DNA from: Massospora cicadina
Lineage: Eukaryota; Entomophthoromycota; Entomophthoromycetes; Entomophthorales; Entomophthoraceae
DNA length: 64,000 nt
Reading direction: 5' to 3'
NCBI GenBank assembly: GCA_022478985.1
Contig: JAKSZP010007889.1
Coordinates: forward strand, 62,001 to 126,000
In this document: piece by piece, positions 1 to 64,000 of the stretch
How positions within the stretch are numbered: position 1 is the first letter of the stretch
How the letters are laid out: the number at the start of each line of letters is the position of its first letter
The notes under the pieces: model-generated
What the model was told of the DNA's origin: nothing
The model's database searches: none
Seen by the model: only the letters and a program-made list of their open reading frames with translations
Translations under genes and position numbers: made by a program

Positions 1-29
1 AACTCATAAAAACTTGATATAGTCTCCTT

Positions 30-1372
30 TATAAGTCCCAATGACCAGCCCCTCAACTAGGATCATGAGCAATTCCCTCACAGAAGCAGGAAAAGCCCAA
101 GCCCCCAGTAGATACCCTCTCTCAGATCAGTGACCAGCATACGTTTTGGATGAGCGCTGAGTTACTTCCATGGCTTCCAAAAACCTCCCTCTCTGAATCC
201 ATTTCATTTTCTAATCTAGTAAAAAATATTGAAGGGGTGTTCAGCAAGGTGGTTCAGTTTTTGCTTCTGGAAGGACTTGGTTTCACCCCATGAGTGGCTT
301 GGTCAATGATGATATTCAAGGATTTGCCCCACCCAACCCAAACCCCAATATAATCATAGCTTGGCTGATAAATAAAATTGGGTTGTTACTAGTATTCCAA
401 ATTGCAGATTAAACTTTCAGATCACTAAAAATACTACCAATGTTTGTTCATTTATCTTATCAATAGGATGAAAACTCATAAATAGATGATAGTAGCTTAC
501 CATCTGGATGAATCTGGTCAAGATAAGTATCCATCTTGAGCCCTCTCTGATCTAGATTTTGTGCTATCAAAAATTTTATGACATAATCTGAGTTTTCAGA
601 AGACTATCCCCAATTCAGAGTACTATTCCCAACATGCCCAATTAGGGTTCCCCAAATCAGCATAGCTGTAGGGGCCTATTTCCACGCTCCCTTCTTTATC
701 TCTTACCCCACTATATAGGCTACCACCCCCTTAAGGTAGGTTGCCATTTTTTCGTTATTTCACCTTTGTACTTTAAAATAGCCTGTTCTAAGTTGTTTAC
801 CGTGGATTTCATCCTCCAATTTTGTCACTCTTTAAATTATCAGTTTCCGGTGATGAAAGCCACATTCCAAAAATTAATTTAAACATTTATTAAGTGGACA
901 TTAGTCCACTAATCAAGCAGTTTTTCGCATTTTAGCAGAGTTCTTATACCTTAGATTTCATAATCCTGTCTGCTGATCTGCCATGGATGCGTGGATGCCA
1001 TAGCTTTAAATACCCTGCAACTTCACCATTAATTTAGCCAGATCCATAACATTTTATGTTCCCATACTATCTAAATCTGTTCTTATATAACAACAAAAAG
1101 CCATGAATCTTATAGGGGTTGTCACCCTCACTGCCTCTCCCGTCCATGGGGCTGCCTATTAAGACACACAGTTTCCTCCATCACAGTCTTCTTTCTTTTG
1201 ATGGTGGCCTCTGGTATATTATTGAACTATTTTGCTCCTCATTTAACAATTAGAACGTCCCATTAGCAAGTACCAAGGTTATCTGAGCCCCTGGCGTTCT
1301 GTTCCATTCATTAAGGACTAGTACCCCCATCATGTAAAGCCAGTCTTCTTTCAGTCAGCTTGTAAGATGACA
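30..1372 (+). repeat. 5' LTR of element A
   Basis: It aligns along its whole length with 7621-8963. The first third is very similar, and the last part, near 1240-1372, is diverged but colinear. Both copies end in TGACA. It carries no gene that I can support. Confidence 0.8.
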
Positions 1373-2199
1373 TATAATTTTTCTCTAACTTTTTGGCGTT
1401 CTTAACTTTATTTCTGGTTTGGATGAAGCGTTCGCCTGCTAAGTTATTAAAAACCACATCATATCTCAAATATTGATCCTTATTTCTTAATGAGAATAAC
1501 TGGGGTTTATCCTGAATTCTACCTATACATTAATCAGGTAGATCAAGTCAATATTATTAGAAGAAAAAGATGGCTGTCAGTCAACAAGTGGCAAATTCTC
1601 ACCTTACCTCCTTCTTCTAGAGCCCTATCGTTCTCAGCTTCCACCCTTGAGGATCAGGCTTATTTAACCTTTCCTATTACCTTCTGTTCTGGGACAGGCA
1701 AAGTGACTGTGCAGGTAATCTGGATACAAGGGCGGCTGGAACTTTATGGACCTAAGAATTGCACAAATACTAGACTAAACAATTAGGTAGCCCCTCCAAT
1801 ATTGGGCGCTCCCTCTTAACCTATGAATTGCCACGTTGTGCAGAGGCCAATATAAATTCTATGTACATAGTTTCTGCTTCCAAGATCTTTTTAGCTTTCC
1901 TGATTTGTTATATCCTGTAATTCTTAATCTAAGTTGGTGGCCTTGTCACCAAGCTAATTTCGAGTTAGAAGTAATACATCTTCATTACTAATGAGCTAAG
2001 TGTGAATTCCCATTAAAAAATACCCTTCCTCTGGAGACCTCAATGAGTTTTATCTTACCTCCTGCACCTATCCTTGTGGATCTTCCGCTAGATCCCTTCA
2101 ATTTCCACCCCATACAAAGATGTATCTGATATGATCCAAGATACTAGACTCCCACCTCATTCAGATTATGATCTGGTATTTTGACTGATGTTACTTTGT
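1373..2199 (+). other. Internal region of element A upstream of RT, unresolved (gag/protease expected)
   Basis: Position between the 5' LTR and RT implies gag and protease. The only longer open stretch is 1490-1786 (98 codons), which shows no zinc knuckle or DTG/DSG protease motif. I cannot assign it; it is probably decayed gag/PR sequence. Confidence 0.35.
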
Positions 2200-3017
2200 C
2201 AAAATGATCTACCCATTATACCCTCAGACAGATGAATAGGTCAAAACATTGAATGTATTGTTAGATAACATTCTGGAATAAATATGATTGTAAATAATTC
2301 TTCCCCAATTGCTTCTTTGCTTTTTCGCTCAAATTCAAGATGAATTTCTGTGGCCCTGCATTAATTATGGGCATTTCAATAAAGTGACAGTTCCAGCCCC
2401 TAATCCTCTCCCATGGAACAATCTATATCACAGACAATTGCAATTTTCAGTTTTCTCTAAGCTTGATTTTGTAAATGCCCACAGTCAAGTAAAAATCAAT
2501 CACTAAGAGGAATGTCTCACAGCCATATGCACAAAGAGAGGAATCTTTCAGCTCAAAGTAATGCAATTTGGGGTGAAGAACAAGCTTTTAACTTTTCAGC
2601 GCGTCATTGATGATTTCTTAGGTGACTATGCTTCTCCTGAGCAGTTGCTTATATTGAAGACATCTTAATCCATGCGCTCACTCATGAGCTACACGCCAAA
2701 GATCTGTACGTGGTAATGGCTTCCATCCACATTGTTTGGCTCTCAGTAAAACCCTCTAAACTTTAGATGTTTCATGAGGAGGTGACCTTATTAGTGTCCT
2801 AGCTTTAAAGAATGGTTATTTGGTCCCACATGTAGGTTGGAAGCAGTTCAATCTTGGTCAACCCCATCTACCCAAAAGCAATTCCATTGCTTTCTTGGAT
2901 GTTGATCTTCCTCAAGACGTTCTATCCCCCACTTTCTCAACTACCAGCACCCCTTTAATCACTGAAGGGTGAGAATACACCTTTAAATGGACACTCATTT
3001 GTCAACAGGCGTTGAAC
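2200..3017 (+). pseudogene. Reverse transcriptase remnant of element A
   Basis: Translated fragments in changing frames show the gypsy RT core. There is a WPCINYGHFNKVT-like block around 2350-2390, FSKLDFVNAHSQVKI around 2454-2500, and then TKRGIFQLKVMQFG and TFQRVIDDFLG (about 2530-2620). These correspond to the family blocks D-Y-R-x-L-N, KLDL-x-x-A-Y and MPFGL-x-N-A-P-x-TFQ. The catalytic YxDD box is not readable; the equivalent position reads like AYIEDI. Stops and frame changes make it a pseudogene. The reading stops at 3022, where the mini element is inserted, and resumes after 5571. Confidence 0.75.
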
Positions 3018-3022
3018 TCTAT

Positions 3023-4207
3023 TGTCGCAAAATTGACTCTGGGCTCCGCTAGTGTGCCAGGCCAACCAGTATGAAGACTGTTGGCCCTTTGCTGTTTCGC
3101 CTTCATTGGCATACCACCCCTATAATTCCTGTGTCCAACCCACCAACTAACCACCAACAGCTTCGCCTTTAGCCCCAGGCATCCTCAGTATGTGCCCTGG
3201 CAAGTCCTGCCCCCTTCCTGGGCAGCTCAGGCACTTCCACACTGCTTTACCTTCGTGACCCTTCACCAACCCATCAGGGCATACCCCGGCAAGTCCATCC
3301 CCTTCTTAGGCAGCTATGGCAACTTTCCCGCACTGCACCCCACTAGGGTTGGTGGCTATGCAGCTCATCCTCTGGTAGCCAGCTGGCCAGGTTCCCACTG
3401 ATTTCTCATAGAGAGGAGACATGGGAGCTGGCAGCGCCAGCCACTCCAGGTGTGATCACCTGTGCCTATTGGGGATCTTCTATCCCAACTTCCCCACTCT
3501 AGTTGCACTAAGCTACTTCAAACAAACAGGAAAGACGGGAAAATGTGAGATGTTTATTAGGAAAGAATGAAAGACTATTTATACTACTCTCAGGTCTACT
3601 GTACCCAAGTGCTCTTTGGCCAACTAACTACTGGAAAACCCATTGGCCTCTTGATTCCAAACCTCTATCAGATCATAAACTTTATTCATTCATACTCATA
3701 GCAATTCCCTCCAGATCTGCTCATCTGATCACCAAATATTAAATTAGGTCAATCCATCCTCAGCATAATTCACTGTTCAATTGTATATAAATTCTTAATT
3801 AAATAATCATCGATCATCCTCAGCATGAGTTGCCAGTGCTCCAGATTAGTTGCAAATTTATATATGATTGATAATGAATACTTTAACTTTCCGCCAGAAG
3901 ACCCCACAATCACTTCTTATGGCAGTTGGCGCAGGGATAATAATTCCGCCAACTAAAATTCAAGTTAGCGAAATTGTCATTAGGTGCTTGTAAACGAATA
4001 AATCAGCTTTCTGCTGGAAATTCCCACAATCATCTACAATTTTACAGCCAGCGCTGAAATAGGAATTTGCTTAACCTAAAATGATTAATATTTTTTATAA
4101 CATTAAATAGTATCAATCTAGGCTATTAGCCGGCAATTACACCCAACTAACCAAAAACCCTAATTTTTAAAACTATCAGAAGGATTCATCTGGTTAAAAT
4201 CTTGACA
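3023..4207 (-). repeat. 3' LTR of mini element B
   Basis: Starts TGTCGCAAAATTGAC and ends AAAATCTTGACA on the + strand. It is colinear with 4388-5566. Confidence 0.85.
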
Positions 4208-4387
4208 TTGCCCTCCACTTAATCAGATGGTATCCTTCAGCGCGTAACCCACCCCAATGGTGGGTCAAGACCTCCCAGCGCCCTCATGAAGGAGCGCTGG
4301 TTTTAACCAGTGGCTTTTGCCACTCCATAACTAAACCTCCAACTACTCAAGCAGCCCACCAGCGAAGCTCCCTGTAGTGAGCACTAC
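4208..4387 (-). other. 180-bp internal domain of mini element B with three perfect hairpins
   Basis: This is all the sequence between the two LTRs. After the polypurine tract come three non-overlapping perfect stem-loops. They are ACCCACC/GGTGGGT with a 5-nt loop (4247-4265), CCAGCGC/GCGCTGG with a 12-nt loop (4275-4300), and AGTGGC/GCCACT with a TTTT loop (4309-4324). The primer-binding site follows at about 4371-4387. By analogy with retroelement packaging and dimerisation signals, the hairpins could be the cis-acting RNA signal. That role is inference. Confidence 0.7.
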
Positions 4388-5566
4388 TGTCATGAAACTG
4401 ACCCTGGGCTCCACTAGTGTGCCAGGCCAATTAGTATGAAGACTGGTGGCCCTTTGCTGTTTCTCATTCATTGGCATACTAACCCTATAAGTCCTGTGTC
4501 CAACCCACCAACTAACCACCAATATCTTCGCCTTTAGACCCAGGCATCCTTGGCGTGTGCCCCAGCAAGTCCTTCCCCCTTCCTGGGTGGCTCAGGCACT
4601 TCTGCGCTGCCCCACCCTCACGACCCTTCACCAACCCATCTGGGCATGCCCCAGCAAGTCCATCCCCTTCTTGGGGAAGCTATGGCACCTCCAGCGCTGC
4701 ACCCCACTAGGGTGGTGGCTATGCAGATCATCCGCTGGTAGCCAGCTGGCCAGGCTCCCACCAGTTCCTCATAGAGAGGAGGCATGGGAGCTGATAGCAC
4801 TGGCTACTCCAGTCATGATCACCTGCGCCTATTGGGGATCTTCTATCCCAACTTCCCCACTCTAGTTCACTAAGCTACTTCAAACAAACAGGAAAAATTG
4901 GCAAATGAGAGATGTTTATTAGGAGGATATGACCGACTCTTTATACTACTTTCAGGGCTACTGCACCCAAGTGCTCTTTGGCCAATCAACTACTGGAAAA
5001 CCCATTGGCCCCTTGATTTTTAAACCTCTATCAGATCATAAACTTTATTCATTTATACTCATAGCGATTCCCTTCAGATCTGCTCATCTGATCACCAAAT
5101 ATTAAATTAGGTCAATCCATCCTCAACATAAGTCACTGGTCAATTGTATATAATTTTTAATTCTTAAACATCGATCATCCTCAGCATGAGTTGCCAGTGC
5201 TCCAAATTAGTTGCAAATTTATATATGATTGATAATGAATACCTTGACTTTCCGCCAGAAAATCCCACGATCATTTCTTATGGCAGTTGGCGCAGGGAAA
5301 AGATTCCTCTGAGTCAAATTTAAGTTAGTGGAATTTTTGTTAGGTGCTTGTAAATGAATACATCAGCTGTTTGCTGGAAATTCCACAAACATTTACAATT
5401 TTACAATCAGCGCCAAACTAAGAATTTACTAACCTAAAACGATTAATATTTTTTATAACATTAAATTGTATTGAACTAGGCGATTATCTGGCAATTACAT
5501 CTGACTAACCGAACTTCTAATTCTATATACTATTAGAAAAGGATCCATCTGGTTAAAATCCCAACA
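4388..5566 (-). repeat. 5' LTR of mini element B
   Basis: Starts TGTCATGAAACTGACC and ends AAAATCCCAACA on the + strand. It lies directly next to the primer-binding site at its left edge, so it is the 5' LTR for - strand transcription. Confidence 0.85.
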
Positions 5567-5571
5567 TCTAT

Positions 5572-5860
5572 CAAAGAGGGTTTTCCTTATTGTGCTAATC
5601 CTTAGTTATGAAGACACGTTTGAGTCCTTCATTGTGGCTTGTGATGCATCTTCAGCTGCCATGGGTGCTATGCTCCTCCAAGAGCATGATGATATTGAGC
5701 ATCCAGTTGCTTACTTTTCCCAGAATTCTCAGCCACAGAGCAGGCCTTACCAATCTACAGCAAAGAGCTGGAGGCTGTCATAGTCGTTATCTCACTGGCA
5801 GTACCACTTCCAAGGGGCCCAGTATGAGTTATTGCAGTCACTGACCACTATTCCCTAATG
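5572..5860 (+). pseudogene. RNase H remnant of element A
   Basis: The open frame 5592-5783 contains FIVACDASSAAMGAML and HPVAYFSQ. These match the RNase H block of gypsy pol (F-x-x-x-T-D-A-S-x-x-A-x-G-A-x-L, then P-V-A-Y-x-S), with the first catalytic Asp present. The frame breaks after 5783. It continues the pol interrupted by element B. Confidence 0.75.
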
Positions 5861-5959
5861 TGCTATAGAAAGCAACAGAAGCTTTCCCACCGCCTTCCCC
5901 ACACATACAGGTTTTATCCAATTTTAACTTCAAGTATATGTCTATGAAAGGATTTAAAT

Positions 5960-6960
5960 GTTTTGCCAGACATATTGAATAGAAACCCTGCCTTATATAC
6001 TAGCATAGATGAGCTCCCTGACCTCACTACCATTGTCCTTGTCTCCTTAATCTTGACGCTGGCTCCTCTTTCCATTTTCTTTACCATTTTACCCTCGGAT
6101 GCTCCCCTCCTTGACCAAGTTCTTGCCACCCAGCTAACCTCCCCAGAGGAAACTGCACTAAATGATGACCTGGAATCCAAACCTCATAAACAGACACACT
6201 ATGCCCTAAAGAATAGGGTAATATTCTTCAGGGACCAAGCTTGGGTTTCTTCTTCCCTTTGTAGGCAGGTTATCAAAGAACATCATGATCCACCAACTGT
6301 TGGACACACTGGGTCTAAAAGTGCTGGGAACTGGTTTAGTGAATGTACAACTGACCAGGTTTTCCAAAGAGGCTTACTTCATAGCTTCCCGTTGTGATAT
6401 TGTGCACTTTCCAAATCTGATAGATTTGGGAAAAAGGACATCTTGCGTCCGTTGCAACAAGAAGAAGGCCACTGGACCTCAATATCTGTTGATTTTATTG
6501 TAAAGTTGCCAACTTCCAAGGGGTATGATTCTATCATGGTAGATGTCAAAGTCTCACCAAGTTTGCACACTTCATCAGCTGCAAAACAAATATCACTTTT
6601 AAAGACCGAGACAATGTTTGTGACAAAATTATTCTCTATGTTTGGACTCCCCAAGGAGATAGTGAGTGACCGCAGGCCCCAATTTATCTCCATATTCTAT
6701 GACCTTCTTGACCTTATCCAGATCAAACCCTGCTGGTCTACTGCTTATTACACCCAATTAGATGGTCAAACTGAGAGGGTGAACCAAACTCTGGAGCAAT
6801 ACCTCTGATGTTATACCTTGGAAAGTCTTAAACATAAGCATCAGATTTCCTCATGGCACAGTTTGCTAGTAATAACACCCAATGCCTTCATCAGCTTTTC
6901 ACTTTCAATGCTAGTTTGGGATATATCCTTCATTCTATATTAGAGCACGCAACACTTCCA
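5960..6960 (+). pseudogene. Integrase remnant of element A (DDE residues still visible)
   Basis: A zinc-binding half is visible in 6230-6460, with HH spacing around HHDPPTVGH and a C-x2-C in CVRCNKK. The core frame 6443-6808 reads SVDFIVKLP, VSDRRPQF and LDGQTERVNQTLEQYL, so the three expected acidic residues of the DDE triad are all present. The style resembles Tf1/Tf2-type chromovirus integrases. The reading frame switches at least twice and stops at 6808, so it is not functional. Confidence 0.85.
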
Positions 6961-7327
6961 CATTACCTACAGTAGAAAAATACTTTCTTTATTAACGAAA
7001 ATCCCACAATCTTTTACAGAAGCACCTTTCAAAGGTGGTGAAAATTTATATAGAATTTGAGGAACAGGTTCGCCACCTAATCCATGAGCTCAAGAAAGAA
7101 TTTCTTGTAATGTGGACACGCGCCACTTGGACATAAAAGTTTCATCCCAGAAGCTAGCGTGCAAATTTTCTGGGTCCTATGAGGTGTTGAAGTACTTAGA
7201 AAATGAGCCTTCTATACTAAACTCCCTTCTCACTAAAAAGGTTTAATGTGTTTCATGTGTCTCAGTCATCACCGTTAAAGGTCCCATGCCTGTGTCACCT
7301 GATCCTATTATGAAAAATGACTTCTAG

Positions 7328-7480
7328 GAGGCAGAGGTAGAGGTAATCTTGGCCTCTTGGAAAATACATCGCTCCATACAGTACTTGGTAGTTTATAAAG
7401 GCTACCCATTATACAGAAATATCTAAGTAATTACGGAATATTGTGTAAACTTTAAGGAACTTGTTAAGCCTTCCATGTGA
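7328..7480 (+). pseudogene. Chromodomain remnant at the end of element A integrase
   Basis: The frame from 7328 reads EVEVILASWKIH, then QYLVVYKGYPLY, a stop, and a continuation through ITEYCVNF. This is the chromodomain pattern E-V-E-x-I-L ... Y-L-V-x-W-K-G-Y, with Tyr in place of the usual Trp. In chromoviruses this module binds modified histone H3 and directs integration to heterochromatin. In-frame stops flank and interrupt it. Confidence 0.7.
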
Positions 7481-7620
7481 ACCCTATTGATGCTCCCTGC
7501 CCCCCTCTCAAAAAAAGGTGGTGGCTCACCTTACAATTAAGCTTCTTGACAAGACATAATCTATGACCTTGCTCATGTCCTAGTAGAACGTATGTATACT
7601 GCTCCCAAAGTGAAGGATAA

Positions 7621-8963
7621 TGTAAGTACCAATGATCAGTCCCTCCATCTGGATATTGAGCAATTCCCTCGCAGGATTATAAAGGGGCCCAAGCCCAAGT
7701 AGATCCCCGCTCTCAGATCAGTGACCCAGCATATGTGTTGGATGGGCGCTGGGTTACTTCCATGGCTCCCAAAAACCTCTCTCTCTGCCTCCATTTCATT
7801 ATCTAAAATGGTAAAAAAGATTGAAGGGGTGTGCAGCGAGGTGGTTCAGTTTTTGCCTCTGACAGGACTTTAGGGTTCACCCCAAGAGTGGTTGGTCAAT
7901 GATAATATTCAAGGAATCGCCCCACCCAACCCTAACCCCCATATAATCCTAGCTTGTCTGATAAATCAGATTGGGTTGTTACTAGTATTCCAAATTGCAG
8001 ATTAAACTTTCAGATCACTAAAAATACTACCAATGTTTGTTCATTTATTTTATCAATAGGTTTTTTTATAAATAGGTGACAATAGCTTACCATCTGGATG
8101 AATCTGGTCAAGATAAGTATCCATCTTATTCCCTCTCTGATCTAGATTTTGTGCTATCAAAAATTTTATGACATAATCTGAGTTTTCAGAAGACTATCCC
8201 CAATTCAGAATACTATTCCCAACATGCCCAATTAGGGTTCCCCAAATCAGCATAGCTGTAGGGGCCTATTTCCACGCTCCCTTCTTATTCTCTTACCTCA
8301 CTTTATAGGCAAACCTCCTCCTTAAGGTAGGCTACCAGTTTACTTCTTTAGTTACTTCCCTTTTTTATTTTGGTAAAAAACCTGTTCTTTGTTGTTTACT
8401 GTGGAGTCTGCCCTCAACAATTTGTCTTTCCTTGTATTAACAGTATCTGGCTATGCTTGCTGAAATCTAAAAATTGGTTCATGCATTTATGGTGTGGGCA
8501 TCAATCCACCAATTTGGCAGTTCTCCGTGTTGTAGCAAAGTTCATATACCTGTTTTATCCCAATACTGTCTTCCAGCCTGCTGCGCACATCACAGGTGAC
8601 TTTTTTCTAAGAAACTTCTATCCGCTATTAATATGGCGTAATCCACCCATTTTATGTTCCTAGACTTTCTAAATCTTTCCTTTTACAATAACAAACAGTA
8701 ACCAATCTCAATGGGTTGTCACCCTTACTTCCATTTCAGCTCTTTAGTTTTCCAAGTAGAACCCGCGGTTTCCACATCACAGCCTTTTGGCTTGTAATGG
8801 GGGCCTCTGGTATGTTAGAACCATTTTCTCCTCATCTAACAACTAGAACGTCCCATCACAGGTCCCCAGGTTAACTGAGACATTTGCTTTCAGGGCCATT
8901 CATTGATGCTAGTACACCAGTCCTGTATGGCCAATCTTCTTTTAATTAGCTTGTACCATGACA
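7621..8963 (+). repeat. 3' LTR of element A
   Basis: Begins TGTAAGTACCAATGATCAG and ends CCATGACA. It has the same length as the 5' LTR and is followed by TCCTA. Confidence 0.8.
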
Positions 8964-8968
8964 TCCTA

Positions 8969-10442
8969 GGATTAGAATCTGGCTCATATCAATAATCTCA
9001 ACTAACACTGTAACGGTCAGGTTGAACCAATTGTTACATTTTAACTCTAGGTTCAGATTTCCAAATATTGAGTCAAATGCTATTTTTGGGGTTTTGAGTT
9101 TCATGCGGGCTTGGTGCTGGGCTGTGCCCCTCCTGGGCTTCTCTTTATGCACCTTGGGGTGCAAAGAAAAGTGCAGAGGGGCTCCCTGGAAGAGTGACCT
9201 TAAAAGGACGGGCCCATGCTATTCTGAACTCAGTTCAGAATTCTCTCTTTCTCATTTCCCGCCCTCGCGTGGGTCTCTCTAGTGGCCTCAGGGCTATTCT
9301 TGCCTTGTCTTACCTGGAATCCCGCAGCAATACTAATTTTGTATCCTTAACAAAAAAGTTGAGATTTGGCGGCGAACTGATCTGTCAAATGCTCTGGTTT
9401 TTTCCTGTGTCATTTGTGGTGACCTATGTTATCTAGATTGAAATGTCAGCGTGTTTATTCTGGAAATAAATAAAACAAGGCTAATTTCAGGGTTGAATCA
9501 TCGCTTACCTGTGTCATCTTTTTGCTTTTTTTAAATTCCCTAAATCCAAGGCTGAATTGGTGAGTATGATAAATCAAAATGCTTACCTCGAGGGAACCTC
9601 ATATCAGACAATCTTTTGTCATCCATCCGCCAATCCAAAGACAAGATGGAAGTCGAAAACTGGGACGTTTTTGTCCGTTACAAACTCAGTTTGTTTGAAT
9701 TAGTCTGTTTGCACATCCAGTTCCACCTGAATTTGTTACTATGGGTCAAACCTTTAGTCATAGACTTGGGGTTTTTTATATAACTTGAACTATTGATGAT
9801 TAGTCCACTATCTTATAATGGGTAATCCAAACTGACTTTCCTGACCTGTTATAGGGCGATTTGGACTTTAAACAGTTTTGATACTCTACAGGGAAATTTG
9901 GGCTAATGAGAGAATAAATGGGATGAGCCTCTGAGTCCTGATGATGGCCCTTAATTCCCTATATTTCTATAAACCTCTTCTATCATTTCCATCAAGGCAG
10001 AAAAGGATAATGGGGGAATAGAGAAAGGATCTATAGGATCCAGGATAGTAGCCCATTGTTCATCTACCACATGAGCCAGGCCACTCAGCTGATACAGGGG
10101 ATAACTGGAGCCTTAGGGTCCCTCTTAAGCCTAAAGGGGTGCTGTTCATAGTACAGGCAAAGGGCCTGTACCTCAGGGCTTACAAAACCCATTTAAATAA
10201 ACTGGAATCATCCTTACCTTCCCTACCCGTGGTTTTGCCCCACCAGTTCTGCCAGACAGATTGCCACTATCTATTAGGATGTGTCCAAACTATAAAATAA
10301 TTTGTAAAAATTTTGATAGAGATGATCAGAGAAAGGTTTGGAGTGATCCAACTTGCCTACTTGGATCATAATTATTGGTTGGAATTCCATAAAATGTCAA
10401 TCCATCAGGATCCACAAATATTAAAACTTATATGGTCTCGAT
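8969..10442. other. Unassigned stretch between elements A and C, with part of a dispersed repeat
   Basis: No protein-coding gene is supported. 9022-9440 is somewhat richer in GC and has short overlapping ORFs without recognisable motifs. It contains a 19-bp perfect palindrome, TTCTGAACTCAGTTCAGAA, at 9222-9240. About 10050-10360 resembles 40450-40600 (shared CCACATGAGCCA and CTCAGG-CTTACA blocks) and 45250-45360, so part of it belongs to an unclassified dispersed repeat. Confidence 0.5.
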
Positions 10443-10463
10443 GCATGTGTAAACTTTTGGGTT

Positions 10464-11023
10464 TCTCATGATTCTGATATGACTGGATGATAGCCCTAAG
10501 TCATTATGGCAGAATGGTTAAATCCCTAATCATGATTCTAAATTACAATTATTTGAGCTCCTTAGGATGATGCGATATTGGGTTAGAACGGATGGTTATT
10601 GGGCATATCCAAATAAGGTGATTAGGAGATGTCAATGCATTATGAGTAATTGGTAAATCGCCTCAAGCTAAGTGTTCGTGAATTTAATGAATGTAGACTA
10701 TGCTGGAACCAATGAGAATATGCTGAAATGAATAGTCTATGCAATAGGTTGGTATTGACTAAAGTCACTAACATATAAGTGAGATGGGAAGATTGAAGAA
10801 GGGGGATTGTTAATAGGAAAAAGTGAGTGGTGCAGAAGGGATCTACTGTTTTATATTAGAATAAATAAAGTAGTGTGGTGAAGCGATTGCTTCATATTTT
10901 ATTATAATCTTTAAGTTGTTTTGTGGGCTAATGATTTCCATATTGTCTGTCCATTGCTCAGTGGGCTTGACCCTGCGCATAAGCCTTATGGCATAACTCA
11001 ACTATTCCGCTGAATTTATAGTA
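10464..11023 (+). repeat. 5' LTR of element D
   Basis: Aligns with 26141-26704. It begins TCTCATGATTCTGATATGAC (TG lost) and ends AATTTATAGTA directly before the primer-binding site. It contains AATAAATAAAG near 10860, a plausible polyadenylation signal. Confidence 0.85.
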
Positions 11024-11042
11024 GTGGTGCTCACTACAGGGT
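11024..11042 (+). promoter_or_regulatory. Primer-binding site of element D
   Basis: GTGGTGCTCACTACAGGGT lies right after the 5' LTR. TGG pairs with the CCA of a tRNA 3' end. The same sequence is found next to the 5' LTR of elements C, E, F and, with one change, B. Confidence 0.75.
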
Positions 11043-11149
11043 GCCCATTGATCTACAATAAATATAAATATAATATAAAATTCCAGGCATTGGCTAATTC
11101 GCAACAGGCCTGCACCAAGGGGTAATCTTTCTGGCACATTAGGCCAACT

Positions 11150-12060
11150 GAATATGTGAAAATTATACTTGCCTTGGATGCTGTGCTCAAAAGGCAGGAT
11201 TATTTTTAAGGAGGTTTGTATTGATAAGCTGCTTCCATTTGATAGCGATTGGAACATATATGGGTTCTTTAAGTGATTTGAGTTGGCAGAAGAAGGAGCT
11301 TCAGATCAGCAAAAAGTGAAATTGTTAATATCCATTTTGGATTTTGAAAGCGCTGACCAAGTTACTTGCTATCTTTCAAACAGTTCTGTTACATACCATG
11401 AAGTGAAGGATAATGTGCTGCGCTTGTTTGGGGGTACTACAAAGATGTCACAGCGGAAGGCAGAGTTCTTGACCATTGTGTTTTAGAGTAATGAGACCCT
11501 CACCATGTTTTCTTATTGCTTTATGATGGAAGCTCACATTTTAATTGGGTCAGGGACTTTATCCAAATCTGACTTATGCATAGCAATGACCTTTGCAGTG
11601 AAGCCATACTACAATCTTTACAATGTCATGGCTCTGTATTTAGAGGACGACGTACACTTGCTTAAAATTGTTTTATCTTATGCCATCTATCTGCTACCTT
11701 TTCTCTGACCAATACAGAGCTGAAACTTAGTGCATCCGCTGCCAGACTTGCCTATTTGGAGAAATTATCCTGCCCAGTTCAGAGTCCATCCAATAACCCT
11801 CAGCCTTATTATCACTACGCGCCTCACCCTCGACTGAATTACCATTGGCAGTTCAATTATTGGTCTGGGCTTGTTTACACCAATTGACTCCAGTCCAACT
11901 TTCAATGTGGCCCATCTTACAACAATCAAGTACGCAGGCCTTATGGGGTCAATTGTTTTGAGTGTAGTTGCCCTGGGGCACCTGGCATGAGGTTGCCCCA
12001 ATCATCAGGTCCATTACCTACCACAGGACCAGTACAATCAGGGAAAAGTCAGAGTGGTAA
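11150..12060 (+). pseudogene. gag remnant of element D
   Basis: The frames 11283-11486 and 11505-11708 read like the capsid part of gag. The block DQVTCYLSNSSVTYHEVKDNVLRLFG, followed by KMSQRKAEF, is shared almost word for word with the gag of element E (23117-23428). A zinc knuckle remnant, CFECSCPG, lies near 11954-11995. It keeps the first two Cys but has lost the His and the last Cys of C-x2-C-x4-H-x4-C. Frameshifts and stops separate the pieces. Confidence 0.7.
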
Positions 12061-12399
12061 GAGATGGGACTCTCCATCTCCACTATTACAACCTCAAACG
12101 TTCATCTGAACCTATCCACGTACATTCAGCGGAAGTCTCTCAGTATGAGATGCATTCCTATATCAACAGCCAGTTGGAGGGGTGAATGTATTGACATGAG
12201 CGCAAACCAAGGACATGGCAGAAGAAGGACCCCAGGAGTAACTGAAGCCTTATGCCTGTCAGATGTTTTACTAAATTTCTACAGATAATCCAAATCCATC
12301 CTCTGATTGCCTCTCTTAAAAGGGGTAAACGCTGCCCTCCCTTTGGACACTATTGTTAAAGAGTACCCTGTAGTTGGTAGGGTATTATGAGCTTCCTGG

Positions 12400-12763
12400 G
12401 GAAAAGAGATCCGTTAAATGTCCACATATTAAATAGTCATATATTTCTTATTCTTAGTGTACATACTGTGACATTGTAATAGCAAAAACCTAAGTCCATG
12501 ATATAAGCAATATGGACTCTCCAGTTAACATAGTGTCCACAAAGTTTCTGGTGAAGTTGATATTAAAGCCTGATGTGGAACATCATATGATATATGGGAC
12601 TGCAGGCACAGAAAGCACGGTCTCTGAGGGAGTGTACATCATGCTACCCTTGCAGTTTGGGTCAATCGTCATTGTAGCCCCAGTAATAGAGCTATCAAAA
12701 AATAGCTATGAATTTCTGGTTGAACTGCTTTTATGTGACACTTTGGGGCTGTTGTTGATATGA
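12400..12763 (+). pseudogene. Aspartic protease remnant of element D (active site lost)
   Basis: The frame 12512-12763 aligns with the intact-looking protease of element E: PVNIVSTKF, then YGTAGTES and LQFGSIVIVAPVI. The catalytic DTGAP of E reads NMDSP-like here, so the active-site Asp-Thr-Gly is destroyed. Pol polyprotein processing would not be possible. Confidence 0.75.
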
Positions 12764-12920
12764 CAGTGGAGACCTTCGAAATTCTGGGGCAGCGGATTCC
12801 AATTTACTTCACCTCCAGCAGAGTACCGAAGGATCTGGTGCACATGGGTCATATCATCCTGACATACAGTGATGGGGTGATTCTAGTTCACTATCATCGA
12901 CTAAAGGACAAGACCTGGGC

Positions 12921-12934
12921 ATCTAGTACTAAAA
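12921..12934 (+). mobile_element. Micro-retroposon, copy 1 (14-nt 3' end fragment with 18-bp TSD)
   Basis: ATCTAGTACTAAAA sits between AAAGGACAAGACCTGGGC (12903-12920) and AAAGGACAAAACCTGGGC (12935-12952), which match at 17 of 18 bases. The inserted bases equal the 3' end of the 42-bp unit at 62661-62702. The matching stretch of element E (about 21710-21755, reverse strand) has only one copy of the target, i.e. an empty site. Confidence 0.6.
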
Positions 12935-13439
12935 AAAGGACAAAACCTGGGCCCTTCCCCAACAGATATATAAATGCCAAGGGCTGCCTATCAGAGAAGC
13001 TGGACTAATGTCCATCCCCTCTGGTCATCAAGTAATAGTGAACACTGAATTGGCGGTAGAAGTGCCAGAAAGACTCTATAGGGAAGTTATTGGTCCTTAT
13101 CAGCAATTATGTCTTGAGCATCACATGGCTCCAGGCATAATACTTCCGGCCATGGGGAGATCAAGGTTTTGTTAGAAAATCTACAGAACAAACCAATGCA
13201 ATTCTACAAACATAAAATAGTGGCCTATTTACACTTGGACTCAGTTGAGAAGGTCCTTCAGGTTCACGTTTTGGGTCACTGGATGAATTTGGTCTAGCCT
13301 TTGAACCACAGTTTGGCATAATGGTGGTGGTACTACGTTAAAATCTAATGAGGTTATTGGAAAAACAAAAAGATCTGGTGATAGTTTTATTTTAAAAGTA
13401 CAAGGAGATTTTCGCCATCAATGATCATAATTTAGGGTG

Positions 13440-14135
13440 CACTTGGGGCATGGTCCATCAAGTGGACACTGGGGATCATCCCCACACCAGATCTCGGCTT
13501 ATTGCCAGTCTAGGGCAGCTGAGGAAGTAGCAACTGAGGAGATTGAAAAGCTACTCGAACAAGGGATGCTTGAACCATCAAAGAGTCCATGGGCTTCGCC
13601 ATTATGATTGTAAAAAAGAAGGACGGCACCAACCACATAGTAATGGACTAACGGAAGCTCAATAGTATTACAAAAAAGGACTCATACCCCTTGATAAGGA
13701 TCAACAATGCTTTGGATCAGCTATGGGCGCCCATTATTTTTCAGCGATGGACTTGATATCAAGTTACTGCCAGATTGAGTTTCTTTCAGCGGAGCACAAG
13801 TGCGCCATAATCACATACAAGGGGTTTTTCCAATCAACCCATATGCCTCAAGGGCTATGTAACGCCCTGGCTACGTTCCAGCGGTCCATGGATACCATTC
13901 TTGGTAACCTGAAGCTGTCATGTGTCCTCATATACCTCAGCAACATCAATGTATTATCCTGCACGTTTTCTGAGCACCTTACCCATTTGGAGGAGGTATT
14001 CCGCCGATTGACTGAGGCCAACATCAAGATCAAGCCCCAGAAATGCCACCTTTTTAAAGACCAGCTGTAATATCTGGGATTTGTGGTAGACTCAAAGGGG
14101 CTAATACCACAGCTGTCCAAGGTGGAGGCCATCTG
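13440..14135 (+). pseudogene. Reverse transcriptase remnant of element D
   Basis: The main frame 13723-14070 shows HYFSAMDLISSYCQI, THMPQGLCNALATFQRSMD and CVLIYLSNINVL. This is the gypsy RT palm. The catalytic Y-L-D-D has become YLSN, so both metal-binding Asp residues of the box are gone. Upstream fragments in other frames match HRVDTGDHP and PWASP of element E. A stop at 14068-14070 is followed by more pol sequence in other frames. Confidence 0.85.
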
Positions 14136-14137
14136 TA

Positions 14138-14527
14138 ATGACGAAACTAACCAGCAATCTTGACATCCAGGTATTTATGGGGATGGTCAGTTACTACTGC
14201 CGCTTTATACCTAACTTTAGCTGTATTGGAGGTCCACTGTTTGAGGTACTAAAGAAGGATGAAATTTTTGAATGTACAGAATGCTGTCAACCCTCCTTTA
14301 ATACACTTTGTTCGGCGTTGATCAATGTGATAGTGGTACGCTATCTGAACTTTATTAATTAATTTATTGTAGAGAAGGATGTATCCCTTTTCGCTGTTGG
14401 GGCAGTTCTGTCCCAGAAAGATGATGAAGGGGAGGAGCACCCAGTTGCATACTGTAGTTTTAGCTTAAACTGTCATGAATTAAATTACACCGTGACTGAG
14501 TGGGAGTGCTTAGCAGTGATCTACGCT
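14138..14527 (+). pseudogene. RT connection and RNase H, first half (element D, split by element E)
   Basis: 14138-14362 reads VFMGMVSYYCRFIPNFSCIGGPLFEVL, the RT tail typical of gypsy. Around 14380-14527 the RNase H block runs FAVGAVLSQKDDEGEEHPVAYC to TEWECLAVIYA. It then stops dead at element E and continues at 24680 with YKQFRVYFHG. The two halves join exactly across E, apart from the target-site duplication. Confidence 0.85.
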
Positions 14528-14675
14528 GTTATAATTTTGGATGGTATCATTATAATCCACCATATTGTTTGTACACAGGTTGAACCCACTGAACAACAGA
14601 TACATGACTTGGGGATTGTTGGTCCTTTAATGCACTTGAGATATACTAAAAATAGGAGAAATTGCTCACTGTGGG

Positions 14676-15233
14676 GTGATAGTCCAAAACAACAAAAAAT
14701 TTAAAATCACAAATTCATCATCACACTTGCATGGTCGAGTCCTGGTAGCAACAATCACATGCCAAAATGAAATAATTTCGTTAGCATGTATCTACGCACC
14801 GTGCACTGCAACTGAGAGAAAAAAGATTGAAAAAATTTCTACTCTCACCCTCCCACCAGATATCATCATGTTAGGCGATTTCAACTGCTGGGATAACCCC
14901 AATACAGATCAATGGCCTAATCCCAGGGGATACCCACCTGGACACATTGAATATCGCACAATGAAGGCATCTTTTGGCTTACAGGATGCTCTTCCCCCCG
15001 ATTCACCAACCCTTCCCCACATGACAAGGCCCAACGTTTGCAAGGGACTGCTCATATCGATGAGTCATATTGACCACATCTTCATCCCACAATCCCACCA
15101 CTCAAGAATCTCCAAATTTACAACAAAAAAGGTCAATTTTTCTGATCACCAATTAGTTATGGTGCAGTTAGCGCCTACCCAATCCCACACACAGGTGTCG
15201 CCTTGGAGAAAGCTTCACCCAGAAAATATATAA
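14676..15233 (+). pseudogene. LINE 1 ORF2: AP-type endonuclease domain, 5' truncated
   Basis: The 185-codon frame lacks the N-terminal third of an apurinic/apyrimidinic-type endonuclease. It shows IYAPC, IIMLGDFNCW (the G-D-F-N motif with catalytic Asp and Asn), SHIDHIFIP and FSDHQLVMV (the S-D-H motif with the final catalytic Asp-His). This domain nicks the target DNA to prime reverse transcription. The frame ends at TAA 15231-15233; in-frame homology continues after the stop toward the RT, so the stop is a mutation. Confidence 0.85.
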
Positions 15234-15407
15234 TTGCCTGAGATATCTGACTGGGTTGAAAATAAGGCTACAAACCCAGAATTCACAGCCCCATTCACTT
15301 TGGATCCCATTGGAACATGGGAAAATTTCAAAAAAGATTTAATCAACAAAACCTGACATATTGCATCACGCAAGTACACCGCGGACACATCCACAATCAA
15401 GCGTACC

Positions 15408-16439
15408 TTGGAAGAACTAGACCACCTGGAAATAAATACTCTGAGATCTGACTATAGCCCTAATTGGGGACGCAAATGGGCAGAAATTTCAGCCCGACTT
15501 AACAATCTCATCTTTGAACACCAACACAGAATCAAAGTATCAAACAAAGGTAAGTTCATAAAGGAAGGCGAAACCTGTTTGACATACTTTTTCCACCAAT
15601 TTCACTCCCGCGGAAACCAGCCCGCGTGCACACAGGTCTGCAAGACCAATGGCACCGTGGCAACTGACCCTGAGGAGGTCAAGGCGGAAGTACACCGCTA
15701 TTACACCAAATTATATCGCGATATGCCACCAGATCCACAAAAAATTAAAGAATTTATTCAAACTGCCAAGATACAAAGTACACCACCAAATTACAATATA
15801 CTATCCCTTATTACATGGGAGGAGCTTTGGGAAACAATTTGCGGTGCACCACGTAGGAAATGCCCGGAGCCTGATGGGATACCCTACGAATTTTACAAAG
15901 GATATTACCAACAAATCGCCCCCCTCCTATTGGCGTCAATGAACCAGAGTTTGTTGGAAACACGCCTATTACCAGGAGGCCATGAATCCTACGTTATAAC
16001 CTTGTATAAAAAGTGTGACAAGTTGGACCTGAACAACTGGCACCCAATTGCACTCTCCAACACTGACACAAAAATTCTAACAAAAATTCTAGCAGCTAGA
16101 TTAGGCACAATTGCATCTGACGTCCTATCACCCAACCAGTTTGGGTTTATACCAGGGCGTTCAATCTGGAACAATATACACCCTGTTGCAAACATTTGCC
16201 AATCCAAAGCAACTGGTGCCCTAGTCTTCTTGGATCAGGAAAAGGCGTATGACCGTGTTAGCTGGCCATACCTAAAAGAATGTCTACATGCCTTCAAACT
16301 CCCACCAAGATTCATAAAATGGGCGATGCTCCTAACAGAATCTGCAACCATGGCTGTATGCGGCCCTGTATTCCTAACAAACAATATCAAACCACACAGA
16401 GGGCTCAAACAAGGGGATCCCCTCAGCCCACTGCTATAA
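15408..16439 (+). pseudogene. LINE 1 ORF2: reverse transcriptase domain
   Basis: This is a 343-codon frame with the LINE RT order: RKCPEPDGIPYEFYK, WHPIALSNTDTKILTKILAARL, SPNQFGFIPGRSIWNNI, ALVFLDQEKAYDRVSW and HRGLKQGDPLSPLL. It ends at a TAA (16437-16439) inside a conserved block and resumes at 16485-16766 with KKLAFADDCVAG, the F-A-D-D catalytic box. This is one of the less damaged coding regions in the window. Confidence 0.9.
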
Positions 16440-18037
16440 AATTTCAGCTTTGACCTGCTCCTCCGAGTAACTGACTCACGTCTCATGGGGATAACCGCAC
16501 AAGGACAACCAACAGTCAAGAAACTGGCCTTTGCAGATGACTGCGTAGCAGGTATAGCAAACAATGAAGATTCCCAACAGCTGGAACACACTCTAGAGGA
16601 ATACTCCAAGGTGAGCAATGCATCGCTCAACAAAAGGAAGACAGAAATCATCCTTTTAAGCAAATACATAAACAATTGGGCCACAACATCAGAACCTCAC
16701 ACCAACACTCGAAGAAAAGACCCAATTACTTTACCCTTTGCAACACCTCCCACCACCCCTGTCTGACACCTTGGAATCTGGCTAGAATCAGGGGGATATG
16801 CTAATGAGACAATGGAAAGTAACCTGTTAAACGGGTATCCAAACGCGTCACCTCCCTCAAGGGAAGAACCCCAGGACTAACAGGACGAGTTACAGTTGCT
16901 AACTCGCTCATCCTCCCAATACTGTGGTACCAGGCCTATGCGATAGCCTTCTCACCTACCTTTATAACCTCAATTCGCGCGCTTATCCAGGGCTGGCTGT
17001 GGCCTGGCTCTCACCCTCCAATAAGGATGGAAACACTATTTGTCCCACGCTCAAGCGGAGGCATGGGACTAATAGATTTTGAGAGCCACGCCAACCGCAT
17101 CCTGGGTACCTGGATAAAGGAAATCCTTGCTCCAGACCTCCCACAACAACATTGGTCCAGAGCAGCACGGACTAACTTTTCACAGGCGCTCAAATTAACC
17201 AACCCATATAGTCCACCCAGACTACTTTCATACCTTGCCAAGCACCCTACTGCAACAGGTCCTCATGGAACCTCCCCTCATTTCAAACATATCCTCTCAA
17301 CTATCCGCCGTATGGGATGGACCGTAGAGAACATGGGTACTATACAGGGAAGGGGGACCCAGCCCCCAATTCAAATTAAGAAACCCAGAAAACCACCCCC
17401 AGAGGGATATGCTCGCAACAACCCCAAGCATAGATAGGATAGAATACCTAGATATGCTGGTCATTCCCTACTATTTAACCACACAGAAAGCAAAAAGAAA
17501 ATGACACACCACCCACTCCTACAGCCAAGGATAAGAGCAAACGCCTGGCACTGTTTGAGAAGGACCTATAGGATGGCGGACCGCTCCAACTCCCTCCACA
17601 AAACATGTGCAGTATGTGGAGGGGAGGGATCCCTACATCACCGCCTAGAAACATTCCCCCCAACCAAAGCTATATGGCAGGAAGTCGCACGCCTGCTCAA
17701 GATTCAAAACGAACAGGAATTCTCGATATCAAAGAGTATCTTCACGCTCCAGATTGAGTCACCAATCCCATCTACCCTCCGCTCCCTAATAATACCCATT
17801 GCAATGTGGACAATACACACAATTTCATTAGATGCGTTCAAGGGCACGGTCCCAACCATTCATGGGATTATTAACAGATTCCATGTCCATTTACTAGAGC
17901 ACTTCCAAGCCTGGCTCTATGGATATATGAGACCAAGACAAAAAGCGCTCATAGAATCATGGTTCCCACTCTGGTTCCTCCACACAGACCCTTTCCTTCA
18001 CACCTGCTCCATAGCAGGGGAAACCCCCTCGGAGTAG
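16440..18037 (+). pseudogene. LINE 1 ORF2: FADD box, thumb and C-terminal zinc-knuckle region
   Basis: Pieces at 16485-16766, 17027-17437 and 17501-18037 follow the order seen in LINE 2. The last has CAVCGGEGSLHHRLETFPP, matching CVMCGQYRTLFHHLEKCPP of LINE 2. The final zinc-binding Cys is replaced by Phe in this copy. The 3' UTR is 18038-18187. Confidence 0.8.
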
Positions 18038-18628
18038 TGCACCAACCCCCCATACCTGGCAGTCTCGCTGGCAACAGGGGTAACTTGAGTACCCTGGGGT
18101 GCCCAATTTTTATATTTCTTAGTTATTTTCTTAGTTTCACGTATATTTGGTAATGTCTGTCCCCTGGTTGGCTTACCTCAGTTAAATAAAAATAGGAGAA
18201 ATTGCCCCAACGACTCTTTATTTACTTTTTAATAAATAAAGCGACCTTTCACTATTTAGTTCTCTCTCTACTAATTTGCAACCTAATCTTCTCACTCACC
18301 CATCTCGCTTATATACAGTGGCTTTGGATGATACCACTCTCATATCTTGGCCTATTATATTCCACTAAGATTCTCTGGTTTCGGCTTGTTATTCTTTAGA
18401 TCTCTATCAAACTAATTGGAGGTGATCTAATTTGTATTCATCAAATATTGACATCACCTTATTTTCTTATTGCCTTAGTTAGGGGCGATCTAATATTAAC
18501 CCATTATATCCCAATATCGCCTCATCTCGAGGCACTTAAAGAATCTTAACTGATAGCATGTTTTGTAATTTGTTCTATCCGCCCTATCTGTTCCAAGCTT
18601 ATTGTCCAGTAATATAAGAATCATAACA

Positions 18629-19330
18629 TTACCCGTTCCTTGACTGGATGATAAGGGTACTATTGCTTATATGGTCAGAGGAACTTTGCATGCACTTGGT
18701 TAATGATCCGACCAATTGAAGGGTCTTTGATGGTATAAGCGTCAACACCATTTTTCTCTATAACTATGAAGAGCCATACCAAATACTGGCCAGCTTTCTT
18801 TTTACCTGAACCCATGTTGGTCATGGAAGAGAACCATATTACCCTCTTTGAACTGCGTCAACCCACTATGACATACCTGATTGCAGCTTGATTTTTGATC
18901 TTCTTGGCTAAGCTGAAGTAATATGCTTCAGCTTAAAATTTGATCAAAGCGTTTACAAGGTTAGTCAAATAGTGGTGGGGTTCCATTCTGCTGGTGTCTT
19001 CTACACACGAATAAAGTAATGCTGGAAGAGCCAGGTGTCGGCTGTATAGTAGTTGGAAGGGCTCTTCCCTGTGGCGGAATGGTAACTAATATTATAGTTA
19101 AACACGGCAGTGGAAAGGAGGGAGCTCAATTAGAAGGTCGTCCATTACTAATTTTTGTAGAATGTTCACCAAAGTCACATTCACCCGTTTGACTATTCCA
19201 TTGGGATTAGTGTGATATGGAGTCATCAAAATCTCATGGTTACCCATAAGCTCGTTTAGTTTGGGGAGAATGTGCGAGGTGAAGTTGGTTCCATTTTACA
19301 GTAAGAATGAACTGAGGACAGCCATGTCAC
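18629..19330 (-). pseudogene. Integrase C-terminal part and 3' end of element E
   Basis: On the - strand, fragments read SLLSTAVFNYNISYHSATGKSPSNYY and further heavily frameshifted blocks, as in the integrase tail of D. A purine tract (AAGGAACGGGTAA on the - strand) ends at the 3' LTR boundary 18628/18629. Confidence 0.6.
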
Positions 19331-19700
19331 TGAACAATACATTCTGTTATGAACTTGGCCACTGTGATTGCCCCCAAATCCCATATTGCCCGTGCTTCAA
19401 CCCACCAGGTCAAGAGATAGATAGCCACCAGAATGTACTTACACCAGTTAGCTCCTGTTTGTAAGGGACCAACGACATCAAGGGAAACCGTATGCCAAGC
19501 AAAATGTGGTTTTACTACCCGGTACAAAGTCAAATGGCAAAATGGCTTCTCCACTTGGCACTGATGGTAACAGCAAATGGTTTTAAGCACATCAAAGCTC
19601 ATGATTTCTTTTTAGTACTGAGGGCGCAACAACTCCATTGTCTTGTGCACAACACCATGTTTGACTGCCTTGTGGGTGCTCATAACAATTTCTGGCCATG
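19327..19700 (-). pseudogene. Integrase zinc-binding and N-core remnant of element E
   Basis: The frame 19602-19327 shows CYHQCQVEKPF (C-x2-C of the HHCC domain) and SLDVVGPLQTG, which carries the first Asp of the DDE triad. The second Asp region is destroyed by frameshift. Confidence 0.8.
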
Positions 19701-19810
19701 CTGAGGGTCACAGGAAATTCACCGTAGAATCGCTGATCTGCTTGTACAGTTCCCATTCCATGGGAAGGTAGTCATTCACATCTCATTAATGCCTTGATCA
19801 CTTGGGGCGG

Positions 19811-20164
19811 TTAATCATCATATATTCCGCTAAGCATATTATCATACATCACATCACTGAGGTCCACCATCATGGCAACTTTTGGCAATAGAGATAAATA
19901 GTCAGCATTCTGATGCTTTACTCTTGGGCAGTGAAGGATCTCGAAGTAATAAGCCTTCATATTAAGATCCCATCGAGCCAAACGCCCTTCAGACTCATTG
20001 AGGTTCTGCAACCAGCGTAATGACGCGTAATCTGTTACAAATTTAAACTTTACCCCATGCAAGTAGACTCTGAATTGCTTATATGCATAGATCACCACTA
20101 AGCACTCCTGCTCAGTCATGGTATAATTACGCTCATGGCATTTCATACTTTGACTGCAGTACAT
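19811..20164 (-). pseudogene. RNase H remnant of element E
   Basis: The 117-codon frame reads NYTMTEQECLVVIYAYKQFRV, then FVTDYASLRWLQNL and GRLARWDL. This is the central and C-terminal RNase H plus tether region. The Asp of FVTDYASL (usual V-x-T-D-H) is retained. Confidence 0.85.
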
Positions 20165-20559
20165 TATGGGGTGCTCCTCTCACTCGTCATTTTTTTGAGA
20201 AAGTACCGCCCCACCAGTGGAAAGGGACTCATCCATCTGAACAATAAACTCCCTATCAAATTTTGGATAGCATAATACTGGTGCATTAGTCAGCGCCGTA
20301 CAAAGTGTATCAAAGGCATATTGATTAAGTTCCATCCATTCAAACACAACATTCTTTTTTAACAGCTCAAATAGAGGCCCAAATACAGCTAAAGTTAGGG
20401 ATGAAGCGTTGGTAATAACTGGCCATTCCCAAAAATATCAGTATGTTGCATTTACTATTAGGGGTAATCATTTTATGGATGGCCTCCACCTTAGCCAACT
20501 GTGGTTCAGCCCCTTAGAGTCTACCACAAACCCCAGGTATTCCAACTGATTTTTGAAGA

Positions 20560-21210
20560 AGTTCTTTTTCAAGGCTTAACTTTGATGTTTGCCTCAGCGA
20601 GTTGGCGGATTACTACTTCTAGATGATCAAGGTGCTCCAAAAAGGTTCGAGAGAAAACATTAATATCAATGAGGTATATGAGTACACATGACAGCTTCAA
20701 GTCGCTGAGAATAGTGTTCATGGCTCACTGAAACGTAGCCGGGGCGTTACACAGCCCTTAAGGCATCCAAGTTGGTTGGAAAAGGCCTTTGGATGTGATT
20801 ATGGCACATTTTTCCTGTTCCACCGCAGGTAGCTCAATTTGCCAGTAACTTAATATCAAGTCCATCGCTGAAAAATAATGGGCTCCCCATAGCTGATCCA
20901 AAGCATTTTTGATACTTGGCAAGGGGTACAAGTCCTTTTTTGTAATACTATTGAGCTTCTGGTAGTCTATTACTATTTGGTTGGTGCCGTCCTTCCATTT
21001 TGCAATCAGAATAGGTGAGGCCCATGGTCTCTTTAATGGTTCAAGCATCCCTTGCTCCAGCAACTTGTCAATTTTCTCAGTGACAATGTTTTCTACTGTC
21101 CTTGATTGGTGGATCAACTGAGACCTTATGGGGGGATGATCTCTTGTGTCCACTCGATGGACCTTCTGAACACACCCTAAATCATGATCGTCAACAGTGA
21201 AATTCAACAT
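20560..21210 (-). pseudogene. Reverse transcriptase remnant of element E
   Basis: The frame 21210-20758 contains PWASPILIAKWKDGTNQIVI, YQKLNSITKKDLYPLPSI, HYFSAMDLILSYWQIE and KGLFQPTWMP. It continues after a stop with GLCNAPATFQ and CVLIYLIDINVFS. The catalytic Y-L-D-D reads YLID, so one Asp is lost. The CAA or CGA codon expected at the stop after WMP is now TAA. Confidence 0.88.
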
Positions 21211-21366
21211 GTAATTTTGAAATAAAGCTATTGCTTGGTCTTTTTTTCTTCCAATAACCCTATTAAATTACTCCATGGTACCACTGGCATTACACCAGCT
21301 GGTGCCTCAACTGATAGACCAAATTAGTCTAATGACTTAAAATCATGAACCTGAAGGACCTCTTTT

Positions 21367-21412
21367 TTTTAGTACTAGATGGTCCCAACCCAAGGGGGGG
21401 ATTCATCGATGT
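21367..21412 (-). mobile_element. Micro-retroposon, copy 2 (46 nt, 16-bp TSD)
   Basis: On the - strand the insert begins ACATCGATGAATCCCC and ends GGGACCATCTAGTACTAAAA. The + strand duplication CTGAAGGACCTCTTTT lies at 21351-21366 and 21413-21428, a perfect 16 bp. The related site in element D (GAAGGTCCTTCAGG near 13250) has a single copy and no insert. It differs from copy 3 mainly by two extra C in the C run. Confidence 0.75.
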
Positions 21413-21922
21413 CTGAAGGACCTCTTTTATTGGAGCCAAATGTAAATATATTCCTATTTGGTGTCAGCGGATTTGCATTAGTTTGTTCTGGAGATTTTCT
21501 AAAAAAACCTTAATCTCCCCATGGCCTAAAAGTATAATCCCTGGAGCCACATGAGGCTCAAACTGTTTTGATGATAGAGCCCAATGACTTCCCCATATAG
21601 CTTGACAGGCACTTCCACCTCTAACTTGGTGTTCACTAAAACTTGATGTCCAAAAGGAATAGATATGGGCCCTGCAGCTTAAAGAGGTATCCCTTAATAT
21701 TCATATATCTGCTGGGGAAGGGTCTAATTCTTATTTTTTAGGCAAAAAAGTGAACTGGCATCACCCCATCACTATATGCAAGGTTGATGTGGCTCATATG
21801 CACTGGATCCTTCATCACTCCACTAGAGGTGAATTAAATTGGGATCCGGTGTTCTCAAAATGGCAAGGGTCTCCTCCATCATATTAACAGCAGCCCCAAA
21901 ATGTCACAAAAAATGGTTCTAA

Positions 21923-22867
21923 TTAGCAAGTCGTAGTTTTTTTTGGTAGGACAATCGCTGGAGCTACAATGACAATGGACCCAAAATACAGAGGTAGCGC
22001 ACTGTATGCTCCCTCAGAGATGTTGCTTTCTGCTCCAGCAGTTCCATACACCATTTGATGGTCCACATCAGGCTTTAACGTCAACTTCGCCATCAACTTA
22101 GTGGAAACTATGTTGACTGGAGCACCAGTATCTATTATAGCGTATCTATTTTTTGCTACTAAAATATTACAGTATGTACACTCAGAATAAGAAAGATATT
22201 GACTGTTTAATATGTGGACATTTATGGGATCTCTCTTTTTTATAAGACTCATTATCCCCTCACCAACTTTTGGATATTCTTTTACAATGGCATCTACCAG
22301 AAGAGAAACGTGTACTCCTTTCAGAGTTGGTGCATACGCAGCAGAATCCAGATTTTCTGAGGAATCTTGATCAAGCATTTGACAGGCATAAGGCTTCAGT
22401 TGCTCTGGCGATCCTTCTTCCACCACGGCCTTGGCTTGAGCTCGTGTCACTACGTTCACTCCTCCAACTGGCTGCTGGTATAAAATTCCATCATTGTACT
22501 GAGGGACTTCCGCAGGATATACTACTATTGATTCAGGGACGTTTTGGGTTGGAATCGCAGGGGTAGAGAGTCCCATCTTTACTCTGCTCCATCTTTTACC
22601 TGGTAGTATTATCTTGGTGTATGTAGTGCACATGGCGGTTATGGCAGAATTTTGCCAAGTGACAAGGGCGGCCGCATTCATAGCAGCTAATCCCATAAGT
22701 TTCACATCCCTGATTTTCATAAGAGGGTCCAGGTCAGAAAGTTTGGGGTTGTTCAGCATAACCAGGGACAGGTTGGTAAGATGATTGCTGACGTTTGGTG
22801 TAGCTAGGTCCTGGTTGGTAGATAGGTTGCTGACGGTTTTTGTAACCAGTCCCTGGACAATAATCAA
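21923..22867 (-). pseudogene. gag C-terminus and aspartic protease of element E (DTG intact)
   Basis: This is the longest - strand frame, 314 codons. The protease is near its C-terminus: YAIIDTGAPVNIVS (DTG codons at 22128-22142), then YGTAGAES, LYFGSIVIVAPAI. DTGAP is the active-site loop of retroviral-type aspartic proteases. A zinc knuckle, CYECGRPCHLAKFC, complete as C-x2-C-x4-H-x4-C, lies at 22644-22685 in a different frame. A frameshift therefore separates the two. Confidence 0.85.
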
Positions 22868-23039
22868 ACTGTTGAGTATAATTTGGCGAAGGATGAGGTG
22901 CAGAGTTATAGTAAGGTCAAGGGTTGCTAAGCAGAAAGTGAGTCGGATGAGAGTATTTTCCTGAATAATAGGGTACAGTAGAGGCGATAGTCTTCCATTC
23001 CATATTTGGCGGCGGAAAGTTAGGGGATATGCGATGCAA

Positions 23040-24110
23040 AAAACTGTACAATTTTGAGCAGTGGAATGTCATCAACCAGAAGTGGAGAAATGACATTGTG
23101 AAGCTTCAGTATGGCTTCACCTGTAGGTCATGGCGATGCACACATCAGCTTCCACTAAGTATCCTGCCACAACCAGCATGTGAGCTTTTATCATAAATTT
23201 ATCAGTGAACTCCAGGAGAGACTTGTTTTGGCGGAATCTAATCGTTAAGAATTCTGCTTTCCGCTGTGACATCTTTGAGGTGCCCCAAAACAGGCAAAAC
23301 ATGGTATCTTTTACATCCCTATAGGTAACATATCTACTTGGGAGGTAACAGGTGAATTGATCGGCACTCCCAACATCCAAGGCAGATATCAACAGTTTAG
23401 CCTTCCATCTATCATAGGCGCCTTCCACTGCAAATTCAAACCGTTTAAAGAAGCCATGGATATTCCCGTTTCAATCAAATGAAGGTAGTTTGTTGATATT
23501 AACCTCCTCATCCTGTTCACGTCTTTTTTTATGCCATACTGAGAAATGGGTCGAGATTTAAAAGCAGTTTCCTGATGAGAAGCTGGACCAGCGGAAGTTT
23601 GGGATGTCCACTGCATCAGGGGTAGCATGGCCTTCTGCCATGGGCAGCACCGCCATCACTTGAGGGAATTGGTGCACCAATTCATATTCATATTTAGTGC
23701 TATCATCCTGGGTGTAGTAGCTCTAACCAGCGTCATATTTCTCCTCATATGATGTCCCCCTTGTTGTTCACCCGCTTCCCAGTGAGAAGACTGAGAGGCT
23801 CTGGTCAATTTCTGCTCTGCACACTGCAGCCGTTTGGTGTTATCATCCAAACAATTAGTGGGTTCCTTGCTTTGTTGTACCAGAAGTTTCATTTGGCTAA
23901 ACGTGCTATCAAGCTGTTGTATGACAGCATTTCGTTCTTGAAGAAGTTCATCCTGTTTTTTGAGCACTGCGTCTAAGGTGAGTTTGAGTTCTTTATACTC
24001 AGCTGGGTGGTGTTTCATGAAGATTCCCAGCAACGCAGGCTTTATTAGACATAGCTGGCGACTGGAGATTAGGAGTACTTAATGGCTGGTCAATGGGCCC
24101 CCTGTAGTGA
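23040..24110 (-). pseudogene. gag remnant of element E
   Basis: There are three frames: 24033-23656, 23628-23389 and 23428-23117. The first has a helical, coiled-coil-like stretch (KKQDELLQERNAVIQQLDS). The last has the capsid block DQFTCYLPSRYVTYRDVKD and KMSQRKAEFL, shared with D. A start ATG may be near 24055 (MSNKACVAGNL), followed by a frameshift. Confidence 0.75.
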
Positions 24111-24117
24111 GCACCAC

Positions 24118-24679
24118 TGTTACAATTTTGGTCGGTATCCTTAGGATCCAATATATTGTTTGCATAGGTCAAACCCACTGAACAACAGACAGATGATGTG
24201 GGGACCATTGGTCCTTTGAACGCACTTGAAAATATACTAAAAATGGGAGCAATTTCTCCAACGACTCTTTATTTACTTTTTAATAAATATAGTGACCTTT
24301 CGCTGTTCCATTCTCTCTCTAATAATAACAACCTAACCTTCTCACTCATTTATCTTGCTTAAATACAGCGTCTTCAGATGATACCGCTCTCATTGCTTGA
24401 ACTATTCTATTCCGCTGATTCTACTCAGTTTAGCTTGTTACTCTTTAGCTATCTTTTACCCTAATTGGAGGCGATCTAAGTTGTATCCATCAAATATTGA
24501 CATTGCCTTATCACCTTATCGACTTAATTAGAGGCAATCTTTTAATAACCCATTATATCCCAATATCACCTCATTTCAAAGCACTCAAATAATTATAACT
24601 GATATCATGTTTGGTGGATTTGTTCCAACCCACCCTAGCTGTTCCAAGCTCATCGTCCACTCATATTATAAATGTGACA
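24118..24679 (-). repeat. 5' LTR of element E
   Basis: Starts TGTTACAATTTTGG and ends AATGTGACA on the + strand. It is uninterrupted and so preserves the empty LINE 1 insertion site near 24236-24256. The primer-binding site lies directly to its left (about 24100-24117). Confidence 0.88.
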
Positions 24680-24930
24680 TATGCTTATAAGCAATTCAGG
24701 GTATATTTTCATGGAGTCAAGTTCAAAGTTTTTATGAATCATGCCTCATTACACTGGTTGCAGAACCTCAAAAAGCCTGAGGGGCGTCTATCCCAATAGG
24801 CACTTAAATTGCAGGCTTACAATTTTGATATTCTTCACCAACCTGGAGCCAAACACCAAAATGCAGACTGATTATCAAGCTTACCAACTTTTTGCAGATA
24901 TGGTGGATCTCGGTGATGTTTATGTACAAT
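24680..24930 (+). pseudogene. RNase H, second half (element D)
   Basis: Continues the frame cut at 14527: YKQFRVYFHGVKFKVFMNHASLHWLQNL, then EGRLSQ, a stop, and ALKLQAYNF in changing frames. The catalytic D of the V-x-x-D-H motif has become N (FMNHASL). Confidence 0.85.
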
Positions 24931-24969
24931 AAAATGATTAGTGGCCAATACTACTATAAACCACCACAA

Positions 24970-25720
24970 GTGATAAAGGTGCTTATGACATGCAAGCCAA
25001 TACCTTCCAGCGGAATGGGGAATTATACAAGTGGATTGGCAATTCTACGGTGAACTTCCCACAACCCTCAGCACAGCCTGGTATCAGATGAGCGTACATA
25101 AGGCAGTTGGACATGGTGGAGTGCGCAAGGCAATGGAATTGTTGCGGCCTCAGTATTACTGGGAAATCATGAACTTTGATGTGCTTGAAATTATCTCCTA
25201 CTGCCACCAGTGCCAAGTGGAAAAGACGTTCCACCAGAAGACCTTGTACCAGTTAGAAAAACTGCATTTTGCTGGCATATGGTTTCCTTGATGTTGTTGG
25301 CCCTCTGCTAATGGGAGCTAAGCAGTCCAAGTACATTTTGGTTGAGATCAACAACTTGACCAGATGTGTTGAAGTAAGGGTGATACAAAAATTAGGGGAG
25401 GTCACCATGGCCAAGTATAATGTAATGTATTATCCAGCGACATGTCTCCCTCAGTTTCTCCTTACCAATAATGGAGCTAACTTCACTTCCCACATTCTTC
25501 TGAAGCTGAATGAGCTTATGGCCATCTGCGGGGTTCTAACAACCCCATACCACCCTGAGTCTAATGGGATGGTTGAGCGAGTGAATGAGAATTTAGTGAA
25601 CATACTCCATAAACTTGTAGCTGATCAACCTTCAGACTGGAGTTCCCTCCTGTCCACCGCCATCTTCACATATAACATCAACTAACATTCCGCCATGAAG
25701 AAGAGTCTCTTTCAATTACT
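24970..25720 (+). pseudogene. Integrase remnant of element D
   Basis: The frame 25031-25291 has the HHCC zinc domain: VHKAVGHGG and SYCHQCQVEK. The frame 25269-25685 has LDVVGPLLMG (first Asp), LTNNGANF (second Asp changed to Asn) and SNGMVERVN (Glu present). So one catalytic residue of the DDE triad is lost and the frame is broken at about 25280. Confidence 0.88.
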
Positions 25721-26140
25721 GTATGAACAACACCTGCTCTTTCTGGCACTGCTCTATGCCTGCATAGAAGATACCAGCGGAATGGACCCACAACGTTATT
25801 TGATGACTCTAGCTGACACACTAATCAAATTGCAAACTGGAGCGTACTCATTCAGTTTATAAAGAAGATAAAGAATCAGGTTGCTGATCAGGTACGTCAT
25901 AGCATGCTAGCCCAGTTCAAAGATGGTACATGGTTCTATTCCATAATCAACATAGGTTCTGATGGAAACAAAATTTTGGCCATTATCTGAATTGGTCCAT
26001 TTAAAATTTATTTAGAAAACAGGTTTTGATGCCTATACTATCAAGAACCCTGCTAGCAGTCAGATTATCAACAAAGTACACATGAAGTTCCTCAGAGCAT
26101 TTAAGCAATAGGAGCATTATTGTCCAATTAAGGGGGGTAA

Positions 26141-26704
26141 TGTCATGATTCTGATATGACTGAATGATAAGCTCTAAGTTGTTATGGAAGAAATGGTAGA
26201 ATCTTCCAATCATGATTATGAGTTTCAATAATTCAAGAACCTTAGAATGAGGCAGTATTGATTTAAAATGGATGGTTATTGGATCACTTCCAAATAAAGC
26301 AATTAGGAGATATCAATGCACAACAAATAATTGGTAAATCGCCTCAAACTAGGCGATCATGAATTTAATGAATGTAGACTCTTCTGGAACCAATGAGAAA
26401 ATGGTAGAATGAATATTCTAAGCAAAAGGGTTAGTATTGACCAAAGTCACTAACATATAAGTGAGATGGGAAGATTGAAAAAGGGTAAAAGTTAATAGGA
26501 ATAAGTGAGAGGAGCAGAAGGGATCATATGTTCTATATTAAAATAAATAAAGTAGAGTGTCTGAAGCAAATGCGCATATTTTATTGTAATCTTTACGTTG
26601 TTTTGTGGGCTGAGATCTCCATATTGTCTGTCCATTGCTCAGCTGGCTTGACCCTGCACAAAAACCTTATATATTATCTTAAGAATTCTGTCAGATTTAT
26701 AACA
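26141..26704 (+). repeat. 3' LTR of element D
   Basis: Starts TGTCATGATTCTGATATGAC, ends CAGATTTATAACA, and is followed by the duplication GGGTT. A purine tract (AGGGGGGTAA) precedes it. Confidence 0.9.
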
Positions 26705-26709
26705 GGGTT

Positions 26710-27550
26710 AGTTTACTGCACAGGTTAATTTTAAGCTTAATAAAAGCACTAGCTGTATGGCGACAACTAGTAGGTTGAGTCATAACAATAAGTGTAAAAA
26801 AATCCACTCTGGCAAACTGTATTTGAGAAAATCAACTAGGTACTTTTATTCCCTATAAACTTCAATTTAGAAGTAAATATAATAATTTTATAGCAGTTAA
26901 TTCTGTATTTTATTAGAGAATGCTAGGAGTTCTTATAGGGAGAAGGTGGACAACTTTTTCATATAATTTCTGAAAGTCAACTGATTAGTCTCTTGAAACT
27001 TCTAACCCTTAGGATTAACTTCTGATGATGGCAAATACCTTCACCTTAGTTAATCATCAGCATTGTACCCTTTCACAGATCAGTAACCATCCCCTTGTGT
27101 TAGGAACCATACACAAATGGGCTGGGGCCATGTTACTTGATTACAACTACTAGCTACTGATGAAACAATAGTTTAAATGCTTCAGTAGCTTCATTAAATG
27201 ACCCTACTTGTTCAATGCCTCTGCTTGGTGATTTACAATGACAATCTGACTATCAGCAATCAAGCCCTCATCAAATTACCTAATTAACATTGTCAGGGAT
27301 GATTCCTGAAGAACTATTAATCAAAACCATCGTCAGAATATATCCTTTAGTTAATTATAATTAGTAATTAAGTTGGGGGATGACCCCCAACATAATATTA
27401 ATTGAAACCAAACATCGGATTATATCCTTTAGTTAATTATGACTAATGTTTTAGTTGCAACCATTGCCAAACAATATTTTTGCTTTTAACAACCTTCAAA
27501 ATTCTAATCTGTAAGTGAGATGGATAATGTGGTCAACCGAATTTCCAACA
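26710..27550 (-). repeat. 3' LTR of element C, major part
   Basis: Colinear with 39380-40140; both end AATTTCCAACA. The first 16 bp of this LTR lie at 10448-10463, beyond element D. It is slightly longer than the other copy because of a small insertion near 27360-27400. Confidence 0.85.
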
Positions 27551-28005
27551 CATCCCCCACTTGACCAGATTTCCCAGCGAGACAGTTTTTCAAAAATAAT
27601 TGCTTCTTCTCAAGACTTAACTAACAAGCCTAGTTCAGAGGTCCGTTTTCTGGACTTAACCAGCTCATTAGTTCAGTGGTCCCCTTCTTGCTGCCGCCTC
27701 TGTTGAGTGCAGTCCTATAGCCTTGTGCCATACCAGGCTACTTGGGAATTGTTTCCAGTCATAGCCTGGAAAACCTGTACTCCCCAGGTTGATCTCTAGT
27801 TATGATCAGAGCGGATCTTCTTCATTCCTAGTGACTACTCATGGTGGATATAGTTTTAGCCCATACTGATACTACCAACATACTTTAGCACCTCAGGACT
27901 AATTCCAGTGGACCCAGTTGCAACCTGAGCTGGCCCTGCCAATCATATGAGGGAACCACAACCAAAGATTTTAAGCGTGACAAATGAAAATTGGGTTTTT
28001 AATAT
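27551..28005 (-). other. 3' internal end of element C (polypurine tract, no domain recognised)
   Basis: Directly right of the LTR is CATCCCCCACTTGACC, whose reverse complement GGTCAAGTGGGGGATG is the polypurine tract. The rest has short broken frames without recognisable motifs. Confidence 0.55.
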
Positions 28006-28226
28006 GTTTTTTATTTAAACTTTTCTCTCTCGTTGCAAACTCTTTTGCAACAAATTCAATTTAAGTCTAGGTAAAAGTTTGATAATCTCATTGAGGAGAT
28101 TAGTTGGCGCCCAATGTCAGGGAGTAGTTGGGCGAGTAAATTCAAGGGCACAGGTGTTGGCCTTGCGTCATCCAAATTTTGCAAATGCCCCAGCGAGCCC
28201 AGAGGAATAAATAAACTTAATAAAAA

Positions 28227-29410
28227 ATGGCGGTTACCATTTCCCTGGAAATTTTAGCTTGGCAAGCGCGTTGCAACCAGTATATCAATACGCCAAACTC
28301 CCAACCACTATTGTCAGTGGAACATGGGGTGCAGGTATTCCTGGATGTTCAGCAAACGGCGCTTTGGGAGATGTTTTGTGGGGATGTACACACTCATTTC
28401 CCAAATGCGGTGTATGTCGCACCCCATTCCATGCCACATGGTTGGCTGGATCTTGTCTTTGAGAGTAAGGAAGTGGCAGATGAAGCTGAAAAGGTGCGCG
28501 TTATAGTAGACCTCCCAGACAGTCAGCGGCTCATCAAAACAAAGCGCACCCATTAGACAAAATCAAATCAGATTTTTGTAACTTTCAACTTCCTGCCCAC
28601 AACGGTCAAGTGCATCATACTCAAACACCACCTGAAGGCTGGGCTCGCCATATATGGCGAAATACAGTCCTTTAAAATGCAGCACTCTACGCTAATTCCA
28701 AACCTGAGCACAGGCAAAATGATTGCAGTCCTAACCCAGCTGTGGGGATAGAGGAGGATCTGACCCAAATCCCGCATACCACTTTTGTCAACATTGATGG
28801 GCATGACACCCATCCTTTCAGGTTCACCGTGGAAAAAGCACCTCCAATCTGCGCATTCTGTAGCGCTTTTGGCCATAAGGTTACACCTGCCCCATCAATG
28901 AGGGCGTTACATATCAAGAGATTGCCTCAGATTAAATGGGTGGTGGAGAAGCCTACTATGAACTGACAATTGACACCAAGGCAGCCTTCCCATGGGGAGC
29001 GCAAGGCTGTTACATCCTAGTAAAACCAGTGTCCCCACAAAAGCGGAAGAAGGCCAAACAGGCCCACAAGGTGGCGGCAAAGGAGGCGGCCAAGACCGCT
29101 TCTGCAATCCTGACATCCCAGCTCCAGGAGGACAATGAGACTTTCACAGTGGAAGCAGCTCACAAATCCCTTGATCAATCAGATTGGGACGCCCAAGCTG
29201 ATTGGGCCATCCAAGCTGAACACCCAATGGGTGAGTCAGTTTCACCCAACCAATGCGCCTAAGCATCGATTGGGACTGAGTTGGTCACCAACTTTCCTGC
29301 CAATATTCCACTTTCAAGCAATGGTGCACCGCAAATGCAAACACTGCAAAAAACTCATCTTGCAGCGGGGAAAAAGCGAAGGCAAAAGCCAATGCAAACC
29401 CAACTGCTAA
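28227..29410 (+). pseudogene. LINE 2 ORF1 remnant (nucleic-acid-binding ORF1-like protein)
   Basis: It begins with ATG at 28227 (109 codons, no recognised domain). In shifted frames it continues to a zinc-knuckle-like PPICAFCSAFGHKV at about 28840-28880. A Lys/Ala-rich basic stretch (KRKKAKQAHKVAAKEAAKTA, about 29040-29100) follows. LINE ORF1 proteins usually package the element RNA. The assignment rests mainly on position before ORF2 and on the knuckle. Confidence 0.6.
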
Positions 29411-29539
29411 AGCTAACCACTCTGACAATTACTCCATAGCATCATGTACCTGGGGCGCCAACAAGCGCATGAAGAAATTGAGGAGACTGAAGGGCTCGGG
29501 TGCCCTTCCCCTTGCACCTAAGGTGTGATGGGGGAGTCT

Positions 29540-30250
29540 TTACTTTAAAGATGTTGAACATTGCTGGACTCAAGGCCTCGCCATCCCAGGCTAGGAAACT
29601 TAGTTTTTTACAAAATAATTTACCTGTGGACATCCTGGCCATTCAGGAAACCCACTGTCCACACAGTTCTGAGGAAACATGGAAATCCATGCTCCTTCCT
29701 CCCTCTCCTTCTTGTCCAAGCACTGTGGGGTTCTAGTTCAAGTGAACAAAAATTTTAAATTTATATCATCAAATTCATTTCCTAAATGGCCACGTCCTTG
29801 TTGTCACCTTTTCGTGGGACAATGAAGTGCGCGCTATTGTCAATGTTTACTCCCCAACCTGTGCATGAGAATATCAGGAATTTTTCTCATCGGTCAATTC
29901 CATTCTGTCACCCCCTGACCCTTTCATCATTGGAGACATGAACTGCTGGTTGAGCCCATCCACAGACCGCTGGCCCTCATCACCTACACCCCCACAGGGG
30001 CACGTAGAACTCTGCATTCTCAAAGCCACCCTAGGGTTGGTCAATACTTTTCTGCGTCATGCTCCACTACTCAAAAACATGTTGCGCCCCCACATCCACA
30101 ACGGCCCAGTTAAGGTCCATGTCCCGCATCAACCTTATCCTCGTGCTGTTGAAATTTTGTACCCAAATTTCCCATTTCACCATGATGAAAATTGATTTCT
30201 CCAACCACAGGATGGTATCAATTTCCTTCCGTTTATCCAACCCAGAGGCT
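29540..30250 (+). pseudogene. LINE 2 ORF2: AP-type endonuclease remnant
   Basis: 29500-29736 holds LPVDILAIQETHCP, the Q-E-T-H motif with the catalytic Glu. Around 29930 is IIGDMNCWLSPSTDRW (G-D-x-N). Around 30180-30215 is MMKIDFSNHRMVSI, the S-D-H position with Asp changed to Asn. At least three frame changes are needed. Confidence 0.8.
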
Positions 30251-30439
30251 CAGGCTCCAAAATGGTGCAAACTTCTCCCTGCTGAAATTGCATCGCCAAG
30301 ATTTTCCTTGTGGGTGGAATCTGTGACCACGGCTCCAGAGTTTGTCACACTGTTTTGTGCAGATCCAATTTCCACATGGTCTACCTTCAAGGCGTGCACA
30401 ATCCGCCAGGCTTGCCACCTTTCCTCCCGCCGCTCATGG

Positions 30440-31680
30440 TCCACCTCAGCGGTCATTTCGCGCACCCTGGCAGAGTTGGACCACCTGGAGTCCAACGTCC
30501 CAGTTGCGGGCTACAGCCCAGCTTGGGGTCGCAAGTGGGTGGAAGTGGCCGCCCGCCTTAACACTCTAGTGAGACAACACAAGCATTGGGTTTGTGTTCA
30601 GTACAAAGCTAAACACATTACAGCGGGTGACATGTGCTCCGCTTACTTTTTTAGAAAATTCTTTGCACTGCGTCAGAGCTTGGCCTTCACACAGGTGTGA
30701 AAGCCAGACAATTCTGTAGCAGATATGCCAGCCAAAGTGGTGGTCGAGATACAAAAATATTACTCTGAATTGTATTGATCCAAACCAATTCAGCCTGCTG
30801 AAATGGCAAATTTTCTCGATAGTGCACACATCTGCACCATTTCACATTTTCCAAAGTTGATGAATTTGATTACTTGGGATGAACTCTGGTCCAAAGTTTG
30901 CGGTGCACCGTATAGGAAATGCCCAGGCCCAGATGGCATCCCTTATGAATTCATTAAGAAGTATTTCAAGGATTTATCCTCATTGCTGCTTGCCTCTCTT
31001 GCCAATACCTTCTGGAAACGCGCCTCCTACCTGGAGGGAAAGAGGCCTATACCATTACGTTATTCAAAAAAGGTGATAAGCTGGACTTGGCCAACTGGCG
31101 CCCCATTTCTCTCACTAACACTGATACAAAACTTCTTACTAAAATCATGGCTAACCGTCTAGGGATTGCTGCCTCTTCTCTCATCTCCCCTGAACAATTT
31201 GGTTTCATACCCAGAAGGTCGATTTGGGACAATATACACACCGTAGCCAACGTCTGTCAGTCCCTGGCCTCTGGAGCTCTTGTATTTTTAGACCAGCAGA
31301 AGGCCTATGATAGAGTTAACTGGGATTACCTCAGAGCCTGCTTCCACAAGTTCCGCTTACCCCCTCACTTCATCAATTGGGTGATGTTGCTAACAGAATC
31401 CACCACAATGGCTGTGCATGGCCATGGCTTTCTTACGGATGTAGTCCGCCCTCAAAGGGGCCTACGCCAAGGGGACCCTTTAAGACCACCCTTATATAAC
31501 TTCAGCCTTGACCCACTTCTTCAAAATGTGAATGCCGTCCTTACTGGGGTCCATGTGCTAGGCCAAACCCCTGTCAAGATGTTGGCATTTGCTGATGACT
31601 GTGTGGTTGGGGTGTCTACAATCATGATGAACGCGCACTTGAAGAAACTATCCAGGTTTACTCCAGGGTAAGTAATGCAG
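30440..31680 (+). pseudogene. LINE 2 ORF2: reverse transcriptase remnant
   Basis: 30803-31162 has RKCPGPDGIPYEFIKKYF. 31087-31671 has NWRPISLTNTDTKLLTKIMA, SPEQFGFIPRRSIWDNI, ALVFLDQQKAYDRVNWDYL, QRGLRQGDPLRPPLYNFSL and KMLAFADDCVVG. The F-A-D-D catalytic box is intact. A frameshift near 31090 separates the two frames. Confidence 0.88.
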
Positions 31681-33060
31681 CACTCAACGCCCCCAAAACC
31701 AAAATCATTCTCCTTGGTCAGTATCAAGCCCGCTGGGCCCCAGCGCCCTGTTTCCTATCAGTACCTTCAGCTAGCGCACGAATTAGCTTGCCTTGCCCAC
31801 CCCACACCGCCTCGCTTGTGCTCCCCTTTGTGCCAAGTCCCACTGTTGGCCCTGTCCGCCATTTGGGGGTGTAGCTGGAGGCAGGCGGGTACGCCTCATT
31901 GGTGTTGGAAAACCATATACTGGACAATGTGACGAAACGCATAGCTTCCCTCAAAGCCCGTCAGAACTCACTTACAGGCAGGGTTGTACTAGCCAACTCT
32001 ATGCTCCTCTCTAAAGTCTAGTTTGGGGACCACACCATCGCTTTTCCCCCAAGTTTCTTCAAATCACTATACGCCCTTCTGCAAGGGTGGCTTTGGTCGG
32101 GCTGCCCACCACCAGTGCACCTGGATGTCATGTTTGGCCCTTGCCATAGTGGTGGTATGGGCCTGCTCAACTTTGAGGCCCATGCTGCCAAAATACTTGG
32201 CACCTGGATCACTGCCGTTACTAACACTGCTATTTCAGCCCAGCACTGGTCCCACGCGGGCCGGTCCAACTTCTTTTGTGCCCTGGGCCTCACCAATCTT
32301 TTCCACCCACACTCTCTGTTAAAGTACCTGGCTTCACATCCATCAGCTGCAGGCCCACATGGGACGTCGCCCCACTTCAAAAGGATCCTCCACTCCATGC
32401 GGAGAGCTGAGAGGAGAATCTGCATTTGTGGGCACACCGCCCAGAGGGGGCGCCCCTCTCTTCGGTTCACCCAGGAGGTACAGGGGCTTCCCATTATGAA
32501 CGGAGTGATACCCATGAGGCCCCATACCTTGTCCAGGGTGGACTACCTGGACATGATGGACATCCCCTACCCCCTTGATACCCAAAAACCATTTGGAAAT
32601 ACGCCCATCACCCTCTTCAGCAGCCACATATTTGTTCCCATGTGTGGCGCTGCTTGAGATGGGTATACCATACTGCCAAACGCTCTAACGCTTTGCACTC
32701 ATCCTGTGTCATGTGTGGCCAGTACAGAACGCTGTTTCACCACCTGGAAAAGTGCCCTCCATATAAAGCAATATGGCGTGAGGTGCAACGTCTGCTTTGC
32801 CAGGATCAGGCACAGACCTTCAGTCTGTCTAGAGACATGTTTGCTTTATCAATGGCCTCCCCTCTACCACCCTCCCTACATGCCTTGGTGGTGGCAATCG
32901 CCATGTGGACTATCCACAAGATTGTCTTAGATGCCATCTCAGGAGCACCCCCACCCTCCAGGAAGCTGTACGCTGGTTCAGGTCGCAATTAGTGGACCAC
33001 TTTCAAGCGTGGATGTTTGGGTACCTCCCACCACGTCGCCGCCAGTTGGTCTCATCCTAA
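31681..33060 (+). pseudogene. LINE 2 ORF2: C-terminal region with zinc knuckle
   Basis: Fragments at 32115-32657 and 32642-32992 match the tail of LINE 1. They include CVMCGQYRTLFHHLEKCPPYKAIW, a complete C-x2-C...H...C knuckle near 32706-32770, then MASPLPPSLHALVVAIAMWTIHK. The 3' UTR runs to 33279. Confidence 0.8.
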
Positions 33061-33290
33061 TTCCCAGTTTGGTTCATCAACTCAGACCCCTTCCTACATA
33101 TGTGCTCAATAGTGGCACCTGCCCCTACGCACATGACCCCCTCCTTGTCTTGGCGTTCCCACTGGCAACAGGAGATAGCATTAGCTTCTCTGGGGTGCCC
33201 TCCTCTAGATGAAGTTTTCACTTTCCTTGTGTCTTATTGGAAGTGTCCATCCCCTGGTCAGCCTTCCCTGAATAAATTCAATATGTTTTT

Positions 33291-33362
33291 CATTATTATT
33301 ATTATTAATTATTATAATTTTTATTATTACAATTTATTATTATTATTATTATTATTATTTTA
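33291..33362 (+). repeat. (ATT)n-rich microsatellite
   Basis: Imperfect ATT/TTA repeats at the 3' junction of LINE 2, interrupted by AATT and TAATTTTT. Confidence 0.85.
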
Positions 33363-33599
33363 TGTTTTTTACTAATGTTTTATATGTTTTTCTTTTTTTG
33401 TATATATTACTTTTAGTGCAAATTTTTAAGAACTTGCTATGAACTTGGTTAGCTATACAACCATTAAAGATATTTTTGATTGTATAGGCATCCATTGCCA
33501 ATTTAGAAATTACTTCAAAGGGCCTAGACGTAAGGTATCCAGCTTATTTTGGTAGCAGAATCCATGCATTTCACAATAGGATACTTTATCCCCAATTCT

Positions 33600-34350
33600 G
33601 AATCTTTTTATGGGAGGTTGTTTTTTTCATTGTACGCTTTAGCCTGGATCCTTTTCCAAAGGGTTTCAGCAAATGCTTGGGACTTTAAATAAATCATAAT
33701 GTTGGCTAATCAATTTAAATATTGGTCAGGACTCATCCTCAAAGTTAAATCCAGTGCTGAGTATAGAATAGATGGTAAGGCAGCTTTTCTTCTATAGAGT
33801 AATTCAAAGGGTACTTTCCCAGTTGAGGAATGACAGCTGACATTATAGGTGAATGTAACTGAACTTAAGTATGAAGCCCAAGCAGACGTTTTTTCTGCAA
33901 CTAACTTTTGTAACGTAGCAGCTAAGGTAGCGTTCACTCTCTCAACTAGTCCATTTGCTCTCTGGACAATATGGGACTTATTTGACCTCTTTGATCCCCA
34001 TCAGTTCATTCAATTGGGGTATGGCAAAGAATATAAAGTTTGTTCCATTATCATTCAGGAACACTTGGGGACAGCCTTTCTGATATATCACTTGATCCAT
34101 AATAAATTTGGCAGTATTCATTGCATTGACCTGAACCATAACCTTAGTTTTAATCCATTGGGTCAAGTGATCAATTGCAACTATGATATATCACATTCCT
34201 CCAGTGCTTATACTTAGAGATCCTATGACATTGATTGATACTGTATGCCAGGCAAACCCTGGTGTACTAACTGATATCTGGCCACATTTTTGTGCGGCTT
34301 GTGGAGCTGACACTCTGCACAACATAGACGAAATCCTCTGTATCATAGCT
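33600..34350 (-). pseudogene. Integrase remnant of element C
   Basis: 34166-33978 reads TQWIKTKV and then FLNDNGTNFIFF, which keeps the second Asp of the DDE triad. The first motif reads SINVIGSL, Asp changed to Asn. 33937-33710 has LVAEKTSAWASYLSSVTFTYN and FELLYRRKAALPSIL, the C-terminal part. Stops lie between the pieces. Confidence 0.85.
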
Positions 34351-34689
34351 TAACGATTCCCAGTAGTAATATTGGTAATTGTGCCCCTAAAATTTTCTTA
34401 AAGCCACCATGGCTGATGACTTTGTGATTGGCGAAAATTATTTTATCCATTTGGATGGTTTTGGGAACAGAAGCTTTTCATCATACACTAGTTTAATCAA
34501 CTGTAATTCTTTTGTTCTGTTTCCTCCATGGATTTTCATAATGCCGTTTGAACATCTGGTGGCTCGTCATCCAACTCTTCTTAAACATTTGTTTAAATAG
34601 GTCATCAGTACAATTTTTACTGCAAGAATTGCGATCAGTTTGGATAATCTATCAGTACTTTAGTTTTTATCCCTAGCGCAATGTTCAAT

Positions 34690-34971
34690 TTAACAATAAT
34701 ATGCCTGCAATTTCAAGGCCCATTGTGCTAGTCTTCCCTCATGTTCTCTTAATATATGCAACCAATAGAGATATTCATGACCCATTATTACCTTTAAATG
34801 TATCCCATGAATATAAACATGAAATTGCTTGAAAGCGTGGATAACTGCAAGATATCTGCGCTCATTGATTGTATAATTCCTTTTGGCATTGGTTAAGGTA
34901 TGGCTGACATATTCCACTGGGTGCTCTTCACCTTTTTCATCCACTTGACTAAGTATGGCACCTATCGCCAT
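34690..34971 (-). pseudogene. RNase H remnant of element C
   Basis: The 93-codon frame reads IGAILSQVDEKGEEHPVEYVS, then NYTINERRYLAVIHAFKQFHVYIHG and HEGRLAQWALKLQ. The expected V-x-T-D-H catalytic Asp position reads VIMGHEYL (Gly), so activity is lost. Confidence 0.85.
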
Positions 34972-35149
34972 GAGTGATGCATCTGATTTTATAATAAACG
35001 GTCAGTCAAAATTTAGATATTTGAGTATTGGGCTGGTCATCAAGTATTGCCATAATTTTTCAAATGCTCCTTGGGCCATCTCATTCCATTTGAACCCTTT
35101 TTTGGATCCTTAAGCAGATGAAATATTGATTCTGCTATTTTACAAAGTC

Positions 35150-35800
35150 CTTAATAAAATGGCAATAATAACTGATCATTCTAAAAATACTTGGATATCA
35201 CAAACAATTTTGGTGATGACATCCGTTTAATAGCATCAAGTTTTTGTTTTGAGGTTGTAAACCATGCACGTTTATAATAAAGCCCAAATATTTTAACTGC
35301 TCCTTAAAGAAGTAACACTTTTGGGGCTTGATTTTAAGATTGGCAGCGGCTAATTTCTTAAATACTTCCTCTAAGTGTTATAAGTGCTCTGTGAATGTTC
35401 AATTAAATACATTGATGTCATCTAGATAGGCTAGAACACAGGAAAATTTGAGGTCACATAAGATGGTATCCATAGCCCATTGAAAAGTTGCAGGGGCATT
35501 ACACAAGCCTTAAGCATCCGTGTAGGTTGGTAAAGCCCTTGTGCCGTTATTATGGCACAATTCTCCTGATCCTCAGATGACATATTGATCTGCCAATGCC
35601 CCAAGATGAGGTCCATTGCTGTTAAGAATTTAGCCTCACCTAACTGATCAAACACATCATCAAATCGTGGCAAGGGATAAGAGTCTTTTTTGTTATTTTA
35701 TTAAGATGCAATAGTAAATTACAACCCTGTTTGACCTATTCTTTTTTGATGATTAATATTGAACTAGCCCATGGGCTGGATGAAGGCACAAGGTATCCGT
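35150..35800 (-). pseudogene. Reverse transcriptase remnant of element C (YLDD present)
   Basis: 35673-35431 contains LPRFDDVFDQLGEAKFLTAMDL and ENCAIITAQGLYQPTRM. In another frame CVLAYLDDINVFN follows at about 35395-35435, with both catalytic Asp. Then come HLEEVFKKLAAANLKIKPQKC and YLGFI. It is frameshifted after TRML. Confidence 0.85.
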
Positions 35801-36579
35801 GCTCCAATGACAATCTATTTCTTTGGCAACTACTTCCTCAGCCGCTCAGGACCTTGGAATAGGTATCATTCTAATTGGGGCAGCTTCTCTGGTGTCAATT
35901 TGATGGAGTGCATTTTCTGTGCACCCCAGATTATGGTCATTTTGCACAAAAATAATCTTATATTATTTGAATAAAGCCAATGCTTCATTTTGTTGATCTT
36001 TAATTAATCATGATAATTGTTCCCAAGAAATTAACATATGGATACTTCCAGCTGAATCTGGTGATCCCATTTCATTTAAATCCCCGGATTTGTGGAAGGA
36101 ATGGAGCTCTGTTATAGGGATTAACTGGGAAAATGCAACTATTTGATTTTTCTTGATTTCAATTGGCGTTTTTCCCATATTGGCTAATAGAATATGATTT
36201 TCCTTATGACCAGGAATTAGTATTCCTGGAGCTAACCAAGTTTCAATTTTTGATCTTCACCAGGGAGCCTCAATTTTGACATATAATTACTCAGGAATTT
36301 TTAGCATAAGTCCAGTAATTGACCACTGTCTGCACCCTAGGTGGTATAATTAATTCCTTTTTTATTTAGATTGGAATTCCTCAGTTTTTGTTCATGCATT
36401 TTGGTAAATACTGGATTTTTTACCAACTAGTATATAACCAACAGGAATGATGTGATCCTTATACATTTTATTTATAAAGTTATTTTTCCTAATGAGGAGG
36501 ACATCCCCCTTTTGATTATAGATCAATGTTAGCATCTGGCCCAAGATTTTTAGAGTACATTCCTCAAGTTTGCACTTTA

Positions 36580-37059
36580 CTACATACTTCCACATGAAGT
36601 CATGCCAATGAGAATATCATAATTCTGATTGGGTAGAACAATCGCTGGCTCAGACATAACTAGGGATCCAAAATGAGGGGTTAAGTCACTATAAACCCCA
36701 CAGGAAGTAGTAGGGTTGGGCCCAGCTGTATTATACTGCTTTTGATGTGCTATATCTGGCAAAATCTTTAGACGTTTTACTAATTTGGTAGACACAATAT
36801 TGATAGGTGCAATGCTATCAATAATAGCCCTTACTTCTACTTGGTTAACCAAAATGTTGACATAGGTACACTCAGAGTATTGTGAACAATTCTTTACTAA
36901 ATTAATACCGGCATCTGTTGCCATATCCAGAGTATAAAAAATTCTAGGTGAATGCAGAAGAAATTCATTAATAAGAACAATAATAATTGATATGTTAAAG
37001 TCTTCCAATTTCGTTTCTAGCAATTTTTCCTCATTGTCAGCATTTTGGGCCTTTCTCAA
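36580..37059 (-). pseudogene. Aspartic protease remnant of element C (DTG mutated to DSI)
   Basis: The 159-codon frame aligns with the proteases of D and E: YSECTYVNILVNQVEVRAII, then DSIAPINIVSTKLVKRL, TAGPNPT, HFGSLVMSEPAIVLPNQNYDILIG. The active-site DTGAP reads DSIAP, which lacks the essential Gly. Confidence 0.85.
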
Positions 37060-37339
37060 AAATTGCTAAGCATTAGGCCAAGCAACCTCTGATATGGTCT
37101 CAGGGTCAATTGGCTTTTTTCTTAATTTATTACTTGGCATTTGAATCCATGCTCCAATGAAAAGAATTTAATACAGGTTCCAACATACAGGTCAGAGATG
37201 ATAATTTCCCAGAGCTTATTCAGTAGAACTGGGCAACCTGCAGATCTAGATCATTCCATATCTAGACAGCAGGGCCTTTTCCTGACTCATCATAGGTATT
37301 GTTTTCCTGGACGAAGTTCACCTGACCCTTTGGTTTCTT

Positions 37340-39315
37340 AGTCCATCACTGGGCAGCATAGTGTCCAGTATTTCTGCATCTGTTACAAGTGATGCGCAGT
37401 GCATTACTAGATCATTTTGGACCATTGGGTTTTTCCCCATTTTGTTGAGAAAAATCCTTTTTGGGCTCAGGATTTTTCTGCTAAATTTGAGTTAAAAGGC
37501 AGTTGTTGTTTTACACTTCAATTTGGTGCATCAAAAGTGGAGGCCAATTCTTTTAGGTGCTTCACAATTTGAGAAGTAGTATTATTAGGAAAGTTGACGC
37601 CATGGATTGGTTTAAATCCTGATGAGGTCAGAGTGCTGCCTTCATGGCGATGCAAGCATCAAAATCACTCAGGTTGTTAGCTCCCATCAGGATTTGCGCT
37701 CCTTCATTGTTGGACATCTGCCCTCACAGCTTAAAAGTAAGAATGTTTTAGGTTGAATTCAGCCGAAGAGTGGAAATGTCAGCCATTTGTAATTTTCTGA
37801 TGTTGTTAAGGGTTCATTTAATAATAGTAAAGATGCAAAAATTGATAGAGTTGGCCAAAAGTCCCTGGCTGATTCTTAGTGGAACCCAGTTAATAGGGGA
37901 AATACCAGCTCAAAACCTGTACGGGCACTAGTATTAAAATCAGCTGGTCATATTACTCTGACCTCACCACAGACCTTGGGGGAATTATTGGAAGGCACTC
38001 CCCCAATCCCAACAAAGTCCTCCAATGCACCTGCGCGGGACACCCCCCTTTTTATAGGCTTAGCAAGGGTCCCCCAAGGTGCATTAAATTTCTTGGGTGG
38101 TGATTGGATTAAATTTATAAAAACATTACCTCACAGGTATATTTTAGCCAATCAGAATTTCTCTTCCTTCATTTTGCTGCCCTGAAGCAAGTTCCTGAGC
38201 TACAATACATTAATCCTGCATATTTCCTAATTTGGACTTATGTACATTATTCTGAATATATTCCCAAATTCCCCCTTGACCCTCAAAATTACTTTAGATA
38301 CTAGATAGTCAGAGGTTGAGGGTTATCATTTTTCCCCTGTATTGCACTCATAATAAAATTATAAAAATCCAATCTTTAGTAACGCTTTACATTTAAATTT
38401 ATTTTATTAAAATCCTTTGTGAAAACCAACTTGCGTAAAGCACCAGTGAGCACCAATTCCGCTGGTTTCCCACATTCATAGAAATGGTCAGTAAATTCTC
38501 CTAAGGTTTCATCTTTTTTGGAATTGTATTCCCATGAACTCCTTTTTTGGTTAGCCACTCATTCTGGTATGCCAAATTACTTTATAATCTCATTTTTTGC
38601 CTCATTATATGACCAATTTTCCCCTTGAAAATGGGGTAATATCAAGTTTAGACAAGTGGTATCTAAACAATTGATAACGGTAACAGCTTTTTGACAATCA
38701 CTGCAGCCAAACATGGACATTTCAAGCAATATGAAGAAAGATGGGACATTATCCCAATGAAAGGGTGTCAATTTTGAGATGGGCTGAAATTCCTCAGTTT
38801 CCAAAGCTCTTTTGCAGGATGAGCAGCGTGGCTAGCCATTCTAGTGCCAGTGGGTTTGTTGTTGGGGGTCATTGCCAAAATGGCAGCATAGGCACTTGGC
38901 ATATTTTGTGTAGGCTGAATGCTCCCTATATTGCTTTCATTGTCATATAGATCCTGGTCCCCCTTCTCAGTCTCCACATGAATACAAGTACATTGATGTT
39001 TTTCTGATTCTTGTATTAGTTTCAGGAGCTGACTATGTTTCTCCTATAATAGCTGATTTTTCCCAGCCTTAGCTTAAAATGCTACTTTAAACAGGAGTAG
39101 ATCCTTCTCTAATTTGAGCTTTTTCTGCTATAAAACAGATATTTCTCCAAATAACTTATTATCAATTTCTCTGGCAAGGTTGACAGCTTTTTCCACCTTG
39201 GTAACATAATTCTCCATTATAGATAAATCAGCATGAGCCACCAATATTAGAGGGTCTGATTCACACTCTCCAGATCACTTCATAGCTACAGAATCTCACC
39301 CTGAACAGAAGACAT
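37340..39315 (-). pseudogene. gag remnant of element C with zinc knuckle
   Basis: A candidate start ATG is at 39315-39313 (MSSVQGEIL, then a stop). Later frames show a helical region (VTKVEKAVNLAREIDNKL), 38977-38768, 38804-38577 and 38558-38376 with capsid-like FTDHFYECGKPAELVLTGAL. The knuckle CNRCRNTGHYAAQ at 37346-37387 has a TGA stop where the last Cys should be. About 36580-37340 joins it to the protease. Confidence 0.7.
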
Positions 39316-39345
39316 GGTGGTATTTTTTGATAAGACTCAACTATA

Positions 39346-39363
39346 CCCCTGTAGTGAGCACCA
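39346..39363 (-). promoter_or_regulatory. Primer-binding site of element C
   Basis: The + strand CCCCTGTAGTGAGCACCA directly precedes the LTR start TGTAAAC (39366) after two bases. It is the reverse complement of TGGTGCTCACTACAGGGG as used by F. Confidence 0.8.
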
Positions 39364-39365
39364 AG

Positions 39366-40140
39366 TGTAAACTTTTGGGTTAGTTCACTGCACAGGTTGA
39401 TAGTAAACTTACAAAAGCTCTAGCTGTTTGGTGAAAACTAGTAGGTTGAGGTTTAATAAGTGACAATGAATCCACTCTGGCAAACTGTATCTGAGAAAAA
39501 TAACTAGGTACTTTTATTCCCTTCAAACTTCAATTTAGAAGTAAATATAATAATTTTATAGCAGTTAATTATGTATTTTATTAGAAAATGCTAGGGGTTT
39601 TTATAGGCAGAAGGTGGACAACTTTTTCATATAATTCTCTGAAAGTCAACTGATTAGTCTCTTGAAACTTCTAACCCTTAGGATTAACTTCTGATGATGG
39701 CAAATACCTTCATCTTAGTTAATCCTCAGTAGTATAATTTTTTACTGATTGGCAACCATCCCCTTGTGTTAGAAACTGTACACAGATGGGCTGGTAGCTA
39801 TGTTAACTGATTATGATTACTAGATACTGCTGAAACAAGAGTTAAAATGCTTCAGTAACATCATAAAATGACCCTACTTGTTCATTGCCTCTACTTGAAT
39901 GATTCAATATGATAATCTGACTATTGGTAATAAAGACCTCATCAAATTGCCTAATTATTATTGTTGGGGATGATCCCCAATAAATTATTAATTAAAACTA
40001 ATTATCAGATTATATCCTTTGGTTAATTACAGACAAGAATTTAGTCAGCAAACATTGCTAAATAATAAACTGCTTTTAACAATCTTCAAAATCCTAATTG
40101 GCAAGTGAGATAGATAATGTAGTCAACCAAATTTCCAACA
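39366..40140 (-). repeat. 5' LTR of element C
   Basis: 775 bp, starting TGTAAACTTTTGGGTTAG and ending AAATTTCCAACA on the + strand, followed by the target-site duplication GCATG (40141-40145). It shows the unoccupied target of element D at GGGTT. Confidence 0.9.
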
Positions 40141-40145
40141 GCATG

Positions 40146-40760
40146 CTACTTTCATACTTCAGATAGTTTATAAGACAATAGTCCCCAGCAGGTTCTTCTG
40201 TCAGTCCATTACTTTCACTTTCCCTGTCTTAAGAACTACCCTAAAAAATTATCAATTTTAAAATTTAAACAAACAGCAGTTTTCACCAGTAGCTATGTTT
40301 CCCAGTTTTTGAAAGATCTAGGCCATAGTGGCACTTTTTATTCCTAACATGTATAAATTACCTTGGTCAGCTTTACTATAGTATTCTGGTTGCTTTTTGG
40401 GTGCCAACTCATCCAGATTGGCAGGCCAACCTTGATTTTATCTTCCAGTTCCAAGACATCCACCACATGAGCCAAGTTACTTATATGAGTTAAGGGTGAC
40501 TGGGATCCTGAGGCCCCATTTGTGCTTAGAGGTGCTGATTATGGTCCAGGTGATGGCTGAGCCTCAGGACTTACATCTAGAGCCTGTTTTACAGTTGATA
40601 TTGAACTCCTCATTGGAGTCCACCAAGTCATTACCTTCTTAGGCTACCTGGTGCTTTTTATAATTTTATTTATACTCTATATGGGCCATCCAGGTGTGGT
40701 CACCATCCTCGGTGTCTTATTTCCTGTCATTTTAGTAGTGAGTTCACCTATAAGCTGATT
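40146..40760 (-). repeat. Unclassified dispersed repeat copy
   Basis: 40380-40620 resembles 10050-10200 and, at GTTGCTTTTTGGGTGCCAAC...ATTGGCAGGCCAACC, also 62085-62130 and 46330-46370. On the - strand these decode to KVGLPIWMSWHPKSN-like, TDLPIEVREHPESN-like and KTGLPVWVSRH-like peptides, suggesting a shared ancient protein. The family is not recognised. Confidence 0.5.
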
Positions 40761-41430
40761 TTGGATACCCCATCACCTCTCCGGGAATAGGAGAGTTACA
40801 GACGCTCTCCTCATACATGGGTGAAGTTAACTATATTCCACTATATAATTTTCTTTTAACCATTTACTTTAACTTACAATACTAAAACAATAGTCCTATC
40901 TAATTTAAATGTCCTACTTTTCTTGATCTTGGTTGTAGGGCTTATACTTTTTATAACTCAGACTCGCTCGAGCTGTGGATATCAACGCTAAGATAATTGC
41001 GGTGCCCCTAGCACCGGCCGTTGTGAAATTCCCCAAATTACTGAAGCCGCACGACTTGTAGAATGGATTTCATGGTTATTTACTATTTAGCCTTCTGCCA
41101 AGTAACGTCAAGAGTGGGCCTGAGTCACATTATCAATAAAGATTTAATATAATTACATTTTAAGGTTTCACAATGGTAGGATCACATTAACGAGTTCCAT
41201 GAAAATCTGATTGGTTCGTTGAGTTGCCACAATTAAAGATTTGAATACTGAAAGAATTTAAAATTGATGAATGCATTATGCAATTTAGATTCCAATTTGG
41301 AAGCTGGCCAACGCTTCGAATTTACGGCATTACTTTAAGCTTGCATACTAATATTCTGACTGCTGCAACTATTCCATATTTCACATTCACTACTTGGGCT
41401 TATTAACATCTGAACTCCAAACCATCCCTT
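40761..41430. other. Region upstream of HSE1 with a CpG-rich patch
   Basis: From about 40965 CpG becomes frequent, in contrast to the flanking repeats. 40970-41060 is open on both strands (ending FPKLLKPHDL and a stop on +; reading SNLGNFTTAGARGTAII on -), so part of an exon is possible but cannot be decided. A hairpin CGGTGC/GCACCG lies near 41000-41018. 41060-41430 is AT-rich and presumably holds the HSE1 promoter. Confidence 0.4.
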
Positions 41431-43325
41431 ATGTTTCGGTCCACCAATCCTTTTGAAGAAAGAGTTGGTAATACTTTGAACTTTAAATAATTTATCTTTG
41501 CTTTTGCCTACTTTGATATGTCTGTTTCGTTTTAACCTTTCAAAAAGTCAAGGCTACCAGTGAATCTCTCACAACGGAAGACTGGCAGTTGATTATAGAA
41601 ATATGTGACAAGGTTGTCAGCGAAGCGATGTACTTTATACGTCAGTTTTGTTCTTATTTTATAGTGCAAGGGAATGTGTGGCTGCCATTTTAAAACGGCT
41701 CTTACATCGAATGCAAATGTAGTCTTGTATGCGTTGACGGTATGGGTATCCCTCGTTCCTCTATTGAGAAAATTTTTCCATAGCTCACTGAGGCACTAGT
41801 AAAAAATTGCGATCTGCTTGCAAAACGAGAAGTTGCGTCAAGAGCTTTTACGACGACCCTCAGTCGTGTCTTGGCCGATCCCGTAAGGAAGCTTGTTCGC
41901 TTGCACTAAGCTTCAAAGGACGCTCATGCCAAGGTTAAAGAGCGGATTCTTTACTTGATACAAGATTGGACCGAGCAATTTAAAACCGACGCCTCCTTGA
42001 ATCTCATGGAGGAACTCTATTCAAAGCTCAAAACTCAAGGTATCTTTTTTAAAAAGCGACAAGTAAATATTTTAGGCTTTCGTTTTCCATCAAAAGCACA
42101 AGAACTTCCGCCTTCAAAAGTATGCGTTGATTTTGCTTCTAATCTCTTCAGTCAAAGCTAGAATCTCAAAGAGAGGAAGAAGAGTTTCAGCTGGCTCTGG
42201 CTTTATCACTATCAGAAACTGAGTCCAAAACTTCAGGCACCAGAGTAAGCTGGTTGTTTACATTTTAACTTAATCTTAGAAACCTTTGCTCTCCAAATCC
42301 GAGAGCAACATTTCAAAGACAAATACCGCACTGGCTTCCGGGCGGCCTGTCACTGTAAGTTGGTTTGTAATTTTTGCTTATCTAACTTCTCAGAAACCAA
42401 AGGAGAAGTTCCAAGTTCGCGCTCTCTTTGATTTTATCCCGTCTGAAAAGGGAGAGCTAGGGTTTCATAAAGGAGACATAATCAAGGTTATTGATGATCA
42501 GTATAAGAATTGGTGGAAAGGGGAGCTTCATAGCCAAATAGGGATTTTTCCAGCCAACTATGTGGTACTTTTAGTTGCTGTAAGGATCTAAACATCTTAG
42601 GAAAAACTTCCAGAGTCTGTATCTCTCGATGATGTTGCTCTTCTTGAGCTTGAAGCGTCGGTCAATAAAGATGCCGCTATGATGAATGAGCTACTCCGGG
42701 ATCTGCATGCATTAAATCCAAATGATAACATTGGCGAAAATGAAAAGTTGCACGAGATGTATTCATCCTCGCTTCTTATTCGGCCCAAGCTTTTAAAGCT
42801 CATCAGTGCTTATTCACTTAAAAAGGGTACTTTTAGTTACGCTTCTTTTTACTTATTTCTAGAATCACTTATGAACCTCAACGAAAAGTTTGTCAAAGCT
42901 CGAACTGAATTCGAGCGCTTGCAATATGGTCACGCCCCCTCGCACATTTCACATGGCCATCCTGGGCACACGAATAGTAAGTTTTTGGCTCGTTTGAGTG
43001 GCTGGATTGAAGCCTGACCTTTGCTCTAAAAGGATCCTATTCTCAAGGGGCATATCCTTCCATAGAACATGGTATGCTACCGACCGACCCTTACTCCATA
43101 AAGCCAGGAGAAGTTCAACCTTCAATATACGGTCCTGGACCCTCGCCTTATGCTGCTTACGTCACTTCTGTTCCCTCTGGCCATCCTTCTGAGGGGCCAC
43201 ACTCTGGATCTATTCGGGGAACTCCGATAGGCTATTACCCCCGAGGAAATTATTTTACGCCTCCGCCGGAGAACCAGCCTGGCGCCGTGCCTGGGGAATG
43301 CTCAGGGGTCAGGCTACCCTCCTGA
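41431..43325 (+). CDS. HSE1: Hse1, ESCRT-0 subunit (class E vacuolar protein sorting), 12 exons
   Basis: With Vps27, Hse1 forms ESCRT-0, which binds ubiquitinated cargo on endosomes for multivesicular-body sorting. Exons: 41431-41467, 41548-41629, 41665-41739, 41784-41882, 41919-42039, 42076-42119, 42152-42244, 42280-42354, 42394-42564, 42601-42826, 42863-42976 and 43033-43325; all introns are GT-AG. About 476 residues. An N-terminal VHS domain (about 5-140) starts with NPFEERV and includes ILKRLLHR and LIQDWTEQF. A UIM (about 160-177) has EEEEFQLALALSLSE. An SH3 domain (about 213-266) has ALFDF, NWWKGEL and PANYV. A helical GAT-like region (267-360, NELLRDLHALNP, LNEKFVKAR) and a Pro/Tyr/Gly-rich tail follow. 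Exon 3 lacks one base near 41710 (HRN-ANV expected), so the frame is broken as sequenced. Shifting by one base in GGGG near 43305 would extend the tail to a TAG at 43354-43356. ATG 41431 is chosen because MFRSTNPFEERV is the family N-terminus. Confidence 0.93.
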
Positions 43326-44060
43326 AGCCACATACCCCCCTGGCCCACATCAATAGTTGCATAAATGCCTGGAACGGCTTTTGAGTTTCTCGCTTTAAAC
43401 GTTGCATTCGCTTTCATTGTAGATTATAAGTCCGTTTTCAAAATGCACATTAAATCTTTGTCTTTAATTTTAACTTCGCTTGACTATATGTTGTTTCTGC
43501 TTGAAATTGTGCGTCGTATTGACACTAAGGAAACTACACGGTGTTAGATTGAATTAATTCTTGTTGCTTTTGATATTAACCCGTAGCATTAATTCATGAA
43601 AATTTTAACTTCTAGCGCGATTTTCTTATTCCGATGTATTTACGGATTAACCTCGTCATTGGCAGTTTGCTCATACAAGGGGTTAGTTTCAAAGGTTCAG
43701 AACTTGGCTTCGCCAAATTCAACCCCAGGTTTGCATTAAAATAATAGGTGGTTTCCTGGGATTGCGTTTACATACGTATTGGTAACTCGGCTTGTCAAAG
43801 GAAATGAACTATTCCTTCATAGGTTTGCGCCTAGAAATGTGTCACTGCGGATTTTTAGAAAATGGAGGGAACTGTAAAGTTTGGAACCTTGTAAGACAAT
43901 GGTATGTTAAGTAACGTGATGGGTAGATTTCCATCTTACAACTTCCCGGCTGAACGGAAAATCACGTATCGTTTCAGCCTGGGAAAGTGTTTTTCGCTTG
44001 CAAGCTCAAAATTTTGAGCAGTTGGAAGGTATAAAATTAGAACCGTTAGGGTGCTAACCA
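43326..44060. other. 3' flank of HSE1, CpG-rich single-copy sequence
   Basis: No ORF here is convincing; 43365-43547 has a hydrophobic 60-codon frame without support. It probably holds the 3' UTR and an intergenic spacer. Hairpins: TTGGCTTCGCCAA near 43709-43721, and a 13-bp stem with two single-base bulges at 43944-43984 (TCCCGGCTGAACG against CGTTTCAGCCTGGGA). CpG density drops again after about 44050. Confidence 0.4.
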
Positions 44061-44769
44061 TAATGTGTTTAGGTATTATCTAGGTCCATGCCAATTTTTC
44101 AAGCCAAGTATTCATAAATTGAAATTTAGCAAGATGGATACATTTTTTTGTAAAAAAAAGTATGTGTAGAAATAATTCAACAATCGCATATAGAGGTAAA
44201 TAATATTAAGCTCTAAAAATAATATTGTGCTGATCTGGAGGTTATGCCTAACTGATAAGAGCGTTCAGCTGCCATGTTGGAAGAACAAGTTTGGTTTCAC
44301 ATTTGAACACAATATAGTTCTGAGCTTATGATTTTAGTGGGAAGGATATGTGAAAGAGTTAACAAGCTTATATTGGATGAGAATTTTAAACATACCCACA
44401 TACTTTTAGAAGAAAAGCATATAATAAGTCTTTTCAAATTGGGGTTAAAACTTGAGCCTTCCTCTCCTGTATCACTTTAACTTTTTGATCAAATAGATTT
44501 GGCTAATCAGACTTAGCTTCATTGTTTCACCAATCAGGGATGAGTAAGTGACAGGATCTACTAAAAGATGTTTGCACCTGTAACAAATAGAAAGAATAGT
44601 TAAAAAGGGTTAACTGCTTAACTTCAACTACTATGCAGAAAAAGTCCTAATATTTTATCTGCTAACCAAATTTAAGGTAGTCCTGGACTACTAATAATTA
44701 TAAATATTAGCTATATGTTTTCTAAGTTCTTGTATTAGATATTTAGATATTTGTTCTACTGAGAAGAAA

Positions 44770-45480
44770 ATTAGGAAGATAGCTATAAGTACTGGGGAGC
44801 ACCCCCTGCAGCTTAACTGAGGAGCATCCTTTTAAGACCAAGGGGGCTAAACAGGCTGCTAAGCCCCTCACCAATCAGAGCAATTTAGTATATGTGGCTG
44901 ATGAGAGGTGAATGATAGCCTACCTCTTGAATATTATTTCTTTACCCCCTCTTCTTACTACCAAGGAGTTGAAGAAGATTGAGGAGGGGTGTCAGGAGGT
45001 GATATTAGCTAGGAGCCATTGCCAGCAGAAAGTTTGTAGCCTCCCACTTTGCCAGGAGATATCCCACCTAGTTCAAATTTTTATCAATATTAGTAAGTTG
45101 ATAATAAGAAAAATTAGATCAATCAAATCACCCTTGAATTTGAAATCACCAATTTAACCTTCCTTATCACCAGTGAAGGTGAGCCTGGCTCAACAGGTTT
45201 AGGTATATCAAACTCATTTAATTTGAAAAAGATAACCCTTCCTTTCCTAGTCTTAGGTGCATCCTGTTGACTGTTACACAAATATTGACCGGCTCACTAG
45301 GCAGAATTGCACACTAATAAAACTTTTGTAAAAAATTTGATACCAATCTGGCCAGTCAGGTTGGATCTGAATCAGCATTAGTAGTGACTTAGTAAGTTGA
45401 TCAGCTAGAATCAAGTATGATTGGACCTATCAAGGTTCATACATACTTTCCCTATTCCCAAAGCTTACAACTCTAAAGAT
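44770..45480 (-). repeat. Unclassified dispersed repeat copy
   Basis: 44830-45020 is colinear with 60830-61045 (shared AAG-GGG-TGAAG...GCAG, GACGAGAGGTG/GATGAGAGGTG and AAG-AGTT-AAGAAGAT blocks). 45250-45360 resembles 10200-10360. No intact frame is present. The element type is unknown. Confidence 0.5.
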
Positions 45481-45526
45481 AACAAGCCCTAACATATGAT
45501 ATTATCAATCTATTTTCCCTTTGTTT

Positions 45527-45814
45527 ATAATTTATAATTTTATTTGAGGTGGGATGACCTGGGGATGATACTGCACCGATTGGGGAAGTGAAGAAAATGG
45601 GAAAGGAGGATAAAATCTGGAAAACCTCCATGCATGGCATATGATAGGCCAGGAACTCCATGGACTGCCTTTGCTATTTGCTATCTCAGTTTGGGGCATT
45701 GGCGCGCAAAACCAACACAGTCAAAATCGTCCCCTACCCAAAGTCCATTACCAGGATCAAACTCGGGAGGCAGTGGTAGAGGGTCTATACTCTACCACTG
45801 GGGTATCCTCCCTT
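45527..45814 (-). mobile_element. SINE family 2, tRNA-derived head, 17-bp TSD
   Basis: A 288-bp insert lies between perfect 17-bp duplications CTATTTTCCCTTTGTTT (45510-45526 and 45815-45831). On the - strand the head reads like a tRNA D-arm, CAGTGGTAGAG (A box), and B box GAGTTTGATCC (45754-45764). The tail is ATCCCCAGGTCATCCCACC then TCAAATAAAATT, resembling the LINE 3' tails. Inside, CAGTGGTAGAG (45771-45781) and its inverse CTCTACCACTG (45790-45800) form an 11-bp perfect stem. Confidence 0.8.
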
Positions 45815-45899
45815 CTATTTTCCCTTTGTTTGCAATAAAATAAAAGCTTTTCAAAGTTATTAAGTTTGAATTAATCTTATTACAAGCTATCATAATATA

Positions 45900-46770
45900 C
45901 TTAAAGTTACCATGCTTCCCAGTCTGTATAATGATTAGGCTATAGTAGTTATTATAAAAATGCTGTTGCCTTCCCTGCTGGAGTGGGGTATGGTATAGGA
46001 GCTATTTGGGCTTATCCCCAATTTAGATGCCTTATGTTATCATCTTATCCTACTCTTAGAGGTGCTTCCCTCTCAGGTTGCCAAGTTTTATAGCACCTCC
46101 ACAAGTGCCCCTGCCCCTGATACTCAAGGTTTTATACCTCTAATAAGGTGCCCAAACTAGCTGCCTCCTTGAGATCTTCTACACTGACTGCCATCACCAT
46201 GTGGCTCCTGGTGTGGGCATTAAATATATTTGTTATACATTGTCAATCCTCAACTCAGCTCTTTACCTAGTAATTAGATACACATTTTATTGGTCTCTAT
46301 ATCAATGGTATTCTAGCTTGTATTTTTAGTGTCTACTCACCCAGACTGGCAGACCAGTCTTAGCTTTATTAGCTAATGATATGCTAATGGTTGTCCTAAA
46401 AGAACCTTTAGACAATTTCAGCTTAAGGTCCTGCCATCAAAAAGACCTAATAACTATCACAAATATATTAAAATCAAATAATATAAATAATATCTAGTTA
46501 TTCAATTATTAATAAAAGGTGTTATGATACCTAATAATTTTTTAATTAAGTTATATATTTGATAGCAAATCTGACCAGATACCTTCAAAAAGGGTAGTGC
46601 TATGATTAACATTTTGTCAATCTATATAATCTGGGATTATCTATCAAATCAACAGCTTGTGTACCACCTGGATAGAGCTACCTGCTGGCCATCATAAATC
46701 CTAGCATGTGATGCATCAATACACCTTATAATTGGCAGATATCCTGAAAATATAAAACAGAATGTTTTGT
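45900..46770 (-). repeat. Unclassified dispersed repeat copy
   Basis: 46325-46400 contains ACCCAGACTGGCAGACCAGTC, matching the conserved block of the copies at 40420 and 62110 (- strand GLPVWVSRH). The rest is AT-rich without frames. Confidence 0.45.
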
Positions 46771-46789
46771 TTCAAAATTTATTTGAGGT

Positions 46790-48590
46790 ACGCCAACCAG
46801 AGGATGGACATTACTGAAATGGAAGCATCAAAACTAACCAAACCAAAAACCAGAATTAATCACCCTAAATGAGCATCAAGGCAAACAAAAAACAACCAAT
46901 CAGGTGGCACAGCGGCAAACCACTTATCCTACCATGGCAGAAGGGGAAGGGGGATCAGGGAGCTCATCCATTGTATCCACATTGTACAAAGCGTGGGCCA
47001 AGACAGAGAGCAAGGGCGTGGATTTATCAGAGATATAGGGGATGAGATTGTAGAGGACCGGTTGTTTGTAGAAATCATCATCGTCATAAATGGCGCTCAT
47101 GTAAGTGGACAAGCACTTTTCTGCTTGAATGCGGGTGGCAGAAAGTTAGGAAACTAAAGCAGTGTTAGCTCATGTTATTTTTGTTTCTGAATTATGAAGC
47201 TGCAACCACTTTCTGAATGGTATCTGCAGCATGTTTATGTAGCAGGAGAATGGCATTTTTGCTCTGGGGGCAGATCTAGGCAAGAATGGGAGGGGGGAGA
47301 CCTTTTGACAATTTCATTGCTGTTTGGGACATAATATTGTGGAGGAAATTTTATCAGGTTGGGCAGCAGATGCCACAGAAATATGGTTTCGGGTGCTTAA
47401 CAAATTTTTTATTTGGGTGTGGGGCATGAAAGCACCAAGGGATCTCAATGGGGGATTGTGTAGGGATAAATTCTCTAATTTCAACTTTGAAGTCTTCAAT
47501 AACATTACCTGATTTGTCAGTTTCATTCAATGAGGACCATGGGTTCAAGTCATACAAGCTCAGGTTTTCCTCAACAGGGATAGCTGAGACTGGCAATTGG
47601 GTTGGGGCTTAAGGTCGAATTGTTGTCCAAGCTGAATACTAATTGGTGGGAGCATTGGTGGTCCTGGACTTAATATGGGTCTGATGACTGATGTAGATGC
47701 AGCAGTGGCAGCTGGCTTTGGAAGAGCTGGGGGTAAAATTGCCTTCCATTCTGAGAGGGCTGCAGGGTGGCTGGCAGAAGAGGAGTTGGTAGCTAATACT
47801 GTAGAGGCGGTAGAGGCAGCAAGGTAGGGGCAACTCCACTTTGAGTGATCCAACTCAAAGAAGGATGTACAGATGGTCTGCTCGCCCTCAACACGGGCCC
47901 AGAATGGGTGGTCAGGGGCAGAAGCAACAAAAGAGTATAAGGGAATCTGGTTGGCTATATTTGAAAATTTAGGGTTGATTGTGGCAAAAGCCTGAGGCCC
48001 AGCGAGGCGTATGGCTCCATTGGGGACTGCAAATTGAAGGATGGGGTTAGTGCCATAGGCTGCTATACCTGCTATAAGCTCCTGATGGAGCACTGCTGGG
48101 TGAAGGTGAGTGGGCAACCTAGCGAACTGAATCACCATCATGGAGTCAGTGGTGAGCTGTGGGCGCGTTGTGGGAATTGAGGTGCCCTGGAAAACTAGGG
48201 GCACAGTTGCTGCAGTGGCAGCATCCGCTTTGCTTGTGAAACTGAGGTCAAAGTACCCCTAATATGGGCAAAAATTGATGAAGTTGGAGAGTTGCATCAC
48301 CGCCTGAGCTAATTTGATTATGGATTTATCTGCATATGGGAACAACTTCCCATATTTAACCTGAGTGCCAAAATTCATGTGAGAGCGGGGCAGGATGAGA
48401 GGACAACAGGGATCCGCCTGGGATCATGTGAGATGAATAGTGAGATCCTTGGGTAGAATGAACTGACCTAAGGATTGGCTAAGACTGGATGAACCAGTCT
48501 GAGGGCATTTCCCCCCTGAACAGAAAACGCTGGGTATTGTTTCGCCGCTACCCACACTGGAGCAGCAGGCGGTGGGGCCGTGGACATCAG
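46790..48590 (-). pseudogene. Decayed retroelement protein, possibly a LINE ORF1
   Basis: A start ATG near 48587 gives MSTAPPPAAPVWVAAKQYPAF, then a stop. The longest frame is 48204-47560 (214 codons), with a conserved-looking globular part (PNGAIRLAGPQAFATINPKF, PLYSFVASAPDHPFWARVEG) and a Pro/Ala/Ser-rich half. Its sequence continues in other frames to about 46924 (HKHAADTIQKVVA, TMDELPDPPS). The nucleotide composition is richer in C than its surroundings on the coding strand, like LINE 2. No RT is nearby; the call as ORF1 is a guess from composition and layout. Confidence 0.4.
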
Positions 48591-48599
48591 TAGGTTGGG

Positions 48600-49190
48600 C
48601 TGTGGCTAATTGAATTGCTTTTCAGTTTGTAAAATTTATAAAATTTGCTCAAAATTGGGCTTGAGCATAACGAATTTTTTTAAGAGAATGTTTTGTCTAT
48701 TATTTAGATTTACTTTTTAAAAATTGGTTTTTTGTTATATATAGAATATATAGCCCATTTGATACATAAAGATATTCTAAACTCTATATGCAAGATCTTC
48801 TGTCCTTCTATAAGTCATTACACCTAACTTCACATAAAAAACTCTAAACAGCTGGCTATACATGGTTATAACTTAGCCCCAATCAAGATGGCAAGCATTT
48901 GTAACATAGACAACATAATGTAATTATTTTTAACTGAAGTGTCTTCTGGGGATTTTTACTAATTATATATAAAGAGCAGAGACCCTATAACTTATGCTTA
49001 CTATAGGGTATCAATCAAAACTTATTATTACCTACAGATAACTGATCACAATGTCAAGAAATTTCCATGACTGGCCAATAAATCATATTTAGTTTGGTAA
49101 GTTGTATTTTAATTGCAAAAAGTGAATTTGAACTTGAATGATAAATTCAGTGAATAGAGTAAATTCTTCCAGAGCCTCAATGATGAGAAA
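48600..49190. other. AT-rich stretch without recognisable features
   Basis: No ORF above 60 codons and no repeat of the window families was seen. Confidence 0.4.
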
Positions 49191-49520
49191 AACTAGACAA
49201 ATTCCAACAAATGATTAATAGCTAAGCAGAAGGTGAGAATTGATCAAAGCAACGAAGATATTAGTAGTATGAGAAGACAAGAAGGGGATCTTTTTAGAAG
49301 AGAACAAAGAAAGGGAGTTAGTAGTAAGAAGAAGGAATAGCCAGTAGAAATGGTATGCTATATAAATTGTTTTAAATAAAGACATGTGGTTGAGGAGATT
49401 GCCTCCTATTATATAAAAAGTTTACTAAATTTATTTGGCAGACCAAAGATCACCATACCAGTTGTCTGTTGCTCAGTGGGCTAACCCTGTGTAACTTCTA
49501 TGGCGCATCTCAATTTTATC
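49190..49520 (+). repeat. LTR remnant related to the LTRs of elements D and E
   Basis: It contains GCTATATAAATTGTTTTAAATAAAG (promoter and polyadenylation-like). It then has ACCAGTTGTCTGTTGCTCAGTGGGCTAACCCTG, matching GTCTGTCCATTGCTCAG.GGCTTGACCCTG of the D LTRs (10945-10975 and 26625-26655). Confidence 0.55.
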
Positions 49521-51700
49521 ACCAAAATTATAACACATACCATAGAAGATAATTTTATCAATAGTTTTACTCATTGGGTGAACAACAAAAAGATAAAAAT
49601 GATGACCATATGGGAAGTCCACACACATTATTGTTTGTTGAAGTATATCTGAATCCTTCAGAGATAAAAGAATCAAGACACATTACCTGCACTTTTTAAT
49701 CATGTATTAGGAAATCTCACACATGAAAATATAAATCCTGGGGGATAAAACATCTGCAAAAAAGTATCTTCCATAAAGTTCTAATGGGTTTGTATAAAAA
49801 ACCAACACTCTCCCTGAGAGATACACCAATAGTTAAAACATCTCAAAATATTTGAAAAATTCTACCTAGCCTTGTTTATATCAGTACTTGTTGTGTTCAT
49901 CAAAAAAACTTTACCAGATCATGTTTGTACCCAAGGTTCATTGATATTGGCCTATGAAAAGGTCAATAATCTATCTTCAACACATTGAGGATCTCCTAGC
50001 AATGTTAAAGAAAATCAAAATCTTATTTTTTAACTCCATAATTACACTTTTACAATTTACCCTGGATCTGTTAAGTATACAAAGAAGTAATGAGCCATTT
50101 CAGAAGGAGGTTATGGAATCAGATGTGAAGATCTAGCAACTTCTCAAGTATCTTACCACAAAATTCCATCAGCAAAGAACCACAACTCATGGTGATGGTC
50201 ACTAATGCTTCTACCATTTGACATGATGATAATGACAAGCTCAAACATCTTGAGATTCAACTGGATCAAGCTTTGAACTCATCAGAGATTTCAAGTAAAG
50301 GTTCCCTCTAAAGCTCCAGTGATACCCAAACCTTGTAAAAAGAGTAGTATGTTTCAAAAAAGGACCTTGTAACTAAATTACCTAATTAACTTGCAAAACC
50401 CTTGTCAACTAAATTAGCAATTAAAATGTGTTAAAGGGCTAAAAGTCTATCATTGAAGCTCTAAAAAAATCTACCATTACCTTAACAAAGCTTAATATTA
50501 GTGTGCTTATAAAAAAACGAGCTCCTCTATAACATAGATAAGCTACAACATAGTTCTGAGCATAAATGCATTAAAATGGACTATTTAAATGCATTGGAAC
50601 TCTTTAAGACAAGAATAAGTTCCTACAAACTTTCTGCTTCAATGAAAATCATATAATGCCTTTGAATACCACATTTGGAACATGAAGCTGAAAATGATGC
50701 CCAAGCAAATGCATGAATATGCCAGAAATTACTTCATAATTCTATTTAAAGGTATGGATGAACTAGAAATTATCTAAACTAAATATGCTGAATTGCACAT
50801 GATTATGATCAGTTTTATATACAGATGGACTATACTAAATGCAATATCATTGGGATTAATACTTCTAAGGTGTAGAACCAGCCTTATTTTACCTATTTTT
50901 CTTAGATAAATTCATACTTGATTATAACGGTATTACATTTTCCCATCTCTATATGGATCCTCCTTGGAAATTGCAACCAATCATCAAAAAGTTAATTGTA
51001 TCATGACCTGCTTGACCCATGAATTAATGATTCCTATTATGGGCAGCCTAAACACCTAGGAGGATGTTAAGTATGAAATCACTAAGATTTTAATACAAGT
51101 GAAGTATAAGTATAATGAAACAATTCTATATGTGAATTGGACTACGCCAAAATAAAATCCTGGAAAGAATTGTTAATTGCTTCAATACTAAGGGTCAAAC
51201 ATCGCTGACCTCAAAAATGCTTACTTTTAATGACGCTCTGGCTGCTGTCATGGCTGGATTACAAAGTAACTCCTACTTAGACATGCATATTGATTCTGTC
51301 ATATGCAATTTATTTCTGTCCTCGATATTAAAGAAGCTTTTTCTAGATTTACCTGACATTAACAAGCATAAAACCGTGAGAAAAAACCCTGTAAATAAAA
51401 AGACCTTACAGTCAATAGACTGAACTCAAAAAGAAATAAAATTTAAATGTCACACAATTAGTGAAATTTTACCTGGGGTAGATCTCCCATATGAGGCAAA
51501 CATCTAAAGACAATGGAATTAAAGCCAGAACCCTTGAGAGATAACAATGGTCTCTCTAACGTCATGGTTAAATGACATAGTTTGTGAGACTACTTGTACC
51601 AAGAAGGCTGAGTGTGAATATGCCAAAGGGATTAAGCTAGATAACCTGCCTGACTGAAGCACACCCTGGACCAACGCTGAATAAGAGCAAAATATCTCAA
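49521..51700 (+). pseudogene. Degraded gag-like region downstream of an LTR remnant
   Basis: Scattered frames without intact domains. 50680-50790 decodes to MKLKMMPKQMHEYARNYFI, which has the look of a gag capsid segment. The position after a D-like LTR supports a retroelement origin. No pol motif was found. Confidence 0.35.
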
Positions 51701-52616
51701 GTTAATTATGAGTCATGTAATGGTTGCTAAATCATTACATACTCACCTCTGAAGTGCTCCTGTTATTTTTAAATTATAAAAGGACGTTACATTTGTTTTG
51801 AAAATAAGGATTTGAGTCCAATTTGGTTACCATATTTTTAAATCTGGAAATTTATAATTGCAATCAATAACCTGAGTGTAAGCTTAATTGAGCTATAGTA
51901 TAACAAATAATGGTAGTTTGCTTTTATTGGTTATGTTTATTTCAGTGTCTCGCCTGATAAAAATGATACCCCTATTTCTTTAAATGCCTTTGTTTGAGAC
52001 CTACTTTCTTTGTTGTCATATCTTCCTTTGAATATAGGCTTTTATATATATTTGATTATACTATGTTACCATTTGATGCCCTCACAAGTTACCTCCTCAT
52101 GGGAAATCTTGATTTAGTTAGATGCAATGTAGGGTATGGAACCTTACTAAGGGGTTTACCATAATTTTTTAATAGCCTATTTGCTGGAGAGTTAGAGAAA
52201 CTCTCTTCACAAAAGCTGACCAACCATATTTTCTAGTTGTGTGATAATTTTTGTGTGGGGTTCCTTCAGTGTGGCGATCTAGTGCGTTGGCTGTGTGAAT
52301 GGTCGCTAGTTTTTTCACCATGGCATTATTGTTCATTTTGGCGATAGTCCAATTGTAATTTCATTTGTTGCTTCCCACAGGTGGTCTCCTAACCTCATGC
52401 AATTAATTGGTGGTTTTGGTCCGTTCAAAATCATGCTACCTGAGCTCAAATTTTCAGAAGCTTTTCTTTATTTTAATAAAATCAAAATTGTGCAGCATCT
52501 CAGGTAGTTGAGGGTTTGCTTCAGGTTCTCCAAGTGCCTTTTACTAGGCAATAGACAGTTTGAAATCCATCAGGAAGTAAGAAAACCCATGTATTGGTCC
52601 TTCCAAACCTTCCCTG
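51701..52616. other. Unassigned AT-rich sequence
   Basis: No gene, repeat or structured element could be supported. Confidence 0.4.
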
Positions 52617-52631
52617 GGTTCTGTGCAGCTA

Positions 52632-52918
52632 TTTTATTTAACTGAGGTAAGCTGACAAGGGGACAGGCATTACTGAAAGAAAGAAATGACATGAAACCTG
52701 AACAGGGTCAACTCTGTCAAAGAAAGTTTTTCCACCTCCTGATCAGGACTCAAATTTTTCTGGTTACGTCATGGGTAAGGTTTTTATGTTATTAGACCTA
52801 CTAACCGCCAATAGCTTCCTTTGGATGGCACCCCAATTGATGTGCGAAGGGTGGGAATTGAACCCACAACCTTCAGGTTGGTAGCTGTACACCATTACCA
52901 ACTCACCTTCCACCCCCA
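52632..52918 (-). mobile_element. SINE family 1, copy 1, tRNA-derived head and LINE-like tail, 15-bp TSD
   Basis: A 287-bp insert lies between GGTTCTGTGCAGCTA (52617-52631) and GGTTCTATGCAGCTA (52919-52933), 14 of 15 matching. On the - strand the head has GAGTTGGTAATGG (A box region) and B box GGTTCAATTCC (52854-52864). The body has CTTACCCATGACGTAACC. The tail CTTACCTCAGTTAAATAAAA is nearly identical to the 3' end of LINE 1 (18165-18192). It is about 80% or more similar to 62853-63144. Confidence 0.88.
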
Positions 52919-53074
52919 GGTTCTATGCAGCTAGTTGGTTTAGAAGTGTTTTTTTGGGGGGGTTTATTTAAATTTTTTGGTAGGGTCCAGTCCCTATTTT
53001 GTCTTGGCATCTTAAGAACCTTATTTTACAAAAGAAGCGTAATGAGTAGTCAGTGGACGCTCAGGTATGGCGGG

Positions 53075-53944
53075 TGTTGCAGATTTGGTGCACCACAAAA
53101 TTGGTAAATCCTCGAACTATGTTAGAATTGAGGAAATACTGATTGAAGCACAAGAATTATTAGAACAAGATGAGTTTAGCTCCAAAAATGGCAATATTTG
53201 TTTGAGTAACATTGAGAAGGAACAGAATGACTAAGTGCTGAATGGTGCACTGAAAAGAAAAGAATCAAAATGAAAGAAAAACGGTGCCATCAAGCAACCA
53301 GGATATTAAGTCCACCAATGGTAATGAAGATTTGGACTCCACTGAAGCGCACAGGAGCCACGGAACCAATGATCCTGATACCAAAGGCTCCACACACTGC
53401 CGCAGTGCATGAATTCAGGAACTTGAGGATATTAATGCTTAAGAGAGAAATCAATTGGAAGAAGAGACTGTTCTGAGGTTCCTATAGAAGATATAATATC
53501 TTCCCAATCCACTAGTCAATTATTTAAATTTATTTTACATCCTGATTTTTTAGTATTTAGTATAAAAATACTAAGTTTTATATCTTAAATAAACAGTCTA
53601 TTTCACATAATCTTAAGTTTGTCCTTTATTTGGTAGTGACTGCAAGTAACCATTCTTGAGTGCATTACAGTTGAAGACACTCGTTTTAAGAAGGACTTAT
53701 TGTAAGGTTAGGCTTGCAAGGAAAGAGGTTGAGATAAGCTCCGTTGGGTAAAGGGAATATTCTAATGTACACAGGATTATTTGTAAAAAAGATGCACAGT
53801 TTGCATGAGAGTGTCAAGTTTACAGCTCTCTCAAGAAGTTTAAGCCAAGTTGGTTAGTGTCAAATCTGTGGAACCAATTACCCCTTTTGATGCCCCAAGT
53901 CCAAAATCTCCATAGTTAAGTGAGCAGAAACCAGGGCAGCGAGA
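53075..53944 (+). repeat. 5' LTR of element F
   Basis: 870 bp, starting TGTTGCAGATTTGG. It ends GCAGCGAGA rather than the usual CA. The stretch 53275-53740 is nearly identical to 59870-60340. Confidence 0.9.
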
Positions 53945-53945
53945 C

Positions 53946-53963
53946 TGGTGCTCACTACAGGGG
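53946..53963 (+). promoter_or_regulatory. Primer-binding site of element F
   Basis: TGGTGCTCACTACAGGGG lies one base after the LTR end. It is identical in its core to those of C, D and E. Confidence 0.8.
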
Positions 53964-54521
53964 TGAAACCAACCACAAAGTTGAGAAGAGAGAGTTCAGG
54001 GCAAACGGAAATACCTAGTATTGAGACCATGGAGGTATACTGTCAGGGTAAATCCTGACATTAGTGGAATTCCTTATATTACAGATATTGTTAGTCATAT
54101 CAATAGGATATGTGATGAAGTTAGATTAGTAATTGCATATCAAATGAATGATTGTAGTGAAAATGTTCGATTAATCATTTAAATTACTTCATTTGCAGTA
54201 GTATTGAGTCAATTAATCGCACCAAAATGAATTTCATGATGAGACTGAGATGATTCCCACTGCCTTTCAAAATCACATGCAAGTTACAATCCCATAAGCT
54301 CCAGAGAAGAATAGTGCACTGTTTAAAAACAATTAAGCTTAGGTAAGTCCAAAAAGTTGGATGGTATATAAAACCAAGGCATTCATTTGGTTAATCTTTG
54401 AAGTCAATAAAAATATTCTTATAATGCAAACACTATTAAGTATATTTACTAAAGTGTTATCAATACCAATCTACCACCCAAGCCTACAAGAAAATCCCTT
54501 CTAATTTTTCCCTTTTAAGCA

Positions 54522-55600
54522 ATGTCTTTAAGCAACTCCCATACCAGCTTACCCACCCTTCCTTATACCCGGGAACCTCTAGTGTCCTTGTCATACTGGG
54601 ATAAACCACTTGGGTATGCTAACTCATGGTTGGTTACCCCCAACCAGGTCAGTAGTACACCAGTCCCTGACATATACCATGGTAAAGAAGCAGCAGAAAG
54701 CCTATCCCCAACTGAAAAAGAGATAATTGAGGCAAGGCTGCAAGCACTGGAAAAAGAAGTAGTGGAGCTGAGGTTGTGCCTAGATCAGGTTTCAGACATT
54801 GCTCAACGGGCTCAAGTGGCTAATACCCTGGTGTTAGGGCACATACCAGTGACTAGAAGAGTTGAAACTAATATGAAGGAACTTGAGGAATGGGTCCAAC
54901 ACATTGAATCAGAAAATGGAATAAGTGCGAACATTGAATGAGTATGGTGAACAATTAGACCACCATGAGGCTATATAGGATGGCATTGATTGAATCTTAG
55001 AGTAAATTAAGGATCAGCTTTAAGTTTTTCACAGCTTGCTCCTAGACCTTCACTAGAAACCTCACGTTTGGAAACGCCAGTGTTGGATACACAGGGAGCA
55101 ACATCTTCACGACATCAGCAAAGCGCTCCAGTAGAGGAAGATCCAAATTTTAAATCCTATTTTAAAACCATGTTCACTTCTGGTGAGGGAACAATAGCAG
55201 GGTTTTTATGAATTTATGAGAACAGCATGGATGGCGCTAGTGACAAGCAGAAGGCTCGTCACATTCAAGGCTTCATGAGCTCCAAAGCGCAGGAGATACT
55301 CAGCACTAGTTTACGCCCTGGTTTAACCTGAATCGAGGTCAAGGAAATCCTTTTAACAGAATTTTGTAGCGCACAGGATGTTGAGAATATGAAGCAGGAG
55401 TTCATATTGATGAGGATGTGCAAGGCAGAGACAGTCGCAAATTACGCCACCAGATACTACCTTTGAGCACAACAACTATGGACCACAGGTACCTTAGACT
55501 TGCCTACCGCGAAGACTGTCTTACTCAGTTCCTTGGAAGAACATCCAGCCCTCAAGATGCACATGACGCTTGCATTTAAACAGCTGATCTCTCAAGTTCA
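54522..55600 (+). pseudogene. gag of element F, N-terminal and capsid parts
   Basis: 54522-54941 (139 codons) starts MSLSNSHTSLPTLPYTREP and has a coiled-coil segment (EIIEARLQALEKEVVELRL). The capsid part follows in another frame (about 55016-55620): FKSYFKTMFTSGEGTIAGF, KQKARHIQGFMSSKAQEIL, FILMRMCKAETVANYATRY. It is interrupted by TGA at 55209, 55329 and 55464. Each stop could be a CGA codon with one C-to-T change. Confidence 0.8.
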
Positions 55601-55620
55601 TCAAAGAATTATTACTCGAT

Positions 55621-55866
55621 ATGAAAGGAACTTATAAGACTGAGAACAAACCAATGCCTCAACTAACACACAGAGTTGGAAAAGTGGTGTACGCTACACA
55701 GGACAAGAGTGACAAGCCAAAAATCAAGAACTTCAAGCCAGTTCCACAGTATCAGCGCAAGGAGTTCACGTGCCACAAATGTCACAAGCCTGGTCATTAT
55801 TGGCAATTTTATCCATTGAAAGGCGATGAAGAAAAAACCTCCTTTACCAAAAAAGGAAACCCCTAG
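55621..55866 (+). pseudogene. gag C-terminus of element F, zinc knuckle
   Basis: CHKCHKPGHYWQFYP keeps C-x2-C-x4-H, but the last ligand Cys of C-x2-C-x4-H-x4-C is Tyr. The knuckle binds element RNA in packaging. It overlaps in sequence with the end of the capsid frame, indicating a frameshift nearby. Confidence 0.8.
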
Positions 55867-55880
55867 AACCATAAAATTGG

Positions 55881-56831
55881 GTGAACCTACACGTGGAAGG
55901 AGAGGACGATCACCAAGATGAAGACTTGATGGATGCCAGTTACCATGTCTTAAAAGACCTCAGTACTGTATCTGTACCTGCACGATTATGGGTACATGGA
56001 TCCACTGATGAGGGGTTGAACTCTACATACCTAGCTCAAGCAATGAAGCCCACTCAAGTAGTCAAAAGTCTAGAGGAAGGCGAACAACTTGTACTAGACA
56101 CCTTCAAGAATATTAAGAAGACTACTACTCTACATGGCGAATTGACGTCCAATACACCCAAGCAATTAGAGGAATTTGAAAAGTCATCTGACGACGTGTT
56201 GTCATCTGAGAATCCATTTGGGAAGAGTGTAACCAAAGTGGAAGTTGTGATACAGCGTGTGCATGTACTGGAAGTCCTCGATACTGGTGCCTCAGTCAAT
56301 ATCATGTCCTCAAAATTGATGAAGAAGCTGAAATTTATGCCAGACATCAACTACCATGTGAGATATCGGACAGCAGGACCTGACACCACACATGCGTTAG
56401 GGGCTTACTCTGCCTTACCCCTACGCTTTGGACGCATTGTACTAACTGCCCCTGCCATGGTCTCAGACAATTACCACTACGACTTCCTTATTGGCAAACA
56501 ATTTTTATTAGAGTTTGGAGCAAAGATTGACTTTGTTAGCAGCACTGTGAGTCTGCTAAAATACCAGATGCTCCTTGTGTTTAAGGATGAAGAACTAAAA
56601 TCAAGGAATCAGCGGACATGTCTGGTTGAAACTGAGCAATCAATCTACCTGGTGCACTACATACTTTGCGAAAAAAGTGTGAAACAACTACCTGCTTCAG
56701 TGTGCACTGAAGACGGGCTACCCTTGAGTGCCAATGAGGCAATGGAGATTCGACCAGGAGTACAAAGAGTTATGCACACTGCCATAAGTGTAAAGATCCC
56801 CCAGATCACTGTATTTGAAATATACACCTGA
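55881..56831 (+). pseudogene. Aspartic protease and linker of element F
   Basis: The 316-codon frame has LDTGASVNIMSSKLMKKL (active site DTG intact, near residue 134). Then come YRTAGPDTTHALGAYSALPL, FGRIVLTAPAMV and YDFLIGKQFLLEFGAKIDF, the usual gypsy protease order with ILG-like F-L-I-G. A linker runs to TGA 56829-56831, which breaks the join to RT (Y-T-stop-E-G-V). Confidence 0.88.
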
Positions 56832-56858
56832 GAAGGAGTACGTGAACAGGAGCCACAA

Positions 56859-57806
56859 GTGCTACCTGGATTCTTTGACTCTAGTTATGAGGGTGAAGTA
56901 ACTATCCTACTGGGGAACATCACCACTCAACCTATCCAAATTAAGAAAGGACAAGTTGTGGCATGCACGAAACTAACCAATTGTGGTACCATCAAGTCAG
57001 TACACGCTGTTGGAGGATTAGACAAATTGGGACTTGCTGACTTTAGAGAGGAACAACGGAAAGAACTAAATGATTTATTGGAAGAGTTTGAAGATATTTT
57101 CAGCCAAGGACCAAACAATAATGGTCTGTGTAAAGGAGAGATACACCGTATGGATACAGGGCCAGCTATATCTTTCAAATTAAAGCCATACTACCAATCA
57201 AAGATGGAAGAGGAGGTAATCACTAAGGAGCTTCAACAACTTACAGACGCTGGCTTGTTGAGGCCCTCAAAGAGTCCATGGGCAATGCAACTCCTGTTGG
57301 TATGAAAGAAAGATGGCTCGCACAGGGTGGTTATGGACTACCATCACTTGAATGAAATTGCGAAAAAAGATTCTTACCCTCTCCCAAGAATTGATGACGC
57401 CTTGAAACGGTTGGGCGGTTCAAAGTATTTTTCAACAATGGACCTAGATAGTGGGTACTGGAAGATGGAACTGTCACCAAAAGACCAGGAAAAGTGCGCC
57501 TTGGTCAGCATCCAAGGCTTGTTTGAACCAACCAGGATGCCACAAGGGCTGTGCAATGCCCTGGCAACCTTTCAACGCGCCATGGACCGAATATTTGCAG
57601 AACTGAAAATGAAGAGTGTTTTAATAAATCTGGATGATATAACTGTATTTAGTAAAACTTTCAGAGAGCATATTGAGCACCTTCGAGAGGTGTTCACATG
57701 GTTGAGAGAATCAAATCTTAAACTGAAATGGAGCAAGTGCACCTTTCTCAAGAAGCAACTCGAGTTTTTGGGACATGAGATCAGTGCACAGGGGATTCGA
57801 TCTTAA
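56859..57806 (+). pseudogene. Reverse transcriptase of element F
   Basis: 56859-57305 ends SKSPWAMQLLLV then TGA where the family has V-R/K-K-K-D-G. 57327-57806 continues MDYHHLNEIAKKDSYPLPRI, KYFSTMDLDSGYWKMEL, RMPQGLCNALATFQRAMD and SVLINLDDITVFSKTF. The catalytic box is NLDD, with both Asp kept and Tyr replaced by Asn. The frame ends at TAA 57804-57806 (R-S-stop-E-G-K-V, probably CAA originally). Confidence 0.92.
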
Positions 57807-57815
57807 GAAGGAAAG

Positions 57816-58508
57816 GTGAAGGCAATAACCAAAATGGAGCGTCTGAAGAGTATGAGGGATGTCCAGATGTTCCTGGGCATGATCAACTACTACAGACAGT
57901 TCATCCCACGGTTTGCAGACTTGGATACTCCCCTGGTGTACCTACTGAACAAGGACTTTAAAAATGAGCGAGGACTAGAGAAAGACCAAGCCTTCAAGGA
58001 TCTGAAGAAGAAACTGGCAGAGGCACCAATCCTAACATACCCAGACTTTAACAAGACCATCTACCTATATAATGATGCTAACGACATAGGATTTGGTGCA
58101 ATACTAGCACAACTAGACGAGGAGGGGATTGATTATCCCATCAAATATTATTCCAAGGTCTTTACCAAAGCAGAAAGACTACACTGTTACAGAGCGCGAA
58201 TGTCTTGCAGTGATTAGAGCAGTGAAGCACTTTTTGCCATACCTATATGGAGTTAACTTTAAAGTCATAATGGACCATGCATCTTTATGCTGGCCAGGAA
58301 CATGAAGGACCCTGATGGGAGGCTAGCCAGATGGGCTGTTCAGCTTCAAGGATATGACTTTGAAATTATACACAGGGTTGGAAGCAACCACCTAAATGCA
58401 GATGGGCTCTCAAGGTTGCCTGTGTTCCATTTGCATGTGCATGAGAGTGATCGACTTTATGACCTAATTGGATTACCTGAAGAGGAATGTGAAAAAGAAA
58501 CCGAATAA
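57816..58508 (+). pseudogene. RT tail and RNase H of element F
   Basis: 57816-58217 has VQMFLGMINYYRQFIPRFADL and TIYLYNDANDIGFGAILAQL, where the RNase H D-A-S/N block keeps an Asp. A frameshift near 58170 moves DYTVTERECLAVIRAVKHF to another frame. A second near 58295 restores LARNMKDPDGRLARWAVQLQGY and NHLNADGLSRLP, the end of RNase H. Confidence 0.9.
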
Positions 58509-58614
58509 ACAAGTCAGTTTTAAGAAGATGTTCAAAGGACACGCAAAGAGTAGATGGATGACTCCAGAAGTTCATTAAGGGGAATGGTATCCATATGTGC
58601 AACCTAGTAATTAA

Positions 58615-59430
58615 ATGGAGGTAGTGATGGAGGCACACAAACATGTGGGTCATGGAAGATTTCAGAAGACCTTGGATTATCTCAAGGACTGGTTCTATTG
58701 GGAGGCTATTACTGACGAGGTGCACCAAGCCTTGGAGATGTGTGTACCATGTACAAGCTTTAGACCATTGGAAAAGAAGTTCGAGTTTATACCAATCCCA
58801 CCATCTACGCCTTTTCACAATGTATCTATCGATATGGTAGGACCACTACCAACTGCCTCAAGTGGGAACAAGTTCATAATAGTAGCAATTGACCACTTCA
58901 CAAAGTGGATTGAGGCAGCGGCGATCAAGACATACACCTCAGGGACCACCGCTTAATTCCTCTACAATCAGATTATCACAAGACACGGTTATCCCCAGAT
59001 CTTGCTATCAGATAATGGGAAGAACTTCATCTCTGAAGTAATGAGAAAACTTATGGACTTTTTAAGGGTGAAACAGCTGTTCACTACCCACTATATGCCA
59101 TCATCAAACGGAAGTGTGGAATGAGTAAACGGGATGTTATCTGGGATCCTAAAGAAGATATCAGTTAACTACAAGTCAAAGTGGGATATCCTCTTACCAT
59201 CCACACTGTTTGATTACCGACTTAGCCACCACAAGGTCATTGGGATGTCTCCATTCAAGGCGCTCTATGGGAGAGAAGCCGCCTTACCTACCCTGTTGAC
59301 TCCAATAATTGCCATGGATCACAAGAACTTACCCCTTGGGAACTATCAGCAAGGGTTGGCTGATGAGCTTAAATGCATACAACTAGAAGCTGGGAAGAAC
59401 ATCGAGCACAGTATCCCAAAAAGGGAATAA
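58615..59430 (+). pseudogene. Integrase of element F, DDE residues present, two stops
   Basis: 58615-58956 has the HHCC domain (AHKHVGHGRF, MCVPCTSF) and VSIDMVGPLPTASSG (first Asp), and ends at TAA 58954-58956. After it come ILLSDNGKNFISEV (second Asp) and SSNGSVE-stop-VNG (Glu, then TGA 59122-59124 where Arg is usual). 59134-59430 contains SKWDILLPSTLFDYRLSHHK and FKALYGREAALPTLL. All three catalytic positions survive. Confidence 0.92.
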
Positions 59431-59665
59431 AGACAATCAGAGGTGTACCAAACTGCCAGAATTTAGATTCAACAATAAAGTATTGTTTTACCACATCTGC
59501 GGAAGCCAGACTGAGAAGCTTCAAGACATTTGGAATGGACTATCAACTGTACTGGCCAAGAGGGGCCATGAATACTCCATCTGAGATGATGCCACCACAT
59601 TGTGTTCAACAGAGTCCACGCTAGACACCTCAGATACTACCCTTGGTCTCGTCTTGAAGGGGTGG

Positions 59666-60532
59666 TGTCACAGATTTGGCGCACCAAAATTGTAAATCCT
59701 TGACCTCTGGTAGAATTGAAGAAATACCGATTGAAGCGCAAGAAATATTGAACCAAGATGAGTTTAGCTCCAAAAATGGAAATATTTGTTTGAATTACAT
59801 TGAGTGCTAACAGAACAGTTTAGGTGCTGAATGGTGCACTGAAAAGAAAAACAATTGAAATGAAATAAAAACGGTGCCATCAAGCAACCAAGAAATTAAG
59901 TCCACCAATGGTAATGAAGATTTGGACTCCACTGAAGCGCACAGGAGCCACGGAACCAATGATCCTGATACCAAAGGCTCCACACACTGCCGCAGTGCAT
60001 GAATTCAGGAACTTGAGGATATTAATGATTAAGAGAGAAATCAATTGGAAGAAGAGACTGTTCTGAGGTTCTTATAGAAGATACAATATCTTCCCAATCC
60101 ACTAGTCAATTATTTAAATTTATTTTACATCCTGATTTTTTAGTATTTAGTATAAAAATACTAAGTTTTATATCTTAAATAAACAGTCTATTTCACATAA
60201 TCTTAAGTTTGTCCTTTATTTGGTAGTGACTGCAAGTAACCATTCTTGAGTGCATTACAGTTGAAGACACTCGTTTTAAGAAGGACTTATTGTAAGGTTA
60301 GGCTTGCAAGGAAAGAGGTTGAGATAAGCTCCGTTGGGTCAGGGGAAGATTCTAATGTACACAGGATTATTTGTAAAGAAGATGCACAGTTTGCGTGCAA
60401 GTGTCAAGTTTACAGCTCTTTCAAAAAGTTTAAGCTGAGTTGGTTTGTGTCAAATATGTGCAACTGATTACCCCTTTTGACTTTAAGTTCAAAATCTCCA
60501 GAGTTAAGTGATCAGAACCCATGGCGGTGAGA
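59666..60532 (+). repeat. 3' LTR of element F
   Basis: 867 bp, starting TGTCACAGATTTGG and ending GCGGTGAGA, followed by GCGGG. Confidence 0.9.
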
Positions 60533-60699
60533 GCGGGTTTCACCTGCCTTCTAGAATTTTAAGTTTGGCTCCCTTCCTTACAAATTAATACCCCAACCAA
60601 AGTAATTTTATAATTTAGCCATAAATGTTTCACCAGCATGTACCCTATAAATACCTCTCTTAGAACACAAATTCCTTTTGGATTTTCAGTAAAAAAGCT

Positions 60700-61498
60700 A
60701 AATTGAATTATTTGGGTACTCACAGATGCCTGAGGTGGAAATTTTGGTTGGAATATACATTATTCGAATATTCTGACTTCTAATGGGATGATGTAAATCT
60801 GGGAGGGAACCCCTGTGCCATGACCATGTGGAATTACCATTATGAACCAAAAGGGAGTGAAGAAGGCAGCCAACCATCTTGTAACCCAGAGCAAGTTTGG
60901 CCCATATGGTTGACGAGAGGTGGTTGATGGCATACCCACTCAATGTTCCCACTTTCTCCCTTTCTTTACCATGAAAGAGCTTCTCCAGAAGATCAGGAGG
61001 GTGTGCATGGAAGTTGCAGCAGCAAGAGGATGTTGCTAGAGAAAAATGGTGGGCATGTATCCCAATGATAATTTTGAGTTCTGATAAGAAGGCATGATAA
61101 TTAAATAAATCAATGGGCAGCAGAATTGAGTTAGTCATGTTACAATCAGTTACAAAAACCTTCCAGGGTGCTTCCCTCCCATTGGAAAATGGGGTCCAAC
61201 TCCAGTGGATTTGAGGGTCAAAAATCTGTTTGATACCCAATGAGATTACCCCTATGCAGTTTAGCCATGGGCGCAACCATTTGCGAATCAAATGAAGAAT
61301 TGCTGAGCTGCCAAGTGGAATTGCAGAGGGATAAAAATTTAGTAGCAAAATTTGAATGAGAGTCAGCTGGCCAGCGGAAGGCTAATTCAGCGTCAAGTTG
61401 GTTGTAAAATTTCGTTCTTCCAGAATTGGTTGGGATTGCAATACCTTTTTTCATGCAATCCATTTTTTCCTTAAGCCTTTGAGTAAAAAAAAAAAAAA

Positions 61499-61556
<58 letters not shown>

Positions 61557-62200
61557 TAGAGAACCATCCCTCACTGGTATGGTTGTCAGTCAACTTTTTA
61601 TATTTTTTGATAATTTTTTCTTTCCAACCCAGTTTTTTAGTTATAAAATCTTTACCATTTTCTTCCACTGCCGCTACTAAGTAACATGTTCCCAGGGTTT
61701 CGCCACAACTGGGCCTTAGTGGTTATCATCATGACGGTGCTGCCTCCACTCCTCAAATGGGTTTTTGAGTTAGTGGACTTTAGGGATGTCTCCACTTTTG
61801 GACGCCCTTTGGAGTCAAAATATACCTTTGCTATTGGAGATCCTTTCTCCTCTTTAGGCAAGGTTCTCTGACCTTACCATGCGCTCAATAATCTGTGGTA
61901 CCTCAGTGAGTTAGCCCTCCATGGGTTCAAAGGAGCTAACTGTGGCGGAATCTTCTTCCACCACAATGGCCATGGCTTTGTTAAAATAAGATTAGTGACG
62001 GTGGTCATCAGACACCTCCCAAAATGACTTCTCTTACCACCCATTACCAGGTCATATAGATGGCTAGCCCCATAATTCTGAGTTGCTTTCTGGGTGTTCA
62101 CGCACCTCAATTGGCAGGTCAGTCTCAATTCTATTAGCCTCTTCTTTGACATATGGTATTTGGAATATTCGCTTCTGAGAGGTGATGGTTAGGCAATTTT
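60700..62200 (-). repeat. Unclassified dispersed repeat copy with broken - strand frames
   Basis: Fragments are 61348-60698, 61574-61218, 61861-61652 and 62152-61874. Readable pieces include TDLPIEVREHPESN, KVYFDSKGRPKVETSLKST and FDSQMVAPMAKLHRGNLIGYQ. Related copies lie at 44830 and 46330 and in the 10050/40400 group. No known domain is visible. Confidence 0.5.
61485..61553 (+). repeat. Poly(A) and (GA)n microsatellite
   Basis: A run of 23 A is followed by about 23 GA units. On the - strand it would encode Ser-Leu and Phe repeats within a broken frame. Confidence 0.95.
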
Positions 62201-62660
62201 GCTTCAGTATGGACTACTTATATGGCATTTTTCTGAATTGCGACTGCTAATATATATTTTTCAGGACTATGCAAGGGAATGTAAAATGTGCACTTTAGTT
62301 ATAAAAAAAATTTTTAATAGTTTTATTTTGTAAAAAGATGATATTATCTAAACTACCAGGAGAAACTTAGAACATTATGAGATATTGGCAAATACCACAT
62401 GTGAAGGTGGAATAAGATTCAGGAATTCTGGAGATGATGGCTTAGTCCATGGTCAGTGTTGAATTAAATCAAGATTTATTAATGAAGGCTGAACTGAGAT
62501 CAATAAAGGTAACGAATTAAGTGGATTCCATTATCTGACATTAGGAAGCCTTTAGGTAGTAAGGTAAAATGCGGCATTGGGTGGTTAAAAGAGCTAAGAG
62601 GAGTTAACCACTGAATATAACTTTGGCTTAATATCAAGATGATAATATGTAAGTTTAGGA

Positions 62661-62702
62661 CATCGATGAATCCCCCTTGGGTTGGGACCATCTAGTACTA
62701 AA
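62661..62702 (+). mobile_element. Micro-retroposon, copy 3 (42 nt, 17-bp perfect TSD)
   Basis: The insert starts CATCGATGAATCCCCC and ends GGGACCATCTAGTACTAAA, between AATATGTAAGTTTAGGA at 62644-62660 and 62703-62719. It has the same 5' start (within two bases) and 3' end as copy 2 at 21367-21412. It carries no promoter boxes and is too short to encode anything. Confidence 0.8.
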
Positions 62703-62852
62703 AATATGTAAGTTTAGGAATTCATCCTATCTCATTTGCCAATAAAGCACTGACAGGAAGATTAATACTAAATTTTTGGGTTGTAAACTCAGCGTTATTA
62801 TGGGAAATTGATTGGTCTTAAAAATATAAAATTGATAAAGAATTTGAGCCTT

Positions 62853-63144
62853 ATAAGGGAGTGGAAGGCGAGTTGTTAGGCATATGGCTACCAACTTGAA
62901 GGTTGCGGGTTCAATTCCCACCCTTTGAAAATTAATTAAGGTGCCAGTCAAAGAGAGCTATTGACGATTAGTAAGTCTAAAAACACGAAAACCTTACCCA
63001 TGACGTAACCAAAAAAATCCAAGTCCCAATCCAGAGGTGTAAAACTTTCTTTGATGAAGTTGACCCTGCCCAGGTTTCATGTCAATACTTTCTTTCTCTC
63101 ATTTGTAATGTCTGTCCCCTGGTTGGCTTGCCTTGAATTAATAA
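62853..63144 (+). mobile_element. SINE family 1, copy 2
   Basis: The head AGTGGAAGGCGAGTTGTTAGG is tRNA-like and the B box is GGTTCAATTCC (62908-62918). The body has CTTACCCATGACGTAACC and the tail TGTCCCCTGGTTGGCTTGCC then TTGAATTAATAAA. The short duplication AATTTGAGCCTT (62841-62852) and AATTTGGGCCTT (63145-63156) flanks it. It is colinear with 52918-52632 on the other strand. Confidence 0.85.
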
Positions 63145-63159
63145 AATTTGGGCCTTTTA

Positions 63160-64000
63160 CTAATAAAATAAATCTTGATGAAAAATAAATGTTTTCAGGG
63201 ATCAGACATGAGAAAGCGTTGATGAACAATTAGATAAAAATCTCTTTGGGGATTAGACCTGAATAAGAGATGATCAACAATTAAATTAATAAATGTAACC
63301 CAAAGTCCAGGGATAGAAACAAACAAGTTTTGAACCATAAGTTAAAGCTTCACCTAACAAGGGAGAAGCCTGACTGATCCCCCTCTAAGCCTCAACTGAG
63401 GGTGCCAATGATTTTGCCAGGGAAGGCTACCCTAGTTAGGGTCCTAAACTACCAGAGCTAGGCTGGAGATTATAATCCAAGGTAGTTGGGTAAGTGTCAG
63501 CCCAGAGATTAAGGCTGGGTTCCAATCTCATAATCTGTAGGCAGTCAGTGGTAGGACAAGGTTATCATTCACCTGGAAAAACTTGATTTGGAAGTGGTGG
63601 GGATCCCAAGGTTTGGTTGTTTACACAGCTTAGGAATGGTAACCTTAGTTTTAACCTTAAGATGGAAGAGATGAGTGTGAGGATTAAAGGTAGTTAGTCT
63701 AGGCTTATCTCCAGTTTAGAGTTTGGCGTTTCAATTCTTGAAGGGGTATACGTTCTTGTCAAGATAGTTGATAGCACAAACTTGAGATTTGAGGTAGATA
63801 AAGACAGATGAGCTTAGGCGGCAATCTGACTTCTGGAAGCCACAAGCAATGATGAAGTAGAGGGGAGGCAAATGTGGAACTGACAACAGAGCAGCATAAA
63901 GCAGTTGTATGGGTATCTTCAACTAAACCTACAGTTGAGTCCAAAAATGGCTCCAAGGATGGAGAAAGCGATCTCTCATAGAAGGAAGTCCCATAATCTT
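63160..64000. other. Unassigned sequence with a short imperfect direct repeat
   Basis: 63196-63238 and 63248-63292 share the pattern GGGAT-AGAC-TGA-AA-...GATGA-CAACAATTA. 63340-64000 has overlapping - strand frames (63956-63731) without domains. No gene is supported. Confidence 0.4.

What the first reader, a model, noticed from the sequence alone, without database searches (positions are those of the whole stretch)
62661..62702. A 42-bp micro-retroposon with target-site duplications, present three times
Seen: the same short unit (5' CATCGATGAATCCCCC, 3' GGGACCATCTAGTACTAAA) lies at 62661-62702 and, inverted, at 21367-21412. Its last 14 nt alone lie at 12921-12934. Each insert sits between direct repeats of 17 (perfect), 16 (perfect) and 18 (one mismatch) bp. 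Two full copies start at the same base within two positions, which argues against random 5' truncation of a longer element. Two of the sites are empty in the sister gypsy copy (near 13250 and 21710-21755). TSDs of this size with an A-ending tail fit LINE-mediated target-primed insertion, yet the unit is far shorter than any SINE known to me and has no pol III boxes.
Basis: partly seen in the sequence, partly recalled or inferred. Interest (0 to 1): 0.88.

Follow-up and report, generated by a model that had tools for sequence, protein, structure and literature searches.

The report
LINE leaves tiny hairpin-sized copies
The short repeat is the very last stretch of a 6.4-kb jumping gene (an L1-like LINE), which in this genome seems to have left far more scars of 8 to 43 letters than long copies, and these scars record letter by letter where its copying machine stops.

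Summary
In detail: three inserts at the stated places, with duplications of 17, 16 and 18 bp and two empty sister sites. The reading changes once the 1.47-Gb genome is searched. The unit is the 3' end of a 6.4-kb L1-like LINE, just downstream of AATAAA. Its last 11 nt plus 5 A occur 33,786 times. Of the 100 places listed, 9 are LINE ends and 91 stand alone; 85 of the 91 have clear target-site duplications. Those 85 inserts (A-run excluded) measure 8-24 nt (64), 27-28 nt (2) or 36-43 nt (19). The 36-43 nt class is the complete 3' hairpin, with a sharp 5' end: A at -1 in 48 of 48 copies of one sample, LINE base at -2 in 15 of 48 (15.7 expected); 18 of 19 agree in a second sample. Of 19 LINE-borne copies followed upstream, 12 begin at the common 5' end 6.4 kb away. 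So target-primed reverse transcription by this LINE often ends inside its own 3' hairpin, or at one base just beyond it. The 42-bp unit is the complete-hairpin product, the 14-nt copy a shorter one. The sharp end most likely marks the 5' end of a short RNA fragment (inferred).

The parts
62661..62702 (+). complete-hairpin LINE 3'-tail insert, 42 nt
   Evidence: same 5' end as the hairpin-only copies read elsewhere in the genome
62644..62660 (.). 5' target-site duplication, 17 bp
   Evidence: perfect match to 62703-62719
62703..62719 (.). 3' target-site duplication, 17 bp
21367..21412 (-). complete-hairpin LINE 3'-tail insert, 46 nt, inside a gypsy element
21351..21366 (.). target-site duplication, 16 bp perfect
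21413..21428 (.). target-site duplication, 16 bp perfect
12921..12934 (+). partial LINE 3'-tail insert, 14 nt (ATCTAGTACT + AAAA)
   Evidence: belongs to the 8-24 nt class (64 of 85)
12903..12920 (.). target-site duplication, 18 bp, one mismatch
12935..12952 (.). target-site duplication, 18 bp, one mismatch
13250..13268 (+). empty sister site of the 21367-21412 insert
   Evidence: no gap across the junction
21720..21749 (-). empty sister site of the 12921-12934 insert (diverged)
14667..18186 (+). another LINE family with its own 3' tail; comparison family
   Evidence: RT match 4.7e-20 and an endonuclease match below its cut-off (E 0.0008); 18-bp TSD read by eye

Best explanation
The unit is a product of target-primed reverse transcription (TPRT) by an L1-like LINE whose RNA ends in a small hairpin followed by UAGUACU and A's. 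Shown: the unit is the 3' terminus of a 6.4-kb LINE; stand-alone copies nearly all carry TSDs; their lengths fall into partial hairpin (8-24 nt) and complete hairpin (36-43 nt), while most LINE-borne copies examined are full length; the complete-hairpin class starts, with few exceptions, at one base, the last A of AATAAA. Inferred: the LINE enzyme nicks, primes on the A tail, often stops while copying the 3' arm of the hairpin, and the stub is joined to the target. Copies that clear the hairpin either run to the 5' end of the full RNA or stop at the fixed base. That fixed base is most likely the physical 5' end of a short 3' RNA fragment, for example one left when 5'-to-3' decay is halted by the hairpin or the protein bound to it. 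This last step is the least certain (about 0.5).
For: Counts in the genome: 33,786 for the last 11 nt + 5 A, 10,168 for the last 21 nt + 5 A, 6,725 for the 5' 16-mer of the hairpin, 2,207 with AATAAA attached, i.e. LINE-borne; reversed-pattern controls 0 except 2. All 100 listed places classified: 9 LINE-borne (by eye), 91 other; 85 of 91 with TSD score 10 or more; lengths 8-24: 64, 27-28: 2, 36-43: 19, over 43: 0. In the first 53 of these places, 44 of 48 non-LINE places had a TSD against 0 of 48 with flanks of different loci paired. 5'-anchored sample, 68 of the 100 listed places: 48 hairpin-only, 20 LINE-borne; 46 of 48 with TSD 10 or more. Sharp end: -1 is A in 48 of 48; -2 to -7 match the LINE no more often than background. 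That sample needs CATCG and so cannot see starts further in; the 3'-anchored sample can, and there 18 of 19 complete copies have the A and 1 (L116) starts a few bases inside. 19 of the 20 LINE-borne copies followed 7.5 kb upstream: 12 start at the common 5' end about 6.4 kb away. LINE proteins: endonuclease, RT, closest solved relative L1 ORF2 protein.
Against: The hairpin is not more stable than shuffled sequence (z 0.3 to -0.9), so structure as cause is plausible, not proven. No RNA data exist here. Copy numbers are not insertion rates: selection or deletion may remove long copies faster. The 3' sample is limited to exact matches of 11 nt + 5 A on contigs C1-C7. The 8-24 nt ends are spread over many positions rather than at one pause. 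A short-RNA template does not by itself explain the partial class. 6 of 91 non-LINE places had no clear TSD. A variant (TCTTGGG) was seen in 2 of 48 hairpin-only and 0 of 20 LINE-borne units, which could hint at a separate source.
Confidence: 0.82

Rival explanations
1. The fixed 5' end of the 36-43 nt class is a programmed stop on full-length LINE RNA: the enzyme halts at the AAUAAA box because a cleavage/polyadenylation factor sits there, or because it lets go of the RNA once its recognition hairpin has been copied.
For: The end coincides with the last A of AATAAA. LINE-borne and hairpin-only copies share the C-run spread and the TCAGG variant, so they may come from one RNA population. Partial products fit an enzyme that stops early.
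Against: No spill-over to -2, and 12 of 19 copies that go beyond it begin at the common 5' end; this looks more like a template end. Two copies (L002 by eye, L087) start within one base of each other about 460 nt upstream, with no AATAAA seen there.
Confidence: 0.33
2. The hairpin RNA is an independent micro-SINE: a separate small RNA gene copied in trans by the LINE.
For: Fixed 5' end; about 4,500 exact hairpin-only copies (6,725 minus 2,207), twice the LINE-borne number; a TCTTGGG variant in 2 of 48 hairpin-only and 0 of 20 LINE-borne units.
Against: C-run spread and the TCAGG variant are alike in both classes (2 of 20 and 5 of 48). Flanks of stand-alone copies look unrelated by eye; no promoter search was made. 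No tRNA gene or Rfam match in the window.
Confidence: 0.1
3. Ordinary random 5' truncation of a LINE.
For: 5' truncation is a well known result of LINE integration (passages of PMC4245944); the partial class is spread over many positions; 3 of the 19 followed LINE-borne copies (L070, L078, L087) start at other points.
Against: 0 of 85 scored stand-alone inserts longer than 43 nt; a sharp 5' end in 48 of 48 and 18 of 19; 12 of 19 LINE-borne copies begin at the common 5' end.
Confidence: 0.05
4. A DNA transposon or MITE remnant, or chance repeats.
For: The unit contains a short palindrome (CATCGATG).
Against: TSDs of variable length 11-23 bp, A-ended 3' side, one-sided 5' variation, null scans.
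Confidence: 0.01

Closest known systems
5'-truncated LINE (L1-clade) insertions
   Same: 3' end of a LINE, A-ended, TSDs mostly 14-18 bp (13-15 bp peak for the L1 clade in passages of PMC4245944).
   Different: Lengths of 8-43 nt dominate the sample, one class has a sharp start, and no scored stand-alone insert lies between 44 nt and the few truncated LINE copies.
Stringent-type LINE 3'-tail stem-loops (ZfL2-1, ZfL2-2, UnaL2; PMC4176376, abstract and passages)
   Same: Terminal hairpin followed by a short tail; for the comparison family here the tail is shared by LINE and SINE.
   Different: Recognition of the hairpin was not tested here; there the hairpin is a recognition element, whereas here it is itself a frequent complete product.
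SINEs with LINE-derived tails (here the ~290-bp tRNA-like SINE at 52632-52917 and 62857-63147)
   Same: Moved by a LINE through a 3' tail.
   Different: The unit has no recognised pol III head and is just the tail of its own LINE.
Recurrent-breakpoint RNA fragments retrocopied by L1 (U3 snoRNA fragments, PMC13174262, passages)
   Same: A repeated end that its authors explain by a specific RNA cleavage.
   Different: There the fragment joins a LINE-1 chimera; here it would be the LINE's own 3' fragment.

Membership tests
LINE (L1-like) retrocopy | 3' end identical to that of a LINE encoding endonuclease and RT | tested here: met
LINE (L1-like) retrocopy | target-site duplications about 10-20 bp | tested here: met
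   85 of 91 non-LINE places with score 10 or more; null 0 of 48
LINE (L1-like) retrocopy | A-ended 3' side and a common nick motif | tested here: met
   A-run in every place by choice of pattern. With the 85 TSDs aligned on their first non-A base: A at -1 in 80 and at -2 in 73 (partly forced by that alignment), G at 0 in 50, A at +1 in 58
randomly 5'-truncated LINE | 5' ends spread along the element | tested here: not met
   no scored stand-alone insert over 43 nt of 85; sharp end in 48 of 48 and 18 of 19. Within 8-24 nt the ends are spread
SINE | own pol III head (tRNA, 7SL or 5S) and length about 80-500 nt | tested here: not met
   42-46 nt; no tRNA (ARAGORN) and no Rfam match at gathering score in the window; A/B boxes not scanned separately
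SINE | transcribed from its own gene | not testable with these tools
   no RNA data
stringent-type LINE tail | 3' stem-loop present | tested here: inconclusive
   GAUG/CAUC and CCC/GGG stem predicted, not more stable than shuffles
stringent-type LINE tail | stem-loop required and bound by ORF2 protein | not testable with these tools
   needs retrotransposition and binding assays

The most novel reading that the evidence does not exclude
A discrete RNA of about 41 nt plus A tail, made from the 3' end of a LINE and consisting of little but the hairpin that the LINE enzyme needs, is retroposed more often than the full-length LINE RNA. It would be a retroposon reduced to its recognition element, and the genome would hold a base-by-base record of aborted and completed TPRT events.
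Probability: 0.45. Interest if true: 0.8.

Novelty: new variant of a known kind. Interest (0 to 1): 0.64.

Why it matters
LINE insertions under 50 bp fall below the floor of at least one published scan (50 bp to 10 kb in PMC2912911, passages), so how often TPRT starts and fails in nature is poorly known. If the sample of 100 holds for all 33,786 places, one LINE has left tens of thousands of such scars, most with a TSD. This makes early termination, hairpin unwinding and RNA-fragment templating measurable from genome sequence alone. Such inserts would also be a large, hidden source of roughly 25-65 bp insertions (tail plus TSD) in host DNA.

Tried and rejected
Rejected: other known RNA origin (no Rfam match at gathering score in the window); MITE; SINE with pol III head (no tRNA gene). 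The insert at 27339-27440 looked like a fourth case but is a diverged 82-bp tandem duplication. My first idea, that the unit is a cousin of the window's own LINE/SINE tail, rests on weak similarity (17 of 5000 shuffles and 21 of 5000 random window pieces reach the score against the LINE tail; 299 and 106 of 5000 shuffles against the two SINE tails) and is not needed now. No exact 19-mer match in viral or bacterial/archaeal contig collections. A scan of the 356 kb held at that time (loci overlap, so less unique sequence; score 14 or more, insert 6-120 nt) found, besides 77 unit-like pairs, 39 others: mostly overlapping reports of tandem repeats, a variant of the unit (L030), what look like paired units (L048), the still shorter case in L126 (TACT + A7), and one 15-bp perfect pair around 77 bp in L070 (7084-7190) that I did not explain. 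Note: L100 is listed as 36 nt because a TSD extension with mismatches was preferred; by eye it starts at ACATCG. Six of the 91 non-LINE places were left out of the length count: L102, L118, L122, L126 (no TSD found) and L012, L162 (score 9). Microhomology in the 8-24 nt class: overlap in 19 of 64, extra bases in 17 of 64; no background was computed, so I draw nothing from it. Not obtained: a 15-nt pattern count, the TCTAGTACTAAAAAAA count and the longer sister-tail count. Papers: search listings only (titles and abstract starts; one search returned none) showed no report of dominant LINE copies of 8-43 nt; a string search for pieces of the unit found no paper. Passages only were read of PMC4176376, PMC3747384, PMC4245944, PMC2912911 and PMC13174262. 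That 5'-to-3' exonucleases can be halted before an RNA structure is recalled, not looked up.

Full report
Observation. In the window the three units are three of only six TSD-like pairs around a short insert, and Markov null sequences do not reach their scores. The related gypsy copy lacks both of the inserts that can be checked there and aligns without a gap at the duplicated site.

Genome search. The window lies in an assembly of 1.47 Gb in 16,968 contigs. The 5' 16-mer of the unit occurs 6,725 times and its 3' 16-mer 33,786 times; reversed controls gave 0 and 2. With the last 21 nt and 5 A there are 10,168. With AATAAA attached at the 5' side there are 2,207, and with ten more LINE bases 1,733 (substitutions such as that in L013 also lower this count).

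Two classes with the complete hairpin. I read 68 of the 100 listed places. Twenty have a common upstream sequence and belong to a LINE; 48 stand alone. Of the 48, 46 have a TSD with score 10 or more. Immediately before CATCGATG all 48 have A; at the next base 15 of 48 have the LINE base against 15.7 expected. This sample needs CATCG and cannot show starts further in. In the 3'-anchored sample, which has no such need, 18 of 19 complete copies have the A before CAT and one (L116) starts a few bases inside. So the 5' end is fixed, with few exceptions, to one base, the last A of the LINE's AATAAA. In 13 of the 47 copies with a TSD score of 8 or more, one or two further bases stand between TSD and that A; full-length LINE copies also show extra bases at their 5' end (by eye).

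The LINE. Nineteen of the 20 LINE-borne copies were followed 7.5 kb upstream; L002, already seen to be truncated in its 3-kb locus, was left out. Twelve begin at a common 5' end about 6.4 kb upstream (11 by an exact TSD, L072 by eye). Three (L074, L075, L082) stay similar to 6,018-6,046 and are offset against the others by about 375 bp, which I read as an internal deletion; no usable TSD was found for them (the repeat reported for L082 runs on into its flanks). L070 and L078 begin at 6,050 and 5,761 by TSD. L087 begins at 460; L002 begins within one base of the same point by eye. L086 is cut by the contig end. L069 has an APE-type endonuclease match, an RT match and a zf-RVT match just under its cut-off; by sequence its RT and endonuclease are nearest to L1 ORF2 proteins among solved structures. 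The reading frame of L069 is split over several ORFs; I only describe this.

Length spectrum. All 100 listed places were obtained and classified (LINE-borne ones by eye, sequences). Nine are LINE-borne. Of the other 91, 85 have TSD score 10 or more. Their inserts, without the A-run, are 8-24 nt in 64, 27-28 nt in 2 and 36-43 nt in 19; none is longer. TSDs are 11-23 bp, mostly 14-18. Aligned on the first non-A base of the TSD, G stands there in 50 of 85 and A next in 58 of 85, after A's that are partly forced by the alignment. In the first 53 places, 44 of 48 non-LINE places had a TSD against 0 of 48 when flanks of different loci were paired. L126 also holds an insert of TACT + seven A between 16-bp repeats, so shorter products exist and 33,786 is a lower bound for the family.

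Hairpin. The last ~41 nt fold as GAUG/CAUC with an upper CCC/GGG stem, then UAGUACU and A's. The 8-24 nt class ends in the tail and 3' arm, the 36-43 nt class at or just beyond the 5' arm, and almost nothing in between (2 of 85). The fold is not more stable than shuffles, so this match of positions is suggestive only.

Comparison. A second LINE/SINE tail in the same genome (CTTACCTCAGTTAAATAAA, 3,006 exact copies) was sampled at 8 of the first 10 listed places. All 8 carry the tail past its hairpin, and 5 clearly share sequence further upstream (by eye). TSDs were not tested there, and this 19-nt pattern cannot see copies shorter than itself. Among focal places whose insert reaches 19 nt, 33 stand alone with a TSD and 9 are LINE-borne. 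So ultrashort copies may be special to the focal family, on a small sample.

Mechanism. TPRT by the LINE explains TSDs, A-ended side and the shared 3' end. Early stops in the hairpin's 3' arm explain the 8-24 nt class. For the fixed end at about 41 nt two models remain: a short RNA fragment whose 5' end lies there, or a programmed stop on the full RNA. Sharpness and the mostly full-length outcome of copies that go beyond favour the fragment; the C-run spread and TCAGG variant common to both classes fit both; the TCTTGGG variant seen only in hairpin-only copies (2 of 48 against 0 of 20) favours neither. A recurrent end of retrocopied RNA fragments by cleavage has been proposed for U3 in L1 chimeras (PMC13174262, passages).

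Limits. Copy numbers are not rates; samples come from the first contigs listed and from exact matches; no RNA evidence; organism unnamed.

Noticed in passing
52632-52917 (-) and 62857-63147 (+): A ~290-bp SINE with a tRNA-like head (box A/B-like motifs recognised by eye) whose last ~40 nt match the 3' end of the LINE at 14667-18186: a LINE-SINE pair.
   Followed up: partly
56832-57305 (+): A dUTPase match (PF00692, E 6.7e-5) just before the RT of a gypsy element.
   Followed up: no
27276-27440: Diverged 82-bp tandem duplication that mimics a TSD-flanked insert.
   Followed up: yes
L002 and L087: Two LINE copies in different places start within one base of each other (CCAGCACCG), about 460 nt upstream of the unit: a second recurrent 5' end.
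   Followed up: partly
L024: A complete hairpin unit sits at nearly the same target as a partial unit, with overlapping duplications.
   Followed up: no
L001-L068, C-run of the unit: The C-run varies from 5 to 9 in both LINE-borne and hairpin-only copies, as if slippage were frequent.
   Followed up: partly
L070:7084-7190: A 15-bp perfect direct repeat around a 77-bp insert that is not the unit; perhaps another retroposon.
   Followed up: no
10466-26670: Nested elements: gypsy LTR pair 10466-10989/26143-26670 containing a LINE (14667-18186) and another gypsy with LTRs 18187-18615/24238-24666.
   Followed up: partly
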